A stretch of 64,000 bases of DNA from Paraglaciecola polaris LMG 21857 (GTDB taxonomy: Bacteria > Pseudomonadota > Gammaproteobacteria > Enterobacterales > Alteromonadaceae). The notes under the pieces are model-generated. The model made no database searches and had not been told where the DNA came from. It was given only the letters and a program-made list of their open reading frames with translations. Below, piece by piece: positions 1-64,000 of this stretch (position 1 is the stretch's first letter; each line of letters starts with the position of its first letter). The DNA lies in NCBI RefSeq assembly GCF_000315055.1, contig NZ_BAER01000023.1, forward strand, positions 1 to 64,000. Direction: 5' to 3'. The translations under genes were made by a program, and so were the position numbers.

Positions 1-22
1 ATAATGATTGTTTAAGTTAGTG

Positions 23-385
23 CTATCTACCTATAAACGATATAGCTTTGTAAACAGCATTAAGACCTTCTAAACTTTGCGATGCTAGCTCAATCGGCTT
101 CTTCCCCAAAAACGGCGAACTGTTATTTATCATGGTCATGAAACCGTAAACGTTCATTGGGTTAGAGAAAATGAGCCTGAGTTCTGCGTGAATATTGAGA
201 ATGAGCGATAAACGTTGTTCCAAAGGCGGAGAGAAGTTCAACGTTGAAGGTGAGTTAATAAAGTCGTCGAGGTCCGCATCTGATGCGAAACCAAGAATTG
301 CGGTCTTTTCTGACGCGGTTAAGCCCCATCGATCAAGCAATGTGTTTATAGCTACGGTGACAGCAACCTTACTCTTGTTATCCAT
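23..385 (-). CDS. Small protein related to the Xre/MbcA/ParS (DUF2384-type) family
   Basis: A 120-residue protein whose second half (about residues 55-118) has the helical pattern of the Xre/MbcA/ParS toxin-binding domain: a stretch around RLSLILNIHAEL, then NPMNVYGFMTMIN, FLGKKPIELA and a C-terminal helix. The N-terminal half looks like a short helical, possibly HTH-like, region. It follows another gene of the same type (544-909) on the same strand after a 158-bp gap with no gene seen. Family members are usually antitoxins that bind RES or ADP-ribosyltransferase toxins. A toxin could lie just outside the left edge. The role here, whether stability module or regulator, is not shown by the sequence. 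Confidence 0.55.
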   Translation of the reverse strand: MDNKSKVAVTVAINTLLDRWGLTASEKTAILGFASDADLDDFINSPSTLNFSPPLEQRLSLILNIHAELRLIFSNPMNVYGFMTMINNSSPFLGKKPIELASQSLEGLNAVYKAISFIGR

Positions 386-543
386 CAGTCTGTTCCAGTT
401 TATCTTTCATATTCTCGGTCACTTATCATTCAGTAATTTGATAGCAAGTTTAAAGATTGAATCGTCACACATAATTTTGAAACGGCTTAGTTTCTTCTTG
501 ATCGCAGTTCTCGAAGTTTACAGGCACCAGCCTACTTCAATAA

Positions 544-909
544 TCAGGCCGTCATTCCAGTCGCAAGTCTAAAAATAGAGTTTTCGACTCTCTTGATGCC
601 TTCCTCCGTTTGGCATAACTGGAGCGGTTTGGCGTCTAAACCCAAATTGTATTCAACGAACCATTTTTTTGCCCTACTTACCGAGCCAAAGTAGTTCGTC
701 GCTAGGTACATTAAATCGGTTAGTTGCAAAAGGCGTCGCGACGGCGCTTTAGGAAGCCTGATCGGTTTATTGTAAATCTTCGTCGCAGTGCACCCAATGA
801 TACTGGCGAGTGTTTTTAGAGATATGCCGTAGTCAGCCGCTAACTTTCTGATCGACTGAGACGTAAAGCTATAGTCAATTATCGCTTTTGGGGCCGTATC
901 GATGCTCAT
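544..909 (-). CDS. Xre/MbcA/ParS-like (DUF2384) protein at the end of the tns operon
   Basis: A 121-residue protein with an N-terminal helix-turn-helix-like region (about residues 18-50) and a C-terminal DUF2384-type toxin-binding domain (about 65-118). The latter shows the family pattern YLATNYFGSVSRAKKWF, then LGLDAKPLQL and TEEGIKRVENSIFRLATG. The start codon lies 37 bases after the tnsD stop on the same strand, so it is probably the fifth gene of the transposition operon. Characterised relatives are antitoxins and repressors paired with RES-domain toxins, but no RES gene is seen between here and the left edge. It may stabilise the element, repress tns transcription, or be half of a module completed outside the window. 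Confidence 0.65.
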   Translation of the reverse strand: MSIDTAPKAIIDYSFTSQSIRKLAADYGISLKTLASIIGCTATKIYNKPIRLPKAPSRRLLQLTDLMYLATNYFGSVSRAKKWFVEYNLGLDAKPLQLCQTEEGIKRVENSIFRLATGMTA

Positions 910-946
910 ATAAACCTCTCGCCAGGCGTTTCTCCCAGGCTATTCA

Positions 947-2524
947 TTAAATTGGCCCCTTTCTGTTATTTTTGATTTTACTCTGGAAAAATAAATCTAA
1001 ACCGAATTGTGAAGAGCCAATGCTGTTCAAGAACTGATTCGTCATTGGAGTCAAACGCTCATTCGATAAACCGGCTGCTCTCATGAGAAACCATTTGCGA
1101 GTTATATGACGGTGGGGGTTAGTTAATAATTGGTACGTAATTCTGCGTATTTGATATTCAGTGACAGATTCCGCATAGCGATTCAAAAATAATAAAGTCA
1201 GCGGCATCTTGCGAATGTATTTTTCTACGGTCGAAGTATTGGGCAATTGATACATTAACCAGCGCTTGGAAGCTCGTGGGCGTGATAAATCATCCTCACT
1301 ACTATATATGACACGAAAGAGAGACTTGGTGGTATTTACGTCTCTTTTTTCCCAGTCAACGTTGTCACTTGGGGCAGGTCGCTTGACTCTATATTGCTTA
1401 TTTGTGGCTATTAGCCACTGCCGATCAGCGCGATAGATACGGGTATAAAGGGCAGGGTGAGAAGCCCGAGCAAATTTAGGCGATTGAGTTTGCAGACAAC
1501 GCAACCAATTTGCTTTGTATTCATTTAAAAGTGCAGTGGGTAGCATTACAACAGTTGATACCGAGTCATACTTGCGAAGTGATTTAGCTTGGATAGCAGC
1601 GTTGTTAATACAATCAACTATGTTGAATTGGCCTTTTAAAAGCGCCGCGTTAACAACGATATGCTCGAGATACGAAAACGTTTTTCTGTGCTTTCTAAAG
1701 ATAGAATGAAGCCAGTTACTCTGTGTATCGCTTAAAGATAAATTATATCGCTTTAACCACTCCGGGCTCCAATAGTCACTCACCATCGATTTTAGCGTTT
1801 CGAAATCGACATATATTCCTTTGGTGGCATCAAGATTACGGGCTAAATGTTTGTAGTAATTTGTCCACTGTCCAAGCTCTGGTGAGGGAAGGTCGGTATT
1901 CGATAATAATTGTTCGCATGCTTTACTAACTAATCTATCACTAGGCTGAATGTGAGCAGGCCTTGCTGTGCAACGATGGCGCGTCGTTGCAGGAAGAAAT
2001 GAATGACGATGTTGCCCTTTTTTTATATTTGCTATCGACTCTAATGTACATTCATGAAAAACGCATACATCAGTGCCTATAATTTGTTGGCTGCGCATCC
2101 AGTATGGCTCACCGAATTGCTTGATTTGCGCTTCTAAACAGGCTGGGCAATATCGAAGCTCTTTAAGTTTAGGTATTTTACTAGCTGCGTATCCTGATGC
2201 CAGATGCAGGCCTAATCCGTTGTCTGATTTCATTCTCGTAATGCACTGTAAGCATCGCTCCGCAGGTATAAAAGGAGCAGCGAGAGGGAACAAGGTGTGT
2301 CTATTTATCAAGTCATTAGCGTTAACGTGGTTTAGCGCATCAGCAAGCGTTTCAAGATGACTAGAGTAAACCAACGAGGCCGCTATTTTTCGATTGTTAT
2401 ACAGTCTTTCAATAAGCGATTTGGGGCTTAAAATAGCCCCATGCAAACCTATCCGAGCTTGAAAACTGTAAAGCAGCTCATCCGGCAGAGGTGTTAAGTC
2501 AGTATTGCAAGACAGTTGGCTCAC
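947..2524 (-). CDS. tnsD: TnsD/TniQ target-site selector of the older element
   Basis: A 525-residue TniQ-family protein, close to the length of Tn7 TnsD (508). The N-terminal TniQ region (residues 1-170) includes a zinc-finger signature with C126, C129, C154 and H157. The C-terminal half keeps the TnsD pattern around residues 390-480, with RASKRWLMYQLPN and SVTEYQIRRITYQ. TnsD binds the 3' end of glmS and recruits TnsC to attTn7, which fits the position of this element beside glmS. The start overlaps the tnsC stop by 4 bases, so the two genes are translationally coupled. It is clearly diverged from the second TnsD in the window (24750-26303). Confidence 0.9.
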   Translation of the reverse strand: MSQLSCNTDLTPLPDELLYSFQARIGLHGAILSPKSLIERLYNNRKIAASLVYSSHLETLADALNHVNANDLINRHTLFPLAAPFIPAERCLQCITRMKSDNGLGLHLASGYAASKIPKLKELRYCPACLEAQIKQFGEPYWMRSQQIIGTDVCVFHECTLESIANIKKGQHRHSFLPATTRHRCTARPAHIQPSDRLVSKACEQLLSNTDLPSPELGQWTNYYKHLARNLDATKGIYVDFETLKSMVSDYWSPEWLKRYNLSLSDTQSNWLHSIFRKHRKTFSYLEHIVVNAALLKGQFNIVDCINNAAIQAKSLRKYDSVSTVVMLPTALLNEYKANWLRCLQTQSPKFARASHPALYTRIYRADRQWLIATNKQYRVKRPAPSDNVDWEKRDVNTTKSLFRVIYSSEDDLSRPRASKRWLMYQLPNTSTVEKYIRKMPLTLLFLNRYAESVTEYQIRRITYQLLTNPHRHITRKWFLMRAAGLSNERLTPMTNQFLNSIGSSQFGLDLFFQSKIKNNRKGPI

Positions 2525-4113
2525 TCTGTATTTTCGCCAACTAATTTCGAAAAGTGGTTGCTCTGTGACGTCTCATCAAATTGCGGTGGAATACACTGTT
2601 TTTTAGATTTTTTTACTCTCTTAGATGGAGTAATGTGGTTCTTATCTGCATCGGCTAATAGCTTAATGACCAGCGGTAGTAGTGATTTTTTGTTCAAACT
2701 AGGATGCTCAGAAAACACGGCTTCAACGGCGGGTTGAGCGACCTTTTTTTCGTAGCCGCATTGGATTAAGCAATCCAACAGTGCTTGAACAACTGGCTCC
2801 ATGGTTTCGATAACCGACGCCTTATTGCTTTCAATAATCGACTTGTTGAGCGATGCAATCTTTAGAACAATTTGCGGTTGTGGTAGATCAGCATATTCAG
2901 CAATGAGCTCAGGATTTTTCGAGCGTAAAGCGTTCATTATCGGATGAATCGGTTTGAAATCATCTTGATAAACGCGGTGAAATAGTTCGACCGAAATTTC
3001 TTCTTTTTGGCTTTTTATCGCTCTTAGTTGTACTTGAATATAAAGCTTAATAGCAATGTCTAAAATTCCCTGCGAACAATCAAACCAAACATCACTGATT
3101 TCAGGCGAAAGTGGCACTGATGGTCTATTTAGGTACTGATACTGCCAAAGTTTTTGGCTGAAATACGCCCAGAGTTGTTTACTCTCCGAATTGCTATCAC
3201 TTTGCGTTTTCAGTGGATCCCACTCATCAAAACCAATGACTCGGCGCGCTAGAGCGAGATTAGACTCTAGACGTCCTTTTGCAGCTGGAGTGCCACTGAA
3301 AACCACCGGAAGCTTCACTGTGTTAATGAGAGACACTAAAAAACCAATAACAAGGTCTGAATCTTTTGTCTTTGAACGCCAACTTTGAAACTCATCAATA
3401 ATTAGAATACCAATATTGAATCTCACAACGGCAGCTTGTATTTTGGCTAACATCGACTCCACGCTTTCACGGCGCTCTAACCAAACTGTGTCGGGTTTTT
3501 TCAAAGCTATGTTTAAAGCATCAAAGAAGTTTTTGCACAATACCTTGAGGCTGCTATTGTGCGGAAAATTAATATACAAATACGTTATCTGCGTAATTCC
3601 GAGCGTGTCATGAACGATTACCTGTGGATAGAGGGACAGTACTCGTTGTTCTGATATCGATTTTCCGGTACCAGGTGGACCGTAGATGGCAGCTGCTACC
3701 GGGGCTTTGTAATTGCAGGCGCTCTGGTTTGTGGGGATAACACTGCCCTTGAGCATATCTTCATAATTAGACTGCAACATCTGAGCGCTTAATTTTAAGC
3801 GAGGGTTTCTAGAAATGTATCCCTGTTTTATCTTACTGTCGATAAACTCGGCTAATTCGTAGTGTTGTGGCAGCGCGATAAACATATTCGATATCTCAGC
3901 AATCATCTCAGCCGCTCGAGTGTAAGCGGGTGAAGAGCGCAGCACAGAAGAAGGATAACAACTGAGTTTATCTAGTACCTCCCTGATTTCCCCCAACTTA
4001 GGTAAACATTCGATCAGCGGGTTACCTTCATAACTCGGCACGCCTGTTTCCTTGTATACAGCCGTTACACTGCCTTCGATTTTGCTAGTCATCATCAATT
4101 CCATTTGTTCCAT
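2521..4113 (-). CDS. tnsC: TnsC AAA+ regulator of transposition, older element
   Basis: A 530-residue AAA+ ATPase. Walker A is GPPGTGKS at residues 145-152 and Walker B is ILIIDEF with D240/E241. TnsC polymerises on target DNA, links the target selector to the TnsAB transposase and carries target immunity. Its length is close to Tn7 TnsC (555). Its start overlaps the end of tnsB by 29 bases. Methionines at residues 4, 7 and 8 are alternative starts, so the exact N terminus is uncertain. The C terminus is lysine-rich, as expected for the part that contacts TnsA/TnsB. The sequence differs substantially from the TnsC of the younger element. Confidence 0.9.
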   Translation of the reverse strand: MEQMELMMTSKIEGSVTAVYKETGVPSYEGNPLIECLPKLGEIREVLDKLSCYPSSVLRSSPAYTRAAEMIAEISNMFIALPQHYELAEFIDSKIKQGYISRNPRLKLSAQMLQSNYEDMLKGSVIPTNQSACNYKAPVAAAIYGPPGTGKSISEQRVLSLYPQVIVHDTLGITQITYLYINFPHNSSLKVLCKNFFDALNIALKKPDTVWLERRESVESMLAKIQAAVVRFNIGILIIDEFQSWRSKTKDSDLVIGFLVSLINTVKLPVVFSGTPAAKGRLESNLALARRVIGFDEWDPLKTQSDSNSESKQLWAYFSQKLWQYQYLNRPSVPLSPEISDVWFDCSQGILDIAIKLYIQVQLRAIKSQKEEISVELFHRVYQDDFKPIHPIMNALRSKNPELIAEYADLPQPQIVLKIASLNKSIIESNKASVIETMEPVVQALLDCLIQCGYEKKVAQPAVEAVFSEHPSLNKKSLLPLVIKLLADADKNHITPSKRVKKSKKQCIPPQFDETSQSNHFSKLVGENTE

Positions 4114-6253
4114 CGTCGACTTCCTTGTCGTTGTTTAAGTTAAATAATTTGTTTAGTTCGGGATTAGCAAACTCATCCTGAGTTGCCGTGTATCCCTGAT
4201 ATTCATTACCCAAATGGGTATCCTGCTGTTCCACAGGAGAATATTCCATTACAATATTTTTCCGCTCATCTTCTCGAGCTGAATCTCGGTTTTTCGAAAT
4301 TTCGCGCTTGGTTTGTGCAATTGTCTTTTTATCTAAACGTTTCTTTTCCTTTTTTGCACGTTGACTTATAGCGATAGTTTTTTCTTCTAGCTTACGTTTC
4401 TCTTCCTCTTCGAGCGCTTTATGGACAACGTTAGTCTCTTTTCTTGTCGCGATACGTTTTTCGACTTGTATAAATGAGTCATTTAAATAGGCTCTGGATT
4501 TCGATTTAATATTGCAAGCAACCGGTGGTTGGTTTGAATTTGGGATGATGACGTAAATTTGATTAACAAGCATCGGATCGTAGAGAACTTTCACACTTTG
4601 GGGTCTAGCAGTGTTATTTTTAATGCGTACAAACCACCCCAGTTTTTCTAGCGCTACAGATGTATAAAAGAGCCCTTTGTACCGAATGCCTTCGCGACTT
4701 ACTGTTGCTTGTCCCCGCGGTAATACCGCAATTTTCAGTCTCTCTTCGTCAAAACTCTGAAAGCATCCCGTTCGATTTTCAATACCCCAATTCCAAACGT
4801 TTATGGGAGTCAGTGGCATATCGTCGGGCATATCTTGCTCGCAATCATAGTTTGTCATCACGTGACAATTATTTCTGAGGATAATTTCAGAAACAATGAT
4901 TTCTTGAAGATCATCAAATGTTAAAGTAGCAGTCAAACGACCATCAATTGCGCCTGATTTTTTTGCACCAGGTTTTGACGATTTTCCGTCAAAATCGCCT
5001 TCGAAGGCATCTTGAATCACACCAAAATGACGCTCAACGACTCCTTTGGCGTCCGAGCGTCCACTGGCTGTATTTTCAATCCGCATACTGGTCGTTTCTG
5101 CAAGATGGCTTCCGTTTAAACCGAACAACTCTGCTTTGTCAGATATCAGTGCGTCTGGCAATTCGACTCCCGGCCAACTTGAGCAGACGCTTTTAGATAT
5201 ACTGTATTTCTCAAGAAGGTGAGTTTTATCTTGTAAGGCGGAAAGCAGAGAAATCGTTGCAGTACGAAATGACGGCGAATAAAAACCGATGTAAAAGCCT
5301 ACGATTAATCGCGAAAATAAATCAATAACGATGTAAAGAATCGGCCTTCCTAGCACTCGAGTTCTATCATGACTACAAACAATATGAACATCGACAACAG
5401 TAGCATCTAACTCATATCGTGCGCCTGGGCCATAAGCAGAAACTGTAGCTGTTCCATTTAGCGTTCGCATATCTTTCATATAAACGCGATTGCCATAGCG
5501 CTTGGAAGAAGCATGTTCGATTGAGTAGTGATTTTGAAGTAAATGACGCAAGCTATCGATCGAAGGTATGTTATCGTCGCTGGTGTAACTATCATCATCT
5601 TTGCAATAAGTAACAAAACGTCGATATGTTTTCGTAAGCGAATACTTCTTAGCAAAGTGAAACGCTGTGATCGCGTTATGCATAAATTGCATGTGTAATT
5701 CGGTGCGGATCGCGTTTTGTTTTTTGCCATCGTGACGTTTACGCCCTGGCTTTTGATCGGTGAACTGTCGCCGCTTACCTTTTGCTCCACATTTGTGATA
5801 GTGAGTTGAAACCGCTTCGATGCATTGGCCAAACGTCCAATATGCTCGGAGAATCCGGTAGATTTTTACTTTCGAAATATTTCGTCGCATCATCTCAATA
5901 GTAATCAATCGTCCACGTTCTGAAGAATCCAATGCATCTTCAGATTCAACAATAGATTTGATGATCTCGTACCGCTCAGTCATCTCTATATGAGACTTTT
6001 CACGAGAATTAAGAGAAGCGGGAAGAGCATGATATTTATGCTCTTCAAGAAGGACTACCTCACCGCTTCTAAAGGAGTATTCAAGCTCATTTGTAGCAAA
6101 TGGGATCGGAATGCCGTTGTTAGTATCTAGTTCAAATAAAAAGGTGTGAGCTAAATTGACTTTGATTACTCTAAAATTTTTCTCCTGCCATTTTATGACA
6201 TCATTTTTAACAAAAATGGGGGCTGCTTGGTGCATTAACGCTAGCGAAGACAT
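4085..6253 (-). CDS. tnsB: TnsB DDE transposase, older element
   Basis: A 722-residue transposase of the Tn7 TnsB/retroviral integrase superfamily. The DDE triad can be placed at D283 (ELDATVVDV), D372 (ISDKAELFG) and E407 (GVVERHF), with a spacing almost the same as Tn7 TnsB. The N-terminal third holds helix-turn-helix DNA-binding regions, and residues 600-722 form a charged, coiled-coil-prone tail that ends in the TnsC-contacting segment. TnsB binds repeats in the element ends and cuts and joins the 3' ends. It starts 16 bases after the tnsA stop. Which end repeats it recognises is unknown; those at 20243-20309 are the best candidates. Confidence 0.92.
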   Translation of the reverse strand: MSSLALMHQAAPIFVKNDVIKWQEKNFRVIKVNLAHTFLFELDTNNGIPIPFATNELEYSFRSGEVVLLEEHKYHALPASLNSREKSHIEMTERYEIIKSIVESEDALDSSERGRLITIEMMRRNISKVKIYRILRAYWTFGQCIEAVSTHYHKCGAKGKRRQFTDQKPGRKRHDGKKQNAIRTELHMQFMHNAITAFHFAKKYSLTKTYRRFVTYCKDDDSYTSDDNIPSIDSLRHLLQNHYSIEHASSKRYGNRVYMKDMRTLNGTATVSAYGPGARYELDATVVDVHIVCSHDRTRVLGRPILYIVIDLFSRLIVGFYIGFYSPSFRTATISLLSALQDKTHLLEKYSISKSVCSSWPGVELPDALISDKAELFGLNGSHLAETTSMRIENTASGRSDAKGVVERHFGVIQDAFEGDFDGKSSKPGAKKSGAIDGRLTATLTFDDLQEIIVSEIILRNNCHVMTNYDCEQDMPDDMPLTPINVWNWGIENRTGCFQSFDEERLKIAVLPRGQATVSREGIRYKGLFYTSVALEKLGWFVRIKNNTARPQSVKVLYDPMLVNQIYVIIPNSNQPPVACNIKSKSRAYLNDSFIQVEKRIATRKETNVVHKALEEEEKRKLEEKTIAISQRAKKEKKRLDKKTIAQTKREISKNRDSAREDERKNIVMEYSPVEQQDTHLGNEYQGYTATQDEFANPELNKLFNLNNDKEVDDGTNGIDDD

Positions 6254-6269
6254 AATAATTACCTCTGCC

Positions 6270-7064
6270 TTACGGCGCTAAATTACTTTTAAAAACAACG
6301 TCGCAAGCCCGATTCTTAAAAAAGGGGATACTCATATCAAATTTTGCTAATCGCGTAGCGAACAACAGCCGTAGTTCAGATAGACTTGTTCCCCCTTGCT
6401 TTTCGCGCTGTTTGTCAATTTGAGACGCCACTCGAATCAAGTTACTGTCGTTTTTTCGTTTGAGAATTGATTTCCAAAATCCAGCAGTTTCTAATTGAGC
6501 ATCTGTTACAGCATCGTTTGTCATCAAGGGGTGTAACCACTTAATATTCTCGATTTTTATCCTGTTTAGTGAACCTTCAGTCAACACCTGAAAATGTACC
6601 TTAGATTCTTGCCAAAAAGCCTGTTCAAGCGCGATTATTTCTCGTACGCGAGGCTTTCCTAATTCGCTTGAAGGCTTAACTTGAATCGCTAAAAGTGGTG
6701 AGGTTGGGTCTGAAACGGTTGCTAGAAAATCGGTCGTCAACATCATCTTTTCGCCGCGTATTGCGGGATGCTTTGCGCCAATACGCTCGGCAATTTCTAA
6801 TGTCGAATCAAGAGAGAGGGGAAACTGCTCTCGTATATCGCTCACACTTTTAGACCACTCAAGTTGCAGAAATACTGATAACTCGAGATCGGATAAGCAA
6901 TGAACGACCCGCTCTGATGTATGTGAATATACTCTATGAGAACGGCCATGCGAGGGGACGTTATAAACCATAAGCCATGGTTTATAATCTCTGCCACGAC
7001 CTTGGCCTCGACCTTCCTTGAGCCACTTGTCATATACTTTTGAATTTTGATCATATCTTCCCAT
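6270..7064 (-). CDS. tnsA: TnsA 5'-end endonuclease, older element
   Basis: A 264-residue endonuclease if translation starts at the ATG at 7064, which has a good AGGAG ribosome site 8 bases upstream. The upstream in-frame extension to 7163 has no TnsA-like sequence. The restriction-like active site is visible as E61, D112 (TTDFL) and K130 (AIQVK), matching the E/D/K layout of Tn7 TnsA almost residue for residue. The rest is a winged-helix C-terminal domain that binds TnsC. TnsA cuts the 5' strands so that the element moves by cut-and-paste rather than replicatively. It is the first gene of tnsABCD. Confidence 0.92.
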   Translation of the reverse strand: MGRYDQNSKVYDKWLKEGRGQGRGRDYKPWLMVYNVPSHGRSHRVYSHTSERVVHCLSDLELSVFLQLEWSKSVSDIREQFPLSLDSTLEIAERIGAKHPAIRGEKMMLTTDFLATVSDPTSPLLAIQVKPSSELGKPRVREIIALEQAFWQESKVHFQVLTEGSLNRIKIENIKWLHPLMTNDAVTDAQLETAGFWKSILKRKNDSNLIRVASQIDKQREKQGGTSLSELRLLFATRLAKFDMSIPFFKNRACDVVFKSNLAP

Positions 7065-7583
7065 GATTCGATCTCCTGATATTGTTAGAAAATAAAGTTC
7101 TGAAACTTGTGCTGTTCCTTCAGCGGACGACAGAAATATAAACACAGATCCTTCAAAGATCAAAACTAAATTCTGTCTATAACTCCTTGTTATTTAACAT
7201 TTTTGTTGTAGGATTTAGGTTTTTTAGCTTTTCGTTTTCACTGTTGATAAGAGTGAGCTTTCTACGATTTTCAATAACGATATTGATCTAAATCCCTGTG
7301 TTGTATGGGATAATATTTTCAGCTAGCGGAGAAAGTTGTGAAAATTAGCGAGGCTAAAAGGTGGAAAATGAACATTTTTTTAGAGGACTGAAAAAGATCA
7401 AAAAAAGATCTAAATTATTTTTCGATAGTCTCAAGGTTGATTAAAAAAAACACAAAAATCATGATTTGAGACTTTCCCCCAATTCAAATGATAATTGAAG
7501 AGGAATATTTCAACGTAAATATCGGTGTGAGCGGATAGCAATATCGGGAACGTTTATCAGGGCGGTGTATTCATGGCAGACCA
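7065..7583. other. AT-rich gap upstream of tnsA (promoter region; possible decayed element end)
   Basis: No convincing gene is seen in these 519 bases. The stretch is AT-rich and must hold the tnsA promoter. GATCTAAAT occurs at 7285-7293 and 7407-7415 with a related GATCAAAACTAAAT at 7158-7171. These could be degenerate TnsB sites, because tnsA is normally next to the element's right end. No clear terminal TGT/ACA with flanking duplication was found, so a transposon end here is not supported. Confidence 0.35.
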
Positions 7584-8786
7584 TTACTCAATAAAGAAGC
7601 GTCTTACCTTTTCTCTAAACAGTTTTCCAAACAGTCTATGGTCACCAGATTCATATCTCGCTCTTCCTGCAACAATACATGGTGTTATCCCAATCTCAGA
7701 AGAAGCAAGTCGAACGCTAGTGGCATCTTTTATTGAATCGGCATTCCACTTCTCTTTTGGAATTAACGCTTCTTGAGCCAATGCATCTGCTTCTTGTTCA
7801 ACTTGATCTCCACCTTGAGCATCAAGATCATCCAGAAACCATTGTTCTGTTTTATCCAGATGCAAAGCGATATGTGCTAGTTCGTGCATTAGTGAAAACC
7901 AAAAGTTATCTAACCTGTCGTGCCTGAGTGTCAGCGCAACAACTGGGTTACCTTTATGAGCTAAACACACGGCACCATCGAGATAAGTCTTAGGTAAGTG
8001 AGGTTCAATAATAAGGTGGATCCCATGCTTGTTGAGATACTCTTTAGCTAAGACAGGCCCTTGCTCAGACCATGAAAGTTGAGCAAGTTTTCGCATCCAT
8101 GCTTGGTTAACCGTATGCTTCAAATATTTATTTGTAAGTGTAACGTCCTGTGCTTTTTTCAAAACTCTTATTTGCCAAGCCCACAAAGCATATTGGTCTG
8201 TTTCTTTGTCGTTAGTACGCAAGTGTGCTGAAGTTCTTAGCAATGCTGGTGCCAGCTTAAAACCATTCGGGACGGATGAGATAAACGAGGTTAATGTCTC
8301 GGCACAGTATTCTTTCAAGTCTCTGGCAGAACCACTGAATCCATCAAAATAACCACGAGATCGCATTTCGGTAATAGGGAATGCTTCCCAATTGACATCG
8401 CTAGATATCGCTCTTTGATGTGCAGGCTCTTTAATCAATAAATCTAGTGAGATACCTAATCCTTCATGCAACTTACGGATCATATTTAGACTAAGGTTAC
8501 GTGTGCCATTTAGTACTTCGGTAACCTTAGGTGCTGACCCTATGTAAGGAATTAAGTCTTTTTTAATTAACCCCTGTTGCTCCATTCGAAACTTTATTGC
8601 TTCAATAGGTTCAGGTGGATCAATTGGGAACGTTTCCTGTTCATACTTTTCAATTAAAAGAGCTAGAACCTCTAGCTCGTCTGATTCAGGAGAGTTAGGC
8701 TCAAGATCAAGATCCATCAAACTCACAAGTCGGGCTAACGCTTGTTCATGATCTTGTTTAGATTTAATTATCTTAATGTTTTTCAT
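7584..8786 (-). CDS. HigA-type antitoxin fused to an ImmA/IrrE metallopeptidase
   Basis: A 400-residue two-domain protein. Residues 1-120 resemble HigA antitoxins: the acidic N-terminal helix, then an Xre helix-turn-helix with KKDLIPYIGSAPKVTEVLNG. Residues 160-400 form an ImmA/IrrE-like zinc peptidase with the HExxH motif HELAH at about residues 300-304. HigA antitoxins normally neutralise the HigB mRNA interferase and repress their own operon; ImmA/IrrE domains cleave repressors in response to stress. The HigB-like gene lies immediately upstream, 9 bases away on the same strand. The fusion suggests an antitoxin whose own peptidase could trigger toxin release, but that is inference. Confidence 0.82.
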   Translation of the reverse strand: MKNIKIIKSKQDHEQALARLVSLMDLDLEPNSPESDELEVLALLIEKYEQETFPIDPPEPIEAIKFRMEQQGLIKKDLIPYIGSAPKVTEVLNGTRNLSLNMIRKLHEGLGISLDLLIKEPAHQRAISSDVNWEAFPITEMRSRGYFDGFSGSARDLKEYCAETLTSFISSVPNGFKLAPALLRTSAHLRTNDKETDQYALWAWQIRVLKKAQDVTLTNKYLKHTVNQAWMRKLAQLSWSEQGPVLAKEYLNKHGIHLIIEPHLPKTYLDGAVCLAHKGNPVVALTLRHDRLDNFWFSLMHELAHIALHLDKTEQWFLDDLDAQGGDQVEQEADALAQEALIPKEKWNADSIKDATSVRLASSEIGITPCIVAGRARYESGDHRLFGKLFREKVRRFFIE

Positions 8787-8795
8787 GTTCCCTTC

Positions 8796-9080
8796 CTAAA
8801 AGCGTTGCTTGTCGTACTGCGCATGGGTTCCAACCCACTCAACAACAGCAATGCCATTTTTATATTTAACTCTTACAACCAGTCGATAATGATTACCTTT
8901 GATATTAAAGATAACTTTATTGCCTGCTAGAAAATCTGCGCTGCTATATCGATTCTTAATGTCTTGAGTCGTTTTCCACTCAGATTTTGTTGCCTCATCG
9001 AACCAAGCATCTAGCGCCGCTTTTACATTCGCATGCTTTTGACTAAACTTTAAGAGTTTGTCTCTTCCTAAGACTTTCAT
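8796..9080 (-). CDS. higB: HigB-like mRNA interferase toxin
   Basis: A 94-residue basic protein with the HigB/RelE-fold pattern of the HigB_toxin family: an N-terminal helix, DIKNRYSSADFLAGNKVIFNI in the middle and a C-terminal strand containing VVEWVGTHAQYDK. The C-terminal His and Tyr/Lys residues fit the ribosome-dependent mRNA cleaving site of the family. The order toxin then antitoxin is typical of HigBA and unlike RelBE. The operator repeats at 9093-9134 lie just upstream. Confidence is good for the family and lower for activity. Confidence 0.8.
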   Translation of the reverse strand: MKVLGRDKLLKFSQKHANVKAALDAWFDEATKSEWKTTQDIKNRYSSADFLAGNKVIFNIKGNHYRLVVRVKYKNGIAVVEWVGTHAQYDKQRF

Positions 9081-9092
9081 TAAACCTCGAAG

Positions 9093-9134
9093 TTCCCTAA
9101 AAGGGAATTATAGTTATTATTTCCGAAAAGGGAA
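9093..9134. promoter_or_regulatory. Inverted-repeat operator upstream of higBA
   Basis: A perfect inverted repeat, TTCCCT-AAA-AGGGAA, occupies 9093-9107, and a second imperfect copy, TTCCGAAAAGGGAA, lies at 9121-9134. Both are within 55 bases of the toxin start. The arrangement of two sites in front of a TA operon is what a self-repressing HigA-type antitoxin would bind. Confidence 0.6.
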
Positions 9135-9221
9135 GCTAATTGTCGCAACAGATACTGTTCCAATAAACCATGCTGAGTTTATACCTACGCTTAAAATCAA
9201 TACCACAAACAGCTTTGTTTA

Positions 9222-10322
9222 TCAGTCATTTAAAATAAAATCGGCACCGCTTTCTGCTTGATTTTGTGTAAACACCTGCTTTGCCCAAAAAGCTTCAACA
9301 TCAGGAACTCTAATCTGTTGTAACTGACTAAATAATTTCTGATACCAAAACTTCCACTCTTTTCGTTTCAAAGTATCAACAGTATTAGGTCGTGCTTCAT
9401 CGCTTATTCTGCTTACAAGGTGGGCTGCATCTCTCGGACGAAGCTCGTCTTCTATGATTGCTTCAAGAGATCGAAATTGACCCTCTACACGGCTTCGAAT
9501 TTCGTATACTTCATCCCATGTATTAAGCTTGTCCAGTAATACTCCGTCCAGCGTGTTCCAATTTACTTTTATGGTAGGCTCTGGGTCACGTAAGTTTTCA
9601 ATTTCGATCTCAATTAAACCCTGCGCATCTTCGGTAAAGGGATAAAACGCTAATCGATCTGTGCCATTCTTGTGCTTAAACAAGTCTTTAGCTTTTTTTG
9701 CATCCTGATTACAAACATCGCAAAGTGGAATAAGATTATCTGGATGTACTGAAAAGATGGGATATTTCGATTTGCATAACTGGTGGTCATAGTCGGCACG
9801 CCACTGTTCACCGTCAGTGACAGCAGCTCTAAATGCTGCAAGCTCTTTCATACCGCACGCTTTGCATATGTTTCCGTTTACTAGCTGTGCTCGATAGTCA
9901 TTAAAGTGATCTGTGATCTTTATACCACCAGATGCTGTGACAATAGGCACTAAATCTTTGGTTGCGCAATATAAGTGAGTACACAATGATTTCAAGGATT
10001 CTCGACAAGGCTTATTCATAAAGTCGAACAAATTTCTTTGAGGATTTTGAAAGAATATTTGAAGATCTTGGTTGTCCCTCATCACCTCAAATAATTGCTG
10101 TTTTGGATCATGACCAGCCGCTTGCAAGGCGTTGAATAACACTTCGTATTTATCACGAGTCGGAGTATTTGCCCAACAGGCATCCCCAATAGCGCTATGT
10201 GTAAAAAGTACTCGACCAAAGGCATTGGTAATAACAGATTGCTTGATAAAATGTAAAAGTTCTGCATTTAGTAATCTAAATACTTCAAATTTTGGTGTGT
10301 TGGGTGCTAAACAAAACAACAT
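9222..10322 (-). CDS. HNH endonuclease, PtuB-like partner of the adjacent ATPase
   Basis: A 366-residue protein with a central HNH nuclease module. A CKACG pair lies near residue 150, the catalytic-type DYDHQLC near 177, and CDVCN near 200, followed by a lysine-rich HNH helix. Paired cysteines suggest a structural zinc. The flanking regions are not recognised and make it longer than typical PtuB proteins. The start overlaps the stop of the upstream AAA ATPase by one base (TAATG), so the two are coupled. An AAA ATPase followed by an HNH protein is the layout of Septu (PtuA-PtuB). The assignment rests on layout and motifs and not on close similarity. Confidence 0.7.
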   Translation of the reverse strand: MLFCLAPNTPKFEVFRLLNAELLHFIKQSVITNAFGRVLFTHSAIGDACWANTPTRDKYEVLFNALQAAGHDPKQQLFEVMRDNQDLQIFFQNPQRNLFDFMNKPCRESLKSLCTHLYCATKDLVPIVTASGGIKITDHFNDYRAQLVNGNICKACGMKELAAFRAAVTDGEQWRADYDHQLCKSKYPIFSVHPDNLIPLCDVCNQDAKKAKDLFKHKNGTDRLAFYPFTEDAQGLIEIEIENLRDPEPTIKVNWNTLDGVLLDKLNTWDEVYEIRSRVEGQFRSLEAIIEDELRPRDAAHLVSRISDEARPNTVDTLKRKEWKFWYQKLFSQLQQIRVPDVEAFWAKQVFTQNQAESGADFILND

Positions 10323-12037
10323 TATTGGCTTAACTTCCTTATTAAATAAGCTTTTTCAGCTGATAAGCCAAGATTTTCTTCAACCCAGTCTTTGGCGTGG
10401 TCATCGCCTTGTTTTAGCTGCTCACGAATTTCATCAATTACACTTTGTGATATCAATGAGCGCAGGTCAAATAAGTCCTTAATCAACACATCAAATGATG
10501 CACCATAAGTTTCATTTTGCGCCACTTTCATTTCAATTAAACCATCATCGCTACGGCGGAATTGATACACATTATTTCGCTTGAGCGAAGAAACCATAAA
10601 AGGCGAATGGGTAGAGATAAATAGCTGAGCTTTCTCATTGTCTATACCAATCGTATGTTCAACGAATGAATGAAAGTAGGTGCGCCAAGACGGATTAAGG
10701 TGAGTTTCAGGTTCATCAAGTAAAAACAATACTCTACTGTCTTTGTAAATTGAGGCCATGGATAAAATTTGAATCAGTTGCGCTTCACCGTCGGATAAAT
10801 CATCAAATTCAATGCATTGCTGCCTATCTGTTAACTTGAGAGACAAAACAATAATTGGTGATTTCCATTTTTGTGGTCGTTTTACCGAACGATCGAAATT
10901 ATCTTGTCTTAGTTGACGTTTGGTTTCGACTTGCCAAAAGTCCGCCGCCAGCAGTTGTAAACGGTAAAGCTTTTCGAATAACACTTGTGGTGTAAAAAAA
11001 CTGTTTTCCAAAATGCTCTGAACACGGCTATCGCTAAAATCTATAGTGATTTCGCCTGCTAAGTAGTCCAATTCAAATTGGTTAAAAAAATCTTCAGAGG
11101 TTTTGCTCACTCTCGGTAACGTTTGGAAGTGGCAAGAGGGTATGTTGGCCAAACATTTTATCAATTTAGCTATATCTAACAAAGCACCGGCATCATGCGT
11201 GAATTTACGTAAATCATAACGTAGTGTCACCGAATGAATTTTATTGAAGCGCTGTTTTCCTTGCCAGATAGATTGCTGCTGGACATCTGCAAGCATACCC
11301 ATGCTCGCCAGCATAAGTGCGGTGGTATCCTGATCAAAATACTTAAGGCGAGGTAAGACTGTTGATCTTAAACCAATATCGGCGTTATCCGACAGTGATG
11401 AATCTTTAGGTAAGATTGGAAATAACGCGGAATGACGAGTTTGATAATAGTGGTAAGCTTCTCTAAATTGACGTTCAAGCAATTCGATGTCCGATTCAGT
11501 CAGGTGCTTACCTTTTTCATTTTTCGCAGCATTAATTGCGGCGAATCGCTGTTCCCATTGACGCTTTACGTTCATCACATCCAAATACTGGATGTTATTT
11601 TTCATAAAGGCGCGTTGTAGGTTTTCATTTAGACCGGACGAATAACCTATAATCTGACTTGGCAGTATTTCTTCCTCTATGCCTGAATGTTCACGTGAAT
11701 CAATATCGACTAAGGTGCCATCACGATAGAGTTTGATGATTCCCTGTTGGTCGATTTGAACAGCATAGGTGTTGGCGTGTTCTTCAGAGTCGTAAGCCTG
11801 ATTAGTATAGCGAAGCTCAATCGCCAAATTTGAAAACCAATTGCGGCACTTGAAATCACTGCGCAGAAATCGTTCTAAATAACCAAAACTTTCTGCAATC
11901 AGTTCTAATAGTTGAGATTTACCAGAACCATTAATACCGATAAATGCAATAATATTGCCTTGTGCATTATCAAAGCTAAAAGTTTGGTCTTTCAAACCTT
12001 TATATTGCCCGTTCAGAGTCAGTGACAGCAAACGCAT
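10322..12037 (-). CDS. AAA ATPase, PtuA/RloA-like, of a Septu-type defence pair
   Basis: A 571-residue ABC/SMC-type AAA ATPase. Walker A is GINGSGKS near residues 34-41. The signature-like segment DLSDGEAQLIQILS is near 415, Walker B is VLFLLDEPETHLNP near 430, and the switch histidine lies in FISTHSPFMVSS. The ATG at 12037 overlaps the hsdS stop codon, so it belongs to the hsdM-hsdS transcript. Such ATPases pair with nucleases in Septu, retron-Septu and RloA-like anti-phage systems, where ATP binding holds the nuclease in check. Its place inside a type I restriction operon is reminiscent of prrC and rlo genes, which guard such systems. Confidence 0.75.
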   Translation of the reverse strand: MRLLSLTLNGQYKGLKDQTFSFDNAQGNIIAFIGINGSGKSQLLELIAESFGYLERFLRSDFKCRNWFSNLAIELRYTNQAYDSEEHANTYAVQIDQQGIIKLYRDGTLVDIDSREHSGIEEEILPSQIIGYSSGLNENLQRAFMKNNIQYLDVMNVKRQWEQRFAAINAAKNEKGKHLTESDIELLERQFREAYHYYQTRHSALFPILPKDSSLSDNADIGLRSTVLPRLKYFDQDTTALMLASMGMLADVQQQSIWQGKQRFNKIHSVTLRYDLRKFTHDAGALLDIAKLIKCLANIPSCHFQTLPRVSKTSEDFFNQFELDYLAGEITIDFSDSRVQSILENSFFTPQVLFEKLYRLQLLAADFWQVETKRQLRQDNFDRSVKRPQKWKSPIIVLSLKLTDRQQCIEFDDLSDGEAQLIQILSMASIYKDSRVLFLLDEPETHLNPSWRTYFHSFVEHTIGIDNEKAQLFISTHSPFMVSSLKRNNVYQFRRSDDGLIEMKVAQNETYGASFDVLIKDLFDLRSLISQSVIDEIREQLKQGDDHAKDWVEENLGLSAEKAYLIRKLSQ

Positions 12038-13427
12038 CAAACTTTTCTCCTTGCAGCTGTTTTCTTCTTGGGCATCTTTTTATTAGCAAGAGCTTCACGC
12101 TTGGATTTGATTTTTGCAAGCAAAACTTCGGCGCTGTTATCGCCACTGATTAGCTCAGAGTTGGCGGCGCGCCAATCGGCTGTGAGTTCACCGCAAAATG
12201 CTTTAGCTAAAATAGATTGAGTGAGGTTGTTAACCCGCTGCTGGGCTGCTTGTACTTGTTGTTCTATTTTATCGGCGTGGGCGAAGAGTTGTTCGACACG
12301 GCGGACGATCTCGATTTGTTCAGTTGATGTTGGAATACTGAGAGGAAATGCCTTCAATTTTTGGGCATTGATATTTGATTGGCTGACACCGTCTGACTTG
12401 ACTCGATAGCAGTAATCTTTAGCGTCTGGGCTATTCAAGAGGTAATTCAGATACTCAGCATTCAAGTTTTTTTTGCACAGGATGCGTATTAAATAACCAG
12501 CATAAATTGCTTCTCTCTCCCCTCGATAAATTGACGTCTTACCAACTAACTCAGGGCTATTCGTTCGATTGAAAAGTACGTCACCAGGCAAAAGTTTGTA
12601 TTTATCAATCTCTACAGGATCAGACGTATAAACAAGATTTGTCCAGTCCAACTTACCGTCTTGCAAATTACCCATTCTTAAAACAGGTACAGTTCCTTCT
12701 GGCTTTGATTTTGAAGATGAACCATAAGTAGGTTTTTCAACAAAATCACCTAAAGTGCCATCTACCCATGATTCAATATTTATATTTTGGTTATCCCGCC
12801 ACTCCTCGGTCAACTTACCACTCACGGCGGCAGCGAGGACGGATTGGCGGAAGGTTTTTAGGATTTGTGGGATTCGGTCGAGGCGGGCTTTGGTGGTTTC
12901 CACCTGCGCCAGCAGGGTATCGAGTTTATCGGCTATGATTTTTTGTTCAGCTAGGGGGGGAGTCCGACAGGAAATGCCTCAATAAATGCACGAGGTACGC
13001 GACGCAAGCCCACCGCACCAGTCATGTTCGCGGCACCTTCTTGTAAAAATTTATGGGACTTTACGATAGAAAACAAAAATCGTGTTGAAACTTCTTTAAT
13101 CGCTGGCCGAAGAACATAAAACTCAGAGCTTCCAGCTCCAATACCATTTGGTAATCCTCGAACAATAGCGGCTTTTCCATTTTCGAAACATGGAGTTACT
13201 TTAGCTACAATGACGTCATCATCTTTAAAGTTGGTATATGATTTTTTAATCTCACCCCATGGTTTTTCATCAAAACATAAGATCCCATTAAAATTTGTAG
13301 GGGCATGCGTCATCGGTATAAAACCAGATAATGTCTCTGGCTCAGCATCTAATTTTTTGGGGTTAACATCCGCAATATCAATTATTTTAGTTAATACCCA
13401 TTCTTTAGGAAAATTAACTTCGCTCAT
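12037..13427 (-). pseudogene. hsdS: Type I restriction specificity subunit HsdS, split by a one-base frameshift
   Basis: Two open frames together make one HsdS of normal size (about 460 residues). The first (12951-13427) starts at an ATG overlapping the hsdM stop and encodes the first target-recognition domain, ending ...FPVGLPP then stop. The second continues from LAEQKIIADKLDTLLAQVETTKARLD through the central conserved helix, the second recognition domain and the C-terminal helical repeat ending at 12037. The break falls exactly in a run of seven C (coding strand). One extra C would restore a continuous frame; one fewer would not. HsdS chooses the DNA sequence recognised by the methylase and nuclease. 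The state may be a phase-variable OFF form, a real mutation or a sequencing error. Confidence 0.85.
12954..12960. repeat. G7 homopolymer at the hsdS frame break (candidate phase-variation tract)
   Basis: Seven G on the plus strand (C7 in the coding strand) sit directly before the premature TAG of the first hsdS segment. With eight bases the frame reads on through LAEQK into the second segment. Slipped-strand changes at such tracts switch type I specificity genes in other bacteria. Confidence 0.7.
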
Positions 13428-15040
13428 CAATTCGCCCCTTGCAACGCTGCCAATAACTCAGCTAGCTCACCTAAGGCAGCGGTTAATTCGTCTTTGGCTT
13501 CTTTTGCCAACACATCCGGCTCTGGCAAGTCAGAAGCATCAACACTGTCTTTATCTTTAAGCCAAGAAATATCCAGTGAGTCGCCTTTGGTATTGGCAAT
13601 CCAGTCTCGGGCAAAACAGCGCCAACGGCTGTGGACGAGTTTGTCATCCACGCCTTGGTTCTCTGCTACTTTCGTTTTATCAACACTGATTTGTTCAGCA
13701 CCAAAACTGTATTCACCTTCGGCTCTTTTGGTAGTGCCGTCGGCCTTATCACCGAACACATCTTCAAACGGTTTAAGGTGTTGCTCTCCAAAGGGCGTGC
13801 GTTTACCAAAATTTGGCATATTGGTACGCAAGTCATAGACCCACACGTTTTGGGTGCAGTTTTTGTCTTGTAACTTGTCGGTGGTGCTGCCTTTAGTGAA
13901 AAACAGCACATTAGTTTTCACTCCAGCGGCGTAAAAAATTCCGGTAGGTAGGCGTAATATAGTGTGTAAGTTGCACTTGTTCATTAAATCGCGTCGAATT
14001 TCGGCTCCTCTCCCGGCCTCAAATAATACGTTGTCGGGTAATACTACAGCTGCACGGCCACCGGGTTTTAAGTTTCGGTAAATGTGCTGCAAAAAGGCCA
14101 GCTGTTTGTTTGACGTATCGTAAGTGAGATCGTCGCGGGTGATGCTTGCATCGCCACCTTTGCTGGTGCCAAAAGGCGGGTTGGCCAAAATAACATCGGC
14201 TTTGGCTAAGCTTGCACCTACTTGCCCCAAGGCATTGCCCAAATGCACCACACCTTCGTCGTCACCTTCCATGCCATGTAATAAGCAGTTCATTAAGGCT
14301 AAACGGCGGGTTGAAGGCACCAGTTCTACACCAATAAAGGCTTTGTTCTTTTGAAAATTTTTATCTTTGTCGCTTAAGTTATATAAATCATCAGTATGGT
14401 CTTTGATGTACTGGTCAGCAGCAATTAAGAAACCGGCAGTACCTGCTGCTGGGTCTTGCACTACTTCGCCAGCCTGAGGTTTAATGCATCTGACGATCGA
14501 ATCTATTAAGTCTCGGGGTGTAAAATACTGGCCAGCGCCCGATTTGGTTTCGTTTGCATTTTTCTCTAATAAGCCTTCGTATAAATCACCTAAACCGTCT
14601 TTTTGTACACTGAACCAATCGATTTGATCGAGGGTTTTAATCATCTGCTCTAAATGGCGCGGCTCACGTAATCGGGTTTGGGCGTCGGCATAAATGGCAC
14701 TGATGAGAGGGTCTTCATGTACGATAACCTCTTCAACTTTATCTTCGCCACTTGGTTTTTCAGCTTTTACTACAGTCGTGCGCTTGCCGGTGGATAAAGC
14801 AAGTAGAATAGCTTTGTAGTCGTTAAGCAGATTAATGCCTGATTTACTGCTCAAGTCTGTCCACCGGCAGCCCTCGGGTAAGGTGTGTTTATCTAAGGTC
14901 TCAGCTTCGGTGTTTTCGTGTACCATTTTAATAAACAGCAGTAATACTAATTCAGTTACGTAGTCGCTGTAGTTAATGCCGTCGTCGCGCAATACATCAC
15001 ATAAATTCCATAGTTTTTGCACGATACTGTTGTTGGTCAT
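13427..15040 (-). CDS. hsdM: Type I restriction-modification adenine methyltransferase HsdM
   Basis: A 537-residue N6-adenine DNA methyltransferase. An N-terminal helical domain (residues 1-130, with TNNSIVQKLWNLCDVLRDDG) is followed by SAM-binding motif I, DPAAGTAGFL, near residue 197, and the catalytic motif IV, NPPFG, near residue 286. It forms the M2S1 methylase with HsdS and the R2M2S1 restriction complex with HsdR. The stop overlaps the hsdS start by one base. hsdR lies upstream on the same strand with fic in between, so the order is hsdR-fic-hsdM-hsdS. The methylase can act only if hsdS is intact. Confidence 0.93.
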   Translation of the reverse strand: MTNNSIVQKLWNLCDVLRDDGINYSDYVTELVLLLFIKMVHENTEAETLDKHTLPEGCRWTDLSSKSGINLLNDYKAILLALSTGKRTTVVKAEKPSGEDKVEEVIVHEDPLISAIYADAQTRLREPRHLEQMIKTLDQIDWFSVQKDGLGDLYEGLLEKNANETKSGAGQYFTPRDLIDSIVRCIKPQAGEVVQDPAAGTAGFLIAADQYIKDHTDDLYNLSDKDKNFQKNKAFIGVELVPSTRRLALMNCLLHGMEGDDEGVVHLGNALGQVGASLAKADVILANPPFGTSKGGDASITRDDLTYDTSNKQLAFLQHIYRNLKPGGRAAVVLPDNVLFEAGRGAEIRRDLMNKCNLHTILRLPTGIFYAAGVKTNVLFFTKGSTTDKLQDKNCTQNVWVYDLRTNMPNFGKRTPFGEQHLKPFEDVFGDKADGTTKRAEGEYSFGAEQISVDKTKVAENQGVDDKLVHSRWRCFARDWIANTKGDSLDISWLKDKDSVDASDLPEPDVLAKEAKDELTAALGELAELLAALQGAN

Positions 15041-15110
15041 GGGTGTTCCTAATTATTAAGTTTAGCCGTGTCTGATAAGTTGAAGCCAGGTAAATTCTAT
15101 GCCAGATAAA

Positions 15111-16217
15111 TCAGGCGTAAGGTTCAAATTTGTTGCTGTCTAGGGTCATTAATTGCATCAGTTTGGGATGCACAAAGAGTTTTTCTTTACCCACTTGTTG
15201 TTCTTGTAATACACCAATATCTACCAGTTGTTTAAGGTAGACCGATGCGGTTTGCCGTTTGGCAATGTCTTTATCTACCAAATTGGCAATGCGGCAATAG
15301 GGTTGCTCGAAAATGATTTGTACTAATTCGAAGCTATACATTTTTGGTAAGTTTTGCCTAATAAACTCGCTGGTATGTTCAATCAACGCTTTAACCGCGG
15401 CTATTTTAGCCGTAGTCCAATTAGCCATCTCGGTCACGCCCGTCAACATGTATATGATCCATGCTTGCCAGTCACCGTCTTTGGTGACGCCATTTAACAA
15501 AGCGTAATAGTCGGCTTTGTGCTGCACAATGTAGCGACTTAAATACAAGATTGGCAGGGTTAACAAGTCTTGCTCGATCAAATACAGAACATTCAATATA
15601 CGACCAGTTCGGCCGTTGCCATCATAAAAAGGGTGAATGGCTTCAAACTGATAATGACTAATGGTCATTTTAATCAGCGGATCTAGACTGTCGTCTTCAT
15701 GCAGAAATTGCTCCCAATTACTGAGTAAATCACGGATCTCTTTTTCACCCACTGGCGGCGTGTAAATAATCTCACCGCGACTAGGGTTGGCAATAACAGT
15801 ACCGGGCACTTTGCGCACATCCATTTGCGTGCCTTTTAAGGTACTACATACCTCAATTGCGGTATTGGTGCACAAAGGCCGCTCTTTTAATCGGGTAAAA
15901 CTCTCATATAAAGCGGTGCGATAACGCAACGCTTCTTTAGTGGCAGGGTCGGCCTGACTATCTTCCTGAGCATGTTGAAATAACTTGTCTGACGTGGTGA
16001 TAATGTTTTCAATCTCGGAACTGTCTTTTGCTTCTAACAAGGGCAATAGATTAATTAACAAGCCTTGGTTAGGTAATAATGCCCCAGCCTGTTTAAGTTC
16101 GGCCAAGGCGGCACGTGCCGGAATACAGGCTTTAAGCACAGCAATAGAATCCACCACCTCTGCTGCGGGTGGCAATGGCGGAAGTTGATTAAAGGGTATA
16201 TCGGCTTGCCAAGTCAT
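15111..16217 (-). CDS. Fic-family AMP-transferase with N-terminal inhibitory motif and C-terminal winged helix
   Basis: A 368-residue Fic/DOC protein. The active-site motif HPFYDGNGRTGR is intact at about residues 193-204. An N-terminal inhibitory helix motif, DSSEIENI, near residues 63-70 marks it as a class II, self-inhibited enzyme. The N-terminal Fic_N region begins IPFNQLPPLPP. Residues 290-368 look like a winged helix (RIANLVDKDIAKRQTASVYLKQLVDIGVL). Such proteins usually transfer AMP to a protein hydroxyl and are common passengers inside type I restriction loci. It is 71 bases upstream of hsdM. The upstream region carries several TGTCGA/TCGACA repeats that its own winged helix might bind. 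Confidence 0.87.
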   Translation of the reverse strand: MTWQADIPFNQLPPLPPAAEVVDSIAVLKACIPARAALAELKQAGALLPNQGLLINLLPLLEAKDSSEIENIITTSDKLFQHAQEDSQADPATKEALRYRTALYESFTRLKERPLCTNTAIEVCSTLKGTQMDVRKVPGTVIANPSRGEIIYTPPVGEKEIRDLLSNWEQFLHEDDSLDPLIKMTISHYQFEAIHPFYDGNGRTGRILNVLYLIEQDLLTLPILYLSRYIVQHKADYYALLNGVTKDGDWQAWIIYMLTGVTEMANWTTAKIAAVKALIEHTSEFIRQNLPKMYSFELVQIIFEQPYCRIANLVDKDIAKRQTASVYLKQLVDIGVLQEQQVGKEKLFVHPKLMQLMTLDSNKFEPYA

Positions 16218-16237
16218 GTTTAGTTTATTCTACTTTT

Positions 16238-16344
16238 TCGACATGAAGTGAGTATATGTCGATGAGCTCGACAGGTAAAGTCATTATGTCGATAAAAGAC
16301 GTTTTTTTCGACACGACTTGCGCTGATGTCGATGTTATCGACAT
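16238..16344. promoter_or_regulatory. Cluster of TGTCGA/TCGACA inverted repeats upstream of fic
   Basis: Three inverted repeats lie in the 276-base gap between hsdR and fic. TGTCGA at 16257-16262 pairs with TCGACA at 16268-16273. TGTCGA at 16287-16292 pairs with TCGACA at 16308-16313. The best copy, ATGTCGAT-GTT-ATCGACAT, is at 16326-16344. A fourth TCGACA half-site is at 16238-16243. The density in noncoding DNA directly before fic suggests operators for the fic-hsdM-hsdS transcript. The rest of the gap (to 16493) holds nothing else recognisable. Confidence 0.6.
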
Positions 16345-16493
16345 GAAGGCTTAACATGTTTATAAAATTCATTTTCATGTACATGATTAACACTATGCAT
16401 ATAGAGTTTGAGATTTTTTATACACGTTGTGTTTCTTATGTATAGAGAATTGGACTTGTTGTCTTTGCATTTTTTATTCGTCTAGTTAGCGGC

Positions 16494-19400
16494 CTAGGCC
16501 CACATTGCATCACTAAGTTCATCCAATACCACGTCCAGCTGATTTACCAATACTTTGTCTAATTGTTTGGCACCACCATGTTCGGCAAAACGTTGATTAA
16601 CAAAATCACGGTCGATAATCACTTCGTGGGTAAGTTGTTTTGCTAAGCGTTCTAGCCATTTACGCTGGGCAGGCAGCCAATTGTGTTGGCTGTAAATGTT
16701 TTGCATGGCTTTGGCAACCCGCTGTTCAAAAGGGATGAGTGCCTCGCCTAAGGCCGCCCGGCGAATATGCCCAATGATACTGGCGGCAATGTCCTGATTG
16801 GTTTGATTACGTACAGCACTTTGTAACTTTGCTTCGGAATACCCAGCACTATCGAGTAATAACTTAATTTCTTTAAGTTGTTCACGGCTTAGGTCACGGG
16901 GTTTATTGACCACAACAGCTAACGCTATCGACTGATTTAGCTGGTCTTTTATAAACTGGTTAAAGCTGTCGAGGTAATCTTCTGGTCTGGCATAATTATC
17001 ATAGCTTTGGCTTCGGTTTTGAATTTCATCTGCATGCTCTGAAATAACCGGTCTGTATTCGCTACCAAGCAAAGCTGATACCTCAGCTAATTGATTAAGC
17101 AAGCCAGTATGTTGCTGCACAAAATGATTAGCTTGTTGCGGGCCGAGTTCACGCAGGTGTTTATGCAAGGTTTTCGGTTCAACCCCCCATAAACCTTCTA
17201 ACTCATCGAGTTTTTGTTTGAGTTGTGGTTTGAATTCCGCTTTTTTATGCGCCTTGCGTAGTACCCGCATGACTTTTTGACTGAGCTGGTTAAGTATTAC
17301 ATCAGCTTGTGTTTCTCCCTTTTGTTCACCGGGGCTGTTGAGTGCCTTATCTAAATGCTCTGGGTCAGTCAGTTCATCCATTAATTGTTCAAGGGTGACG
17401 TTTGGGTCTTTGACTAAGGGTTTCATGGTATTGATGGCTTGCAAGGCAGCATAAATATCGACGGGGTCATAAATACGGAACACTGTTTTACCGATTCCAT
17501 CACAACGGCGAGTGGCGCGGCCAATCATTTGCTCATATAAAATGCGTGACTTCACTCGGCGCATAAATACTAGGTTGCATATTGTGGGTACATCTATGCC
17601 AGTAGTTAGCAGGTCAACGGTAATGGCAATATTGGGATAATGTTCATTTTTATATTGGCGAATAAGTTGACTGACCTTATCACTCTGGCCGGTAATTTTG
17701 GCAACCGCAGCTTGGTTGTATTCTCCGTTGTAAAGCTCTTTAAATGCCTCGTCCAAAAGTCGCTTTACCATATCTGCGTGTAGGTCGGTGGCGCAGAAAA
17801 TCATGGTTTTCTCGTCGCTAAAGGGATCGATTTCCATGGCTAGTTGGGTGCAAATAACCTTATTAAAGTTTTCGTTAATAACGCGGCGGTTAAACGCATC
17901 CACCTCAAAATTGAGCTCATCTTCGAGCTCGTCTGTTTCTACTTCACCGGTGTCGGTATTAATACTGCTAACTACCGCCCCTTTTTCAAACTTAATGCCT
18001 TTTTGAGTAAGCAGGGTTTCGTAACGTATAGGCGGTTCATGATCAATCAGCCAATCATCTGCAACCGCTTCGCGATAAGAATAGGTATACACAGGTTTAC
18101 CAAATACTTCGCTGGTATGTTTGGCTGGGGTGGCTGTTAAGCCTATTTTGACAGCATCGAAATAATCTAATACTCGGCGATAAGTCGACAAATACTGATT
18201 AGCATCGCGGGTGGCTAATTCACCTTCGGTCATATCTTGGTCAAGGGTATAACCCCTATGGGCTTCATCGACAATTATGCAATCGAATCGATCAACTGTG
18301 GGTGGGTTGTCTGACATAAAAACCCGCTTAACCATCGCTTGAACTGTGGCAACTTGTATTCGCGTTTCTGCCTCAGCAGCCATATCACCTAGTAGTGCTA
18401 TGTTATAAATTTTTGACAGAGTTTGGTTTTGTTCAAGCGGCGCTTCTTTAAATGTATCAATCGCTTGTTGTCCCAATGCTGTTCGGTCGACTAGAAACAA
18501 GATACGCTTAAAGCGCTCTGCTTTTAGAAAACGATACATTAAGCCAAGAATGGTACGTGTTTTACCCGTACCGGTTGCCATCGCTAATAAACAGCTTTGC
18601 TGATCATGTTTTAAGGCGCTCTCAACTTCTTTTATCGCCTCTTCTTGATAATCACGCAGTTTAAGGTAGGCAAAACCTTCCTGATTTAACTGTTGTTCGG
18701 CTTTGTCTTTACTGCGTGTGAGTTTATCTAGCAAACCCTGTGGGCTATGAAAGTTGCTTAGAGGTTTGGCTAGATTGCTATGCGCTCGGGTATCACGAAA
18801 CCATGTCCCTGAGTGTTCTGCCAATTGCTTAACAAACGGACGACCATTGCATGAGTAAACAAAGGGCACATGATAATGGCCATCTTCTGCAAATGGCCAT
18901 GCTACCGTTAAACCTTGTAATTCCCATGCTGGGATCATCTTTGCAGTATTGTGAAAGCCCTTGGAATAGCGCTCAGCTTGAGTGATTTTACCTGCCACAT
19001 TGGTATTTTCTCTTTTGGCTTCAACAATGGCAATGGGGGTTAAACCGCAAAATAGGACGTAATCTGCATAGCCTTTTTTACCTTTGAGCTCAGTGGGCCA
19101 TTCGGCAATAGCCAAGTTTTTGCCTTTTTGAGGTCTTATTCCGTTTTGGTAAGTTAAGCTTTGCGTATCTGCCTGCCAACCCGCTTCGACTAGATGCTGG
19201 TCAATCACTATACGGGTGACTTCTTCATTTACGTACAAAGCCTTACTGGTTTTACGTAATTGAGCGCTATAAATCTTTTGCTGCTTCTTAGTTTCTTCTC
19301 GCTGCTTTGTTGGAGCGCTTTCCAGCTGTTGTTGCAGCGTGGCTATTTTGCTTTCAAACTCTTGAGTTTGTTGTGATTGCTGTCGTTCATGCAAGGCCAA

Positions 19401-20039
19401 CTGTTGCTGATACGTTTTGGACTCTTTATCCATTTGCTCAGCAAGTACTGCATATTCTTCCTTTTCTAAACTAATCAGTTGATTGAGCTTTTGGTCTGAT
19501 TCAAGTTGTTGGTTGGCCTCTGACAATTGGCTGGATAATTGCTGAATCTGATTCTGTAAGGCGCTAAGTTGCGCACTTGGGTCCGGCGGAGCAGTAAAGG
19601 AGCCAGGTTTAAAGTTGTCAGTATTTTTAGCAAAAGAACGATGAAACCAAATAGCCAGATTGCGCGCTACTTTTAGACCATCCATGGCTTCTTTGTGTTT
19701 GGTTTTAAATTGATGAGTCGCTTTGTTGCCTTCGACTCTGAGGGTATAAAACAATTCTTTTATCTGTGGCTCAAAACCAATTTCACGATGAATTTTGTAG
19801 AGTAAGTCTGATTGTGAAGTTGAGTCATCAAATACAACACCACAACGAGCGGCAACTTCTTGAGCAAAGGCTTCACCGAGTTGGCGTAGTTTGATTAAGG
19901 TGGTATTAGGATCAGCAGCGAAAGCCTGCTCAGCATTAACAGCTAGCTGAAAAAAAATCGGGTCATGCTCTTCAAGGAAAGTAAAATTCGATGTGATGTT
20001 CTTCGCCAAAATAAAATACTCTCCGTGTCCATGAATCAA
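16494..20039 (-). CDS. hsdR: Type I restriction enzyme motor/nuclease subunit HsdR
   Basis: A 1181-residue HsdR. An N-terminal DUF4145-like helical region (residues 25-140) and a coiled coil rich in Q and E (about 155-260) precede the nuclease domain, whose D...EAK motif is seen in YADYVLFCGLTPIAIVEAKRE near residue 340. The superfamily 2 motor follows, with Walker A ATGTGKT near 489, DEAH in IIVDEAHRG near 590, and motif VI QMIGRATR near 845. The C-terminal region binds the methylase core. Length and layout match EcoEI-like (type IB) subunits. It is the first gene of the locus. Its promoter should lie in 20040-20240. Confidence 0.93.
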   Translation of the reverse strand: MIHGHGEYFILAKNITSNFTFLEEHDPIFFQLAVNAEQAFAADPNTTLIKLRQLGEAFAQEVAARCGVVFDDSTSQSDLLYKIHREIGFEPQIKELFYTLRVEGNKATHQFKTKHKEAMDGLKVARNLAIWFHRSFAKNTDNFKPGSFTAPPDPSAQLSALQNQIQQLSSQLSEANQQLESDQKLNQLISLEKEEYAVLAEQMDKESKTYQQQLALHERQQSQQTQEFESKIATLQQQLESAPTKQREETKKQQKIYSAQLRKTSKALYVNEEVTRIVIDQHLVEAGWQADTQSLTYQNGIRPQKGKNLAIAEWPTELKGKKGYADYVLFCGLTPIAIVEAKRENTNVAGKITQAERYSKGFHNTAKMIPAWELQGLTVAWPFAEDGHYHVPFVYSCNGRPFVKQLAEHSGTWFRDTRAHSNLAKPLSNFHSPQGLLDKLTRSKDKAEQQLNQEGFAYLKLRDYQEEAIKEVESALKHDQQSCLLAMATGTGKTRTILGLMYRFLKAERFKRILFLVDRTALGQQAIDTFKEAPLEQNQTLSKIYNIALLGDMAAEAETRIQVATVQAMVKRVFMSDNPPTVDRFDCIIVDEAHRGYTLDQDMTEGELATRDANQYLSTYRRVLDYFDAVKIGLTATPAKHTSEVFGKPVYTYSYREAVADDWLIDHEPPIRYETLLTQKGIKFEKGAVVSSINTDTGEVETDELEDELNFEVDAFNRRVINENFNKVICTQLAMEIDPFSDEKTMIFCATDLHADMVKRLLDEAFKELYNGEYNQAAVAKITGQSDKVSQLIRQYKNEHYPNIAITVDLLTTGIDVPTICNLVFMRRVKSRILYEQMIGRATRRCDGIGKTVFRIYDPVDIYAALQAINTMKPLVKDPNVTLEQLMDELTDPEHLDKALNSPGEQKGETQADVILNQLSQKVMRVLRKAHKKAEFKPQLKQKLDELEGLWGVEPKTLHKHLRELGPQQANHFVQQHTGLLNQLAEVSALLGSEYRPVISEHADEIQNRSQSYDNYARPEDYLDSFNQFIKDQLNQSIALAVVVNKPRDLSREQLKEIKLLLDSAGYSEAKLQSAVRNQTNQDIAASIIGHIRRAALGEALIPFEQRVAKAMQNIYSQHNWLPAQRKWLERLAKQLTHEVIIDRDFVNQRFAEHGGAKQLDKVLVNQLDVVLDELSDAMWA

Positions 20040-20242
20040 CTTAGATTATTTTGTATTGCTGCACTTTTTCTTGATGAAAAAGTAGAGTTAAATCTTAACC
20101 AACCTTGCCATCGTATCAGTGACTAAGTAAAAACACATCTTTTTAAGTAATTGACCTTTATGGGGAAAAGTGACCTCTATTAAGAACGGGGTCACTTTCC
20201 ATCTTTATCTGAGAAGTTCCAACATTATTTGAATACCACTCC
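20040..20242. other. Noncoding stretch between hsdR and the older element's tip
   Basis: No gene is seen. The segment must contain the hsdR promoter. AAGTTCCAACATTATTT at 20214-20230 may be a fourth, diverged end repeat of the older element, in line with the three clear ones that follow. GTGACC and GGTCACT flank a short inverted repeat around 20169-20197. Confidence 0.4.
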
Positions 20243-20309
20243 AGTTCCAAACTTTAATTCCAAGTTTCAAACTTTAATTCTAAGTTTCAAACTTTAATTA
20301 GAACGCACA
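20243..20309. repeat. Right-end repeats and tip of the older Tn7-like element
   Basis: CAAACTTTAATT occurs three times at exactly 20-bp spacing (20248-20259, 20268-20279, 20288-20299), each preceded by AGTTTC or AGTTCC. Read inward from the tip (minus strand) the sequence begins TGTGCGTT, then AATTAAAGTTTGAAACTT twice and a copy ending TTTGGAACTGG. This closely resembles the TnsB-site style of Tn7 (AATAAAGT...AAACT), and overlapping, closely packed sites are typical of a Tn7 right end. The tip ACA ends at 20309. Its final A is shared with the ATGGC duplication made by the younger insertion. Confidence 0.75.
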
Positions 20310-20313
20310 TGGC
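20309..20313. repeat. Target-site duplication, left copy (ATGGC)
   Basis: ATGGC directly precedes the TGT tip of the younger element and is identical to the five bases that follow its other tip (50942-50946). Five-base duplications are the rule for Tn7-family insertion. Confidence 0.9.
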
Positions 20314-20425
20314 TGTAAGTGGATATTAATATTGGTACCAAAAGTATATTAATATTGGTACCAATTTTATTAATCAGTTAACGTTTGGTCAAATATAGTC
20401 TTTATTATTAAACTCATTTGGTACT
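20314..20425. repeat. Left end of the younger element with TTGGTACCAA repeats
   Basis: The perfect palindrome TTGGTACCAA occurs at 20332-20341 and 20355-20364, each preceded by ATATTAATA. Weaker copies, TTGGTCAAA (20385-20393) and TTGGTACT (20418-20425), lie further in. The same palindrome recurs four times in the other end, so these are probable TnsB-binding sites. The next 186 bases up to the first gene are very AT-rich and otherwise blank. Confidence 0.85.
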
Positions 20426-20611
20426 GCTAACGAATAGATTTTTTTTATAAAAAAATAAAGCCTTATAAATCATAAGATTATGTTTTATAACACTTTTTAT
20501 GTTGTTTGTCAACTACAGTATGTTTGATTTCTACTATACATTATGGGTTCAAATTTAAATTGTCGGTACTGATAATGTTATATGAAACCCAATCTGTAGG
20601 AGAAAATTGCA

Positions 20612-21475
20612 ATGAGGACTAATTACCCGCCATTAAACGATCTATTTGATCACGCCCATTATTTAACTGAAAACTCACAACTGAACCTATGCCAGTCACA
20701 AGATCTCGTTGCTAAAATTTATAACCAAAAATCATGGAATCGTTTAATAAAAAGTGCAGGTAAAACATATATTCCACGCACTGGGTTACTCCCACTATTT
20801 TCACTTCCTGACGCCGATTACAAATTTATGTGGGAGCTATTTGATCTCCATTCTCAAAATTTGAAACTATATTTTGATACAGCGACTTGCCCTCCAAATT
20901 GTCTGTTAGAACACATAATAAATAAAAATCTAAAAAGGATAGAAGACAATCAGATTCGTTCACTTCAAGAAAATTTTTATCTAGAAAATGACACTACAGA
21001 ACAGCTAGCGTTAATTATTGGCCATGTGGACAATGGTGCGGCGAATGTTCTACATAGGTTAAGAATGAGGCCAGTAAATTTATGGCTAGAATCATCATTT
21101 TTTCAGCAAAAAATTTATGCCTATTTCACAATAGAAAACCAGAACGTTTTCATAAAAATTGTTGAATTGTATTCACTCATTTATGAAGATGATGATGATA
21201 CAAAATCTATCCCAATAGAATATTTCGCAGAATTCATGCTGTTATTTGCGCGACAGATAAGTGAGCAATTTAAAAACCTTGGTTATGAGCCATTTTTTCT
21301 GTTTTGCTCGGTGAACGACTGCCCATTATTTGATTTAGTAGACAACACTGAAGTGAATCAAAGAATGAAGCATTTAGTGTTAAAATTGGTAGATAAACTT
21401 CTTGAGGACGGCGGGAAGCTTCAACCTCCCTCATCAAACAATGTTGACTCGGGGATACGTATTCAATTTAGTTAA
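20612..21475 (+). CDS. Hypothetical protein near the left end of the younger element
   Basis: A 287-residue protein that I do not recognise. It has a good ribosome site (GTAGGAGAAAA) 8 bases before the ATG. It is predicted soluble, with no signal peptide or membrane span. Residues 15-60 (LTENSQLNLCQSQDLVAKIYNQKSWN...) resemble a small helical region, and there is a short acidic run, EDDDDTKS, near residues 190-197. It stands alone between the left end and the convergent Gabija-like pair, the usual place for cargo. Strong AT bias, like the neighbouring genes, fits acquired DNA. A defence role is possible only by location. Confidence 0.6.
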   Translation: MRTNYPPLNDLFDHAHYLTENSQLNLCQSQDLVAKIYNQKSWNRLIKSAGKTYIPRTGLLPLFSLPDADYKFMWELFDLHSQNLKLYFDTATCPPNCLLEHIINKNLKRIEDNQIRSLQENFYLENDTTEQLALIIGHVDNGAANVLHRLRMRPVNLWLESSFFQQKIYAYFTIENQNVFIKIVELYSLIYEDDDDTKSIPIEYFAEFMLLFARQISEQFKNLGYEPFFLFCSVNDCPLFDLVDNTEVNQRMKHLVLKLVDKLLEDGGKLQPPSSNNVDSGIRIQFS

Positions 21476-21486
21476 TTATTAACAAA

Positions 21487-21524
21487 AAGTGATCTGCCTT
21501 TTACCATAAAGTAGTAGATCACTT
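21487..21524. terminator. Possible stem-loop after the hypothetical gene
   Basis: AAGTGATCT at 21487-21495 is the exact reverse complement of AGATCACTT at 21516-21524, with a 20-base loop, 11 bases after the stop codon. There is no following T run, so termination is only a possibility. Confidence 0.35.
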
Positions 21525-21635
21525 GGTATATATTTGGTTCTCACCTCTTTCATTAGAAATAGGGTATTTTAAATAACTGACTTGGTTTAAAGGATTCGCC
21601 TACCCCAGTTAAGAGATAATAATCTTATCTGTAGA

Positions 21636-21755
21636 TTACTCTTTTCGAGTAAAGGTTGATCTTCCCTCAGTTTTGTAGACACTTAGCTTGCCCTGTGAAT
21701 ACATGATTTCATATTCATCTGGAGACACATAGCGATGATGTTGGCGCGTTAATCT
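21636..21755 (-). pseudogene. Remnant of an IS3-family transposase C terminus
   Basis: The minus strand from about 21755 to the stop at 21636 reads RQHHRYVSPDEYE, then IMYSQGKLSVYKTEGRST and FTRKE. This is the typical tail of IS3-family (OrfB) transposases, where a short P-R-R/H-x-x-L/Y-x-S-P-x-E-Y motif ends the integrase core. No upstream DDE core is present and no insertion-sequence ends were seen, so it is a short fossil left after deletion or rearrangement, just beyond the end of the helicase gene at 21781. Confidence 0.7.
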
Positions 21756-21780
21756 TCTTCATTTCAGCTTTAATTTTACT

Positions 21781-22806
21781 CTAGATTTTGTTTTGATATT
21801 TCACTAGCTCTTTCTGTGATACGAAATATAAATTTCGTTTTGCTCTAGTACACGCTACGTATAATTTATTTGCCGTAGAAGGAGCGAGACCTTTTAAGGC
21901 TTTATTCTCGAAGGCTTTTAATGTTGTAGCATTCAGAACAACACAGACATCTTTAAAGTCATCTAGACCTTTTGTGTTGCCCCAGTTATCAGTCCAACCA
22001 ACGTATTTGTTACTTTCCTTAAAAAAAAGTTTAATTACAGCGTCGTCAAAAAATACTTCTTTGATACGCGCACCTTCTAAAATTTCTATGGTTACTTCAT
22101 CATCACGGTGTGATTGTATTGGAATACCGATTTCATCGGTTACAAATTTACAAATTGTTGGACTGCATCTAAAGCTATGAGAAAGCGTGGTTAAATCAAG
22201 CTTGTATCCTGCTTTTTCAATACAACCCAAGTAGCTTTTATAGTCAGAGTGGAGATTCTTTCTAGTATTTCCATCTCTACTTGTATCAAAAGTATGTTGA
22301 AAAAAGTCACCTACCAGTAATATTTCAATTCTTGTCTTAGCCAATTCACACAGAAGGTTAAAATCGTTGGCAGCAAAGTCTTGGACTTCGTCTACACAAA
22401 ATAAATCAAAATATTTTTCTATTCTGTTTGATACATCAGAGATGCCGTCGCAGTCAATAATCAGTTTTGAAATTCTACTGTGATAGATGCGATCGTTTTT
22501 GGTTAGATAATGTTGGGGGGAATTTCGCGTGGCATATTTGGGAGGGATATCATAACAAACTCCTTTGATTTTTATTTCATTGCCAGCTATTGGGCGCAAG
22601 CAAAATGAAATAAGGAAAGAAAAATAGGTATAAACGCGAATGCCTTCTGGAACAAAACCAAACTTCTTTAAAATTCTTTTTCGAAGGTTAGCTGCGTTGT
22701 TTACAGTGTAGGTTACTATCAATGCCCGACTGTCTAAATCAAGTTTATCAATGATATGCTGTGTTTTGCCTGATCCTGCTACCGCAAGTGCTACTCGTTT
22801 ATCCAT
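21781..22806 (-). CDS. UvrD-like superfamily 1 helicase, GajB-like
   Basis: A 341-residue superfamily 1 ATPase/helicase. Walker A AGSGKT is at residues 10-15, motif II is DEVQD at 139-143, a Q/H-rich motif III GDFFQHTFD is near 183, motif IV-like SHSFRCSP is near 225, and the C-terminal motif VI, LYVACTRAKRN, is near 320. It is shorter than Bacillus GajB (about 490) and lacks most of the 1B/2B insertions. Its start overlaps the end of the OLD nuclease gene by 16 bases, so the two are coupled. Class 2 OLD nucleases with UvrD-like partners are the Gabija defence pattern, in which the helicase senses DNA ends. Confidence 0.8.
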   Translation of the reverse strand: MDKRVALAVAGSGKTQHIIDKLDLDSRALIVTYTVNNAANLRKRILKKFGFVPEGIRVYTYFSFLISFCLRPIAGNEIKIKGVCYDIPPKYATRNSPQHYLTKNDRIYHSRISKLIIDCDGISDVSNRIEKYFDLFCVDEVQDFAANDFNLLCELAKTRIEILLVGDFFQHTFDTSRDGNTRKNLHSDYKSYLGCIEKAGYKLDLTTLSHSFRCSPTICKFVTDEIGIPIQSHRDDEVTIEILEGARIKEVFFDDAVIKLFFKESNKYVGWTDNWGNTKGLDDFKDVCVVLNATTLKAFENKALKGLAPSTANKLYVACTRAKRNLYFVSQKELVKYQNKI

Positions 22807-24356
22807 TCAATAGCACCTCTAATATAAGGGGGAACATTTATTTCGTCGGCTTTTTCATCAAGTAACTTGAATGCTGATGTTGTTTTGTTATTTAACATAT
22901 AATCTTGAGGAGGCAACCGAGTCCTTCCTCCTGAAAATAAACCGTCACAGACTACTTTGTTGTCTAAATACATACACACTTCAAAGGTGTATCTCATGTT
23001 ATTTTCATCTGCAAATACAGATATACAATCTGCAAGATGGTCTGCGTAGTTTTCGATGCAGTGTTTTTGGTAGTCTTTGTCATTGTCACGAATCACAGCG
23101 GTTCTAATATTAAGGAGCTTTGAAACTTCCATATACCGCTTAAAGCTAGTGCCTCCAACTGATATTATGTGTACGCCATCCTCTACTGGTAAATGTCCCG
23201 TGACTAGTTTGTATAAACACTCCATAAGAATATACTCGGCATCACCCTCAACTAAGATGACTTTCTCAGAGAGAACGAGTTCCAGAATGTTGTGGTTAGG
23301 GGCTTTGACAAAAAATTTTGCAGTTCCATCAGTCAAATCAGAAAGTGTAGCCGGTACATTGGCTGAACTATTTAGTAAAATAGACTTTCTCAAATCCAAC
23401 CTCGAACAAATTAAACTGCTATGAGTGGCAATTATTATTTGGTTGTTGTGAGCATTTTCCACCTGATTTATTAGTTTCGACATACTTGTATGACTAAGGT
23501 GATTTTCTGGTTCTTCCAAGAGTAATACATCAAGTGTTTTGTCTTCAGCTCGATCCCTAAGTGCAAATGCGGTTTTAATAAAACACTGCTTACCTTTACC
23601 TCGGTATTCAATAGGGATGCCATCTTCTGTAAGAGTCAGATCGCTTTCTAAGTTGTACTTAGAATCAGAACGAATTGTGAAATCATAATCATCCAATTCA
23701 TCATTAATTAATTTGAGGTTATTGTCCTTAAATGTAGTTTTTTGCTGTCTATATTGATTCTTTAAACTGTAGCGCAGAGGTTGTTCTACAGTAGCTTCAT
23801 ACATTGCTTTTATATATTGACTGTTCGCATATTCACTATTAATTTGAGTGCTATCTAAGGATAAATAGCGCAAAAACTTTCGATATCCAGTGTATGCCTC
23901 ACCACTAAATGAAATAAACTTAGCGATGTAAAACTCAAATGGAAAGTTATTACCTTCGGTTTCCAGTATTTGACCTATTTCTTTACTCAGATCTTCGTTT
24001 GGCTCACAGATTAATTGAAGTCCATCGGCAAGGTTATTTTCACTGTTACATCTACCATTCAAGTCATGGTTACCAGTATCATTTAGAAATAGTTCAATGT
24101 GTAGATGAGGAAGATTTTCAATTTTTTTATCGCCAGCTAGAAATTCAGTGACAACATCGGCATTCAATAATGCCTCAATTCCAAAACTTTCTACTTTCGC
24201 CTTACTTCCACTTAGTACAAGCTCTATAGCTGTTAATATTGAGCTTTTCCCAGCCTCATTATCTCCAATCAGAATATTTCTATCAGGGACAAAATTAAGT
24301 TCATACACCTTGAATTTTTTAAAATTTTTAAGTTTTACTTTTATGATGTGCGGCAT
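22791..24356 (-). CDS. OLD-family ATPase/TOPRIM nuclease, GajA-like
   Basis: An OLD-family protein of 521-529 residues. Numbered from the upstream ATG at 24380, Walker A is GDNEAGKS (39-46), Walker B is LLLEEPE (286-292) and the D-loop/switch is IIATHSSL. The TOPRIM nuclease shows VEGD with E378 and RDND with D432/D434. The third of three in-frame ATGs (24356) is preferred because it lies 9 bases after AAGGA and begins directly with the ATPase strand MPHIIKVKLKNF. GajA nicks DNA when nucleotide levels drop during phage attack. The paired UvrD-like gene follows. Identification as Gabija is by domain pairing; length and sequence are those of a distant branch. Confidence 0.82.
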   Translation of the reverse strand: MPHIIKVKLKNFKKFKVYELNFVPDRNILIGDNEAGKSSILTAIELVLSGSKAKVESFGIEALLNADVVTEFLAGDKKIENLPHLHIELFLNDTGNHDLNGRCNSENNLADGLQLICEPNEDLSKEIGQILETEGNNFPFEFYIAKFISFSGEAYTGYRKFLRYLSLDSTQINSEYANSQYIKAMYEATVEQPLRYSLKNQYRQQKTTFKDNNLKLINDELDDYDFTIRSDSKYNLESDLTLTEDGIPIEYRGKGKQCFIKTAFALRDRAEDKTLDVLLLEEPENHLSHTSMSKLINQVENAHNNQIIIATHSSLICSRLDLRKSILLNSSANVPATLSDLTDGTAKFFVKAPNHNILELVLSEKVILVEGDAEYILMECLYKLVTGHLPVEDGVHIISVGGTSFKRYMEVSKLLNIRTAVIRDNDKDYQKHCIENYADHLADCISVFADENNMRYTFEVCMYLDNKVVCDGLFSGGRTRLPPQDYMLNNKTTSAFKLLDEKADEINVPPYIRGAIEWINE

Positions 24357-24440
24357 ACATTCCATTCCTTGGTTGTTCATTACGTAAGTTTGTAATTGTG
24401 TTTATTTAGCGAACCAAATATTACAGTTTCGATTTAATTA

Positions 24441-24674
24441 TTATTTTCTTAGAATTTTAAGTCCACCCTCAACTTCAATTCCCAACGCCTCACAATACTG
24501 CACGTATTCATGAACTGACAAGTTTCGCTGCCCATTTTCGATTTTACTCACAAACTGGAATGGTTCGTCGAGTAACTCACCCAACTGCCTGACCGTGAGG
24601 CCCTTCTCAAGACGCGATCTTTTTAGCCATGCAATCAGCTTTAAATAGTCTTGATGATTTGTTGATTTAAACAT
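24441..24674 (-). CDS. Small Xre-family repressor divergent from tnsD
   Basis: A 77-residue single-domain Xre protein: IAWLKRSRLEKGLTVRQLGELLDEPFQFVSKIENGQRNLSVHEYVQYCEALGI is a textbook helix-turn-helix. An in-frame TTG at 24695 would add seven residues, but the ATG at 24674 is the likelier start because the upstream bases are part of the operator array. It is divergent from tnsD-tnsE, with 75 bases between starts, and it lies 60 bases from the Gabija-like pair, which is on its own strand but upstream-started separately. By location it probably represses itself and tnsD-tnsE. Xre repressors also control target-selector genes in some Cas-associated Tn7-like elements. Confidence 0.85.
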   Translation of the reverse strand: MFKSTNHQDYLKLIAWLKRSRLEKGLTVRQLGELLDEPFQFVSKIENGQRNLSVHEYVQYCEALGIEVEGGLKILRK

Positions 24675-24756
24675 TTGTCCCCAAAAACGTGACAAAAACT
24701 CATGTCCCCATTATGATGACAAAATCATTTGTCCCGAAATTGGGGAATTGTGACAA
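24675..24756. promoter_or_regulatory. Three-copy operator array (27-bp period) between xre and tnsD
   Basis: TTGTCCCC at 24675, ATGTCCCC at 24702 and TTGTCCCG at 24729 start exactly 27 bases apart. The first two are each followed by GACAA, 21 bases from start to end (24691-24695 and 24718-24722). The third unit ends in GACAA at 24752-24756. Each unit thus has inverted half-sites, TTGTC and GACAA. The array covers the start codons of both genes, the expected layout for a repressor that switches off both sides. Confidence 0.75.
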
Positions 24757-26303
24757 CATTACCTTTTTTTCCAAAACTATATGAACACGAACTTTTCTAT
24801 AGCGGATTAGCTAGATATAAAGTGCGGTGTGGGGTGTTGACCGATAAGCAATTGCTATTTGATGTATTTGATAAGCGTACGATTTTCGCTTCACCTGAAA
24901 TACCCAATGGTCTTGAGGCTGCCATTGCTAATATTCGACCGAAAATGAAGTGTTCCGGGTTAGATATTATTGAAAATCACACTTTATATCCGTTATATAC
25001 AGGCCTAAGTCCTGAAAATATAAGAAACAAAATTAAGAATGAAATGCTCAGCTCTGTAAATAATACCTATACCACTGCTGCTGGGTTAGCTGCGTGTATG
25101 TTGAAAACTTTTTCTTATATGAGATATTGTTCAGAGTGCGTGAAAGACCAGTTAGCCATGCACGGCGAACCATTTTGGGACAGACGTTGGTTTGGAATAT
25201 TTACTACATGCTGTCCTATTCATGGATTGACATTCCAATCTACAAATATGTTAATCCATGATTTTTCTAGACACGCATTTATTCCGTTAGTAGATGTAGT
25301 CTTTGATCAATATAATGTTGAAACAAACAAGGCTGAACGGCAAGAGCAGCTCATATCAAAGGCCGCTACAAAAATCATTTCATCTAGTCATAAGCTTAAT
25401 ATCTCATTCGACAAATTAACTGATTTCTATCGGTCTATTGCGTATGAACATAATTTCAATAAAAGAAGTTCGATTGATCAGTTAGCTGTTGCATCATTTG
25501 TCAGACAATTTTGGAAACGACAGTGGCTAGTTGATCGAGGATTCGGAGATCAGGATTTTGATACAAGAATCGCATATATTTTTCGGAAGCATCGTAAACA
25601 ACATCAATATCCATATCATATTATTGCTGGATTACCTTTTTTTAATGGTGATATTGAGAAATGGTGGGGTGCTCTGTTGGCCGTAAGCAAGCTTAAAAAC
25701 GCGAGTCAAAGCTTGCCTCAAGTGGTTAATCTACCAATAAATACCTCTGAAATTCGTGACCTAAAACAGTCATGGTTTACTCTGGTAAAGCAGTACGGGC
25801 CAAAAAAGGCTAGATATCTAAATACTGAAAGTTACAACCTTTACACCAAACTTTATCGCAATGATAAGACTTGGTTACTTGAAATAAATGCTCAAAACAG
25901 AATCGTCAGAGAGAATAAAAACTGCCGAGTAAATTGGTGTAAAAGAGATATTTCAACAGTAAAGCAGCTATTTACTATTTTAAATAGTGTAGATGATATC
26001 TACTCCCCAAGACGCTCAAAAAGATGGTTTCTCTTACAATTATCTAATTCAGCAAGTATTGAACACAATCTATACCGATTGCCTAAGTGTGCGGCTTTTC
26101 TTGATAGCTATAATGAAACGGTAGAGGAGTATCAATGCAGACGACTTACCCAAGTTACCCTTAAACTAGTTAGTAAAAAAAGTCGCGTTGAACCTTGGCA
26201 ACTTTATCGAAGTGCTAGAATCAATACTCAAAGAGACATATCATCTACAGTCATTAAAGTAGGTGTTTGGTGTCATAATTGGTTGATAGAGCATATAAAA
26301 TAA
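24750..26303 (+). CDS. tnsD: TnsD/TniQ target-site selector of the younger element
   Basis: A TniQ-family protein of 517 residues if it starts at the GTG at 24750, preceded by GGGGA at a spacing of 3-4 bases. This start gives the TnsD-like N terminus MTTLPFFPKLYEHELFYSGLAR. An in-frame TTG at 24729 is less likely because it lies inside the operator. The zinc motif is C127, C130, C155, H158. Later conserved segments include YIFRKHRKQHQYPYHI and RSKRWFLLQLSN. TnsD recognises the end of glmS, in agreement with the insertion site of this element. Its 3' end overlaps tnsE. It is unusual in being separated from, and opposite to, tnsABC. Confidence 0.92.
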   Translation: MTTLPFFPKLYEHELFYSGLARYKVRCGVLTDKQLLFDVFDKRTIFASPEIPNGLEAAIANIRPKMKCSGLDIIENHTLYPLYTGLSPENIRNKIKNEMLSSVNNTYTTAAGLAACMLKTFSYMRYCSECVKDQLAMHGEPFWDRRWFGIFTTCCPIHGLTFQSTNMLIHDFSRHAFIPLVDVVFDQYNVETNKAERQEQLISKAATKIISSSHKLNISFDKLTDFYRSIAYEHNFNKRSSIDQLAVASFVRQFWKRQWLVDRGFGDQDFDTRIAYIFRKHRKQHQYPYHIIAGLPFFNGDIEKWWGALLAVSKLKNASQSLPQVVNLPINTSEIRDLKQSWFTLVKQYGPKKARYLNTESYNLYTKLYRNDKTWLLEINAQNRIVRENKNCRVNWCKRDISTVKQLFTILNSVDDIYSPRRSKRWFLLQLSNSASIEHNLYRLPKCAAFLDSYNETVEEYQCRRLTQVTLKLVSKKSRVEPWQLYRSARINTQRDISSTVIKVGVWCHNWLIEHIK

Positions 26304-27904
26304 AGGGCGTTGAAGAAAATGATCAATTGCTCTACATCGGTGGAATTTTCAGGTTTTTTGGTAATAGTGAATGGTATATCCAAGTTAGATTCAGTAAATC
26401 AAAGAAAAAATCTGTTCTAGCATCCCTTATACCTGATCTCTGTGTTGGTCGTTTTTATAATGTACCAGACATTAGTGATGCCAAAGGTAAAACGGCACTA
26501 ACAAGAACTAATTGGAGTAATGTTAAAGCTGTCAAAAGTGGAAAGGAACTTGCTCTTAATCCAATCAATGGGGTAAATAGAAGTGAAAAATATTTTCTGT
26601 TGCAGAAAAAGGACATGTGGTTAGCTATACCTCAACTTGAACTTGCTAGAAGTTTGTTTTTTCAAAATAATAAAATGTTTGGTTATGCACAGTCACCAGT
26701 AGCGTTAAATGTTGATTTTAGGAGATCAAACGTATCTCAAAGTAACTTGATGATTGAAGTAATGGATTCAGCGCAATTGTCTAAAGGGCAATTTGAAAAA
26801 TGTTTTAACGCAACACAACTCGCCTATACTCTTTGTGACTCGTCTGCCTTGAATTCATTTCTCTCAGTTCATGAAAACTTTCGATTGAAACAAAAAACTT
26901 CAAAGGTAGGTGGGTGTGAAGTTACTTGGTGGAATTTTGGTTTTAATTTGCCTAGTTTAAAAGGGGCAAAAATGGAAATGATGCTGTCAGAGCATATTTC
27001 AACTTATCAAGGCCAAAATCTATATGTCGCTAACGAGATTAAGGGCATTACAGGTATTCCGCACACACTTCCTTTAGACATTGAATTTATTAGTCAGAAA
27101 TGGGCAAAATTAGCTGTTTCTCAATCAACGTTAAATGAAGAAAAACTAGAGGTTGCGGGTGAGTTCATCATTGACGATGAACAAGGGGCTAGTAGTTTTT
27201 CGCAAACTAAAATTATTTCTTCTCATGGAATTGGCACGTTTTCCCTTTCACCAAATCGTTCAGCTAGAACTAAATCATCGAAGGGGAAAGTTCGAATCAT
27301 AAATGAAACCGGCGAAGCAGAGGTGAGTGGCTCAGAACTGATAAATACAGATCTTCCGACACTATTAGGTTCTGCAAGTGCCGCAATTTTTGTTGCAACT
27401 ACAGAAGATGATGGGGATGATAAAAATATATTTGATAATTTTAGGTCGATGTTAAAAAAACTATGCGAAGAGTCAGATTTGACATTAGCTGAACTTAGAA
27501 TACAAAAATTACGAAAAATTAAGGGCTTCAAATCACATATGAAGAAAGACGGTACTGGTACAAGAAAAGCCGCAGTAGCTCACCTGACTAGCCCATCTGA
27601 AAATTTTGAAACAATTACCCTAATTGATGTCGACCAGAGTGATTTTCCAACCTCAGGCAGCAAAAAAAGTCTTTCAACGTTAATTTTTAAATTCACCCAT
27701 CTGGATGACGCAAGGGCTAAAGCTGAAACTATTCTTGACGAATTAGTTATCAAATCGTTACGTTGGCCAAGGAACTCCTTTAAGAAAAATAATATTAGTA
27801 CACAAAATGCTAACCACCCTCCATATTATTGGGTAAGAAAAGTAGATGATGACGCGATTGATAGGTGGGTTGAAAAAACCAAAGAGAAAATTCAAAAATT
27901 GTGA
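26279..27904 (+). CDS. tnsE: TnsE target selector for replicating/conjugating DNA
   Basis: A 541-residue homologue of Tn7 TnsE (about 538 residues). The N terminus, LLYIGGIFRFFGNSEWYIQVRF, corresponds to the TnsE start. The segment IPQLELARSLFF near residue 113 is nearly identical to Tn7 TnsE. The C-terminal conserved domain ends with SLRWPRNSF and a W-rich tail, WVEKTKEKIQKL. TnsE guides insertion into mobile plasmids and lagging-strand DNA through the sliding clamp. The frame opens at a TTG (26279) inside the tnsD 3' end; no in-frame ATG lies near, so the start is uncertain. It gives this element both the glmS and the plasmid-targeting pathway. Confidence 0.92.
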   Translation: MVDRAYKIKGVEENDQLLYIGGIFRFFGNSEWYIQVRFSKSKKKSVLASLIPDLCVGRFYNVPDISDAKGKTALTRTNWSNVKAVKSGKELALNPINGVNRSEKYFLLQKKDMWLAIPQLELARSLFFQNNKMFGYAQSPVALNVDFRRSNVSQSNLMIEVMDSAQLSKGQFEKCFNATQLAYTLCDSSALNSFLSVHENFRLKQKTSKVGGCEVTWWNFGFNLPSLKGAKMEMMLSEHISTYQGQNLYVANEIKGITGIPHTLPLDIEFISQKWAKLAVSQSTLNEEKLEVAGEFIIDDEQGASSFSQTKIISSHGIGTFSLSPNRSARTKSSKGKVRIINETGEAEVSGSELINTDLPTLLGSASAAIFVATTEDDGDDKNIFDNFRSMLKKLCEESDLTLAELRIQKLRKIKGFKSHMKKDGTGTRKAAVAHLTSPSENFETITLIDVDQSDFPTSGSKKSLSTLIFKFTHLDDARAKAETILDELVIKSLRWPRNSFKKNNISTQNANHPPYYWVRKVDDDAIDRWVEKTKEKIQKL

Positions 27905-28281
27905 AGTAATGCAATTTAAGTAAGTTATCTATTCGCTCTCATTTAGTATCTCATTTTTAATCGATAGGTTTAAACTCCTATAGACTACTATGGGCGAGAG
28001 GCAGGCGTCACCTAGACTAGAAACAAAACTCTGCTTTCAGTGCGATAGCCGACTATCTTTTTTGTTGATTAATTAGGATAAGACGCCTGTTTGTATTTAC
28101 ATAAATTATAAGTTTCTCATATATTCAGGAAAATGACCCAATCGCGCTTTTTTGTCCTAAACGTAATTAGCTCCAATTCTTTGGAGCCATGGCCTAATGT
28201 CACTTTCGGAAACTTTACAATCATGGCACTATGGTTAAAAACGACCCATTGGATCGATATTAAATTGTTAGGAGGCTATAA
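27905..28281. other. Noncoding gap after tnsE
   Basis: No gene is seen in 377 bases. Short inverted repeats are present (for example GGAGCCATGGCC near 28182 against CCAATTCTTTGG). GTTAGGA at 28267-28273, immediately before the next ribosome site, matches an integron cassette boundary, discussed as its own feature. No terminator with a T run was found after tnsE. Confidence 0.4.
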
Positions 28282-28533
28282 ATGGAATTAGTGCAAGAGA
28301 TATGGACTTCGCTTAGGCCGTACCTCATAAAAATGGTTACAGATGTAATTATATCTGCTCTCCTATGGGTATTTTTGTGGTTATTTAAATTATTAACAAA
28401 GGTTTTAGAAATAGATGGTTGGGCTGGAGAGTGGATTGCGAATATTCATTCTTTAGGGGCTATTCTTGCATTCGCAGCATTTGGAATTCTCTTCCTTTTC
28501 GATGTAATAAAGCTGCATAAAGAAAGCCATTAG
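28282..28533 (+). CDS. Small two-span membrane protein
   Basis: An 83-residue protein with a strong ribosome site (AGGAGG, 6 bases before the ATG). Two hydrophobic spans are clear, about residues 20-38 (DVIISALLWVFLWLFKLL) and 57-77 (LGAILAFAAFGILFLFDVI), joined by a short loop. I do not recognise a family. It is followed after 10 bases by another membrane protein on the same strand, so they probably work together. Confidence 0.65.
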   Translation: MELVQEIWTSLRPYLIKMVTDVIISALLWVFLWLFKLLTKVLEIDGWAGEWIANIHSLGAILAFAAFGILFLFDVIKLHKESH

Positions 28534-28543
28534 GGGGTAAGCT

Positions 28544-29287
28544 GTGGATACATTTATAAATAGAATCAAAGTTACATCGCTTTCATGGTTAGCCGCTACG
28601 TTATTAGGCTCACTTCTTATAAGTTTTGAGGCCAATAAAAACCTGACCGTCGTTATTGCTATCCTTGGATTTGCAATATCTTATTACTATTTTGTAGTTA
28701 GAATCACGACCAACAAAAACCTTCTCGTAGCAAAAGGTAAAACGGAAACTAGTGATTTATCAAGAATTCGAGATAGGGCCATTCAGCTTTATCAATTCAA
28801 TAGCTCTTGGGCCCTAAAATATTCTAACGAAAGGGTTGAGAGTGCATATCTTCAAGCACTGCTAAGAACAATTGATGAAGACGAGTTATTCCAAGAGAAA
28901 AGAACCTCTCACTTTAGCGAGCTATTCACTACATACTTAACTACTTTTGATACCGTCTACAGGAAGAGTTATTTATCTATAGATGAAGTCATGATTGAGC
29001 TGCAAAACAAAGAGAAACAAACAGGGCTACAGTCAGAGTTCGTCAGCTACCTCAGTTCACACATTGTTAAAACGCTAGAAAGCAAATATATAGGTGATGT
29101 TCAACTAATATATAAAGTTGAAGATGAGCATCTAATTGTAAAAAAGGTCTTTACAAATTGGTTTGGTATCAGGATAGCATCTTTTATTAGAGCTATTGAT
29201 TCAAATAAAGATCAACTTGGATTGTCAGAAATTATTGGCCTTGAATTGCCACCTCCTAACAAGTCAAGTCAGCAGGATGGCAACTAA
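28544..29287 (+). CDS. Hypothetical membrane-anchored protein
   Basis: A 247-residue protein starting at a GTG with AGGGGGTAAG upstream. Two N-terminal membrane spans (about residues 12-30 and 35-55) are followed by a soluble, mostly helical cytoplasmic domain of about 190 residues. There are no recognised catalytic motifs. It pairs with the small membrane protein just upstream. The C terminus, PPPNKSSQQDGN, reads into an attC-like sequence. The layout of a small membrane protein plus a membrane-anchored soluble domain is seen in some effector pairs, but nothing here proves function. Confidence 0.65.
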   Translation: MDTFINRIKVTSLSWLAATLLGSLLISFEANKNLTVVIAILGFAISYYYFVVRITTNKNLLVAKGKTETSDLSRIRDRAIQLYQFNSSWALKYSNERVESAYLQALLRTIDEDELFQEKRTSHFSELFTTYLTTFDTVYRKSYLSIDEVMIELQNKEKQTGLQSEFVSYLSSHIVKTLESKYIGDVQLIYKVEDEHLIVKKVFTNWFGIRIASFIRAIDSNKDQLGLSEIIGLELPPPNKSSQQDGN

Positions 29288-29417
29288 CATTACCGTCCGC
29301 TAAACAACAAAAGTGATCGTTCGGCTGTTAGTTCACGATGAACCGCTAAATAGGCACGAAGTAGTCTGTCAGGTTTGATAAAGCTCTGTATACACCATAT
29401 GTTTGATTGAGTTCGTA

Positions 29418-29645
29418 TTATTCAATTAAGCATATTTCAGCTACAAAAGCACCATTCTCCCAGTGACCCAGAGACACACCGTCAAGTGTTTCTCGCTCAA
29501 TATAGTCGGGAAAATCAGGGGCTACACCATAAAGTGTTTCGCCTTTTTTTAGCAACTTTTTACGCAATGCGCCTGATTGACTATCACGTTCGATTTCTTC
29601 ACTGAGTGTCAATATATCTATGTCATCAATCATAATTAAGCTCAC
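29418..29645 (-). CDS. Small acidic hypothetical protein
   Basis: A 75-residue acidic protein (many D/E in the first 20 residues) that I do not recognise. Its start lies inside the upstream gene (20-base overlap with 29626-29952), which implies translational coupling. Methionines at residues 1 and 5 are both possible starts. The pair is opposite in direction to all its neighbours, in the manner of a toxin-antitoxin or a phage-type cassette. Confidence 0.5.
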   Translation of the reverse strand: MSLIMIDDIDILTLSEEIERDSQSGALRKKLLKKGETLYGVAPDFPDYIERETLDGVSLGHWENGAFVAEICLIE

Positions 29646-29952
29646 TATATCTTTGTTTCCTAATGTCCTCTACATCAAGCAATTGACACTCAACATCATG
29701 GTTTTCAGCAAATGCTTGGAGTTTGGCTTCTGTCCTGTTTAAATCACGCTTATAGCGGCAAAAGAAACCATAAACACTCTCATTATCTTGTCGTATCGCA
29801 CGAAGATCGTTTAAGCCACCGTCGATGTTGAAATGACGATCATTTATCGGGTGAGCTTGATTAGCATTACATTGCTCGCGTGCAAATGCTGAAAGTACCT
29901 CTTGAACTGATGACGTAGCTTTGATCTGCAACGCAGATTTACAATATGGCAT
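29626..29952 (-). CDS. Hypothetical protein paired with 29418-29645
   Basis: A 108-residue protein with no family that I recognise. It is soluble, with an N-terminal segment MPYCKSALQIKATSSVQEVLSAFAREQC and a mixed charge. It is the first gene of a two-gene minus-strand unit overlapping by 20 bases. There is no signal peptide. Small size, tight coupling and isolation between unrelated cargo genes suggest a two-part module, with type II toxin-antitoxin only a guess. Confidence 0.5.
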   Translation of the reverse strand: MPYCKSALQIKATSSVQEVLSAFAREQCNANQAHPINDRHFNIDGGLNDLRAIRQDNESVYGFFCRYKRDLNRTEAKLQAFAENHDVECQLLDVEDIRKQRYSELNYD

Positions 29953-30119
29953 TTGAAGACTTCAATGATTAGCAGTATGAAAAAGTATAGCGCAGTATTA
30001 ATTTGTCGTCATGCCTAGAGGTTAAACTCAAAATCATTCAAAATGTAAGATAATATAACCACTTTACAACCGCATTAAAATAAACCACACTGGGCTTAAC
30101 TTGTATTTTATTTGTACGA

Positions 30120-30989
30120 ATGATGTTTGAAGAACTTGGTTTTGCCCAAAAACAACGCCTCGCTTACATAGATTTTTGCCTATTGTTTAAAGGCTCAATT
30201 TATCGTCAGGATTTAATTAACCGTTTTGAGGTTGGCCTTTCGGCTGCGTCTCGTGATTTCAACATATATAAAGAGTTTGCTCCCAAAAATCTTTCTTACG
30301 ATTCGCGTGAAAAACGGTATTTTCAAACAGAACAGTTTCTTCCTCTTTTTGAACATGATGCGAAGCGTACCTTGGTCAAACTTGCCAATGACATTTCAGA
30401 TGGGTTTGATGCGATTGGTGATGTCCATTTCCCGGTAGAGTCTCCTTCTAGCCTAAATGTACCTGACATTTTCATCGTAGCGCGGTTAGTGCAAGCCATT
30501 CTCAATAACAAAGCGGTAAACGTTATCTACACGTCTCTTTCAAGTGGTTCAGGGGCAAGAGAGTTAGTGCCTCATTCAATTGTAGACAATGGCTTACGCT
30601 GGCACATACGAGCCTTTGACCGCAAGAGCCAAAGCTTCAGAGATTTTGTATTAACTCGCATTAGTAAAGTTTCAATTAAAAATACCCCAGAAGCACATGA
30701 GCTGGTGGAAGTTGACAAAGAATGGCAGCGTTTAATTCCGCTACAGTTGGTGCCGCATCCTAAAAACGTGGATTACCCAACCGCAATTGAAATGGACTAC
30801 GGAATGGAAAACAGCCAACTACTAATCGAAGTGCGAGCTTCTATGACAGGCTATCTGCTTAGGCGTTGGAATGTAGACTGTACTGAACGCGGCACATTAA
30901 TCGGAGCGGAATACCAGCTTTGGCTACAGAATCGTTTTACGCTTCGGGATATTGAGAATCTTGCAATTGCGCCGGGGCACAAGGAATAA
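30120..30989 (+). CDS. WYL-domain transcription regulator, BrxR/CapW-like
   Basis: A 289-residue protein with an N-terminal winged helix (residues 10-70: RLAYIDFCLLFKGSIYRQDLINRFEVGLSAASRDF), a WYL domain (about 125-195, with SGARELVPHSIVDNGLRWHIRAFD) and a C-terminal extension, the three-part layout of BrxR/CapW repressors. These control anti-phage operons and are thought to sense a small ligand or nucleic acid through the WYL pocket. It lies 256 bases upstream of zorA on the same strand, so the Zorya-led operon is its likely target. ATG occurs twice at the start (30120 and 30123); the second may be used. Confidence 0.85.
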   Translation: MMFEELGFAQKQRLAYIDFCLLFKGSIYRQDLINRFEVGLSAASRDFNIYKEFAPKNLSYDSREKRYFQTEQFLPLFEHDAKRTLVKLANDISDGFDAIGDVHFPVESPSSLNVPDIFIVARLVQAILNNKAVNVIYTSLSSGSGARELVPHSIVDNGLRWHIRAFDRKSQSFRDFVLTRISKVSIKNTPEAHELVEVDKEWQRLIPLQLVPHPKNVDYPTAIEMDYGMENSQLLIEVRASMTGYLLRRWNVDCTERGTLIGAEYQLWLQNRFTLRDIENLAIAPGHKE

Positions 30990-31245
30990 ATATGGAAAAT
31001 TAAAGGTTAGCAGTAATTAGAATGCAGAACCGGATTTTGAGCAATAACATCAATCTTAAAGTTTAAAAGTCGGTAAAAAATATTAAATTTTAATTAACAA
31101 TGAAAAATATAAAGTGACATGTAAGACTCAGTACTAACAATACAAGTCATTGATAAATAAGACTTGATATAAGAATAAATAACATATTTAAATGTTAGTT
31201 AAGTATATGGCTTTGGATGTATTTCACTACTAAAAGGACTAAATA
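30990..31245. promoter_or_regulatory. Probable promoter region of the Zorya-led operon
   Basis: This 256-base AT-rich gap separates the WYL regulator from zorA. A ribosome site, AAAAGGAC, lies 6 bases before the zorA ATG. Runs of A/T such as TATTAAATTTTAATTAACAATG could hold promoter elements, but no clear -35/-10 pair or palindrome stands out, so WYL-regulator operators cannot be placed. Confidence 0.4.
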
Positions 31246-33324
31246 ATGGCAAGTGAAAAGCAAATCGAACTTTCATGGTTACTCCCAGACCTAACGCAAC
31301 TGAACTTCCCTCCAGAAACAGGGCTAGAATTAAGTAGCTTGTTTGTTATTAGCTTATGGGCCATTACTCTCTTCGCAACAATCGTTTTTTTAATCAAATA
31401 TTTTCGCACACGAAGCCGTCTGAATTGGCTTTTCAAATTATTGAAAAACCTTGAACGTGAAAATGTAGCAAATAAACGTATAGATCTTCTTAAAGAAGCA
31501 AAAACACGAGATAAAGATATAGGTTTTTTATGGATGGAGTTTGACGAAACATTAGTCGAAGTTCAACGAGGCGAAACCGTAGAACTTAGAAATACTCTTG
31601 ATGCTGGCCATTTCTTTAATTCTTTCACATTGGCAAGTGGTGTAACTGAAAATAGACTGGTTGCAGCCGTTCCGGGGTTTCTCACAGCTCTTGGTGTAAT
31701 AGGAACTTTTGTAGGGCTTCAGTTAGGTTTAGGGAAGCTTGAACTCGGTGCAGGAGTGGACGTTAAAGATATGCAAAATGGTGTCGCCGGAGTTGTTGAA
31801 GGTGCAAAGGTTGCATTTTTAACCTCAGTTTGGGGCGTTGCTTTAAGTGTGTTTTTCAACTTCGGTGAAAAATGGTTAGAGCAGAAAACTCGCAGTAAAA
31901 TAAGAAAAATTGAAAATAAAGTCGACTGGTTATTTCCACGTATTCGGCCAGAAGAACAACTGCAAATTATCTCGGACAATAGCTCAGAGTCGAGGGAAGT
32001 ACTGCAAGGGTTAGCGGAGCAAATTGGTGAGAAGATGCAAGAAGCTATGATTACAGCCACTCAAGGTATTCAATCCAGTCTCGAAACTAGCCTTTCTGAA
32101 ATCATGGCTCCTGCCATTAACAAGCTTGTAGATGAGACCTCTGAAGGTAATCAAAAAGCACTGGAAGGGCTACTAGAAAGCTTTATGGATGGCTTTGGTC
32201 AGGCAGGAAATCAGCAACGTGCAGCACTTGACGATGTATCTGCCAAAGTTAATCAGTCAGTAGAAGCCATGCAAACCACCATGACAGGCTTTGTTGAGCA
32301 GCTACAAAAATCACAGGCCGAATCTGGTGATAGAGAAAAAGCCTTGATTGCAGATATTTCAAATCAGGTTAGCAGTTTGTCTACCCAGTCTGAGTCCATT
32401 CACCAAAAACTAACTTTATTTGTAGAAAATCAAATTGGTGATATGTCATCGGATTTACAAAAACGCGAAGAGGCATCAGCCAAGCGTGATGCAGAACTTG
32501 TTATTACTATCAAATCTCAAGTCGATGAGTTAGTAGACAATTCGCGCAAACAAGGCGAAACACTCACTAATTTCGTGACAGCTCAGCTTCAGGGATTAAC
32601 AGAATCCTTTGATGAGCGAGAGAAGCGAAGCGTTGATTTAGAAACATCCCGAAATGATAGGATTGAAAAACAAACTGAAGCTATTTCAACCTTATCAAAT
32701 GAAATATTGAGGTCTGTTGAAAAGTCAGTAGCTGACCAAGTTAGTTCCGTTCAACAACTTATAAATCAAGGGCAAACACTACAAAACAGCATTAATTCCT
32801 CAGTAGAAGCAAGCGCTCAGGCTTCTCAGGCAATGAAAGAATCGTCAACAGAGTTAAAAGTATCCGCAGACAGTATGAAGATACTTAGCTCGCATGTTAA
32901 TGAGGCTGGAAACAAACTATCTGGGGCTATTAAATCAGCGGTAGAGAGTACAGCTGATTTAGCACAACAAAATCAACTTTCTGCCCAAAAAATGGAAAAC
33001 TTGCGTGATAACTTGTTGGATGATGTGTCCCGTTTTGGTGACCTTACCACGCAACTTAGTGAGCTAATTGAAAGCGCAGCGACAACGTTTAATGGTCTAA
33101 AAATTACACAAAAAGAATTTATCGGTGAATTAAAAGATGAAGTTGATGACCTTGGACAAAAAATGACGAATATGCTTAACGAGTATTCGCAGCAAGCTAA
33201 CGGCCAGACGGCTAAGCATCTTGGGGTTTGGTCGCAATCAGTGACTGATTATAATGTTCAAATGAATAGCGCCATTAAAGCACTTTCTAGTGTAGTGGAT
33301 GAAATGCAAGTAAAGTTGGGGTAA
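31246..33324 (+). CDS. zorA: ZorA, MotA-like membrane proton-channel subunit of Zorya
   Basis: A 692-residue protein with the ZorA layout. An N-terminal span (about residues 25-48) is followed by MotA/ExbB-type spans near 130-155 (PGFLTALGVIGTFVGLQLGL) and 180-205 (GAKVAFLTSVWGVALSVFFNF). A very long alpha-helical/coiled-coil tail runs from about 230 to 690 (many SQAMKESS-type heptads). ZorA and ZorB form an inner-membrane motor that senses phage-induced envelope change, and the tail carries the signal into the cell. zorB begins 3 bases downstream. It is the first gene of a nine-gene same-strand run. Confidence 0.93.
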   Translation: MASEKQIELSWLLPDLTQLNFPPETGLELSSLFVISLWAITLFATIVFLIKYFRTRSRLNWLFKLLKNLERENVANKRIDLLKEAKTRDKDIGFLWMEFDETLVEVQRGETVELRNTLDAGHFFNSFTLASGVTENRLVAAVPGFLTALGVIGTFVGLQLGLGKLELGAGVDVKDMQNGVAGVVEGAKVAFLTSVWGVALSVFFNFGEKWLEQKTRSKIRKIENKVDWLFPRIRPEEQLQIISDNSSESREVLQGLAEQIGEKMQEAMITATQGIQSSLETSLSEIMAPAINKLVDETSEGNQKALEGLLESFMDGFGQAGNQQRAALDDVSAKVNQSVEAMQTTMTGFVEQLQKSQAESGDREKALIADISNQVSSLSTQSESIHQKLTLFVENQIGDMSSDLQKREEASAKRDAELVITIKSQVDELVDNSRKQGETLTNFVTAQLQGLTESFDEREKRSVDLETSRNDRIEKQTEAISTLSNEILRSVEKSVADQVSSVQQLINQGQTLQNSINSSVEASAQASQAMKESSTELKVSADSMKILSSHVNEAGNKLSGAIKSAVESTADLAQQNQLSAQKMENLRDNLLDDVSRFGDLTTQLSELIESAATTFNGLKITQKEFIGELKDEVDDLGQKMTNMLNEYSQQANGQTAKHLGVWSQSVTDYNVQMNSAIKALSSVVDEMQVKLG

Positions 33325-33327
33325 CAA

Positions 33328-34059
33328 ATGGATAGGTTCCTTTCACGTGGCAGTGCAAAAGTAGATGAAGAAAATCCCTACTGGATGTCGTTCTCAGACT
33401 TAATGTCAGGGTTGTTGGTAATTTTTATACTTGCCGCTGTAGCACTGATTATTGAGTTAACTCAAAAGTCTCAGAACATTGACGCTAGTATTGCCGAATT
33501 TAAGAAAGCCGAAGAAGCTCGTAGCAGTATCCTATTTGATATTAAGGAAGAATTAGCTAAACAGAATATTCACGTCGAGATTGTGGAAAATGATACCGTA
33601 CTGCGGATACCAGAGGGTACACTTTCATTTGAATCCGCAAAAGATACCTTGCCACAAGATGAGACTACTCAGCTTGAAGTGCGTGCAATAGGTATGGCTC
33701 TTCATAAAGCTATAACAACCAATGAACGATGGAAGTACCTTGATACAGTATTTGTAGAAGGTCATACAGACAGTGTGGGGATCTGGTATAGAGGTAAAGG
33801 AAACTGGGGCCTTTCAGCAGACCGAGCTGTTTCTATTTGGAAGCTCTGGCAAACAGAGATCCCGGTTGAACCCAAATTAATTGAGCTTAAAAACTTCAAT
33901 GATCAGTTACTTTTTTCTGTTAGTGGTTATGCCGATACAAGACGAGTTGATTTAACTGAAGAAACAGAAGAGCAAAGAGCTAAAAATCGCCGAATTGATA
34001 TCCGCTTCACGGTGAAAAAACCCAAGATAGAAGACTACGAAAAAGCTAAAGATGTTTAA
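33328..34059 (+). CDS. zorB: ZorB, MotB/OmpA-like peptidoglycan-anchored subunit of Zorya
   Basis: A 243-residue protein with one N-terminal span (residues 25-44, LMSGLLVIFILAAVALIIEL). It is preceded by the MotB-type acidic residue D24 in SFSDLMSG, the expected ion-channel aspartate. An OmpA-like peptidoglycan-binding domain follows (about 90-235), with FVEGHTDSVG near 143 and the C-terminal NRRIDIRF motif. ZorB anchors the ZorA ring to the cell wall. It lies 3 bases from zorA and about 27 bases from the preferred zorC start. Confidence 0.93.
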   Translation: MDRFLSRGSAKVDEENPYWMSFSDLMSGLLVIFILAAVALIIELTQKSQNIDASIAEFKKAEEARSSILFDIKEELAKQNIHVEIVENDTVLRIPEGTLSFESAKDTLPQDETTQLEVRAIGMALHKAITTNERWKYLDTVFVEGHTDSVGIWYRGKGNWGLSADRAVSIWKLWQTEIPVEPKLIELKNFNDQLLFSVSGYADTRRVDLTEETEEQRAKNRRIDIRFTVKKPKIEDYEKAKDV

Positions 34060-34086
34060 AAATTACTTGAGCTGGTGGAGCTATCA

Positions 34087-35514
34087 ATGACTTTTTTCTT
34101 AAGTGATTCTGTATATAGAAATAATATATTAATCATGGAACAGCTGACTAAAGAGCAAAAAAGTATTGCTAAAAAAGCTGGTACAGATAATCCAAAATTC
34201 GAAGCTGCGTGGAGTAAACTGTTTAACCTATTATCGCGAGATTGTTTTGACCTATTTTCAATCGAGGACAGGTTTGATGTCAGAGCGTTATCAATCGCGT
34301 TAACCGCGAATAGTCAATTACGAAGTGCCATCAAAATTAATAAAACCTTACTCAATAAAGTGTCCGAAGTCCTACCGTCAGGTAGCAATTTATTTATGGA
34401 ATCTCTATTTCAATACTTTCTTAGCAATTTTAATTCTATAAATGACCCCAACGAAATAGGTGATTGGCTTTGTAAAGAACGTAAACGCAAAGGACTATTT
34501 CACAGCGCAGAAGAAAAAATTCTCTGTAGTGAAGGGCCAACATTTTTGGCCAAACAAGCTATAAAGCTAGAAACTAATTTCGAACAGCAAGTTAAAAATT
34601 GGCAGTTGGATCTTTATGCTTCAGGAGACTTTGTCAAACAATCACAATCAATCTATTTTGTTGAACAGCTACAAAACATACCTGTTAATCAACCCCACGA
34701 CTTGCTCGAAGAAGTTAGCAAAAAAAGCGTAGCAAACAGTCGTTATGATGCATCCGATCTTATAGGTCATGTTGCACTGAGGATACTAATTGATCGCGCG
34801 CCCTCTCAGAATGTTGATGAGAGTTGGCAGAATGCAGTGATCGCAATTGCAGGTGACCCACGTGTGCCTAAAAGTCATCCAAGATATAGTAAGTGGTGGA
34901 GTCAATTAACCAAAATACAGAGTAAAAAAGTTCAAGGATGGTTGTCCAAACTGGATCTCAAATTATTCTTAGAGGCGCTGGAAGATTACTCGAAAAGTTC
35001 ACGTGACAATGACATGATGCGAATGTTTCCTTCAAGAAAGCATTTCTTAGAGGGGATGCATGAAGCTGGCACAATAGTACATACGAAGCTTTATCTATCC
35101 AAAAAAGCTGACAAGTACATACGTAAAAACTACAAACCTGAACATATACCAGACTATTCCATTGTTGAAGATGGTGACCGTTCTATCATTTACGCTGAAT
35201 TGACCAATGGTCATATGATCGAGGGCAGTCATAATTGTCAAATATGGTTCTACAGGAATTTACATGAGTCAGCGCCTGTCGTTAAGTTCGGTCGCCAAAG
35301 AGAACGGTATCGCTCTTTAACTGTTGGTCTTAATGAAACTATGTATAAGTACGGTTGCGAAGCATACGATAATTTTACTCATTCACCTTCTAACTTTAGT
35401 TGGCAGCGGCGTTCTATTGAAGTGCTACAGGCCATAGGTGTTCAAATTAAAGCGTCAGATGTTCTAAGTACAAGTGATTACAATAAGTACAAACGCTTTT
35501 ACGGAGTAGGCTAA
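34087..35514 (+). CDS. zorC: ZorC, EH-signature protein of type I Zorya
   Basis: The frame opens at a GTG (34075), but the ATG at 34087 has GGAG 6 bases upstream and is preferred, giving 475 residues; an ATG at 34135 is also possible. It is identified as ZorC by position and size, and by the C-terminal EH-signature region with KWWSQL...VQGWL and the later FPSRKHFLEGMHEAGT and FKHSP-like NFTHSPSNFSWQ segments. ZorC binds DNA together with ZorD and is needed for defence in type I systems. Its stop overlaps the zorD start by one base. Confidence 0.85.
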   Translation: MTFFLSDSVYRNNILIMEQLTKEQKSIAKKAGTDNPKFEAAWSKLFNLLSRDCFDLFSIEDRFDVRALSIALTANSQLRSAIKINKTLLNKVSEVLPSGSNLFMESLFQYFLSNFNSINDPNEIGDWLCKERKRKGLFHSAEEKILCSEGPTFLAKQAIKLETNFEQQVKNWQLDLYASGDFVKQSQSIYFVEQLQNIPVNQPHDLLEEVSKKSVANSRYDASDLIGHVALRILIDRAPSQNVDESWQNAVIAIAGDPRVPKSHPRYSKWWSQLTKIQSKKVQGWLSKLDLKLFLEALEDYSKSSRDNDMMRMFPSRKHFLEGMHEAGTIVHTKLYLSKKADKYIRKNYKPEHIPDYSIVEDGDRSIIYAELTNGHMIEGSHNCQIWFYRNLHESAPVVKFGRQRERYRSLTVGLNETMYKYGCEAYDNFTHSPSNFSWQRRSIEVLQAIGVQIKASDVLSTSDYNKYKRFYGVG

Positions 35515-38500
35515 TGAAAAACTGGATTTCATCTTTGTTCAACTTGAAAGAGTCAGACGCGAAGTTTGATTTTGAATTTAATCCTGAAAGTGTTGACTTT
35601 TACTGCCCTGAATATAAATTCAATCAGATTAAGAGTGGTCAAGCAGATGAGTACTTAACTGCTCAATTTGTTACCTTACAAATGCTAGCTGAAGAAGGAA
35701 ACGCTGAAACTATACCGAACGGTTTTATTTTGCCCCATGAGGTTGTTGCTTCATTAGATGAGGACGTACATCAGTTATTAAACTTACCTAGTAGATGGAA
35801 AGGTAAGGCAGTTGCAGATATCAAAGGAACTACATCTGGTAAGTCCTTTCAGCTAAAGATAAAAGTAGAATCTCCCTCAGGAAAAATGACTGCTGCTTAT
35901 CATGTTGATGGCAGTATTATTGCTTTTGGTGACACCAAATATACTTTAAAACTAGACATGTTTAGCATTTTCGATGCCTTGCAACACTATTTAACATCGG
36001 CAAAAAGTGAATCAGATAACTTGCTGTTATTGCACGTCCTACAAAATGCCCAGAAATTGGGTACTCAAATCACCTTAGGTCAATTCAACAAATTAGATAT
36101 ACATGTACCCGATAAAATTGCAGTTGAAGCTGAATTAGATCATTCAGGTAACCTGATACTTACCCCAAGTATGGGGCAGAAAGCCGAACACGATAAGTTA
36201 CAAAGGGTTTTGGGACAACTCCAGTCAGAATCAGGTCGCACCCTAAAAGTGGGTAAGGAAATAATACTCTTTAATGAAAAAACCGCTCAAGCAGCCAAAG
36301 AAATAATAACCAACAGAACTATTCCTAAGTCCCAAGTTGAACAGTTTTTAAAGGCTCCGGGGGCGTTTTTAGACGCATCATTGGTAGATTTAGATGTGGG
36401 TTTTGCCTTGCGCGTGAAAGGTGCAACTAGATTCAAACATGCTTACTTCGGTGAAACTGACGAATCGGGAATTGACTGGTTTGGTCAAAATCACGCATCT
36501 GGACAAATTCTGCCAATTTCGGCTGTGGGCAAAGTAGTTAAAACCCAAGAAGACTTAGAGCAACTTGCCCAATTAGTTAGCGATGCAAAGGTTACTGGTG
36601 CAACAGAAATTCAGTTTGAAGGCAAAAGTTACGACATTGGTAGTCTGTCAGAGGTTTCAGATACCTTATCTCAACTAGAACAAAAAATTAAAAGACCAGA
36701 AGAAGCTGGGGAAGAGCCTTTGCCACAGGATCGGCCTGAGAACGAAAATATTGATGACATCGATGATACCCCAATCGTAATTGATATAGCACTTAATGAT
36801 GATGAATTAGACAACCCATCAAAATTGGTTCAAGAAGCACTAAACGATGTGCTTTATAGAGAAAAGCTAGATTGGAGTAACCATAAACGCACCCCATTTC
36901 CACATCAAATAACGGGGGTTAAGTGGATATTGGGCTTAGAAGAAATGGCACGGCACAAAGAGTTAGTAAATGGAGCTTTGCTGGCTGACGATATGGGGTT
37001 GGGTAAAACCTTTATGTCACTATCGGCGATTGAACATTACTATCGATTGTGTGAAGACAGCGATGAAACATGTCGGCCAACCCTAATTGTGGCTCCGCTT
37101 AGTCTGTTAGAAAATTGGAAAGACGAAGTAACCGAAACATTTAACGAGTCGCCTTTTAGGGATATTGTTATTCTTCAATCTGACGGAGATCTAAAGCAGT
37201 TTCGTGACGGTAGCACGGAGACAAAAGCATCCAATATCGATGATGAGACTTTAGAGCCAAGGTATTCCTTAAAATTTGGCGAAAAACATGGGCCAAATCG
37301 TCTCGATTTACCTCGTCGCATGGTCATCACTACTTATCAAACGCTACGGGACTACCAGTTTTCACTATCGCAAATTGACTGGGGCATCGCTGTTTTTGAT
37401 GAAGCGCAAAATATTAAAAACCCCAATGCACTGCAAACTCGTGCAGCTAAAGGGTTGAAGGCAAAATTTAAATTGCTCGCAACAGGTACTCCTGTAGAAA
37501 ACAGTTTGGCAGATTTTTGGTGCTTAATGGACACGGCCTGTCCCGGCTACCTCGATTCATATCAAACATTCAGACAAAGCTACATCACTCCCATTTTGCA
37601 AGCCGCAGGCGATGAAATTGCTCAAGTGCGAGCAACGCTAGGGCGACAACTTCGCGAAAAAGTTGGTGCATTAATGTTGCGTCGAATTAAAGAGGACAAT
37701 CTAGAAGGACTGCCACAAAAAAATATCTTTGTAGGGATCGAGTCTTCCGACTGGCAATATGAGCCAAAGCTACACGCGATCATGACGCCATATCAACAAA
37801 AAGTGTATGAAGGCTCAATTGAAGCCCAACTAGAGGACGAAAATAGTCACGTACTCACCACATTAATGCGTTTGCGAGACTGTTCTTTACATCCAAGATT
37901 GACTGATGGTGGCAGGTTAGACGCACCAACTTCAAAACTCGAATTAAAAACGTTATTTGATGAGTCCGCTAAGTTAGAAAAAGCTGTCGAGGCTTTAAAT
38001 GATATTCAGAATCGACAAGAGAAGTGCATCATTTTTGCCGTTAATAAACGCTTACAACGTTTTTTGAGTATAGCCTTAGGAAGTTACTTTGGTTTAGGGC
38101 CATTGCATGTAATTAATGGTGATGCAAAAGCCGTCGTGAAGAAAAAAGGCACATTAAGTCGCAAAACTATGATTGCAGACTTTGAGTCTAAAGAAGGTTT
38201 TAATATTATTATTATGTCACCCGTTGCAGCTGGGGTTGGCCTGACTGTAGTGGGTGCGAACAATGTGATTCATTTTGAGCGCCACTGGAACCCAGCAAAA
38301 GAAGCGCAGGCCACTGACAGAGTATTCCGAATAGGCCAAGTCAAAGACGTCAATATATACGTGCCTATTTTGCATCATCCCGAATTTGAGTCTTTTGATG
38401 TAAACTTGCATCGACTGCTATCGCAAAAATCTATGCTCAAAGACGCCGTCGTCACGCCCGGAGAGGTCATGCCAAATCCAGCGGGCGCTGACAAGTATCA

Positions 38501-38984
38501 GCTAAGCGCAGAAAGTATTATCACTTTTGACGATATGCGCCGCTTAAGCTGGAAACAATTTGAAGCATTAACAGTTGAATTATTATTCTGTGAATATCAG
38601 GCAGATAGTGCATGGTTAACAAAAGAAGGTTCTGATTTCGGAGCTGACGGTGTGATAACAGCTGGCAGCCAAGCTATATTGATTCAAGCTAAACATAAAC
38701 AGGGAGCGTATAAGGGGCATAAAGCTGTGCAAGAGGTGGCTAATGCAAAAACTATATATGGCAATAACCTTGGGAGGGAAATCACCAAACAGGTGTTTAT
38801 TACTAATGCTACTCAATTGGCCAAGAATACACGAAATATAGCCAATCAACTCGACGTCGCCATTATTGATGGAACCGAGTTGGGTGAGCTTTGTGAACGC
38901 CACTCAATTACATTTGGGCAAGTAATCACACGTTTATCGAAAGAACGTTACGTAATCCACGTGAATAACGATAAGCAAAAATGA
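35514..38984 (+). CDS. zorD: ZorD, SNF2-type helicase with C-terminal Mrr-like nuclease domain
   Basis: A 1156-residue protein. An N-terminal region (1-440) of unknown fold is followed by a SNF2 helicase core: Walker A DDMGLGKT near 492, motif II DEAQ near 628, motif III TGTPVEN, and motif VI ATDRVFRIGQ near 937. An Mrr/restriction-type domain follows (about 1020-1120) with GSDFGADGVI and the catalytic-type IQAKHKQ. ZorD is the effector ATPase-nuclease of type I Zorya. The four-base overlap with the next gene shows that the operon goes on beyond the canonical zorABCD set. Confidence 0.92.
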   Translation: MKNWISSLFNLKESDAKFDFEFNPESVDFYCPEYKFNQIKSGQADEYLTAQFVTLQMLAEEGNAETIPNGFILPHEVVASLDEDVHQLLNLPSRWKGKAVADIKGTTSGKSFQLKIKVESPSGKMTAAYHVDGSIIAFGDTKYTLKLDMFSIFDALQHYLTSAKSESDNLLLLHVLQNAQKLGTQITLGQFNKLDIHVPDKIAVEAELDHSGNLILTPSMGQKAEHDKLQRVLGQLQSESGRTLKVGKEIILFNEKTAQAAKEIITNRTIPKSQVEQFLKAPGAFLDASLVDLDVGFALRVKGATRFKHAYFGETDESGIDWFGQNHASGQILPISAVGKVVKTQEDLEQLAQLVSDAKVTGATEIQFEGKSYDIGSLSEVSDTLSQLEQKIKRPEEAGEEPLPQDRPENENIDDIDDTPIVIDIALNDDELDNPSKLVQEALNDVLYREKLDWSNHKRTPFPHQITGVKWILGLEEMARHKELVNGALLADDMGLGKTFMSLSAIEHYYRLCEDSDETCRPTLIVAPLSLLENWKDEVTETFNESPFRDIVILQSDGDLKQFRDGSTETKASNIDDETLEPRYSLKFGEKHGPNRLDLPRRMVITTYQTLRDYQFSLSQIDWGIAVFDEAQNIKNPNALQTRAAKGLKAKFKLLATGTPVENSLADFWCLMDTACPGYLDSYQTFRQSYITPILQAAGDEIAQVRATLGRQLREKVGALMLRRIKEDNLEGLPQKNIFVGIESSDWQYEPKLHAIMTPYQQKVYEGSIEAQLEDENSHVLTTLMRLRDCSLHPRLTDGGRLDAPTSKLELKTLFDESAKLEKAVEALNDIQNRQEKCIIFAVNKRLQRFLSIALGSYFGLGPLHVINGDAKAVVKKKGTLSRKTMIADFESKEGFNIIIMSPVAAGVGLTVVGANNVIHFERHWNPAKEAQATDRVFRIGQVKDVNIYVPILHHPEFESFDVNLHRLLSQKSMLKDAVVTPGEVMPNPAGADKYQLSAESIITFDDMRRLSWKQFEALTVELLFCEYQADSAWLTKEGSDFGADGVITAGSQAILIQAKHKQGAYKGHKAVQEVANAKTIYGNNLGREITKQVFITNATQLAKNTRNIANQLDVAIIDGTELGELCERHSITFGQVITRLSKERYVIHVNNDKQK

Positions 38985-39544
38985 TCTTACATTGTACTAA
39001 AAAGCTATATGCAAGGTTACCAGTAAAGTTAACCGCACCTACCCCTTTGACCGCTATCGGAATTCAGGCTCAATGGCTTAATTGGCATGCCAACATTATT
39101 ACAATTCAAAGGCGGCAGTGTCTTATTGCAGTCCATGATGCGACACGCTTTTGCTTATTTATCCCGTGTCTTGTTAAGAAAGATTGGGCTGATTTGAACT
39201 GGCATTTCGAAGATGCGTTTATTAACACATTACTGAAAAGTGACATCGAGCCTGAGCTAATCAATATTGCTACCGACAACCTGCAACCCTTACAGTTTGA
39301 TACGGTATGTAATCGTTCGGTACAAGGTACAATGAATCAAATTGCACAAGAAGTTGATTTTGGCTTTTACCACAATCGCTCAGACATTACAGACATTAAC
39401 CACTATCGAATTAGTGCTGATTTAAGCGAGCGTCCATGTTATGTGAAAGGGCAAAAAGACTGTATCTGGCCATTCAAAGCAATGGCAGAATTACTAGTAA
39501 ACCTTAATTTATTTAATAAAAATCAAGCAGCGCAACGGCACTGA
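38981..39544 (+). CDS. Small conserved protein (possible DUF6933 type) linked to Zorya
   Basis: A 187-residue soluble protein beginning MILHCTKKLYARL, a start typical of a small family of unknown function (DUF6933; this assignment is from memory and tentative). The central part has NWHANIITIQRRQCLIAVHDATRFCLFIP, and a histidine/aspartate-rich segment, CYVKGQKDCIWPF, lies near the end. It overlaps zorD by 4 bases and precedes the methyltransferase by 14 bases. It links the Zorya block to the modification block, so a role in joining the two is conceivable. No catalytic motif is evident. Confidence 0.6.
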   Translation: MILHCTKKLYARLPVKLTAPTPLTAIGIQAQWLNWHANIITIQRRQCLIAVHDATRFCLFIPCLVKKDWADLNWHFEDAFINTLLKSDIEPELINIATDNLQPLQFDTVCNRSVQGTMNQIAQEVDFGFYHNRSDITDINHYRISADLSERPCYVKGQKDCIWPFKAMAELLVNLNLFNKNQAAQRH

Positions 39545-39558
39545 ACAGGGATTGATGT

Positions 39559-42246
39559 ATGTCAGCAGTAAAAAAATTAAACATAGTTGATATTGAAAAC
39601 GGATTAGAAGAACTAGCAAAACAGAACCTTTCACCTGTCGAGTATGGAAAAGGCTTGGTCGCCTTGTTTGCTCCTGCTGCAACTACCAAAAGGCTTGGAA
39701 CTACCAAAGCAAATACGTCTGACTTTGAAAACGGTATTTTGTGGCGTGAAAAATTGCACTATGTTCCATGCAAAGCAGGTGAGTTGAACACTGTCATAGA
39801 ACAAGTAAAAACTTCAGATAAAACACTGAAAGCCAAGGTGCGTTTAGTTGTCGTAAATGATGGATCAAATATTTTGGTGTTTGATCGCAAATACAATGAA
39901 TTAACCGATTGCACCATTGAGACGGTTAAAGATGAACCGCAACTATTTCTGCCATTAACGGGCCAAGAAGGATTTCGGCGTGAAGAAGAGAATGAAGTTG
40001 ACATTAAGGCTACAGGTAAACTGGCCAAACTTTATGATGCATTAATCGAAAAGAATCCAGACTGGTTAGAAGATGATAAGCGTCATGTGCTCAATCACTT
40101 TATAACTCAGGTTATATTCTGCTTATTTGCAGAAGATACAGGTATTTTCCCTAAGGATATATTTACTAAAACGCTGAAAAATAGAGCTGGAAGCAATGGT
40201 GAGAATGCTACCGAAGTTATTACAGGTATCTACAGTGTCTTAGATTTAAACGATGCACAAAGAACAGAAACCGAAGGGTGGCAGAATGAGTTCCCCTACG
40301 TTAATGGTGGACTGTTTAGTGGAGATGTATTAATTCCAGAGTTCACGCCTAAAGCCTACCGCTATTTGCTGGAAGCGTCCTCACTCGATTGGAAGCATAT
40401 CAACCCCGATATACTCGGCTCAAGTATTCAAGCGATTGTTGACCCAACAATGCGTGGCAGTTTGGGCATGCATTACACCTCAGTACCAAATATTCTCAAA
40501 ACGCTAGAGCCGTTATTCCTCAACGAACTCCGTGATGACCTTTTAAAGGCTCGCCATTCAAAGAAATTGATAAATTTATTTCTCGAACGCCTTTCTAAAA
40601 TAGTCTTGTTCGACCCCGCATGTGGGAGTGGTAACTTTCTGGTAATAGCGTATAGGGAATTGCGTAAACTTGAATTACAAGCAATGGATGCAGTAAGAGA
40701 TATTGAAGGTGGCGCATCTATGGCCTTCGGCTTCAACTCAGTTATTTCCCTTTCCAATTTCTACGGTATTGAGTATGCCGACTTTGCTGCTGAAACGGCA
40801 AAGCTTGCATTATGGATTGCAGAATACCAACAAAACTCTCGATTTGTTGCAGCTTTCGGTGCCGAGATTCCAGCTTTACCATTACGAGAATCTGGTAATA
40901 TTTTATGTGCCAACTCGCTTCAAGTTGATTGGAGTGCGTTTTGTAGTTCAGTAAATAATCAGCCAATTTTTCTTGTCGGCAACCCTCCATATTTAGGGTC
41001 AACATGGATGAATACTCAGCAAAAAGAGGATATGAAGTCTGTATTTTCACCCTATACAAAAAATTACAAAACATTAGATTATGTATGTGCTTGGTTTTTA
41101 AAGGGGGCTAAATTTTTATCAAGTTTCAATGCGAAAATGGCGTTTGTAGCTACAAATTCGATCACTCAAGGAAGTCAAGTTGCGACGCTATGGCCTATTG
41201 TCTTCGACTTCGAACTGGAAATATTTTTTGCCTACAAATCCTTTAAATGGAGTAATAATGCATCGAACAATGCCGCAGTAATTTGCGTCATTGTTGGCGT
41301 TCAACAACAAAGTGATGACGCTAAAGTTATTTTTGAAGAAAATGATTATAAGAATGCTTCAAATATAAATGGATATCTGTTGGATGCGCCAAATATTGTC
41401 ATCCAAGCATCGCAAAAACCGATAAACCGTATGCCATTAATGCAAAAGGGAAATCAACCAACAGATGGGGGGAATTTAATTTTATCTGAAGATGAAAAAA
41501 ACAACCTAGTTAGTTCTTTTCCTGAATTAGATTCATATATAAAGAAAATTGTGGGTTCCAAAGAAATAATAAATGGTGGACACCGTTATTGTCTATGGTT
41601 CAGTGATGCTGATTTGGACTTTGCCTTAAACCACAGAGGAATATCTACTCGAATAGCAGCTGTTCGAGAGATGAGATTAAATAGCCCCGATTTAGGAACA
41701 AGGAAGATGGCTAATAAACCGCATATGTTTAGGGAGTCTAGAACTTCAGAGTTAACTCTAGGCATACCAAGTGTTTCATCTGAAAATAGGGCGTACTTAC
41801 CAGCTGAAATTTTCAACTCATCAACGATCCTGACAAATCTTGCTCTTGCTATATACGATGCACAACTTTGGCACTTTTCGGTAATTGTCTCGAAAATTCA
41901 CTATATTTGGATTACTACTGTTTGTGGTAGATTGAAAACTGACTTCAGATATAGCAGCACATTGGGTTGGCATACCTTCCCTATTCCCGAACTAAATCAA
42001 TGTCAAAAAGAATCTTTGATAGAGTCTGCAAGAAAAATTCTTCTTATACGAGAAAGCTATTATCCAAAAAATATCGCTGAGTTATATGACAGAAAAAATA
42101 TGCCTGAAGATCTCAGACAAGCACATCAAGATAATGATGAACTGCTCGAAAGCTTCTATCAAAACAAGCCTTTTGTAACTGATGAAGATCGCTTAGCCCA
42201 CTTATTTGCACGCTATGTTGAAATGACAAAAGGAGTTGACCAATGA
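39559..42246 (+). CDS. MmeI-like N6-adenine DNA methyltransferase
   Basis: An 895-residue class I DNA methyltransferase. SAM motif I is FDPACGSGNFL near residues 351-361 and catalytic motif IV is NPPY near 475. A helical spacer with FITQVIFCLFAEDTGIF (about 185-205), as in MmeI-type IIG enzymes, comes before. A target-recognition region (about 600-800) and a C-terminal helical domain with EDRLAHLFARY follow. The N terminus (1-180) does not show the D...ExK nuclease of MmeI, so it looks like a methyltransferase only. It overlaps the helicase start by 4 bases. It may mark host DNA for the helicase/nuclease that follow. Confidence 0.85.
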   Translation: MSAVKKLNIVDIENGLEELAKQNLSPVEYGKGLVALFAPAATTKRLGTTKANTSDFENGILWREKLHYVPCKAGELNTVIEQVKTSDKTLKAKVRLVVVNDGSNILVFDRKYNELTDCTIETVKDEPQLFLPLTGQEGFRREEENEVDIKATGKLAKLYDALIEKNPDWLEDDKRHVLNHFITQVIFCLFAEDTGIFPKDIFTKTLKNRAGSNGENATEVITGIYSVLDLNDAQRTETEGWQNEFPYVNGGLFSGDVLIPEFTPKAYRYLLEASSLDWKHINPDILGSSIQAIVDPTMRGSLGMHYTSVPNILKTLEPLFLNELRDDLLKARHSKKLINLFLERLSKIVLFDPACGSGNFLVIAYRELRKLELQAMDAVRDIEGGASMAFGFNSVISLSNFYGIEYADFAAETAKLALWIAEYQQNSRFVAAFGAEIPALPLRESGNILCANSLQVDWSAFCSSVNNQPIFLVGNPPYLGSTWMNTQQKEDMKSVFSPYTKNYKTLDYVCAWFLKGAKFLSSFNAKMAFVATNSITQGSQVATLWPIVFDFELEIFFAYKSFKWSNNASNNAAVICVIVGVQQQSDDAKVIFEENDYKNASNINGYLLDAPNIVIQASQKPINRMPLMQKGNQPTDGGNLILSEDEKNNLVSSFPELDSYIKKIVGSKEIINGGHRYCLWFSDADLDFALNHRGISTRIAAVREMRLNSPDLGTRKMANKPHMFRESRTSELTLGIPSVSSENRAYLPAEIFNSSTILTNLALAIYDAQLWHFSVIVSKIHYIWITTVCGRLKTDFRYSSTLGWHTFPIPELNQCQKESLIESARKILLIRESYYPKNIAELYDRKNMPEDLRQAHQDNDELLESFYQNKPFVTDEDRLAHLFARYVEMTKGVDQ

Positions 42247-44252
42247 GTAGTAACGTAACCGCAGTTAGAATTGACCTAGATGAAATCAGAAAACCCGTCT
42301 TAGCAGACCCTATGGGCATGCGACCCATGCAGCGCCGTGTTTTTGATAAACGAGAAGCCCAGTATTTATTAATAAAATCTCCCCCTGCCTCTGGTAAATC
42401 ACGCGCCTTGATGTTTCTGGGTCTAGACAAGCTACATAATCAACAGATGCAAAAAGTCATTGTGGCTGTACCAGAGGTTTCTATTGGCGCTAGTTTTGCC
42501 AATACCGACCTTGTTAGTCATGGATTTTTTGCTAATTGGCAGGTTAAGCCAGAGTGGGATTTGTGTAGCCCCGGAGCAGATCATGGGGCAGGTGCGCGAA
42601 GCAAAGTTAAAAAACTTTTAGCGTTTTTTGAGAGTAGCGATAAGGCATTGGTGTGTACACATGCAACTCTGCGTTTTGCTTTTCAGGAAGCAGGCGAATC
42701 CATTTTTGATAATAGCGTGTTAGCAATAGATGAATTTCATCATTCCAGCTCTAGCGAAGATAGTAAGTTAGGCGAACTTCTGCGTAGAGTGATCCAGCGT
42801 GATAAGGCGCATGTCATTGCTATGACTGGGAGTTATTTCCGTGGTGATGATATGGCAATTATGTCTATTGAGGATGAAGCCCGTTTTACCCATGTTTCTT
42901 ATACCTACTGGGAGCAGATGGCTGCTTATAAGCATCTTAAAACGCTAAAAATCAATTACAGTTTTTATAGTGCGCTCGATGGAAGTTATTTACAGGCATT
43001 GCCCAAAATATTCGACCTAACTAAAAAAACTATCATTCACATTCCGCATCGTATGAGTCCCGAAACCGCTGGTACTAAACATGATGAAGTCGATGCCATT
43101 ATCGATATTATCGGTGATATGCAGGATGTAGAAGAAGAAACCAATTTTTATCCTGTGGTTACAAAAGATGGACGTACATTACTGGTAGCAAACCTAGTTG
43201 AAGATGATCCAGATTTTCGTAATAAATTACAGACCTCACTAAGAGACAAACAACAGCAAGCGCGTGTAGATGTAATTATCGCGCTGGGCATGGCTAAAGA
43301 AGGCTTTGACTGGCCGCCAGCGGAACATGCTATTACCGTGGGTTACAGAGGCTCTCTCACTGAAATAATCCAGATTATTGGTCGTGTGACCCGTGACCAT
43401 GAAGATAAACCTGTTGCGATATTCACTAACCTGATTGCAGAGCCACGAGGTGATGATGAACTTGTAGTCAGTGCCGTCAACCAAATGCTTAAAGCGATCT
43501 CTGTATCGCTTGCGATGGAGCAAGCACTTGCGCCTAAATTCAAATTTATCCCCAAAAACGGTGATGACTCCAAAGGGAAAGGTGAACAAGATCCAACGAC
43601 GGGAGAAATTGTCATTGGAGTGAAGGGATTAAAAGAGCCTAAGTCTGAGCGTGCAAAGCAAATAATTGAACAGGAAATGGATGAATTGGTAGCGGCTGTC
43701 TGTCAAAGCCCTGATGTTATCAAGGCTATGGCTAATGAAGATGTACCCGGTGAACTGGTACAAGATGTATTTGTGCGTCGAGTAATTGAGGAAAAGTACC
43801 CTAATGAATCGGAAGAAGATGTAGAGGCGATTCGTCAACGGGTTGCTGCTACTATGGCTATGGCATCGGTGGGTAATACCCAAAATCAGTCAGATAATGA
43901 TGACGATGAAAAAAGCGGCACTAATAACTTCGTTGGCTTAGTGAGAAAATTTATCAACATTAATGATTTGTCTGTAGATCTTATCGATAGCGTTAATCCT
44001 TTTGGTCACGCATATGCCGTACTGAGTAAGGGCTTAACCTCTGAGTTATTGCAAAAAGTTCATGGTGTTGCCTCAACACAGAAAATTCGCATGACAGAAG
44101 AAGAGGCTGTAGCGTTATTTCCTAGAATAGAAGAGTTTGCGCGAGATTATGGTCGCCCACCAAACTTCGAAAGCGATGTTGCTTTAGAGCGTCGCTTAGG
44201 CGAAGCGTTAGAGTGGTTGAAGAATAAAAAACGTGAACAAATGAGAGGTTAG
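42243..44252 (+). CDS. DEAD/DEAH-like superfamily 2 helicase
   Basis: A 669-residue superfamily 2 ATPase. Walker A PPASGKS is at residues 47-53, motif II is DEFH near 163, motif III-like is AMTGSYF near 196, motif V is ALGMAKEGFDWP near 347 and motif VI is QIIGRVTRD near 378. Residues 430-669 are an acidic, poorly recognised region ending in ALERRLGEALEWLKNKK. The layout resembles the translocating subunit of restriction systems. It is coupled to the methyltransferase upstream (4-base overlap) and is 10 bases from the GIY-YIG gene. The three look like one restriction-type module. Confidence 0.82.
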   Translation: MSSNVTAVRIDLDEIRKPVLADPMGMRPMQRRVFDKREAQYLLIKSPPASGKSRALMFLGLDKLHNQQMQKVIVAVPEVSIGASFANTDLVSHGFFANWQVKPEWDLCSPGADHGAGARSKVKKLLAFFESSDKALVCTHATLRFAFQEAGESIFDNSVLAIDEFHHSSSSEDSKLGELLRRVIQRDKAHVIAMTGSYFRGDDMAIMSIEDEARFTHVSYTYWEQMAAYKHLKTLKINYSFYSALDGSYLQALPKIFDLTKKTIIHIPHRMSPETAGTKHDEVDAIIDIIGDMQDVEEETNFYPVVTKDGRTLLVANLVEDDPDFRNKLQTSLRDKQQQARVDVIIALGMAKEGFDWPPAEHAITVGYRGSLTEIIQIIGRVTRDHEDKPVAIFTNLIAEPRGDDELVVSAVNQMLKAISVSLAMEQALAPKFKFIPKNGDDSKGKGEQDPTTGEIVIGVKGLKEPKSERAKQIIEQEMDELVAAVCQSPDVIKAMANEDVPGELVQDVFVRRVIEEKYPNESEEDVEAIRQRVAATMAMASVGNTQNQSDNDDDEKSGTNNFVGLVRKFININDLSVDLIDSVNPFGHAYAVLSKGLTSELLQKVHGVASTQKIRMTEEEAVALFPRIEEFARDYGRPPNFESDVALERRLGEALEWLKNKKREQMRG

Positions 44253-44261
44253 GGAATAATT

Positions 44262-45437
44262 ATGGCCAAAAGGACATTGGAAGATATTTTTAGCAATGAC
44301 CCCCTTAACTTACTTGAGGTGTCAGTTACTAAGTCTAAAAAGCTTAGTCACTATGCAATTTATTACGAAACGTTTGAAGAACTTAAAAATTTTGTAGAGC
44401 AAAAAGATAGAGAGCCAAACACTGACGCTATCAACATTCATGAAGCGAAATTAGCTGCACGATTAAAGAAGTTACGCTCAACTCCAGAAGCCCTTGAAGC
44501 CTTGGCACCCTTTGATACCGAAGGTTTACTTGGAAACTCAGCTGCATCCAATATAGAAACTGAGTTGACGCTTGATGATGTTTTTACAAGTAATTTGTTA
44601 GTCGACGACGATGATATTTTTAACCTTAAACACGTTGCAGTGGGCACGAAAAGTCAAACTGCCAGTACTGATATGGCGACTCGCAAAAAATGTATGGATT
44701 TTGATGAATTCAAGCCACTATTTAGACGTATGCAGTTAGACCTAGACGATGGCACTCTGGAAACATCAAGTATAAAAGGCATTGCCGAAATCCAAAAAGG
44801 GCAAGCATTTATCTTGTCTGGCTTGATTGCCTATGTAGCTGAGATTGGCGAAAAGCATGAGAGGCGGAAAGGGCATCATAACGCTCGTATGAGAGTTGTT
44901 TATTCAAATGGTATGGAAAGTAACCTATTGCTGCGTTCATTCGGTGCAGCGCTTTACAAAGATAAATCTGCACGAGCAATAGTACCGAGAGAAGCAGGCC
45001 CATTATTTGTGAATGAAGAGTCACCACTCTATAAATCAGGCATTGTCTATGTTTTAAAATCAAAGTCTGAAGATCCCAGCATTACAAAACATCGTGATTA
45101 TCTACACAAGATTGGAGTGACAACTTCAGACGTTAAAAAGCGAGTAGCAAATGCATCTAAAGACGCGACTTACTTGCTAGCTAATGTAGAAGTGGTGGCA
45201 GAGTTTACGTTGTACAACATGAACCTTCAGGCAACGGAGAAATTACTGCACACGTTTTTTAGAGAAGCGCAGGCAGATATTCAGATACCAGATAGATTTG
45301 GCAATATTGTGAAACCCAAGGAGTGGTTCTTTCTGCCTTTGGATTTAATTAAACAAGTTATCCAAGTTTTGCAAAATGGTGACATAACGAAATACAGATA
45401 TGATCCTAAAGACGTTTGCTTGGTAGAGGTTAAATAA
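44262..45437 (+). CDS. GIY-YIG (T5orf172-like) nuclease protein
   Basis: A 391-residue protein. The C-terminal half (about 260-375) is a GIY-YIG nuclease of the T5orf172/MUG113 type: GIVYVLKSK, then LHKIGVTTSDVKKRVANA and the catalytic-type glutamate in NLQATEKLLHTFF. The ending PKEWFFLPLDLIKQVI is typical of that group. The N-terminal part (1-240) is not recognised and includes an acidic segment near 85-125. It is the only clear nuclease in the methyltransferase-helicase-nuclease trio, since the methyltransferase lacks one. It is followed directly by the AbiJ/HEPN-like gene. Confidence 0.8.
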   Translation: MAKRTLEDIFSNDPLNLLEVSVTKSKKLSHYAIYYETFEELKNFVEQKDREPNTDAINIHEAKLAARLKKLRSTPEALEALAPFDTEGLLGNSAASNIETELTLDDVFTSNLLVDDDDIFNLKHVAVGTKSQTASTDMATRKKCMDFDEFKPLFRRMQLDLDDGTLETSSIKGIAEIQKGQAFILSGLIAYVAEIGEKHERRKGHHNARMRVVYSNGMESNLLLRSFGAALYKDKSARAIVPREAGPLFVNEESPLYKSGIVYVLKSKSEDPSITKHRDYLHKIGVTTSDVKKRVANASKDATYLLANVEVVAEFTLYNMNLQATEKLLHTFFREAQADIQIPDRFGNIVKPKEWFFLPLDLIKQVIQVLQNGDITKYRYDPKDVCLVEVK

Positions 45438-46238
45438 ATGAGTGATTTTTCTAAAAGGCATGGTTTTCATTCTGTTGAAGAAGCAGAAATAACTATTCGC
45501 GAAGATGCACCTCAAGAGCTGCGAGACTTCCTTATTCAATTTAGTTATGAGCTTGGTATTGGGCCAAAGAAATTGCGACCAATTGTTTGCAAAATGCTCA
45601 GAAAAGCCCCAAACCAAGATAACTGGAGTGAATTTCCAAATATAGATTGTGAAGTAAGAAACCTGATTGAGGAAGCACGTTGGTACAAGGTTTACGACTT
45701 GATTGAAAGAGTTTACGAATATTTATGCACTGAATGTTTTGAAGACCGTCAAGATGAATTTTGTGAGGAGTTAAACGAGTATTTCATTGAAAATGGGATA
45801 GGCTGGAAGCTAGCTGACGGTTTAATTGAAATGAGGGGCCCTGAAGGGTTCGAAGTAATCATCAAAGATGCTAGAACTAAGGAGTTGGAGTCTGGAAATG
45901 AGACAGCCAGCAACGAACTGCACGAAGCTATAAAGGACTTATCTAGACGACCTAAACCTGATTCCACTGGCGCTATTCAACACGCTATGGCGTCACTTGA
46001 ATGCGTTGCAAGAGAAGTATCTGGTGCTCGAAATGCAAACTTAGGTGATATTCTCAAACGGGGACAAGTTGAAATTCCGCCGCCTCTCGATGAAGCAGTC
46101 AAAAAAGCATGGGGATTTGCCTCTGAGTTTGGGCGGCATATCCGTGAAGGAAGAGAGCCTAAACAACCTGAAGCGCAACTTATCGTTGGAGTTTGCGCTT
46201 CTGTGGGGCATTTCTTGTTGTCGTCAGAGTCTAACTGA
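45438..46238 (+). CDS. AbiJ-like protein with C-terminal HEPN-type region
   Basis: A 266-residue protein whose N-terminal 110 residues (FLIQFSYELGIGPKKLRPIVCKML...VYEYLC) resemble the AbiJ N-terminal domain 4. Its C-terminal 110 residues (STGAIQHAMASLECVAREVSG... and WGFASEFGRHIREGREP) match an abortive-infection HEPN-like region, with the R..H found in such RNases. HEPN domains usually cut RNA and halt growth of infected cells. It is the last gene of the nine-gene run, one base after the GIY-YIG stop. It ends 32 bases before the converging tnsC. Identification is moderate and activity is inferred. Confidence 0.65.
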   Translation: MSDFSKRHGFHSVEEAEITIREDAPQELRDFLIQFSYELGIGPKKLRPIVCKMLRKAPNQDNWSEFPNIDCEVRNLIEEARWYKVYDLIERVYEYLCTECFEDRQDEFCEELNEYFIENGIGWKLADGLIEMRGPEGFEVIIKDARTKELESGNETASNELHEAIKDLSRRPKPDSTGAIQHAMASLECVAREVSGARNANLGDILKRGQVEIPPPLDEAVKKAWGFASEFGRHIREGREPKQPEAQLIVGVCASVGHFLLSSESN

Positions 46239-46270
46239 ATGCCTAAGCTAATCATCAGTTGAAAGTGTGA

Positions 46271-47905
46271 CTATTTGATCGATGCTATCAGTCCATTTTT
46301 GACCAGATTAGCATGCATCTCAGACTCGGTATGTGATTGAGAATGAATATAACGCAAATCGTCATGGTCTAGTTTGTGCCAATGTGATGGTGTAATAACG
46401 TTTGATTTAGTCTGTTTAGATAAAGATTTACGTTTTATATAACTCGATTTGCTTGATTCAATTTCTGTGACCAACTGTTTGACCAGTGTTTTATTATCTA
46501 TGTCTGGATGTTGTTCCTTTAACAAAACAATTTGTGAAGCGTGCTGTTTGTAATCGATATCTAGAAGACTTAGTAGTAGCTCAAGTTGACTATCTGATGG
46601 TTTATCTCTTTGCTGTGATATTTCTTCTTCAGGCAAGTCTTGAGGCATGCTGTTTACCACTGTATCAACATCAACTTCTGGCATGGTTAAATCTGAAAAT
46701 TTGGCTATCTGCGCACTATCCCCAGAACGTAACGCATCTAGCATTGGGTGAACATTCTTCACTTCCTCTTCATAGACAGTGTCAAAAAGGGGAATTGATA
46801 GCTCTTCTTTTCGAGATACGATGGCTCGAATTTGTGCGATCACAAAGAGTTTAACTGCGATATCTAGTATCCCTTGCGAAAGGTCGAACAAATGTCCTAT
46901 TATCTCCGGCGAAGGCTCATTCGTCCTAGCTTTGACCCATTGGAAGCGCCAAAGTCGTTTTATAAAGCGTGTCCAGTTCAAATAATCATATTCTGTTTTA
47001 GATATTCCCCATTCCATATTGCCAAAACCAATAGTACGTCTAGCACCTCTCAGACCGTCTGCAAAAAGAACTTTTGCTTTTAGAGTGCCTATTAAAAATA
47101 TCGGAATGCCTAAAACGTTTGTCATTGTAGTAAAGAAGTTAAGTAATTCTTCGCTATCAGATTTTGAAGTGTTCAAATGTTGAATTTCATCGATAACAAG
47201 TAAACCGACTGAGTGAGCTAATGCTATTTGTGACATCGTTTTTAATTGTGTTTTAGGCCCAATCCGTATTCCTTGACTATATCGCTTGTGATAGTCAGTA
47301 CCTACGATCTGATCGATTTCGAGGAAAAAATTTGAGCACATACTGCTCAGTTCACCGTCATAAGGACATTCCACCACGACGTAGGGAATCTGTTGCAACA
47401 TATTGTAATCTGGGTGTTCTATTAACTGGGGGTATGTTGACAGTACTCTTTTCATTGCGGTTGTTTTACCACTTCCAGAGCAGCCGATTAGCGTCATACC
47501 TAATGCTGAACGGTCGGTTGTTGGGAACAATTTAGCATCGTCTCGATGACCTTGCATCGCGAGATAATTTTCTTGAATAGCGACTTTGTCATGATTTAAT
47601 GCAGGATTTCGCTTTAAGTAACCTGTACGGATCATTAACGATAGTTTTCTTTCTAGATCAAGATGACTTGGTAAAGGATGGAAAAATGTTCCACTTAGTA
47701 AACGAGCTATCGCGTGCAATCTTAAACGAGGGTGTAGATCCAAGTCATCTTTTGAATGTAATGGTCTGGAGGATAATCTCTTTGCTAGTGAAAGGTCATC
47801 AAGCCAAATACTAGGTAATGCTTCAATTAGTGGATTCCCTTTATATTCTTCTAAATCCTGCTCAATGTAATTAGCTGTTACAGCTACTATTTTGTTATAA
47901 ATCAT
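46271..47905 (-). CDS. tnsC: TnsC AAA+ regulator of transposition, younger element
   Basis: A 544-residue AAA+ ATPase. Walker A GCSGSGKTT starts at residue 141 and Walker B is LLVIDE with D239/E240. The C-terminal 60 residues are basic. It begins 2 bases after tnsB. TnsC bridges target selector (TnsD or TnsE) and transposase, and in Tn7 it enforces immunity against a second copy of the same element. Sequence divergence from the older element's TnsC may explain why the resident element did not block this insertion. No tnsD follows: the defence operon converges on it instead. Confidence 0.92.
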   Translation of the reverse strand: MIYNKIVAVTANYIEQDLEEYKGNPLIEALPSIWLDDLSLAKRLSSRPLHSKDDLDLHPRLRLHAIARLLSGTFFHPLPSHLDLERKLSLMIRTGYLKRNPALNHDKVAIQENYLAMQGHRDDAKLFPTTDRSALGMTLIGCSGSGKTTAMKRVLSTYPQLIEHPDYNMLQQIPYVVVECPYDGELSSMCSNFFLEIDQIVGTDYHKRYSQGIRIGPKTQLKTMSQIALAHSVGLLVIDEIQHLNTSKSDSEELLNFFTTMTNVLGIPIFLIGTLKAKVLFADGLRGARRTIGFGNMEWGISKTEYDYLNWTRFIKRLWRFQWVKARTNEPSPEIIGHLFDLSQGILDIAVKLFVIAQIRAIVSRKEELSIPLFDTVYEEEVKNVHPMLDALRSGDSAQIAKFSDLTMPEVDVDTVVNSMPQDLPEEEISQQRDKPSDSQLELLLSLLDIDYKQHASQIVLLKEQHPDIDNKTLVKQLVTEIESSKSSYIKRKSLSKQTKSNVITPSHWHKLDHDDLRYIHSQSHTESEMHANLVKNGLIASIK

Positions 47906-47907
47906 GT

Positions 47908-49986
47908 TTAGTCCTCGTCGAAGTCCACATCTAAATCAGGTAAAGAAAAATCATCCTGCTTTTTAAAAGCCTTTACATTATTAGGCGTAGGAGTGTTTTG
48001 CTTTTCGCTTGTTTCGCCAACTGATCGTTTGCACCTCTCTTTGGCTATCGCTTCCAGTTTATTTTTTCTAATCTCTTTGAGTCTTGCATTATCTGATTTA
48101 TTGGATGAAGTTTTTTTGGAACGTTGCTGAGCCGATGTTAATCGTTTGTCGATTTCGTCATCTATTTTTTGGCGCTCAGCTGCGTTGTCTTTGTCCGTTT
48201 TATCTCCTTGACGCTTGCGAATCAGTATGGCTTTTCTAGCCTCGTAAACAGTCATATCAGCATACGCTCTGCTACGATCAGTTAAATTCGCATTCCAAAA
48301 TTTATTTGAACTACTACTTGGAAATATATAAATTGTATTAGTCGTTCTTGGGTCAAAAGCAATTTGCACCGAATTGGGTCTTGTTCGATGTTTATCACGC
48401 AGAAACCAGCCCTTTTCGAATGCTTCTGGGCATGTATAGATTAAAGAGTTAACTTTAATGCCTAGGTTTGAAACTGTTGCTTTCGTTCTTGGCAAAGTTA
48501 AGATTTTGAATTTTTGAAGATCAAATGATTTTAGAGTGCCAGAGCGATTTTCTATTCCCCAATTCCAGAGATCTTTTGGAGTGAAAGGAAGGTCAATGGG
48601 AATATCGGGGTCAGCGTCATAGTTTTTCATTACCTTCAAGTTGTGCTTGTAGATAAGTAAAACTATGATTTCTTCAAACTGTCGAATATTGAGTTCGGCA
48701 TCTAATCGATAATCTTTTCCGCCACGTTTTTTTGCTGTTTCGTCGGTCACCACACCGGGGGCGTATGGTTTGAACTCTGCCTGTAAAGTCAGAAATTTTC
48801 GTTCAACTATGCCCTTAGCGTCACCGCGACGTGCCGTCGCGTTCTCTATTCGAACATTTGCAGAATCGACTAACGTGTTACTTTGATTTGATAATAACTC
48901 CCCTTTGTCGGCAAGAACCGCTGATGGTAGGCCTATGGCTGGCCAAGAGTCATGTTTAATAGTTAATCCTAGTGATGCACAAATGTCGACTTTGTTTTCT
49001 AGGCAGTTAGCTAGCGCCATCATTGCTACTACATACGATGGAGGTTCGAAAGTGAGGTAGTACCCCGACACAAGACGAGAAAATACGTCGATGGCAATTA
49101 ATAGTGTGGGTCGACCAATAATAGCTTGAGCATCATTTTCACTTACCAAATATAAATCGATAATAGTGGCATCAAATTCAAATCTATCCCCCGGCCCCAA
49201 AACTTGTGCAGTGGCAGTGCTTGTTAATTGCCTTTTGTCTTTTTCAAACGTGATATCTGCATTGCGTGCTTTTGACGTTTCTTCAGGTTTGTACTCTTTT
49301 GTAAATAAATGTTTTAATTGAAGTAGGGTCGGCATATCGTATTTAGATATGTTGGGGTACTGTTCCCTCACGGCTTTGGTCACTTTGTCGTGCACTTTTA
49401 CCCAAGGCATGCGATTGGCTTTCATATAGAAAGTGTCTATGGCTTGTCTAAATATTTGTTTTAAATCATCCGTTATAGGCACTCCAATACCGACTGAAGT
49501 AATGCGTTTTGGCCCTACTTTATTCGTAGTGATAATTCTCGTTTGGTTTGGTGCTCCCATCCTTTGAAAATCAGGTAGTAGTGCATTTTTACATTGACCA
49601 CGTTGTAAATATTGGCGCATTAGTTTATAAAAATGCTTGCGGCTAGGCTTGTACTTAGACTTTTTTATTACCTGACGAAAGAGGTTACTCCACTCATTTT
49701 TAAACAAGCGCAATGGGTTGTTTGCTACACACTTCATGGATTCCCATCGATTGTCTCTGCAAGCTAATTCCTTTTTATTTGCCTTTCTAGAGATGTCTAA
49801 AAGATACGGATCTTCTATTTGTTGTGCCTGATTACTTCTTAAAGCATTAGTTATTTCGTTAAAGTTAAAATCTTCTGGATCTGCTAGAAGTGCATGAATA
49901 TCTATCCAGATAGCATAGTCGGGGGTTATCGCCAATACTCGGAGCGAACGTTGTTGATATTCAACAACGCTGTTAACCAACAGCAT
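47908..49986 (-). CDS. tnsB: TnsB DDE transposase, younger element
   Basis: A 692-residue TnsB. The DDE triad is at D272 (FEFDATIIDLY), D360 (AVLADKGEL) and E395 (GIVERKF), one residue off the Tn7 TnsB numbering. The N-terminal helix-turn-helix regions (1-240) should read the TTGGTACCAA repeats in both ends. The C terminus after residue 575 is a lysine/glutamate-rich helix followed by the acidic LPDLDVDFDED tail, as expected for TnsC contact. The start overlaps the tnsA stop by 14 bases. Confidence 0.93.
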   Translation of the reverse strand: MLLVNSVVEYQQRSLRVLAITPDYAIWIDIHALLADPEDFNFNEITNALRSNQAQQIEDPYLLDISRKANKKELACRDNRWESMKCVANNPLRLFKNEWSNLFRQVIKKSKYKPSRKHFYKLMRQYLQRGQCKNALLPDFQRMGAPNQTRIITTNKVGPKRITSVGIGVPITDDLKQIFRQAIDTFYMKANRMPWVKVHDKVTKAVREQYPNISKYDMPTLLQLKHLFTKEYKPEETSKARNADITFEKDKRQLTSTATAQVLGPGDRFEFDATIIDLYLVSENDAQAIIGRPTLLIAIDVFSRLVSGYYLTFEPPSYVVAMMALANCLENKVDICASLGLTIKHDSWPAIGLPSAVLADKGELLSNQSNTLVDSANVRIENATARRGDAKGIVERKFLTLQAEFKPYAPGVVTDETAKKRGGKDYRLDAELNIRQFEEIIVLLIYKHNLKVMKNYDADPDIPIDLPFTPKDLWNWGIENRSGTLKSFDLQKFKILTLPRTKATVSNLGIKVNSLIYTCPEAFEKGWFLRDKHRTRPNSVQIAFDPRTTNTIYIFPSSSSNKFWNANLTDRSRAYADMTVYEARKAILIRKRQGDKTDKDNAAERQKIDDEIDKRLTSAQQRSKKTSSNKSDNARLKEIRKNKLEAIAKERCKRSVGETSEKQNTPTPNNVKAFKKQDDFSLPDLDVDFDED

Positions 49987-50791
49987 AAAGCCCCCCAGTA
50001 TTTATTTGACGAGAGATACATTGAATATCTTTACACTGAAGAGTTGTATATGGTTTTTTGATGTCAAACGCGAGAATTCGATAGCTAAAAGAGTTTCGAG
50101 CTACTTTCAATGACTCCCCCGGCATCAGTCCATGGCGTTTGTCAAAATCGGAACATGCTTTAGTTAGCTTTATGTTGGGTAAGTGTTCTATTTCGTCCCA
50201 TAAGTCAAAAACTCGCTCATGAATTTCGTCGCTTATCTCAAGGTCTTTACCGCCCAAGATCCATTCTATATTTACCTGTTGCGTGTGAGGTATATCTAAC
50301 TCTGTCATTAATTGCCATTCAATATCTTTAGCAAGAAAACTGCGCCGCTCAATTTCAAGTTTTTGAATAGTATTTTTGTCCATAAGATCTTTTATGTACT
50401 TTACTTGAATTGCCTTTTGCTTGCTTTGGATATTGTCGTAATCAAGAAGGATATCTGTTGTGAAAACGTGATATTTATTGCCCTTCTTCGGGTGTTTAAT
50501 ACCTGCTTTTTCAGCGACTTCTAGGGTTGTTTCGATATCGATTGGATACTGTTCTCGAATGTCACAAATAGATTCATCCCAATCGAACAGACTAAAGGTT
50601 AAGAATTCGAGCTTGGATAAAAGGTGAACCACACGTCCAGTTCGGTGTGATAAGACCCTATAACTGGTTCCTTTGCTGGATATTTCTTGGATGTAAATCC
50701 ATGGTTTGTAGCCTTGTTTGCGCCCTGTTCCTCTGCCGCTTTCCTGACGCTTTTTGATCTCTTCCTTTGTGAACCAGAATTGTTGCGACAT
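49973..50791 (-). CDS. tnsA: TnsA 5'-end endonuclease, younger element
   Basis: A 272-residue TnsA, nearly the same length as Tn7 TnsA (273). The active site is E62, D113 (TTDILLDYD) and K131 (AIQVKY). The ATG at 50791 lies only 150 bases from the right tip, so its promoter sits within the end repeats, and TnsB binding there would repress tnsABC, as in Tn7. The presence of TnsA indicates cut-and-paste movement. Confidence 0.93.
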   Translation of the reverse strand: MSQQFWFTKEEIKKRQESGRGTGRKQGYKPWIYIQEISSKGTSYRVLSHRTGRVVHLLSKLEFLTFSLFDWDESICDIREQYPIDIETTLEVAEKAGIKHPKKGNKYHVFTTDILLDYDNIQSKQKAIQVKYIKDLMDKNTIQKLEIERRSFLAKDIEWQLMTELDIPHTQQVNIEWILGGKDLEISDEIHERVFDLWDEIEHLPNIKLTKACSDFDKRHGLMPGESLKVARNSFSYRILAFDIKKPYTTLQCKDIQCISRQINTGGLYAVG

Positions 50792-50839
50792 AAGTGTTCT
50801 CGTTACTTGCTATATAGGTAAGCATAACGGAACTTTTAA

Positions 50840-50941
50840 TTGGTACCAAATTTAATCGATACTTTGTAAATTTGGTACCAATATTAATATTGTTGGTACC
50901 AAATATAATATACTTGGTACCAATATTAATATGCTCTTACA
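50840..50941. repeat. Right end of the younger element with four TTGGTACCAA repeats
   Basis: Perfect TTGGTACCAA palindromes occur at 50840-50849, 50872-50881, 50893-50902 and 50914-50923, spaced 32, 21 and 21 bases. The last is followed by TATTAATATGCTCTTACA to the tip. The outer 28 bases match the left end at 26 positions. More, closer sites on the tnsA side follow the Tn7 rule for right ends. Confidence 0.9.
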
Positions 50942-50946
50942 ATGGC
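50942..50946. repeat. Target-site duplication, right copy (ATGGC)
   Basis: ATGGC follows the CTTACA tip directly and equals the left copy. It lies 21-25 bases downstream of the glmS stop codon, the normal Tn7 insertion position. Confidence 0.92.
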
Positions 50947-50966
50947 CCATATTATTTAACGTGTGC

Positions 50967-51002
50967 TTATTCAACCGTTACGCTTTTTGCTAGGTTTCTA
51001 GG
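50967..51002 (-). promoter_or_regulatory. attTn7 recognition segment at the 3' end of glmS
   Basis: The last glmS codons (NLAKSVTVE and stop) form the conserved sequence that TnsD proteins bind, with insertion occurring about 25 bases further on. Both TnsD genes in the window can be explained by this site. Limits are taken from the known size of the Tn7 site and not from a visible boundary. Confidence 0.75.
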
Positions 51003-52799
51003 TTGGTCTACATCAGTTCCTTTGATGATAGCCACATAATAAGACAGCAACTGTAACGGTAGGGTATAGATAATCGGCGCTATTGCGGCTGCGCAATGGG
51101 GCACATTGATTACGCGCATGGTTTTATCGCTTTGGAAGTGAGCTTCTTTATCGGCAAACACATACATGATACCGCCTCGGGCACGCACTTCTTCAACGTT
51201 AGATTTTAGCTTTTCGAGTAACTCGTTATTAGGTGCCACTACAATTACGGGCATCTCATCATCAATCAGCGCTAACGGTCCATGTTTAAGCTCGCCTGAA
51301 GCATAGGCTTCCGCGTGAATATAGGAAATCTCTTTAAGCTTTAAGGCGCCTTCCATTGCGATAGGGTATTGATCGCCGCGGCCTAAAAATAGGCTGTGAT
51401 GCTTGTCGGCAAATTCTTCTGCTAAATCCTTTATGCCTTGTGTCAGGCTTAAGGTTTCTTCTAATTTACTGGGTAAGCTGTGCAAGCCATCTACTATGGC
51501 TTTATGATCTACGTCACTCATTCCATTATGTTTACCCAAAGCCAAGGTTAGCATTAAAAAACCTGTGAGCTGAGTAGTGAACGCTTTGGTTGAAGCCACG
51601 CCAATTTCAGCACCTGCAAGGGTCATAAATGCAAGATCTGACTCGCGTACCAAAGAGGAGCCAGGCACATTGCAAATGGTTAAGCTTGAGCTATATCCTA
51701 AACTTTTCGCCAGGCGTAAGGCGGCAAGAGTATCGGCGGTTTCACCCGATTGAGAAATGGTAACCAATAAACTATTAGGGTGAACAAAGGATTTGCGATA
51801 ACGAAATTCAGAGGCAATTTCAACGTTACACGAAACGTTGGCGTATTGTTCTAACCAATATTTTGCCGTCATGCCTGAATGGTAACTGGTACCGCAAGCG
51901 ACGATCTGTACGTGCTTGATGTTAGCTAGCACCTCATCGGCACCTTGACCAAAGATATTAGGGCTGATGTCGTGTTCACCTAAGCGTCCTTGCAGACAAT
52001 TGCGCACCACACTTGGTTGCTCGTGGATTTCCTTGAGCATGTAGTGGCGATAACCGGCTTTGTCGCCTGCATCGTGTTCGATATCCGATTCGATAATGTC
52101 GCGCTCAACAACTTGGCCGCTTTGGTCGTATACGATCACACTGGTGCGTGTTACTTCAGCCACATCGCCTTCTTCAAGGTACATAAAGCGACGGGTGACG
52201 GGTAATAGCGCCATTTGGTCAGAGGCAATAAAGTTCTCGCCAATACCAAACCCGATCACCAAGGGGCTACCAGAGCGTGCAACTATCATGCGCTCTGGCT
52301 CAAGCTTGTCGATAATCACGGTTCCATAGGCACCTTCAAACTTGCTTACCGCTGTTTGTACGGCTTGCAGTAAATCTGCGCCTTGATCTAACTCGTAATG
52401 CACCTGATGAGCGATTGATTCCGTATCGGTATCAGAGCTAAAACCGTAGCCTTTTGCTGAAAGCTCAGCGCGAAGATGCTGGTAATTTTCGATGATGCCG
52501 TTGTGAACAACGGCCACTCGTTCACTGGAGAAATGCGGGTGTGCATTTGCTTCGGTTACACCACCGTGAGTTGCCCAGCGAGTATGGGCAATCCCTACAC
52601 TGCCTTTGACTGGTTCTTTGTGCAGGGCATCGGCAAGTTCTTTCACTTTACCTGTGCGACGGATACGGGTTAAATTGCCGTCGCTATCCAGCAATGCCAC
52701 GCCTGCGGAATCGTATCCACGGTATTCTAAGCGTTTCAGGCCTTCTAGCAATATTTCTACTACGTTGCGCTCTGCAATCGCGCCGACTATCCCACACAT
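50967..52799 (-). CDS. glmS: Glutamine--fructose-6-phosphate aminotransferase (isomerizing)
   Basis: A 610-residue enzyme that makes glucosamine-6-phosphate, the first step toward UDP-GlcNAc for cell wall and lipopolysaccharide. The N-terminal nucleophile cysteine is C2 in MCGIVGAI after methionine removal. The glutaminase domain (1-240) is followed by two SIS sugar-isomerase domains, with [21 protein letters not shown] and the C-terminal NLAKSVTVE. It begins 3 bases downstream of the DeoR gene and is probably co-transcribed with it. It is intact despite the insertions just past its stop codon. Confidence 0.97.
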
Positions 52800-52802
52800 A
52801 GG

Positions 52803-53582
52803 TTATGCTCCAATTTTTTTAGTTTGTGCGCAAATGACCTTTACGCCCTGTTTTTCAATATGTTGTTTATCGCTATCCGCGATCAAATCATCGGTAACCA
52901 ATATGGATATGGCCAACCAGGGCAATTCAATATTGGGAATTTTACGTTGTAATTTTTCAGATTCTGCCATGACGACCACCTCACCAGAAACCTCTGCCAT
53001 TACTTGGCTCAGTTGAGTGAGTTCATTGAAGGTGGTGGTACCTTTATAGAGGTCGAGTCCTGCAGCGCCAATAAATGCTTGGTCAAAATTGTAGGCGCGT
53101 AGGACTTGCTCCGCCATTTTTCCCTGAAACGCATGGGATTGCGGATCCCATGTGCCGCCCGTCATTAGCACTTTTTGTTCATTTTCTTGCTCTAGCAGTG
53201 AATTGGCTACATGCAATGAATTCGTCATGACCACTAAGCCTATTTTGCTCGCCAGCTCAGGAATAAGTGCCGCTGTGGTACTGCCACTGTCAATAATAAT
53301 GCGGTTATGATCTTTGATCAGTGTCGCCGCCGCTTGGGCTATGGCAATTTTTCGCGCCGAGAGTTTTTCACTGGAAAGCTCTGAAGAATCTTGCGGTAAG
53401 GGTACTGCACCACCAAATTTACGCAGTAATAGGCCATTATTTTCAAGCTCGGTCAGATCTTTACGGATCGTGACCTCCGAAGTCGAAAATAATTTAGCAA
53501 GCTCATCAACCATGACTTCACGGTGTTCATGAAGGCGATCAATAATGGCGCGGCGACGTTGTTGAGTGTTTCGTTTTTGCAT
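52803..53582 (-). CDS. DeoR-family transcription regulator upstream of glmS
   Basis: A 259-residue DeoR/GlpR-type protein. The N-terminal winged helix (residues 5-57, RRRAIIDRLHEHREVMVDELAKLFSTSEVTIRKDLTELENNGLLLRKFGG) is followed by the sugar-phosphate-sensing C-terminal domain with IIDSGSTTAALIPEL and FIGAAGLD. The position directly before glmS suggests that it controls amino-sugar synthesis in response to a sugar phosphate. A strongly AT-rich palindrome around ATATATATGTTTCGAAAC (53590-53607), just upstream of its start, is a possible operator. Confidence 0.92.
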   Translation of the reverse strand: MQKRNTQQRRRAIIDRLHEHREVMVDELAKLFSTSEVTIRKDLTELENNGLLLRKFGGAVPLPQDSSELSSEKLSARKIAIAQAAATLIKDHNRIIIDSGSTTAALIPELASKIGLVVMTNSLHVANSLLEQENEQKVLMTGGTWDPQSHAFQGKMAEQVLRAYNFDQAFIGAAGLDLYKGTTTFNELTQLSQVMAEVSGEVVVMAESEKLQRKIPNIELPWLAISILVTDDLIADSDKQHIEKQGVKVICAQTKKIGA

Positions 53583-53704
53583 AACTCGAAATATATATGT
53601 TTCGAAACGAAAGATAAAGGGATTATTTTATCCCCTGTGTACTGAGCTATTCCACAAAATATATAAAATAAAAGGGGCTGAATCAGTCAATAGCTAAACC
53701 ACAA

Positions 53705-53735
53705 AAAAACCTCTACTTTGTGGGTAGAGGTTTTT
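53705..53735. terminator. Rho-independent terminator between glmU and the deoR-glmS unit
   Basis: AAAAACCTCTAC (53705-53716) pairs perfectly with GTAGAGGTTTTT (53724-53735) around a 7-base loop. A- and T-rich flanks on both sides suit termination of glmU, which ends at 53783 on the minus strand. Confidence 0.85.
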
Positions 53736-53782
53736 ATTAAATTACATTGTGACTAGATTGGGTGCCAGTGGCTAAGCCGTGT

Positions 53783-55141
53783 TTAAGGCTTGGTAGGTCG
53801 CTGCCAACCGCTGACATTACGTTGTTTTGCTCGAGCGATAGCCAGTTCTTCATCAGCGACCGTTTTCGTTACCACCGAACCTGCGCCGACCGTCGCCATA
53901 TTACCTATTACTACCGGTGCGACCAAAGCACTGTTGGAACCAATAAAAGCGCCATCACCAATAACCGTTTTCGATTTGTTTACACCGTCGTAGTTACAGG
54001 TAATTGTGCCAGCGCCAATGTTGGCACCGATACCGACAGTTGTATCTCCTAAATAGGTTAAGTGATTTGCTTTTGAGCCTTTACCGAGTACGGTTTTTTT
54101 CATTTCAACGAAGTTACCCACTCGGGCACTTTCATGCATGACTGCGCCAGGGCGCAAACGCGCGTATGGTCCAACCGAGCAATTTTCACCGACTACAGCT
54201 TGGTCTAACATACTGTTGGCTTCAATCACTGCGCCATCAGCAATTTCAGTGTCTTTTAAGATACAGTTGGGGCCAATTTTAACGTTGGAGCCTATTTTGA
54301 CGGTACCTTCGATCACCACGTTCACATCAATAGTGATGTCTTGACCCACGATCACGTCGCCGCGCAAGTCAAAACGATGGGGGTCCAATAAGCTCACGCC
54401 TTTCATCATTAATTCTTCAGCTTGTTCAAATTGAAAAGCACGTTCAATAGCGGCCAGTTGCTTACGGTTATTAATGCCTTCTACTTCAATTTCACTGGTG
54501 GGTTGGGCCGCTTTTATTACTTTTCCCTCGTTGGCCGCCATTTCAATCACGTCGGTTAAATAAAATTCGCCTTGGGCATTGTTGCTATTTAAGTTTGTTA
54601 GCCAGCGTTTTAAATCTTTGCCGTTCAATACCATCATGCCGGTATTAATTTCACGAATTTGGCGCTGAGCAGCGCTAGCATCCTTATGTTCAACAATGGC
54701 GGTTACGTTTTCACCTTGGCGAACAATGCGGCCCATACCGGTAGGATCAGTGACATTTACTGTCAGCAAGGCCACGTCAGACTGGCTCTTTACACGTAGC
54801 AAATTATGCAGGGTATCAACTTTGATGAGCGGTGCATCACCGACTAAAATGAGCACATCTTCATCGTCATTCATATACGGGACGGCTTGTTGCACAGCAT
54901 GTCCCGTGCCCAGCTGTTCGGCTTGTAAGCACCAATTCAAGGCGTTGTGGCCTAGGGCTTGTTGTAGCTGCTCTGCTTGGTGGCCGTAAACTAAATTAAT
55001 TGAATTGGCACCCAGTTGATTGACCGTATCTATAATGCGTTGCACCATAGGCTTGGCACCTATGGGATGTAAAACTTTAGGCATGGAAGACTTCATACGT
55101 GTCCCTTTACCTGCTGCGAGTATGACCACTGAAAATGCCAT
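53783..55141 (-). CDS. glmU: Bifunctional UDP-GlcNAc pyrophosphorylase/GlcN-1-P acetyltransferase
   Basis: A 452-residue enzyme that acetylates glucosamine-1-phosphate and couples it to UTP. The ATG at 55141 begins [16 protein letters not shown], has AGGA upstream and matches known GlmU length (E. coli 456). The open frame extends 38 codons further upstream without homology. The uridylyltransferase domain (1-230) holds GxGTRMKS...PK and LVGDAPL. The C-terminal left-handed beta helix (250-450) has hexapeptide repeats and the catalytic YDGVNKSKT. It acts one step after GlmS/GlmM, in line with its neighbour. Confidence 0.96.
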
Positions 55142-55532
55142 GGGGTATCCTAATTCATTAAAATTGGAGTGTATTTTACTGATGCGAGGAAAATACACCA
55201 GCGCTTGATCCTTTCTAACCTTATTGACGTAAAAAATAGTCTGTTGGTTATGCAACCAAATTCAAGTTATATAACACAAAGTACAGTGTGTTTACTTGCG
55301 ACACTTGGATATAATGTTTGAATTTTGGTAATTTTACCTACCATTATATCTGAGCGATAGGTTGTAGAGTAAATAGCATATTTTATTGATTAAATGTGTG
55401 GCTAGTTTTTAAATTTAGTTGGTTAAACACATGTGATTAGTTTACCGTGAGCAATTAGTTAGTAGTGCTACAGTTAATGAATAACAGGGCGCCTAATATG
55501 CAGTTTATTAGCTTATTTATACAGGGTAGTTT
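55142..55532. other. Divergent promoter region between glmU and the diguanylate cyclase gene
   Basis: These 391 bases contain no convincing gene apart from the nonhomologous upstream extension of the glmU frame. They should hold promoters for both genes. AT-rich elements such as TTGCGACACTTGGATATAATG (55297-55317, with a TATAAT-like hexamer) point rightward and could be a promoter for the cyclase gene or an upstream transcript. Confidence 0.45.
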
Positions 55533-56957
55533 GTGAATATTTTTCGAACCTTACATCGCAGTATCTTGCTGCTCTTTGTCGTTGTCGTTATATCCATAGT
55601 GACTTTGGTGCATTTCAGCGTATCTAAAATTGTAGCGGAGCAAAGTCGCGCTCAGCAACAATCCCACTCCCCTGCATTAGAACTGATCGTTCAACAGTTG
55701 ATGAAACCGCTGCATATTTCTGAAACTCTGGTTAAAGCCAAGGAGTTACAAGATTTAATGGGCGCTCCGGACATCGATGAAGCCGCTGTGTTCGCGAGTT
55801 TAAAGCGATTACACCGTGAATTTGGGATGAATTTTTTTATCGCGAGCGAAAAAAATCGCCGCCAATATTATTCCGACGGTACCACTACTGAGCTAGTCGA
55901 GGGTGATGTAAGTTGGTACTTCAAATATAAAGACTCCGCGCAGAATGAAATCGCGGATATTGGTAAATGGGAAGATACCCACTTTTACATCGATTTGAAG
56001 GTGTTCGATGAAGACCAACACTTTCTCGGTTTTTTCGGAGTAGGCAAGAGTTTACGCAGCTTTTTAGATATATTTGCTCGTTATAAAGAGACTTACGGCT
56101 ATGATTTTATTTTTGCCGATCAAGACCGAAATATTACCTTATCGTCTGATCCTAAGCTGGTTGCTGCGAATTCTCAGTTCACCAATTTGACTGACTTACC
56201 TTGGTTTAAGGACTTATCAGAAGAAGAACAACAAGGTTCGTTGAATAACTTGTTGGTGAAAATTAACGGATTTGATTTCCTAATCGCAGAGTTAAACATT
56301 CAACCGTTTGACTGGACCTTATATTTAATGACCCCCCTTGAGTCTCGCCAGACTGAAATTAGCCGTGGCTTTATTTTTAGTGTTGTTACTTTGTTGGTAA
56401 TTATTTTTGGTTTGTTTTTGATTATTTATAACTTGTTGTATTACTTCAAAAAAGACATGCAGAAAACACGTCAGATTGACGTATTAACGGAGTTGCCTAA
56501 TCGGGCCAGTATGTCTTTGACGTTTGATGAATTGATATACAAGAAGTCATCAGTGAGTTTAGTGTTAATTAACCTTGATAATTTTAAATCGATCAATGAA
56601 ACCCATGGACGTAAAGCCGGTGACATAGTGTTGCGCCAGATTGCGTCTATGTTGCAGTTAGAGTTAAGAGATCGTGATGTGTTAGGACGATGGGGCGGTG
56701 AAGAGTTTTTATTGCTTCTGCCTAACACGGGTCCCCATGAAGCTGTGGATGTGGCTGAAACGGTGCGTAATCGCCTAGCGAATATGACAATAACAACTGG
56801 CAGTATGTCGATTCAAATGACAGCAAGTTTTGGAGTCTCGTTTACAGCTATTCCTCGGGCTATTAACGAAGTCATTGCGGCTGCTGATGACGCCTTGTTT
56901 GCCGCCAAGCGAGAAGGGCGAAATGTAGTGCGTTTACAGCTTATTGAAGAGCACTAA
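55533..56957 (+). CDS. Membrane diguanylate cyclase with extracytoplasmic sensor domain
   Basis: A 474-residue protein starting at a GTG with CAGGG upstream. One span lies at about residues 10-30 and a second at 288-312. Between them is a periplasmic Cache-like sensor of about 250 residues. The cytoplasmic GGDEF domain (about 325-470) has the active motif GGEEF in GRWGGEEFLLLLPN, and an RxxD inhibitory site (RDRD) five residues upstream. It should make c-di-GMP in response to an external signal, and be limited by its product. No EAL domain is present. Confidence 0.92.
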   Translation: MNIFRTLHRSILLLFVVVVISIVTLVHFSVSKIVAEQSRAQQQSHSPALELIVQQLMKPLHISETLVKAKELQDLMGAPDIDEAAVFASLKRLHREFGMNFFIASEKNRRQYYSDGTTTELVEGDVSWYFKYKDSAQNEIADIGKWEDTHFYIDLKVFDEDQHFLGFFGVGKSLRSFLDIFARYKETYGYDFIFADQDRNITLSSDPKLVAANSQFTNLTDLPWFKDLSEEEQQGSLNNLLVKINGFDFLIAELNIQPFDWTLYLMTPLESRQTEISRGFIFSVVTLLVIIFGLFLIIYNLLYYFKKDMQKTRQIDVLTELPNRASMSLTFDELIYKKSSVSLVLINLDNFKSINETHGRKAGDIVLRQIASMLQLELRDRDVLGRWGGEEFLLLLPNTGPHEAVDVAETVRNRLANMTITTGSMSIQMTASFGVSFTAIPRAINEVIAAADDALFAAKREGRNVVRLQLIEEH

Positions 56958-56970
56958 CCGAATGTCAAAC

Positions 56971-57861
56971 TTACTGGGCAGGTTTGATTTTTAACCTGCG
57001 CTTTTCAACAACACCTGTGGCTAACACCACACCGCTTATCACCAGTATCACGCCAGCCCACATCGAGGTCGTGAACTCTTCGTGCAACAGCACTATGCCC
57101 CACATGATACCGAAAGCTGGGATCAGATACGCTACTGTCAGCGCGTTACTTGGGCCGACGTTGGCGATCAAACGAAAGTACAGTAAATACGCCAATGCGG
57201 TACATAATGCGCCAAGCGTGATGGCATCAATCCAACTACTTGTTGAAGGCACTGATGTTGGCATAAACCATATGTTCAGCGGTAATAAACATAACGTGGC
57301 AGCAAATAAACTGCCAGCAGCCAACGCCATAGGACTGACATCCGTAAGATATTGTTTAGTGAAGCAACCGGCGTAACCATATAAAGCAGTCGCTGCAAGT
57401 GTGGCTAAGGTGGGCAATATTGATAGGGCATCGAATGCCGCGGACTGGGCCACACTGAGTATGGCAACGCCAAGGAAACCAACCGACAAACCTATCACTG
57501 CGATGCTTGAAATACGCTGCTTTAACCATAACAGTCCTATCAGTGCGGCAAACATGGGAGCCGTGGCGTTCATCACCGAGGCATAACCCGCACCTATGTG
57601 CAGCAGCGCGTAGCTAAATAAGCAGAACGGAATGGCGGTATTTGTTAACCCTACGACTAAAATGCCACGCCAATGCTGTGCTATTTGCGTGACTGCTATT
57701 TTGTTGCATACAAAAGGCAGCAAGATCAGACTGGCTATGCCAGCTCGCATAGTAATTAGGCTAATAGGACCAAATTCCGGGGTGGCAGTACGGGTAAAAA
57801 TAAAGGCTGCTCCCCAGATCCCGGCCAGAAATATAAGCTCAATGAAGTTACGCGGTTGCAT
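56971..57861 (-). CDS. EamA/DMT-family membrane transporter
   Basis: A 296-residue protein with about ten hydrophobic spans in two EamA repeats (approximately residues 5-135 and 150-285), with the family N-terminal pattern GIWGAAFIFTRTATPEFGP and a C-terminal positively charged tail. DMT permeases export amino acids, nucleosides or related metabolites; the substrate cannot be told from the sequence. It ends 13 bases from the converging cyclase gene and lies 17 bases downstream of ogt on the same strand, perhaps in one transcript. Confidence 0.88.
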   Translation of the reverse strand: MQPRNFIELIFLAGIWGAAFIFTRTATPEFGPISLITMRAGIASLILLPFVCNKIAVTQIAQHWRGILVVGLTNTAIPFCLFSYALLHIGAGYASVMNATAPMFAALIGLLWLKQRISSIAVIGLSVGFLGVAILSVAQSAAFDALSILPTLATLAATALYGYAGCFTKQYLTDVSPMALAAGSLFAATLCLLPLNIWFMPTSVPSTSSWIDAITLGALCTALAYLLYFRLIANVGPSNALTVAYLIPAFGIMWGIVLLHEEFTTSMWAGVILVISGVVLATGVVEKRRLKIKPAQ

Positions 57862-57878
57862 TGATGTTCCTTATGTTC

Positions 57879-58376
57879 CTATTTAGGCTCACGCGCACTA
57901 AACAGTGGATTTTCTAATAAGAGCAAAAACGCTTTACGTTGCAAGCCACCGGCATACCCAGTAAGTGTGCCGTTTGTACCAATGACTCTATGGCAAGGAA
58001 CGATGATTGAAATCGGGTTTTTACCGTTGGCACTGCCGACGGCACGAACTGCATTGGGATTGTTTAAGCGCTTAGCGATGTCAGCGTAACTGCAGGTGAC
58101 GCCATAAGGTATTGCACGCAGCTCTCGCCAAACGTTACGCTGAAATTCAGTACCCGCAGGTGCTAGCGGGAGATCGAACGTTTTGCGCTTTTGCTCAAAG
58201 TAATCCGTGAGCTGTTGTTTCGCCTGCTGCAGCAAAGGTGTGCTGCCGTAGGGCTCGTCTTGTTGCTCAACAAAGGCAATGGCGGTAATGGCTTCATCAT
58301 TAGCGGATATTTTAAGCAATCCACTTTCGGTCGCTAAATAATCACAAAAGGTATGACAGCTAGGCTTATTTTTCAT
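57879..58376 (-). CDS. ogt: Methylated-DNA--[protein]-cysteine S-methyltransferase
   Basis: A 165-residue O6-alkylguanine repair protein if translation starts at the ATG at 58376, which overlaps the stop of the ada-alkA gene (ATGA) and gives the expected length. The upstream frame to 58418 belongs to the overlap. The methyl-accepting cysteine lies in the motif IIVPCHRVIG, with the preceding RAVGSANGKNP segment and a C-terminal GYAGGLQRKAFLLLLE. It removes methyl groups from O6-methylguanine in a suicide reaction. Coupling to ada-alkA places it in an alkylation-repair operon. Confidence 0.94.
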   Translation of the reverse strand: MKNKPSCHTFCDYLATESGLLKISANDEAITAIAFVEQQDEPYGSTPLLQQAKQQLTDYFEQKRKTFDLPLAPAGTEFQRNVWRELRAIPYGVTCSYADIAKRLNNPNAVRAVGSANGKNPISIIVPCHRVIGTNGTLTGYAGGLQRKAFLLLLENPLFSAREPK

Positions 58377-59749
58377 TGGGCTAGGCTCCACAAAGTAAAG
58401 GTTAGGTAACTGCGCCAAGGGCGGGCTTTGTCAGCGTCTATATTATGTACTAGCAGCTGCTTTTTGATGACCAGATCACTACTTAACCAAATATCTGCCT
58501 GAGACTGTCCGCGTAAATTAGCATAGGCCACCGTCCATGGGCCAATACCTTTGAGTGATAGCCAGTCATCAGGATCGACAGTGGGTTGCTGAGCGTAAAA
58601 AACGGCAAACCGACGAAGGGTTTCCCGGCGACTGTTAGGCATGCGTAAGAAACTCAAATCGCTGTTTTCAACCGCTGTAGGAGTGGGAAAGTAGCGGCTT
58701 AGCATGGAGTGTGATGGTTGTTCAGGCGACATAGGTTGGCCGAGTGTAGCGACAAGAGTTGCAACTAAATTTATCGCTGCGGTAACGGAAATTTGCTGAC
58801 CAAGGATCGCCCGGCAACCTGCCTCAAACGTATCCCAAATGCCGGGGATCCGGATACCTGGGGTAATTTGTGCAGGGTTTAGTCCACTAGATATAAGCTG
58901 CGTATCTATGGTTGTACTATCGGCGTCTACATCTAATAGGCGTCGTATGTTGTGCAGTACAGGCTTAAGTAGTGACAAGTCATCTATCCCAAGCGTCACT
59001 AAAAAGCGGTGTTTATCCGGTTGATGATAAGCGTGAAAATACCCTTGGGTGCCATTAAATATAAATGAACGTGTATAACTTGTTTCGTCAATGTATTCGC
59101 AGCCAGCAATCGCGCGCCTAGCTAAAAAATCTCGCATGTGCGGCCAATTATAAGGGGGACGATAAGCGAGCGGAATCACAATGGGCTGTAGGATATTGGT
59201 TGGCTTTCTACGTAATTCCTTTGGCGTGCGGCGCATTACCCGCTGCATATTATATTGTAACCGTCTGGCATCACTGAATCCTGCCGCATCGGCCACATGA
59301 TCTACAGGGAGCTGTGTGTGCTGCAATAGTTGCTTGGCAAATAAAATTTGCTCATACAGTTGATATTGCTTTGGGCTAAGTCCAATGTGAGATACAAGTA
59401 GCTGACGTAGGTAACGATCGCTGATCCCGAGTTTCTCGGCGATAGATGTCATGTTTAAGTGTAGGTTTTCGCTCAGTAGTGTAAGCGCACGGCTCACGGT
59501 TGTATCTACCCCATTCCAGGCGTGTGAATGGGGAGCACTGTCTGGACGGCAGCGTAAACAGGGCCGATAGCCCGCCAGCATCGCCTGTTGGGCCAGTGTG
59601 AAGTACTCAACATTTTCTTCATGGGGCAGTTTTGCCGGGCAAATGGGTCGGCAAAAGATACCGGTTGATTTCACAGCAACAAAAAAGCGTCCATCAAAAC
59701 GATGATCTCGCGCTAATCTTGCTTGTTGGAAATGTTGCGTTGTAAACAT
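58373..59749 (-). CDS. Ada-like regulator fused to AlkA 3-methyladenine DNA glycosylase
   Basis: A 458-residue fusion. Residues 1-80 are an Ada zinc/methyl-acceptor domain with Cys pairs in FCRPICPAKLPHEEN and PCLRCRPD. Residues 85-185 are an AraC-type helix-turn-helix. Residues 200-458 are an AlkA glycosylase with the helix-hairpin-helix LKGIGPWTVAYANLR and the catalytic aspartate in ADIWLSSD. It should sense methyl damage, activate repair genes and remove alkylated purines. The ogt start overlaps its stop, so both act together. Confidence 0.93.
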   Translation of the reverse strand: MFTTQHFQQARLARDHRFDGRFFVAVKSTGIFCRPICPAKLPHEENVEYFTLAQQAMLAGYRPCLRCRPDSAPHSHAWNGVDTTVSRALTLLSENLHLNMTSIAEKLGISDRYLRQLLVSHIGLSPKQYQLYEQILFAKQLLQHTQLPVDHVADAAGFSDARRLQYNMQRVMRRTPKELRRKPTNILQPIVIPLAYRPPYNWPHMRDFLARRAIAGCEYIDETSYTRSFIFNGTQGYFHAYHQPDKHRFLVTLGIDDLSLLKPVLHNIRRLLDVDADSTTIDTQLISSGLNPAQITPGIRIPGIWDTFEAGCRAILGQQISVTAAINLVATLVATLGQPMSPEQPSHSMLSRYFPTPTAVENSDLSFLRMPNSRRETLRRFAVFYAQQPTVDPDDWLSLKGIGPWTVAYANLRGQSQADIWLSSDLVIKKQLLVHNIDADKARPWRSYLTFTLWSLAQ

Positions 59750-59973
59750 GAATGAACCGAATGTGTTAAGCCATGGACTAATGGTAAACCGGTGAGTGAG
59801 TATTATGCGTCGAAAACGGAACTTAAAGCAAAATAGTTACCCAAGTAAGGGGTGAATAATTGCTTGTTGAATTTCGGGGTGAATAAAGCTGATAATACGC
59901 GGCCGTTTTGCCCATAGTCAGTAAGAGGAAATTGCCATGTTATTTACCGTTACTTTGGAGTTACCCATTTCAC
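59750..59973. other. Intergenic region with a possible leader peptide before the serine hydrolase
   Basis: Divergent promoters for ada-alkA and the hydrolase must be here. A short frame, ATG at 59937 to the TAG at 59979-59981 (14 codons), has an excellent AGAGGA ribosome site and overlaps the presumed GTG start of the hydrolase at 59974 in another frame, so it could couple translation. No other gene is seen. Confidence 0.4.
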
Positions 59974-61116
59974 GTGTTTAGATTTTTCTTATTGTTATGC
60001 ATGGTCTCAGTCAACTTGTTCAGTTCTTTCGCGCACAGTGAAGAGTGGTTAGACGATTTTGCTAAACGCGTAAAGAGCAAGACCTCAAAACAGCGTGTGC
60101 CGGGGTATTTGTTTGCTTTAGTTGAAGAAGGCAAGCCTGCAAAAATGGTGGTGTCCGGGAAAACGGCGAGCAATGGAACGGCTATTACACCGCAAACCGT
60201 ATTTCGTTTGGCCTCAGTGTCGAAAACGTTCACCTCGATACTCATGGCGAAGTTAGTCGAAGAAAATAAGCTGAGTTGGCAAACACCTGTAAAACAAATG
60301 ACCAATGAATTCAGCTTTGATAACGCCAAAAACTTACAGTTGGCCCATGTTGTTGGCCAGTCCAGTGGCTTTTCGCCGAATGCGTATGACAATTTAATTG
60401 AGGCTAATTACCCCGTTAAGCGTGTCTTGAGTATGCTGACGGCGTTAAAACCTTTGTGTACCCCAGGTGAATGTTATACCTACCAAAATACGCTTTTTGG
60501 CGTCATCGAAGAATACTTTGAAGAAAACAACACTTCCTATGGGCAACAATTAGAAAACGAAGTGTTGCGTCCATTAAATATGAAAGGTGCCAGTGTAGGA
60601 CGAGCATCACTGCAAGCATCATCGTCTTGGGCTAAACCTCATGTGGCAATAGCAAAAAACAAATGGCGCAGTGTGCCAGTCAGTGAAGACTATTATCGCT
60701 ACTCTCCTGCCGCAGGGGTGAACGCCAGTGGTGCTGATATGGTGAAATGGGTTGGTGCGTTATTAGGCGAAAAGCCAAATATTATTGGGCCGCACATTAT
60801 CGACCAAGTAACTCAGCCAAGGGTGAAAACCAAGCGCGAAATGCACCGCCGGCTATGGAAACGTTATTTAAAAGATGCCCATTATGGTCTTGGATGGCGC
60901 GTATATGACTTTGATGGCCATAGGTTGAATTATCATGGTGGTTGGGTAAAAGGTTACCGAGCGGCTGTGTCTTTTGCTCCGGATCAGAAAGTAGGATATT
61001 TCATGTTAATGAATGCTGAGTCCAACCTGATTAACGATTTTACCGCGGATTTTTGGGCCAGTTATTTTGAGCAATATGACGAAAAGCAAAAATTGTTGAG
61101 CACAGCTAAACCTTAG
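59974..61116 (+). CDS. Secreted beta-lactamase-like serine hydrolase
   Basis: A class C beta-lactamase/penicillin-binding-like hydrolase. The GTG at 59974 gives an ideal signal peptide, MFRFFLLLCMVSVNLFSSFAHS, and a protein of about 380 residues. The open frame extends upstream to a TTG at 59908 without signal-like sequence, and an ATG at 60001 would shorten the hydrophobic stretch, so the start is uncertain. The nucleophile is the serine in SVSKTFTS. The second motif is YQN in CYTYQNTLFG and the third is HGG in YHGGWVKGY. Relatives are esterases, D-aminopeptidases or carboxypeptidases, and the substrate is unknown. It stands alone, transcribed toward the terminator at 61154. Confidence 0.85.
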   Translation: MFRFFLLLCMVSVNLFSSFAHSEEWLDDFAKRVKSKTSKQRVPGYLFALVEEGKPAKMVVSGKTASNGTAITPQTVFRLASVSKTFTSILMAKLVEENKLSWQTPVKQMTNEFSFDNAKNLQLAHVVGQSSGFSPNAYDNLIEANYPVKRVLSMLTALKPLCTPGECYTYQNTLFGVIEEYFEENNTSYGQQLENEVLRPLNMKGASVGRASLQASSSWAKPHVAIAKNKWRSVPVSEDYYRYSPAAGVNASGADMVKWVGALLGEKPNIIGPHIIDQVTQPRVKTKREMHRRLWKRYLKDAHYGLGWRVYDFDGHRLNYHGGWVKGYRAAVSFAPDQKVGYFMLMNAESNLINDFTADFWASYFEQYDEKQKLLSTAKP

Positions 61117-61153
61117 CTGTATCTGCTGGTAAGTTATGGTGAATAACACCATT

Positions 61154-61190
61154 AAAAAGCCCAGTATCGCAAAACGATACTGGGCTTTTT
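61154..61190. terminator. Strong bidirectional rho-independent terminator
   Basis: AAAAAGCCCAGTATCG (61154-61169) is perfectly complementary to CGATACTGGGCTTTTT (61175-61190), a 16-bp stem with a 5-base loop. It separates the converging serine hydrolase and speA genes and has T runs on both strands. Confidence 0.95.
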
Positions 61191-61209
61191 GTTGACTATT
61201 ACCCTGTAC

Positions 61210-63132
61210 TTAACTGGTTTTTAAGTAGGTATACCCTTTTAAACAATCTTCATAGAAGTCGGTCCATTTCACGGCTTCTCGCGGTTTCATCGCACCACTT
61301 GAGATATGTTGGTCGATCATTCGTTTCATCGACTGCGCCATTGCATCTGGGTTGTATTGCATTATAGACAATACATCCTGTACTGATGAGCCTTTGACCA
61401 CTTCTTCGATGTAGAAGTCTTCTGGGTCGTCGTCATCACCAAAAATGTGTACTTCGTTAAGGCGCCCAAATAGGTTATGCATGTCGCCCATAACGTCTTG
61501 ATATGCCCCCGTTAAGAATAAACCCAAATAATAATCTTCGCCTTTCTTAAGTGGTGGCATAGGCAGCACATCTGAGATGCCGTGATCCACAACGAATTGA
61601 TCCAATTTACCATCGCTGTCGCAGGTAATATCGACCAAAGAGCAATTCACGGTTGGCTTTTCATTCATGCGAGAAATTGGCACGACCGGCAATACCTGAT
61701 CAATAGCCCAAGTATCAGCTGCGGACTGAAAAACTGAGAAATTACACAAATACTGAGACGATAAGTTGTAATCCAACTCTTGTAGTTCTTCTGGGACGAA
61801 CTCCGCATCTTTTAGGCGATGCTGTAATTTCACCATAATTTGCCAATACAAGGTTTCGATTTTACCCAACTCTTCAAGGCTAATAACACGCAACTTGAAA
61901 GCGCCAATTGCTTGTTCTTTCCATTGAGATGCATCGTTAAAAATCTCTTGCAGATTATTTTGGCTATCAACGCTCTCTGCTAATTCACGGATGTTATTCA
62001 GTAAAATATGATCGGTTGGTAGTTTATCGGTCGGTAATTCTGCGCTATTCGCACGGATCTCACCGACAACTTGCGCTACCACACAGCTATGATGAGCCGT
62101 AATAGCCCGGCCACTTTCACTTACTAAAGTTGGATGAGGGACATTTTCTAAGTCACACACTTCACGCATGCCATAGACGACATCAGCCACGTATTCTTCC
62201 ATGGTGTAATTACGTGAAGAATCATTGGTTGATTTACTGCCGTCATAATCGATGCCTAAACCACCCCCTACATCTACGTACTCTAATTTAAAGCCCATAC
62301 GGTGCATTTCAGCATAGATACGCCCACCTTCGCTGATGGCTTCTTTCACGGCACGTATGTCGGTTAATTGGCTGCCAATATGGAAATGCAGCAGTTTTAA
62401 GCACTCACCCATACCTTCGCTTTCTAGGTAACGGGCCGCACAAATCATCTCGCTGGTGGTGAGACCAAATTTAGCTCGGTCTCCACCTGAACTTTCCCAC
62501 TTGCCACGACCTTTAACGGTCATTTTTGAGCGTAGCCCAATGATCGGCATGACATCGAGTTGTTTGGCTGCATTAATGAGTAGACTCAATTCTGAGTATT
62601 TCTCGATAACAACGATCATCTTTCGGCCGAGTTTGCGCCCAAGCAAAGCTAGCCGCATAAACTCGGCGTCTTTATAACCGTTTAAGATAGTCAGAGAGTC
62701 AATGTTGGTGTTGTAGGCCATCACCGTGATAAGTTCTGCCTTTGAACCAGCTTCCAGTCCGTAATTAAAAGGCGCGCCCGCATCGACTATCTCTTCTACT
62801 ACTTCGCGCATCTGATTTACTTTAACCGGATAAACACCCATGTACTTACCCTGATATTGGGCTTCTTCGATGGTGTTAATAAAGGTCTTATTCAGTGCCG
62901 CAACTTGTGAACGCAAGATATCGTGAAAGCGCACAACGACTGGAAATTGAATACCTTCTTGCTTAATCTCGTCAATAACGGATTGGAAGTCGATACGCAT
63001 ATTTTTGTTTGAAAGATCGGGTGTAATTTTTAAATTACCGTTTGCTCCGATCTCGAAGTAACCTGCACCCCAACGTTGAACGCCATATACACGCTCAGCA
63101 TCATCGATTGTCCAATCAGCTTGCTCTGCCAT
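61210..63132 (-). CDS. speA: Biosynthetic arginine decarboxylase
   Basis: A 640-residue PLP enzyme that turns arginine into agmatine, the first step of one putrescine route. The PLP lysine lies in MGVYPVKVNQMREV. The glycine-rich phosphate loop is VDVGGGLGIDYDGS, and the C-terminal active-site segment includes CSLVDITCDSDGKLD. Length and motifs match SpeA (E. coli 658). The gene ends at a strong terminator. No speB is adjacent within the window. Confidence 0.96.
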   Translation of the reverse strand: MAEQADWTIDDAERVYGVQRWGAGYFEIGANGNLKITPDLSNKNMRIDFQSVIDEIKQEGIQFPVVVRFHDILRSQVAALNKTFINTIEEAQYQGKYMGVYPVKVNQMREVVEEIVDAGAPFNYGLEAGSKAELITVMAYNTNIDSLTILNGYKDAEFMRLALLGRKLGRKMIVVIEKYSELSLLINAAKQLDVMPIIGLRSKMTVKGRGKWESSGGDRAKFGLTTSEMICAARYLESEGMGECLKLLHFHIGSQLTDIRAVKEAISEGGRIYAEMHRMGFKLEYVDVGGGLGIDYDGSKSTNDSSRNYTMEEYVADVVYGMREVCDLENVPHPTLVSESGRAITAHHSCVVAQVVGEIRANSAELPTDKLPTDHILLNNIRELAESVDSQNNLQEIFNDASQWKEQAIGAFKLRVISLEELGKIETLYWQIMVKLQHRLKDAEFVPEELQELDYNLSSQYLCNFSVFQSAADTWAIDQVLPVVPISRMNEKPTVNCSLVDITCDSDGKLDQFVVDHGISDVLPMPPLKKGEDYYLGLFLTGAYQDVMGDMHNLFGRLNEVHIFGDDDDPEDFYIEEVVKGSSVQDVLSIMQYNPDAMAQSMKRMIDQHISSGAMKPREAVKWTDFYEDCLKGYTYLKTS

Positions 63133-63609
63133 TACCTTAAATACCTAGTTACGGGACTCTAAAGTCGCGCATTATAGTGAACAAATATCTTCAACGCTAC
63201 GGAACTGAAGACAGTTTATATAAATCTTTAATTGCTGAATAAAAATTCAGTTACTGGATGTAAACTGCGGCTGTGTTTAGGCACGTATAGCACACTAAAA
63301 ATACCTGTTTGATACCCCCCTCTTGATAACCGTCTAACTGGGGCGGTATCCAGCATACATTAATGAGTCGGTACAATAAATTATTCTCATTGGTAGCTCT
63401 GGCTCACTAATTGCTGAATCTTTACTTTTACAAAACGGTTTGAGAAATATATTAATCGCAATATTGAAATTTGAGCGCAGTGAAACGCATCACTGAACGG
63501 CGCAATATTACGCTGAGTAACACTAAACTTTGCTTGACGAAACAACGCTGCTGGTACAGGTTGTTACTAGCAAACAAAACCTATCACAACGGAGCCTCTA
63601 GGTACGCTT
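63133..63609. other. Divergent promoter region between speA and the GNAT gene
   Basis: These 477 bases contain no clear gene. A hairpin with GATACCCCCC (63311-63320) and GGGGCGGTATC (63340-63350) can form, with one bulged base and no T run; it could be a control element of the downstream gene. A GAACAAATATCTTCAACG region just upstream of speA is likely its leader. Confidence 0.45.
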
Positions 63610-64000
63610 ATGCAGGATAACAATTGCTCAACCCCATCGGTCGATGACCCTGAACATATTTTAGAATTACGTCACTTAACCATCGAAGATTACGCAGATG
63701 TAAAAGAGCTAATGGACATCGTCTATTCACAAGTGGGTGGTGCCTGGCCTCTGAAAAACTTTCAATCTCAGTTGAATGTTTTTCCTGAAGGACAAATATG
63801 TATTGAAGACAAAGGTAAGGTAGTGGCTGCGGCCATTTCAGTCATCGTTGATTATGACAAGTTTGGTGACAAACATACCTACGATGATATTACCGGCGAT
63901 GCCTATATGTCGACACACGACCCAAAAGGAGACGTATTGTATGGTGTTGATTTATTTGTGTCTCCAGACTACCGGGGTTTGCGTTTAGGGCGTCGTTTGT
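63610..64000 (+). CDS. GNAT-family acyltransferase, 5' part (gene cut by the window edge)
   Basis: The first 130 codons from the ATG at 63610. Residues 18-130 form the start of a GNAT domain: ELRHLTIEDYADVKELMDIVYSQVGGAWPL, and the acetyl-CoA loop VSPDYRGLRLGRR near the edge. Marine Gammaproteobacteria often carry a long GNAT/carbon-nitrogen hydrolase fusion with this kind of N terminus, so the full protein may have a second domain beyond the window. The ribosome site is weak (GGAGCC, 16 bases upstream), so the start is likely but not certain. Confidence 0.75.
   Translation, partial: MQDNNCSTPSVDDPEHILELRHLTIEDYADVKELMDIVYSQVGGAWPLKNFQSQLNVFPEGQICIEDKGKVVAAAISVIVDYDKFGDKHTYDDITGDAYMSTHDPKGDVLYGVDLFVSPDYRGLRLGRRL

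Follow-up and report, generated by a model that had tools for sequence, protein, structure and literature searches.

Tn7-like genomic islands with multiple ends were reportedly described by Parks and Peters in 2007. According to the excerpted text of PMC8649781, which cites Peters 2014, multiple L and R ends may arise when one element inserts within or next to another that is already present. In Tn7 itself, as the excerpts of PMC11406308 and PMC2918618 describe it, TnsD binds the 3' end of glmS and the insertion falls just downstream, leaving the target intact, and a resident copy inhibits a second insertion nearby. Tandem Tn7-like insertion is already known, and the locus presented here, contained in a 64,000-nucleotide stretch of Paraglaciecola polaris DNA (the window), is a well-resolved new case: a set of short repeats is the right end of an older Tn7-like element, alongside which a younger one has landed at glmS. 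The layers, the transposase and most of the insertion order can be read directly at the locus, whose unusual side is the stacking of ends with nearly identical TnsB-type sites.

The older element resembles Tn7 (NZ_CP024247.1; 7pik) in its tnsABC order, its tips of the TGT/ACA type and a terminal site identical at 13 of 17 positions, as well as in its adjoining R sites, its spaced L sites and the presumed targeting of glmS by TnsD, features that the excerpt of PMC11406308 gives for Tn7. It differs in its TnsB, only 32% identical to that of Tn7, in its right end, which has three sites at 20 bp where the same excerpt gives four overlapping 22-bp sites, and in the position of its cargo, between tnsA and the right end; no tnsE was seen among the tns ORFs and the four cargo ORFs scanned on a second contig, C109. 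A nearer relative lies in another genus of the same family (genome G477) and shares the types of both ends, called here R(A) for the right and L(A) for the left, the spacing of the L sites and related TnsA-D proteins; it differs in its 45.3-kb length, in its cargo and in being a single insertion with an exact duplication. From ORF reading, we take this cargo to be nitrate reductase and molybdenum cofactor genes. The multi-end islands of Peters 2014, as relayed in the excerpt of PMC8649781, likewise have one element in or beside another and several L and R ends; compared by description, the present locus adds identified layers, the older layer's transposase and a relative that is complete. No tandem insertion at glmS was found in the excerpts of PMC10293859 and PMC6360697, our search of the literature on tandem, multiple or non-autonomous Tn7-like insertion gave no title on the Paraglaciecola locus, and none was found on Tn7-like elements in Paraglaciecola.

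Two Tn7-like ends meeting beside glmS

The right end R(A) of the older element consists of three TnsB-type sites on the forward strand (20243-20302), set at exactly 20 bp (20243-20262, 20263-20282 and 20283-20302), copies 2 and 3 being 90% and 85% identical to copy 1. They are followed by the outer tip ACGCACA (20303-20309, forward strand), by TGGC (20310-20313) and, from 20314, by the tip TGTAAG of the younger element. The triple pattern, allowing up to 3 mismatches, is matched once in the window and never in 100 dinucleotide shuffles, which rules out a chance origin; the single R(A) 17-mer is a weaker signal, found 3 times against 0.94 expected and at least 3 times in 7 of the 100 shuffles. 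The 13/17 identity with Tn7 is that of the R(A) site AGTTTAAGACTTTATTG with the right-end site AGTTTCAAACTTTAATT, the Tn7 right end being taken from plasmid record NZ_CP024247.1, and it was equalled in 27 of 2000 mononucleotide shuffles of the 233-base Tn7 stretch.

The younger element occupies 20314-50941 (30,628 bp) and is flanked by exact 5-bp duplications ATGGC, whose left copy (20309-20313) has base 20309 in common with the older tip and whose right copy lies at 50942-50946. Its left end (20314-20372, forward strand) carries sites of the TTGGTACCAATATTAATAT type behind the tip TGTAAG, and its right end (50835-50941, reverse strand) has four sites and the tip CTTACA, 25 bp from the stop codon of glmS. 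This target gene (50967-52799, reverse strand) was named by ORF reading, and glmS DNA was matched in 21 of 22 genomes of the genus, our own included. With tnsC, tnsB and tnsA beside the right end (46271-50791, reverse strand), tnsD and tnsE at 24729-27904 on the forward strand (Pfam PF15978 and PF18623), TGT/ACA tips and a 5-bp duplication, the younger element has the features of the Tn7-like elements of the glmS group. Its TnsB is 32% identical to that of the older element. Between 21781 and 46238, PADLOC models matched GajA/GajB-like proteins, a type I Zorya system (A-D), a type IIG-like enzyme and candidate PDC families.

Leaving out the younger element together with its duplication puts the older right tip 24 bp from the glmS stop. 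The preliminary description had recognized the core of this arrangement: three repeats of 20-bp period ending in ACA at 20309 and resembling Tn7 TnsB sites, forming the right tip of an older Tn7-like element, with a younger one inserted between this tip and glmS and reusing the last A plus TGGC for its duplication. The coordinates, the shuffles, the Tn7 site and the exact ATGGC copies uphold this core. An unannotated 70-bp repeat thus becomes an ordered layer of a defence-gene island, and the overlap of a target duplication with an older tip lets successive Tn7-like elements be ordered.

The left end of the older element

Contig C124 begins with the window, so nothing lies upstream on the same contig. 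A left tip matching the right one had been called for upstream, and our search of the same genome located it on C109, the only place outside the window with multiple R(A)/L(A)-type sites; elsewhere the matches were single and mostly weaker. The tip L(A), TGTGCGAG, begins at C109:87879, is 93% identical over 27 bases to the R(A) tip and leads into three sites at 87890, 87956 and 88011 (spacings of 66 and 55 bp); it would lie 4.9 kb upstream of window base 1.

C109 is placed by synteny. G012, G015, G008, G007 and G002 all have the order glmS, insert, DUF445, histidine kinase, LysR, MBL, XTPase, while in G006 the DUF445 gene is at the end of the retrieved stretch; beside L(A), C109 carries the same DUF445-HK-LysR-MBL-XTPase series (names by ORF reading except DUF445). 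On this gene order, C109 is most probably the far side of the glmS locus. The end of C109 aligns to the G012 stretch L055 up to 17548 (86%) and the start of the window from 17541 (91%), on the same strand, so that the two contigs would abut in the order of this one relative; window bases 2-946 are 92.6% identical to L055 17541-18486, which in G012 lies beside an R(A) end at glmS. C109 and C124 have no exact suffix-prefix overlap of at least 4 bases. If they abut, the older element would measure about 25.2 kb (C109:87879-92756 plus window 1-20309). Another contig of this genome (G000) carries a lone R(A)-like right tip, CTCGTACA, at C101:597-624 (L134 597-624); it was considered as a gap contig and rejected, the tip being located elsewhere.

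The flanks of the older element differ, AAGGC preceding the left tip and TGGCC following the right one. There is no exact 5-bp duplication, and the two agree only with a slip of one base and one substitution. The TGGCC target proposed in the preliminary description is consequently seen on the right side only, and the TGGCC copy anticipated beside the left tip is absent.

Genes of the older element

The older element has one set of the TnsA endonuclease, the TnsB transposase, the TnsC ATPase and the TnsD selector, and reads from the left end through cargo, tnsD-C-B-A (window 947-7163) and defence genes to the right end, with tips of the TGT...ACA type and TnsB-type sites adjoining in R and spaced in L. 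All four tns genes are on the reverse strand: tnsD at 947-2524 (PF15978/PF06527), tnsC at 2521-4113 (PF13401/PF05621), tnsB at 4085-6253 (Tn7 TnsB 7pik, E 3.8e-106) and tnsA at 6270-7163 (Pfam PF08722/PF08721). The left-hand cargo in the window (1-946, reverse strand), continuous with C109 by the G012 comparison, holds an ORF without Pfam match (23-385) and another with an Xre/MbcA/ParS C-terminal domain (544-909). On C109, the left-end cargo includes a papain-like protease (L008 10197-11045; Pfam Peptidase_C70 E 6e-7, C39_2 E 1e-6).

The defence cargo (7584-20039, reverse strand), assigned by PADLOC models, comprises PD-Lambda-2 A/B, a PtuA-like ATPase with a PDC-M62B/PtuB-like partner, the match of the latter being weak, and a type I restriction-modification system with a SoFic-type gene. 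The type I specificity subunit (12037-13430) may be split over two ORFs, of 288 aa and, upstream, 159 aa; the best profile for the 288-aa ORF is matched over its C-terminal part (178-460 of 461). With this cargo in between, tnsA is 13 kb from the right end, a distance that counts against joining the two in one element: G477 has about 2.5 kb there, and in both the younger element and the plasmid copy of Tn7 tnsA is close to the right end. No inverted or direct repeats of at least 12 bases were found at 7100-7700, where a second boundary beside tnsA might have been.

Two further tips

The earlier picture of two tips was right in that both are present; it was incomplete, having missed two others. 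R(C), an end of another Tn7-like type, lies just inside R(A) on the forward strand (20165-20239) and has a hairpin, two TnsB-type sites and the tip GAATACCAC. In G020, an end of this type stands at glmS without R(A), with a similar tip and, by eye, a similar hairpin; R(C) in the window lacks the last A of the tip seen there. The junction R(C)-TCC-R(A) recurs in G012 (91% over 102 bp), and in G009 a left tip of the R(C) type abuts an R(A) tip. The R(C) pattern occurs in 5 of 22 genus genomes, our own included, and its backwards control in 0; a pattern search of our own genome, allowing up to 3 mismatches, found no L(C) end.

The other, R0, is a further right tip of the R(A) type that abuts L(A) on C109. 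The junction of the two (C109:87847-87906; L008 9848-9907) is tail-to-head and forms a near-perfect palindrome, with 28-nt arms that are 89% complementary and 4 nt apart. A similar junction at about 12287-12345 of the G012 stretch L055 looks fused by deletion. With R0 included, the chromosome reads R0 remnant, older element, younger element, glmS.

Distribution of R(A) ends and their pairing with TnsABCD

With up to 3 mismatches allowed, the R(A) double site is present in 8 of 22 genomes of the genus and 15 of 395 of the family, our own being counted in both; the backwards control gave 0 in every genome listed. Among 20 other genus genomes whose glmS flank was inspected, 9 have R(A) within about 100 bp of the glmS stop, the tip in G015 and G006 being CGCAAA and not CGCACA. 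Other elements with these repeats at glmS, whose existence the preliminary description had made a check, thus exist, and the one in G477 is complete. It spans 152651-197938 (45,288 bp) at glmS between exact AAAGG duplications, and its tnsABCD lies beside R(A) at glmS, the TnsA, TnsB, TnsC and TnsD proteins being 51, 52, 52 and 41% identical to the older set (tblastn matches covering less than 25% of the query were excluded here and at the glmS loci). Its L sites have the same 66- and 55-bp spacing as L(A) on C109, and the two left ends are 70% identical over 97 bases. The older TnsB is 52% identical to that of G477 and 31-35% to those of the 15 other loci compared, Tn7 included (16 chosen loci, each represented by its best piece with E of 1e-20 or better, weaker matches being left out). 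The strongest argument for assigning the repeats at 20243-20309 to the older TnsABCD comes from G477.

This relative surfaced only through the end-pattern search of the family. Searches with the older TnsB gave at best 33% identity outside our own genome among 40 near relatives, 31-34% among 394 genomes of the order (E 1e-100 or better), and less than 60% in all 1237 plasmid records, the ten matches listed being at 29.5-35.6%; in the genome contig set, 17 stretches matched a pattern and none encoded a relative. In the seven further genomes of the genus that carry the double site, a whole-genome search found the older TnsB matched in G002 only, at two places, with 25% and 28% identity. Matches to tns genes near R(A)-type ends were obtained in 2 of 15 genomes, our own and G477, in stretches of 8.9 kb (G011) to 64 kb, a length at which distant tns genes could be missed. 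The glmS-side ends of the more distant TnsB loci carry other but related sites, those of G028, G345, G210 and G327 being close to R(A) by eye, so that site sequence alone does not define the lineage.

A 7,372-bp element of G016 (L064 7876-15247; G016:C34:537875-545246) has 28-bp tips like R(A) and L(A) and CTTGC on both sides; it has no tns match, and its contig has no glmS match. Mismatch-free copies of its right tip occur at two other places in G016 and once in G001.

Proposed history of the locus

The locus very probably arose as different Tn7-like elements, directed by TnsD, inserted one after another at a single attTn7 site. The older element, which has R(A)/L(A) ends and carries its own tnsABCD, would have entered immediately downstream of glmS, next to R0, the remnant right tip of a still older element. 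A second, distantly related Tn7-like element would then have targeted the still intact 3' end of glmS. Its duplication shares one base with the older tip, and its arrival would have moved the older element 30.6 kb away. The choice of site at each insertion would be that of TnsD, the order of events is the one that the overlap of the duplication with the older tip suggests, and the left and right ends of the older element presumably come from one insertion.

That the two tips, which abut within 4 bp, could be one composite right end of a single element seems to us scarcely credible: the younger element is complete alone with its exact ATGGC duplication, R(A) stands at glmS without younger-type sites in the 9 of 20 other genus genomes mentioned above, and the two TnsBs share only the 32% identity already given. 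Somewhat less improbable, though still quite unlikely, is that R(A) is an orphan 70-bp end and that the element holding tnsABCD and the defence genes ends at R(C), at 20239. R(C), with its hairpin, two sites and tip, does sit between these genes and R(A), but in G477, whose tnsABCD is the nearest relative found, the ends are R(A)/L(A), our own genome has L(A) and gave no L(C) within 3 mismatches, and the R(C) tip misses the last A present in G020.

The unequal flanks, AAGGC and TGGCC, are the point at which the single insertion of the older element may fail. Either both flanks have mutated, or the ends of two insertions have been joined by a deletion, and the older element may owe its left and right ends to different events. 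The older element would then be a chimera, in which a deletion between tandem elements fused one element's left part (L(A), orf 23 and orf 544) with another's right part (tnsABCD, the defence genes and R(C)-R(A)). This fits the resemblance of the left part to unit 2 of G012 and of the right boundary, with its composite R(C)-TCC-R(A) end, to unit 1, and the homology to G012 and G002 reaches only to window base 946, next to the tnsD stop codon. Against it, G012 unit 2 and the small G002 element could equally be deletion derivatives of a window-type ancestor, and no recombination scar was identified. We hold such a chimera to be possible and would still bet against it; it would in any case remain a stack of Tn7-like elements at glmS.

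Under serial insertion, the arrival of the younger element beside the older is expected, since a distantly related element with different sites should escape recognition, whereas the R0/L(A) pair is less expected because their sites are nearly identical. The R0 element would have been inactive or too diverged, or immunity would be weak in the R(A)/L(A) lineage. Ends of the same type are stacked in R0 and L(A) here, in the successive units of G012 and in the two right tips of G015, one of them damaged, and such side-by-side ends bear on how far target immunity holds in nature. Could the R(A)/L(A) lineage, its target immunity weak or absent, stack ends with near-identical sites at attTn7 and persist largely as transposase-free passengers moved in trans? 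Tns matches in only 2 of the 15 genomes with these ends, in the stretches covered, and the tns-free G016 element with its matching ends and exact duplication are what prompts the passenger idea. We advance this as a speculation that we think rather improbable.

A minor observation concerns the R(A) ends at glmS in G001, G016, G005, G007, G006 and G008, in which a GC-rich hairpin is visible by eye shortly inside the end; it could serve to terminate the glmS transcript.
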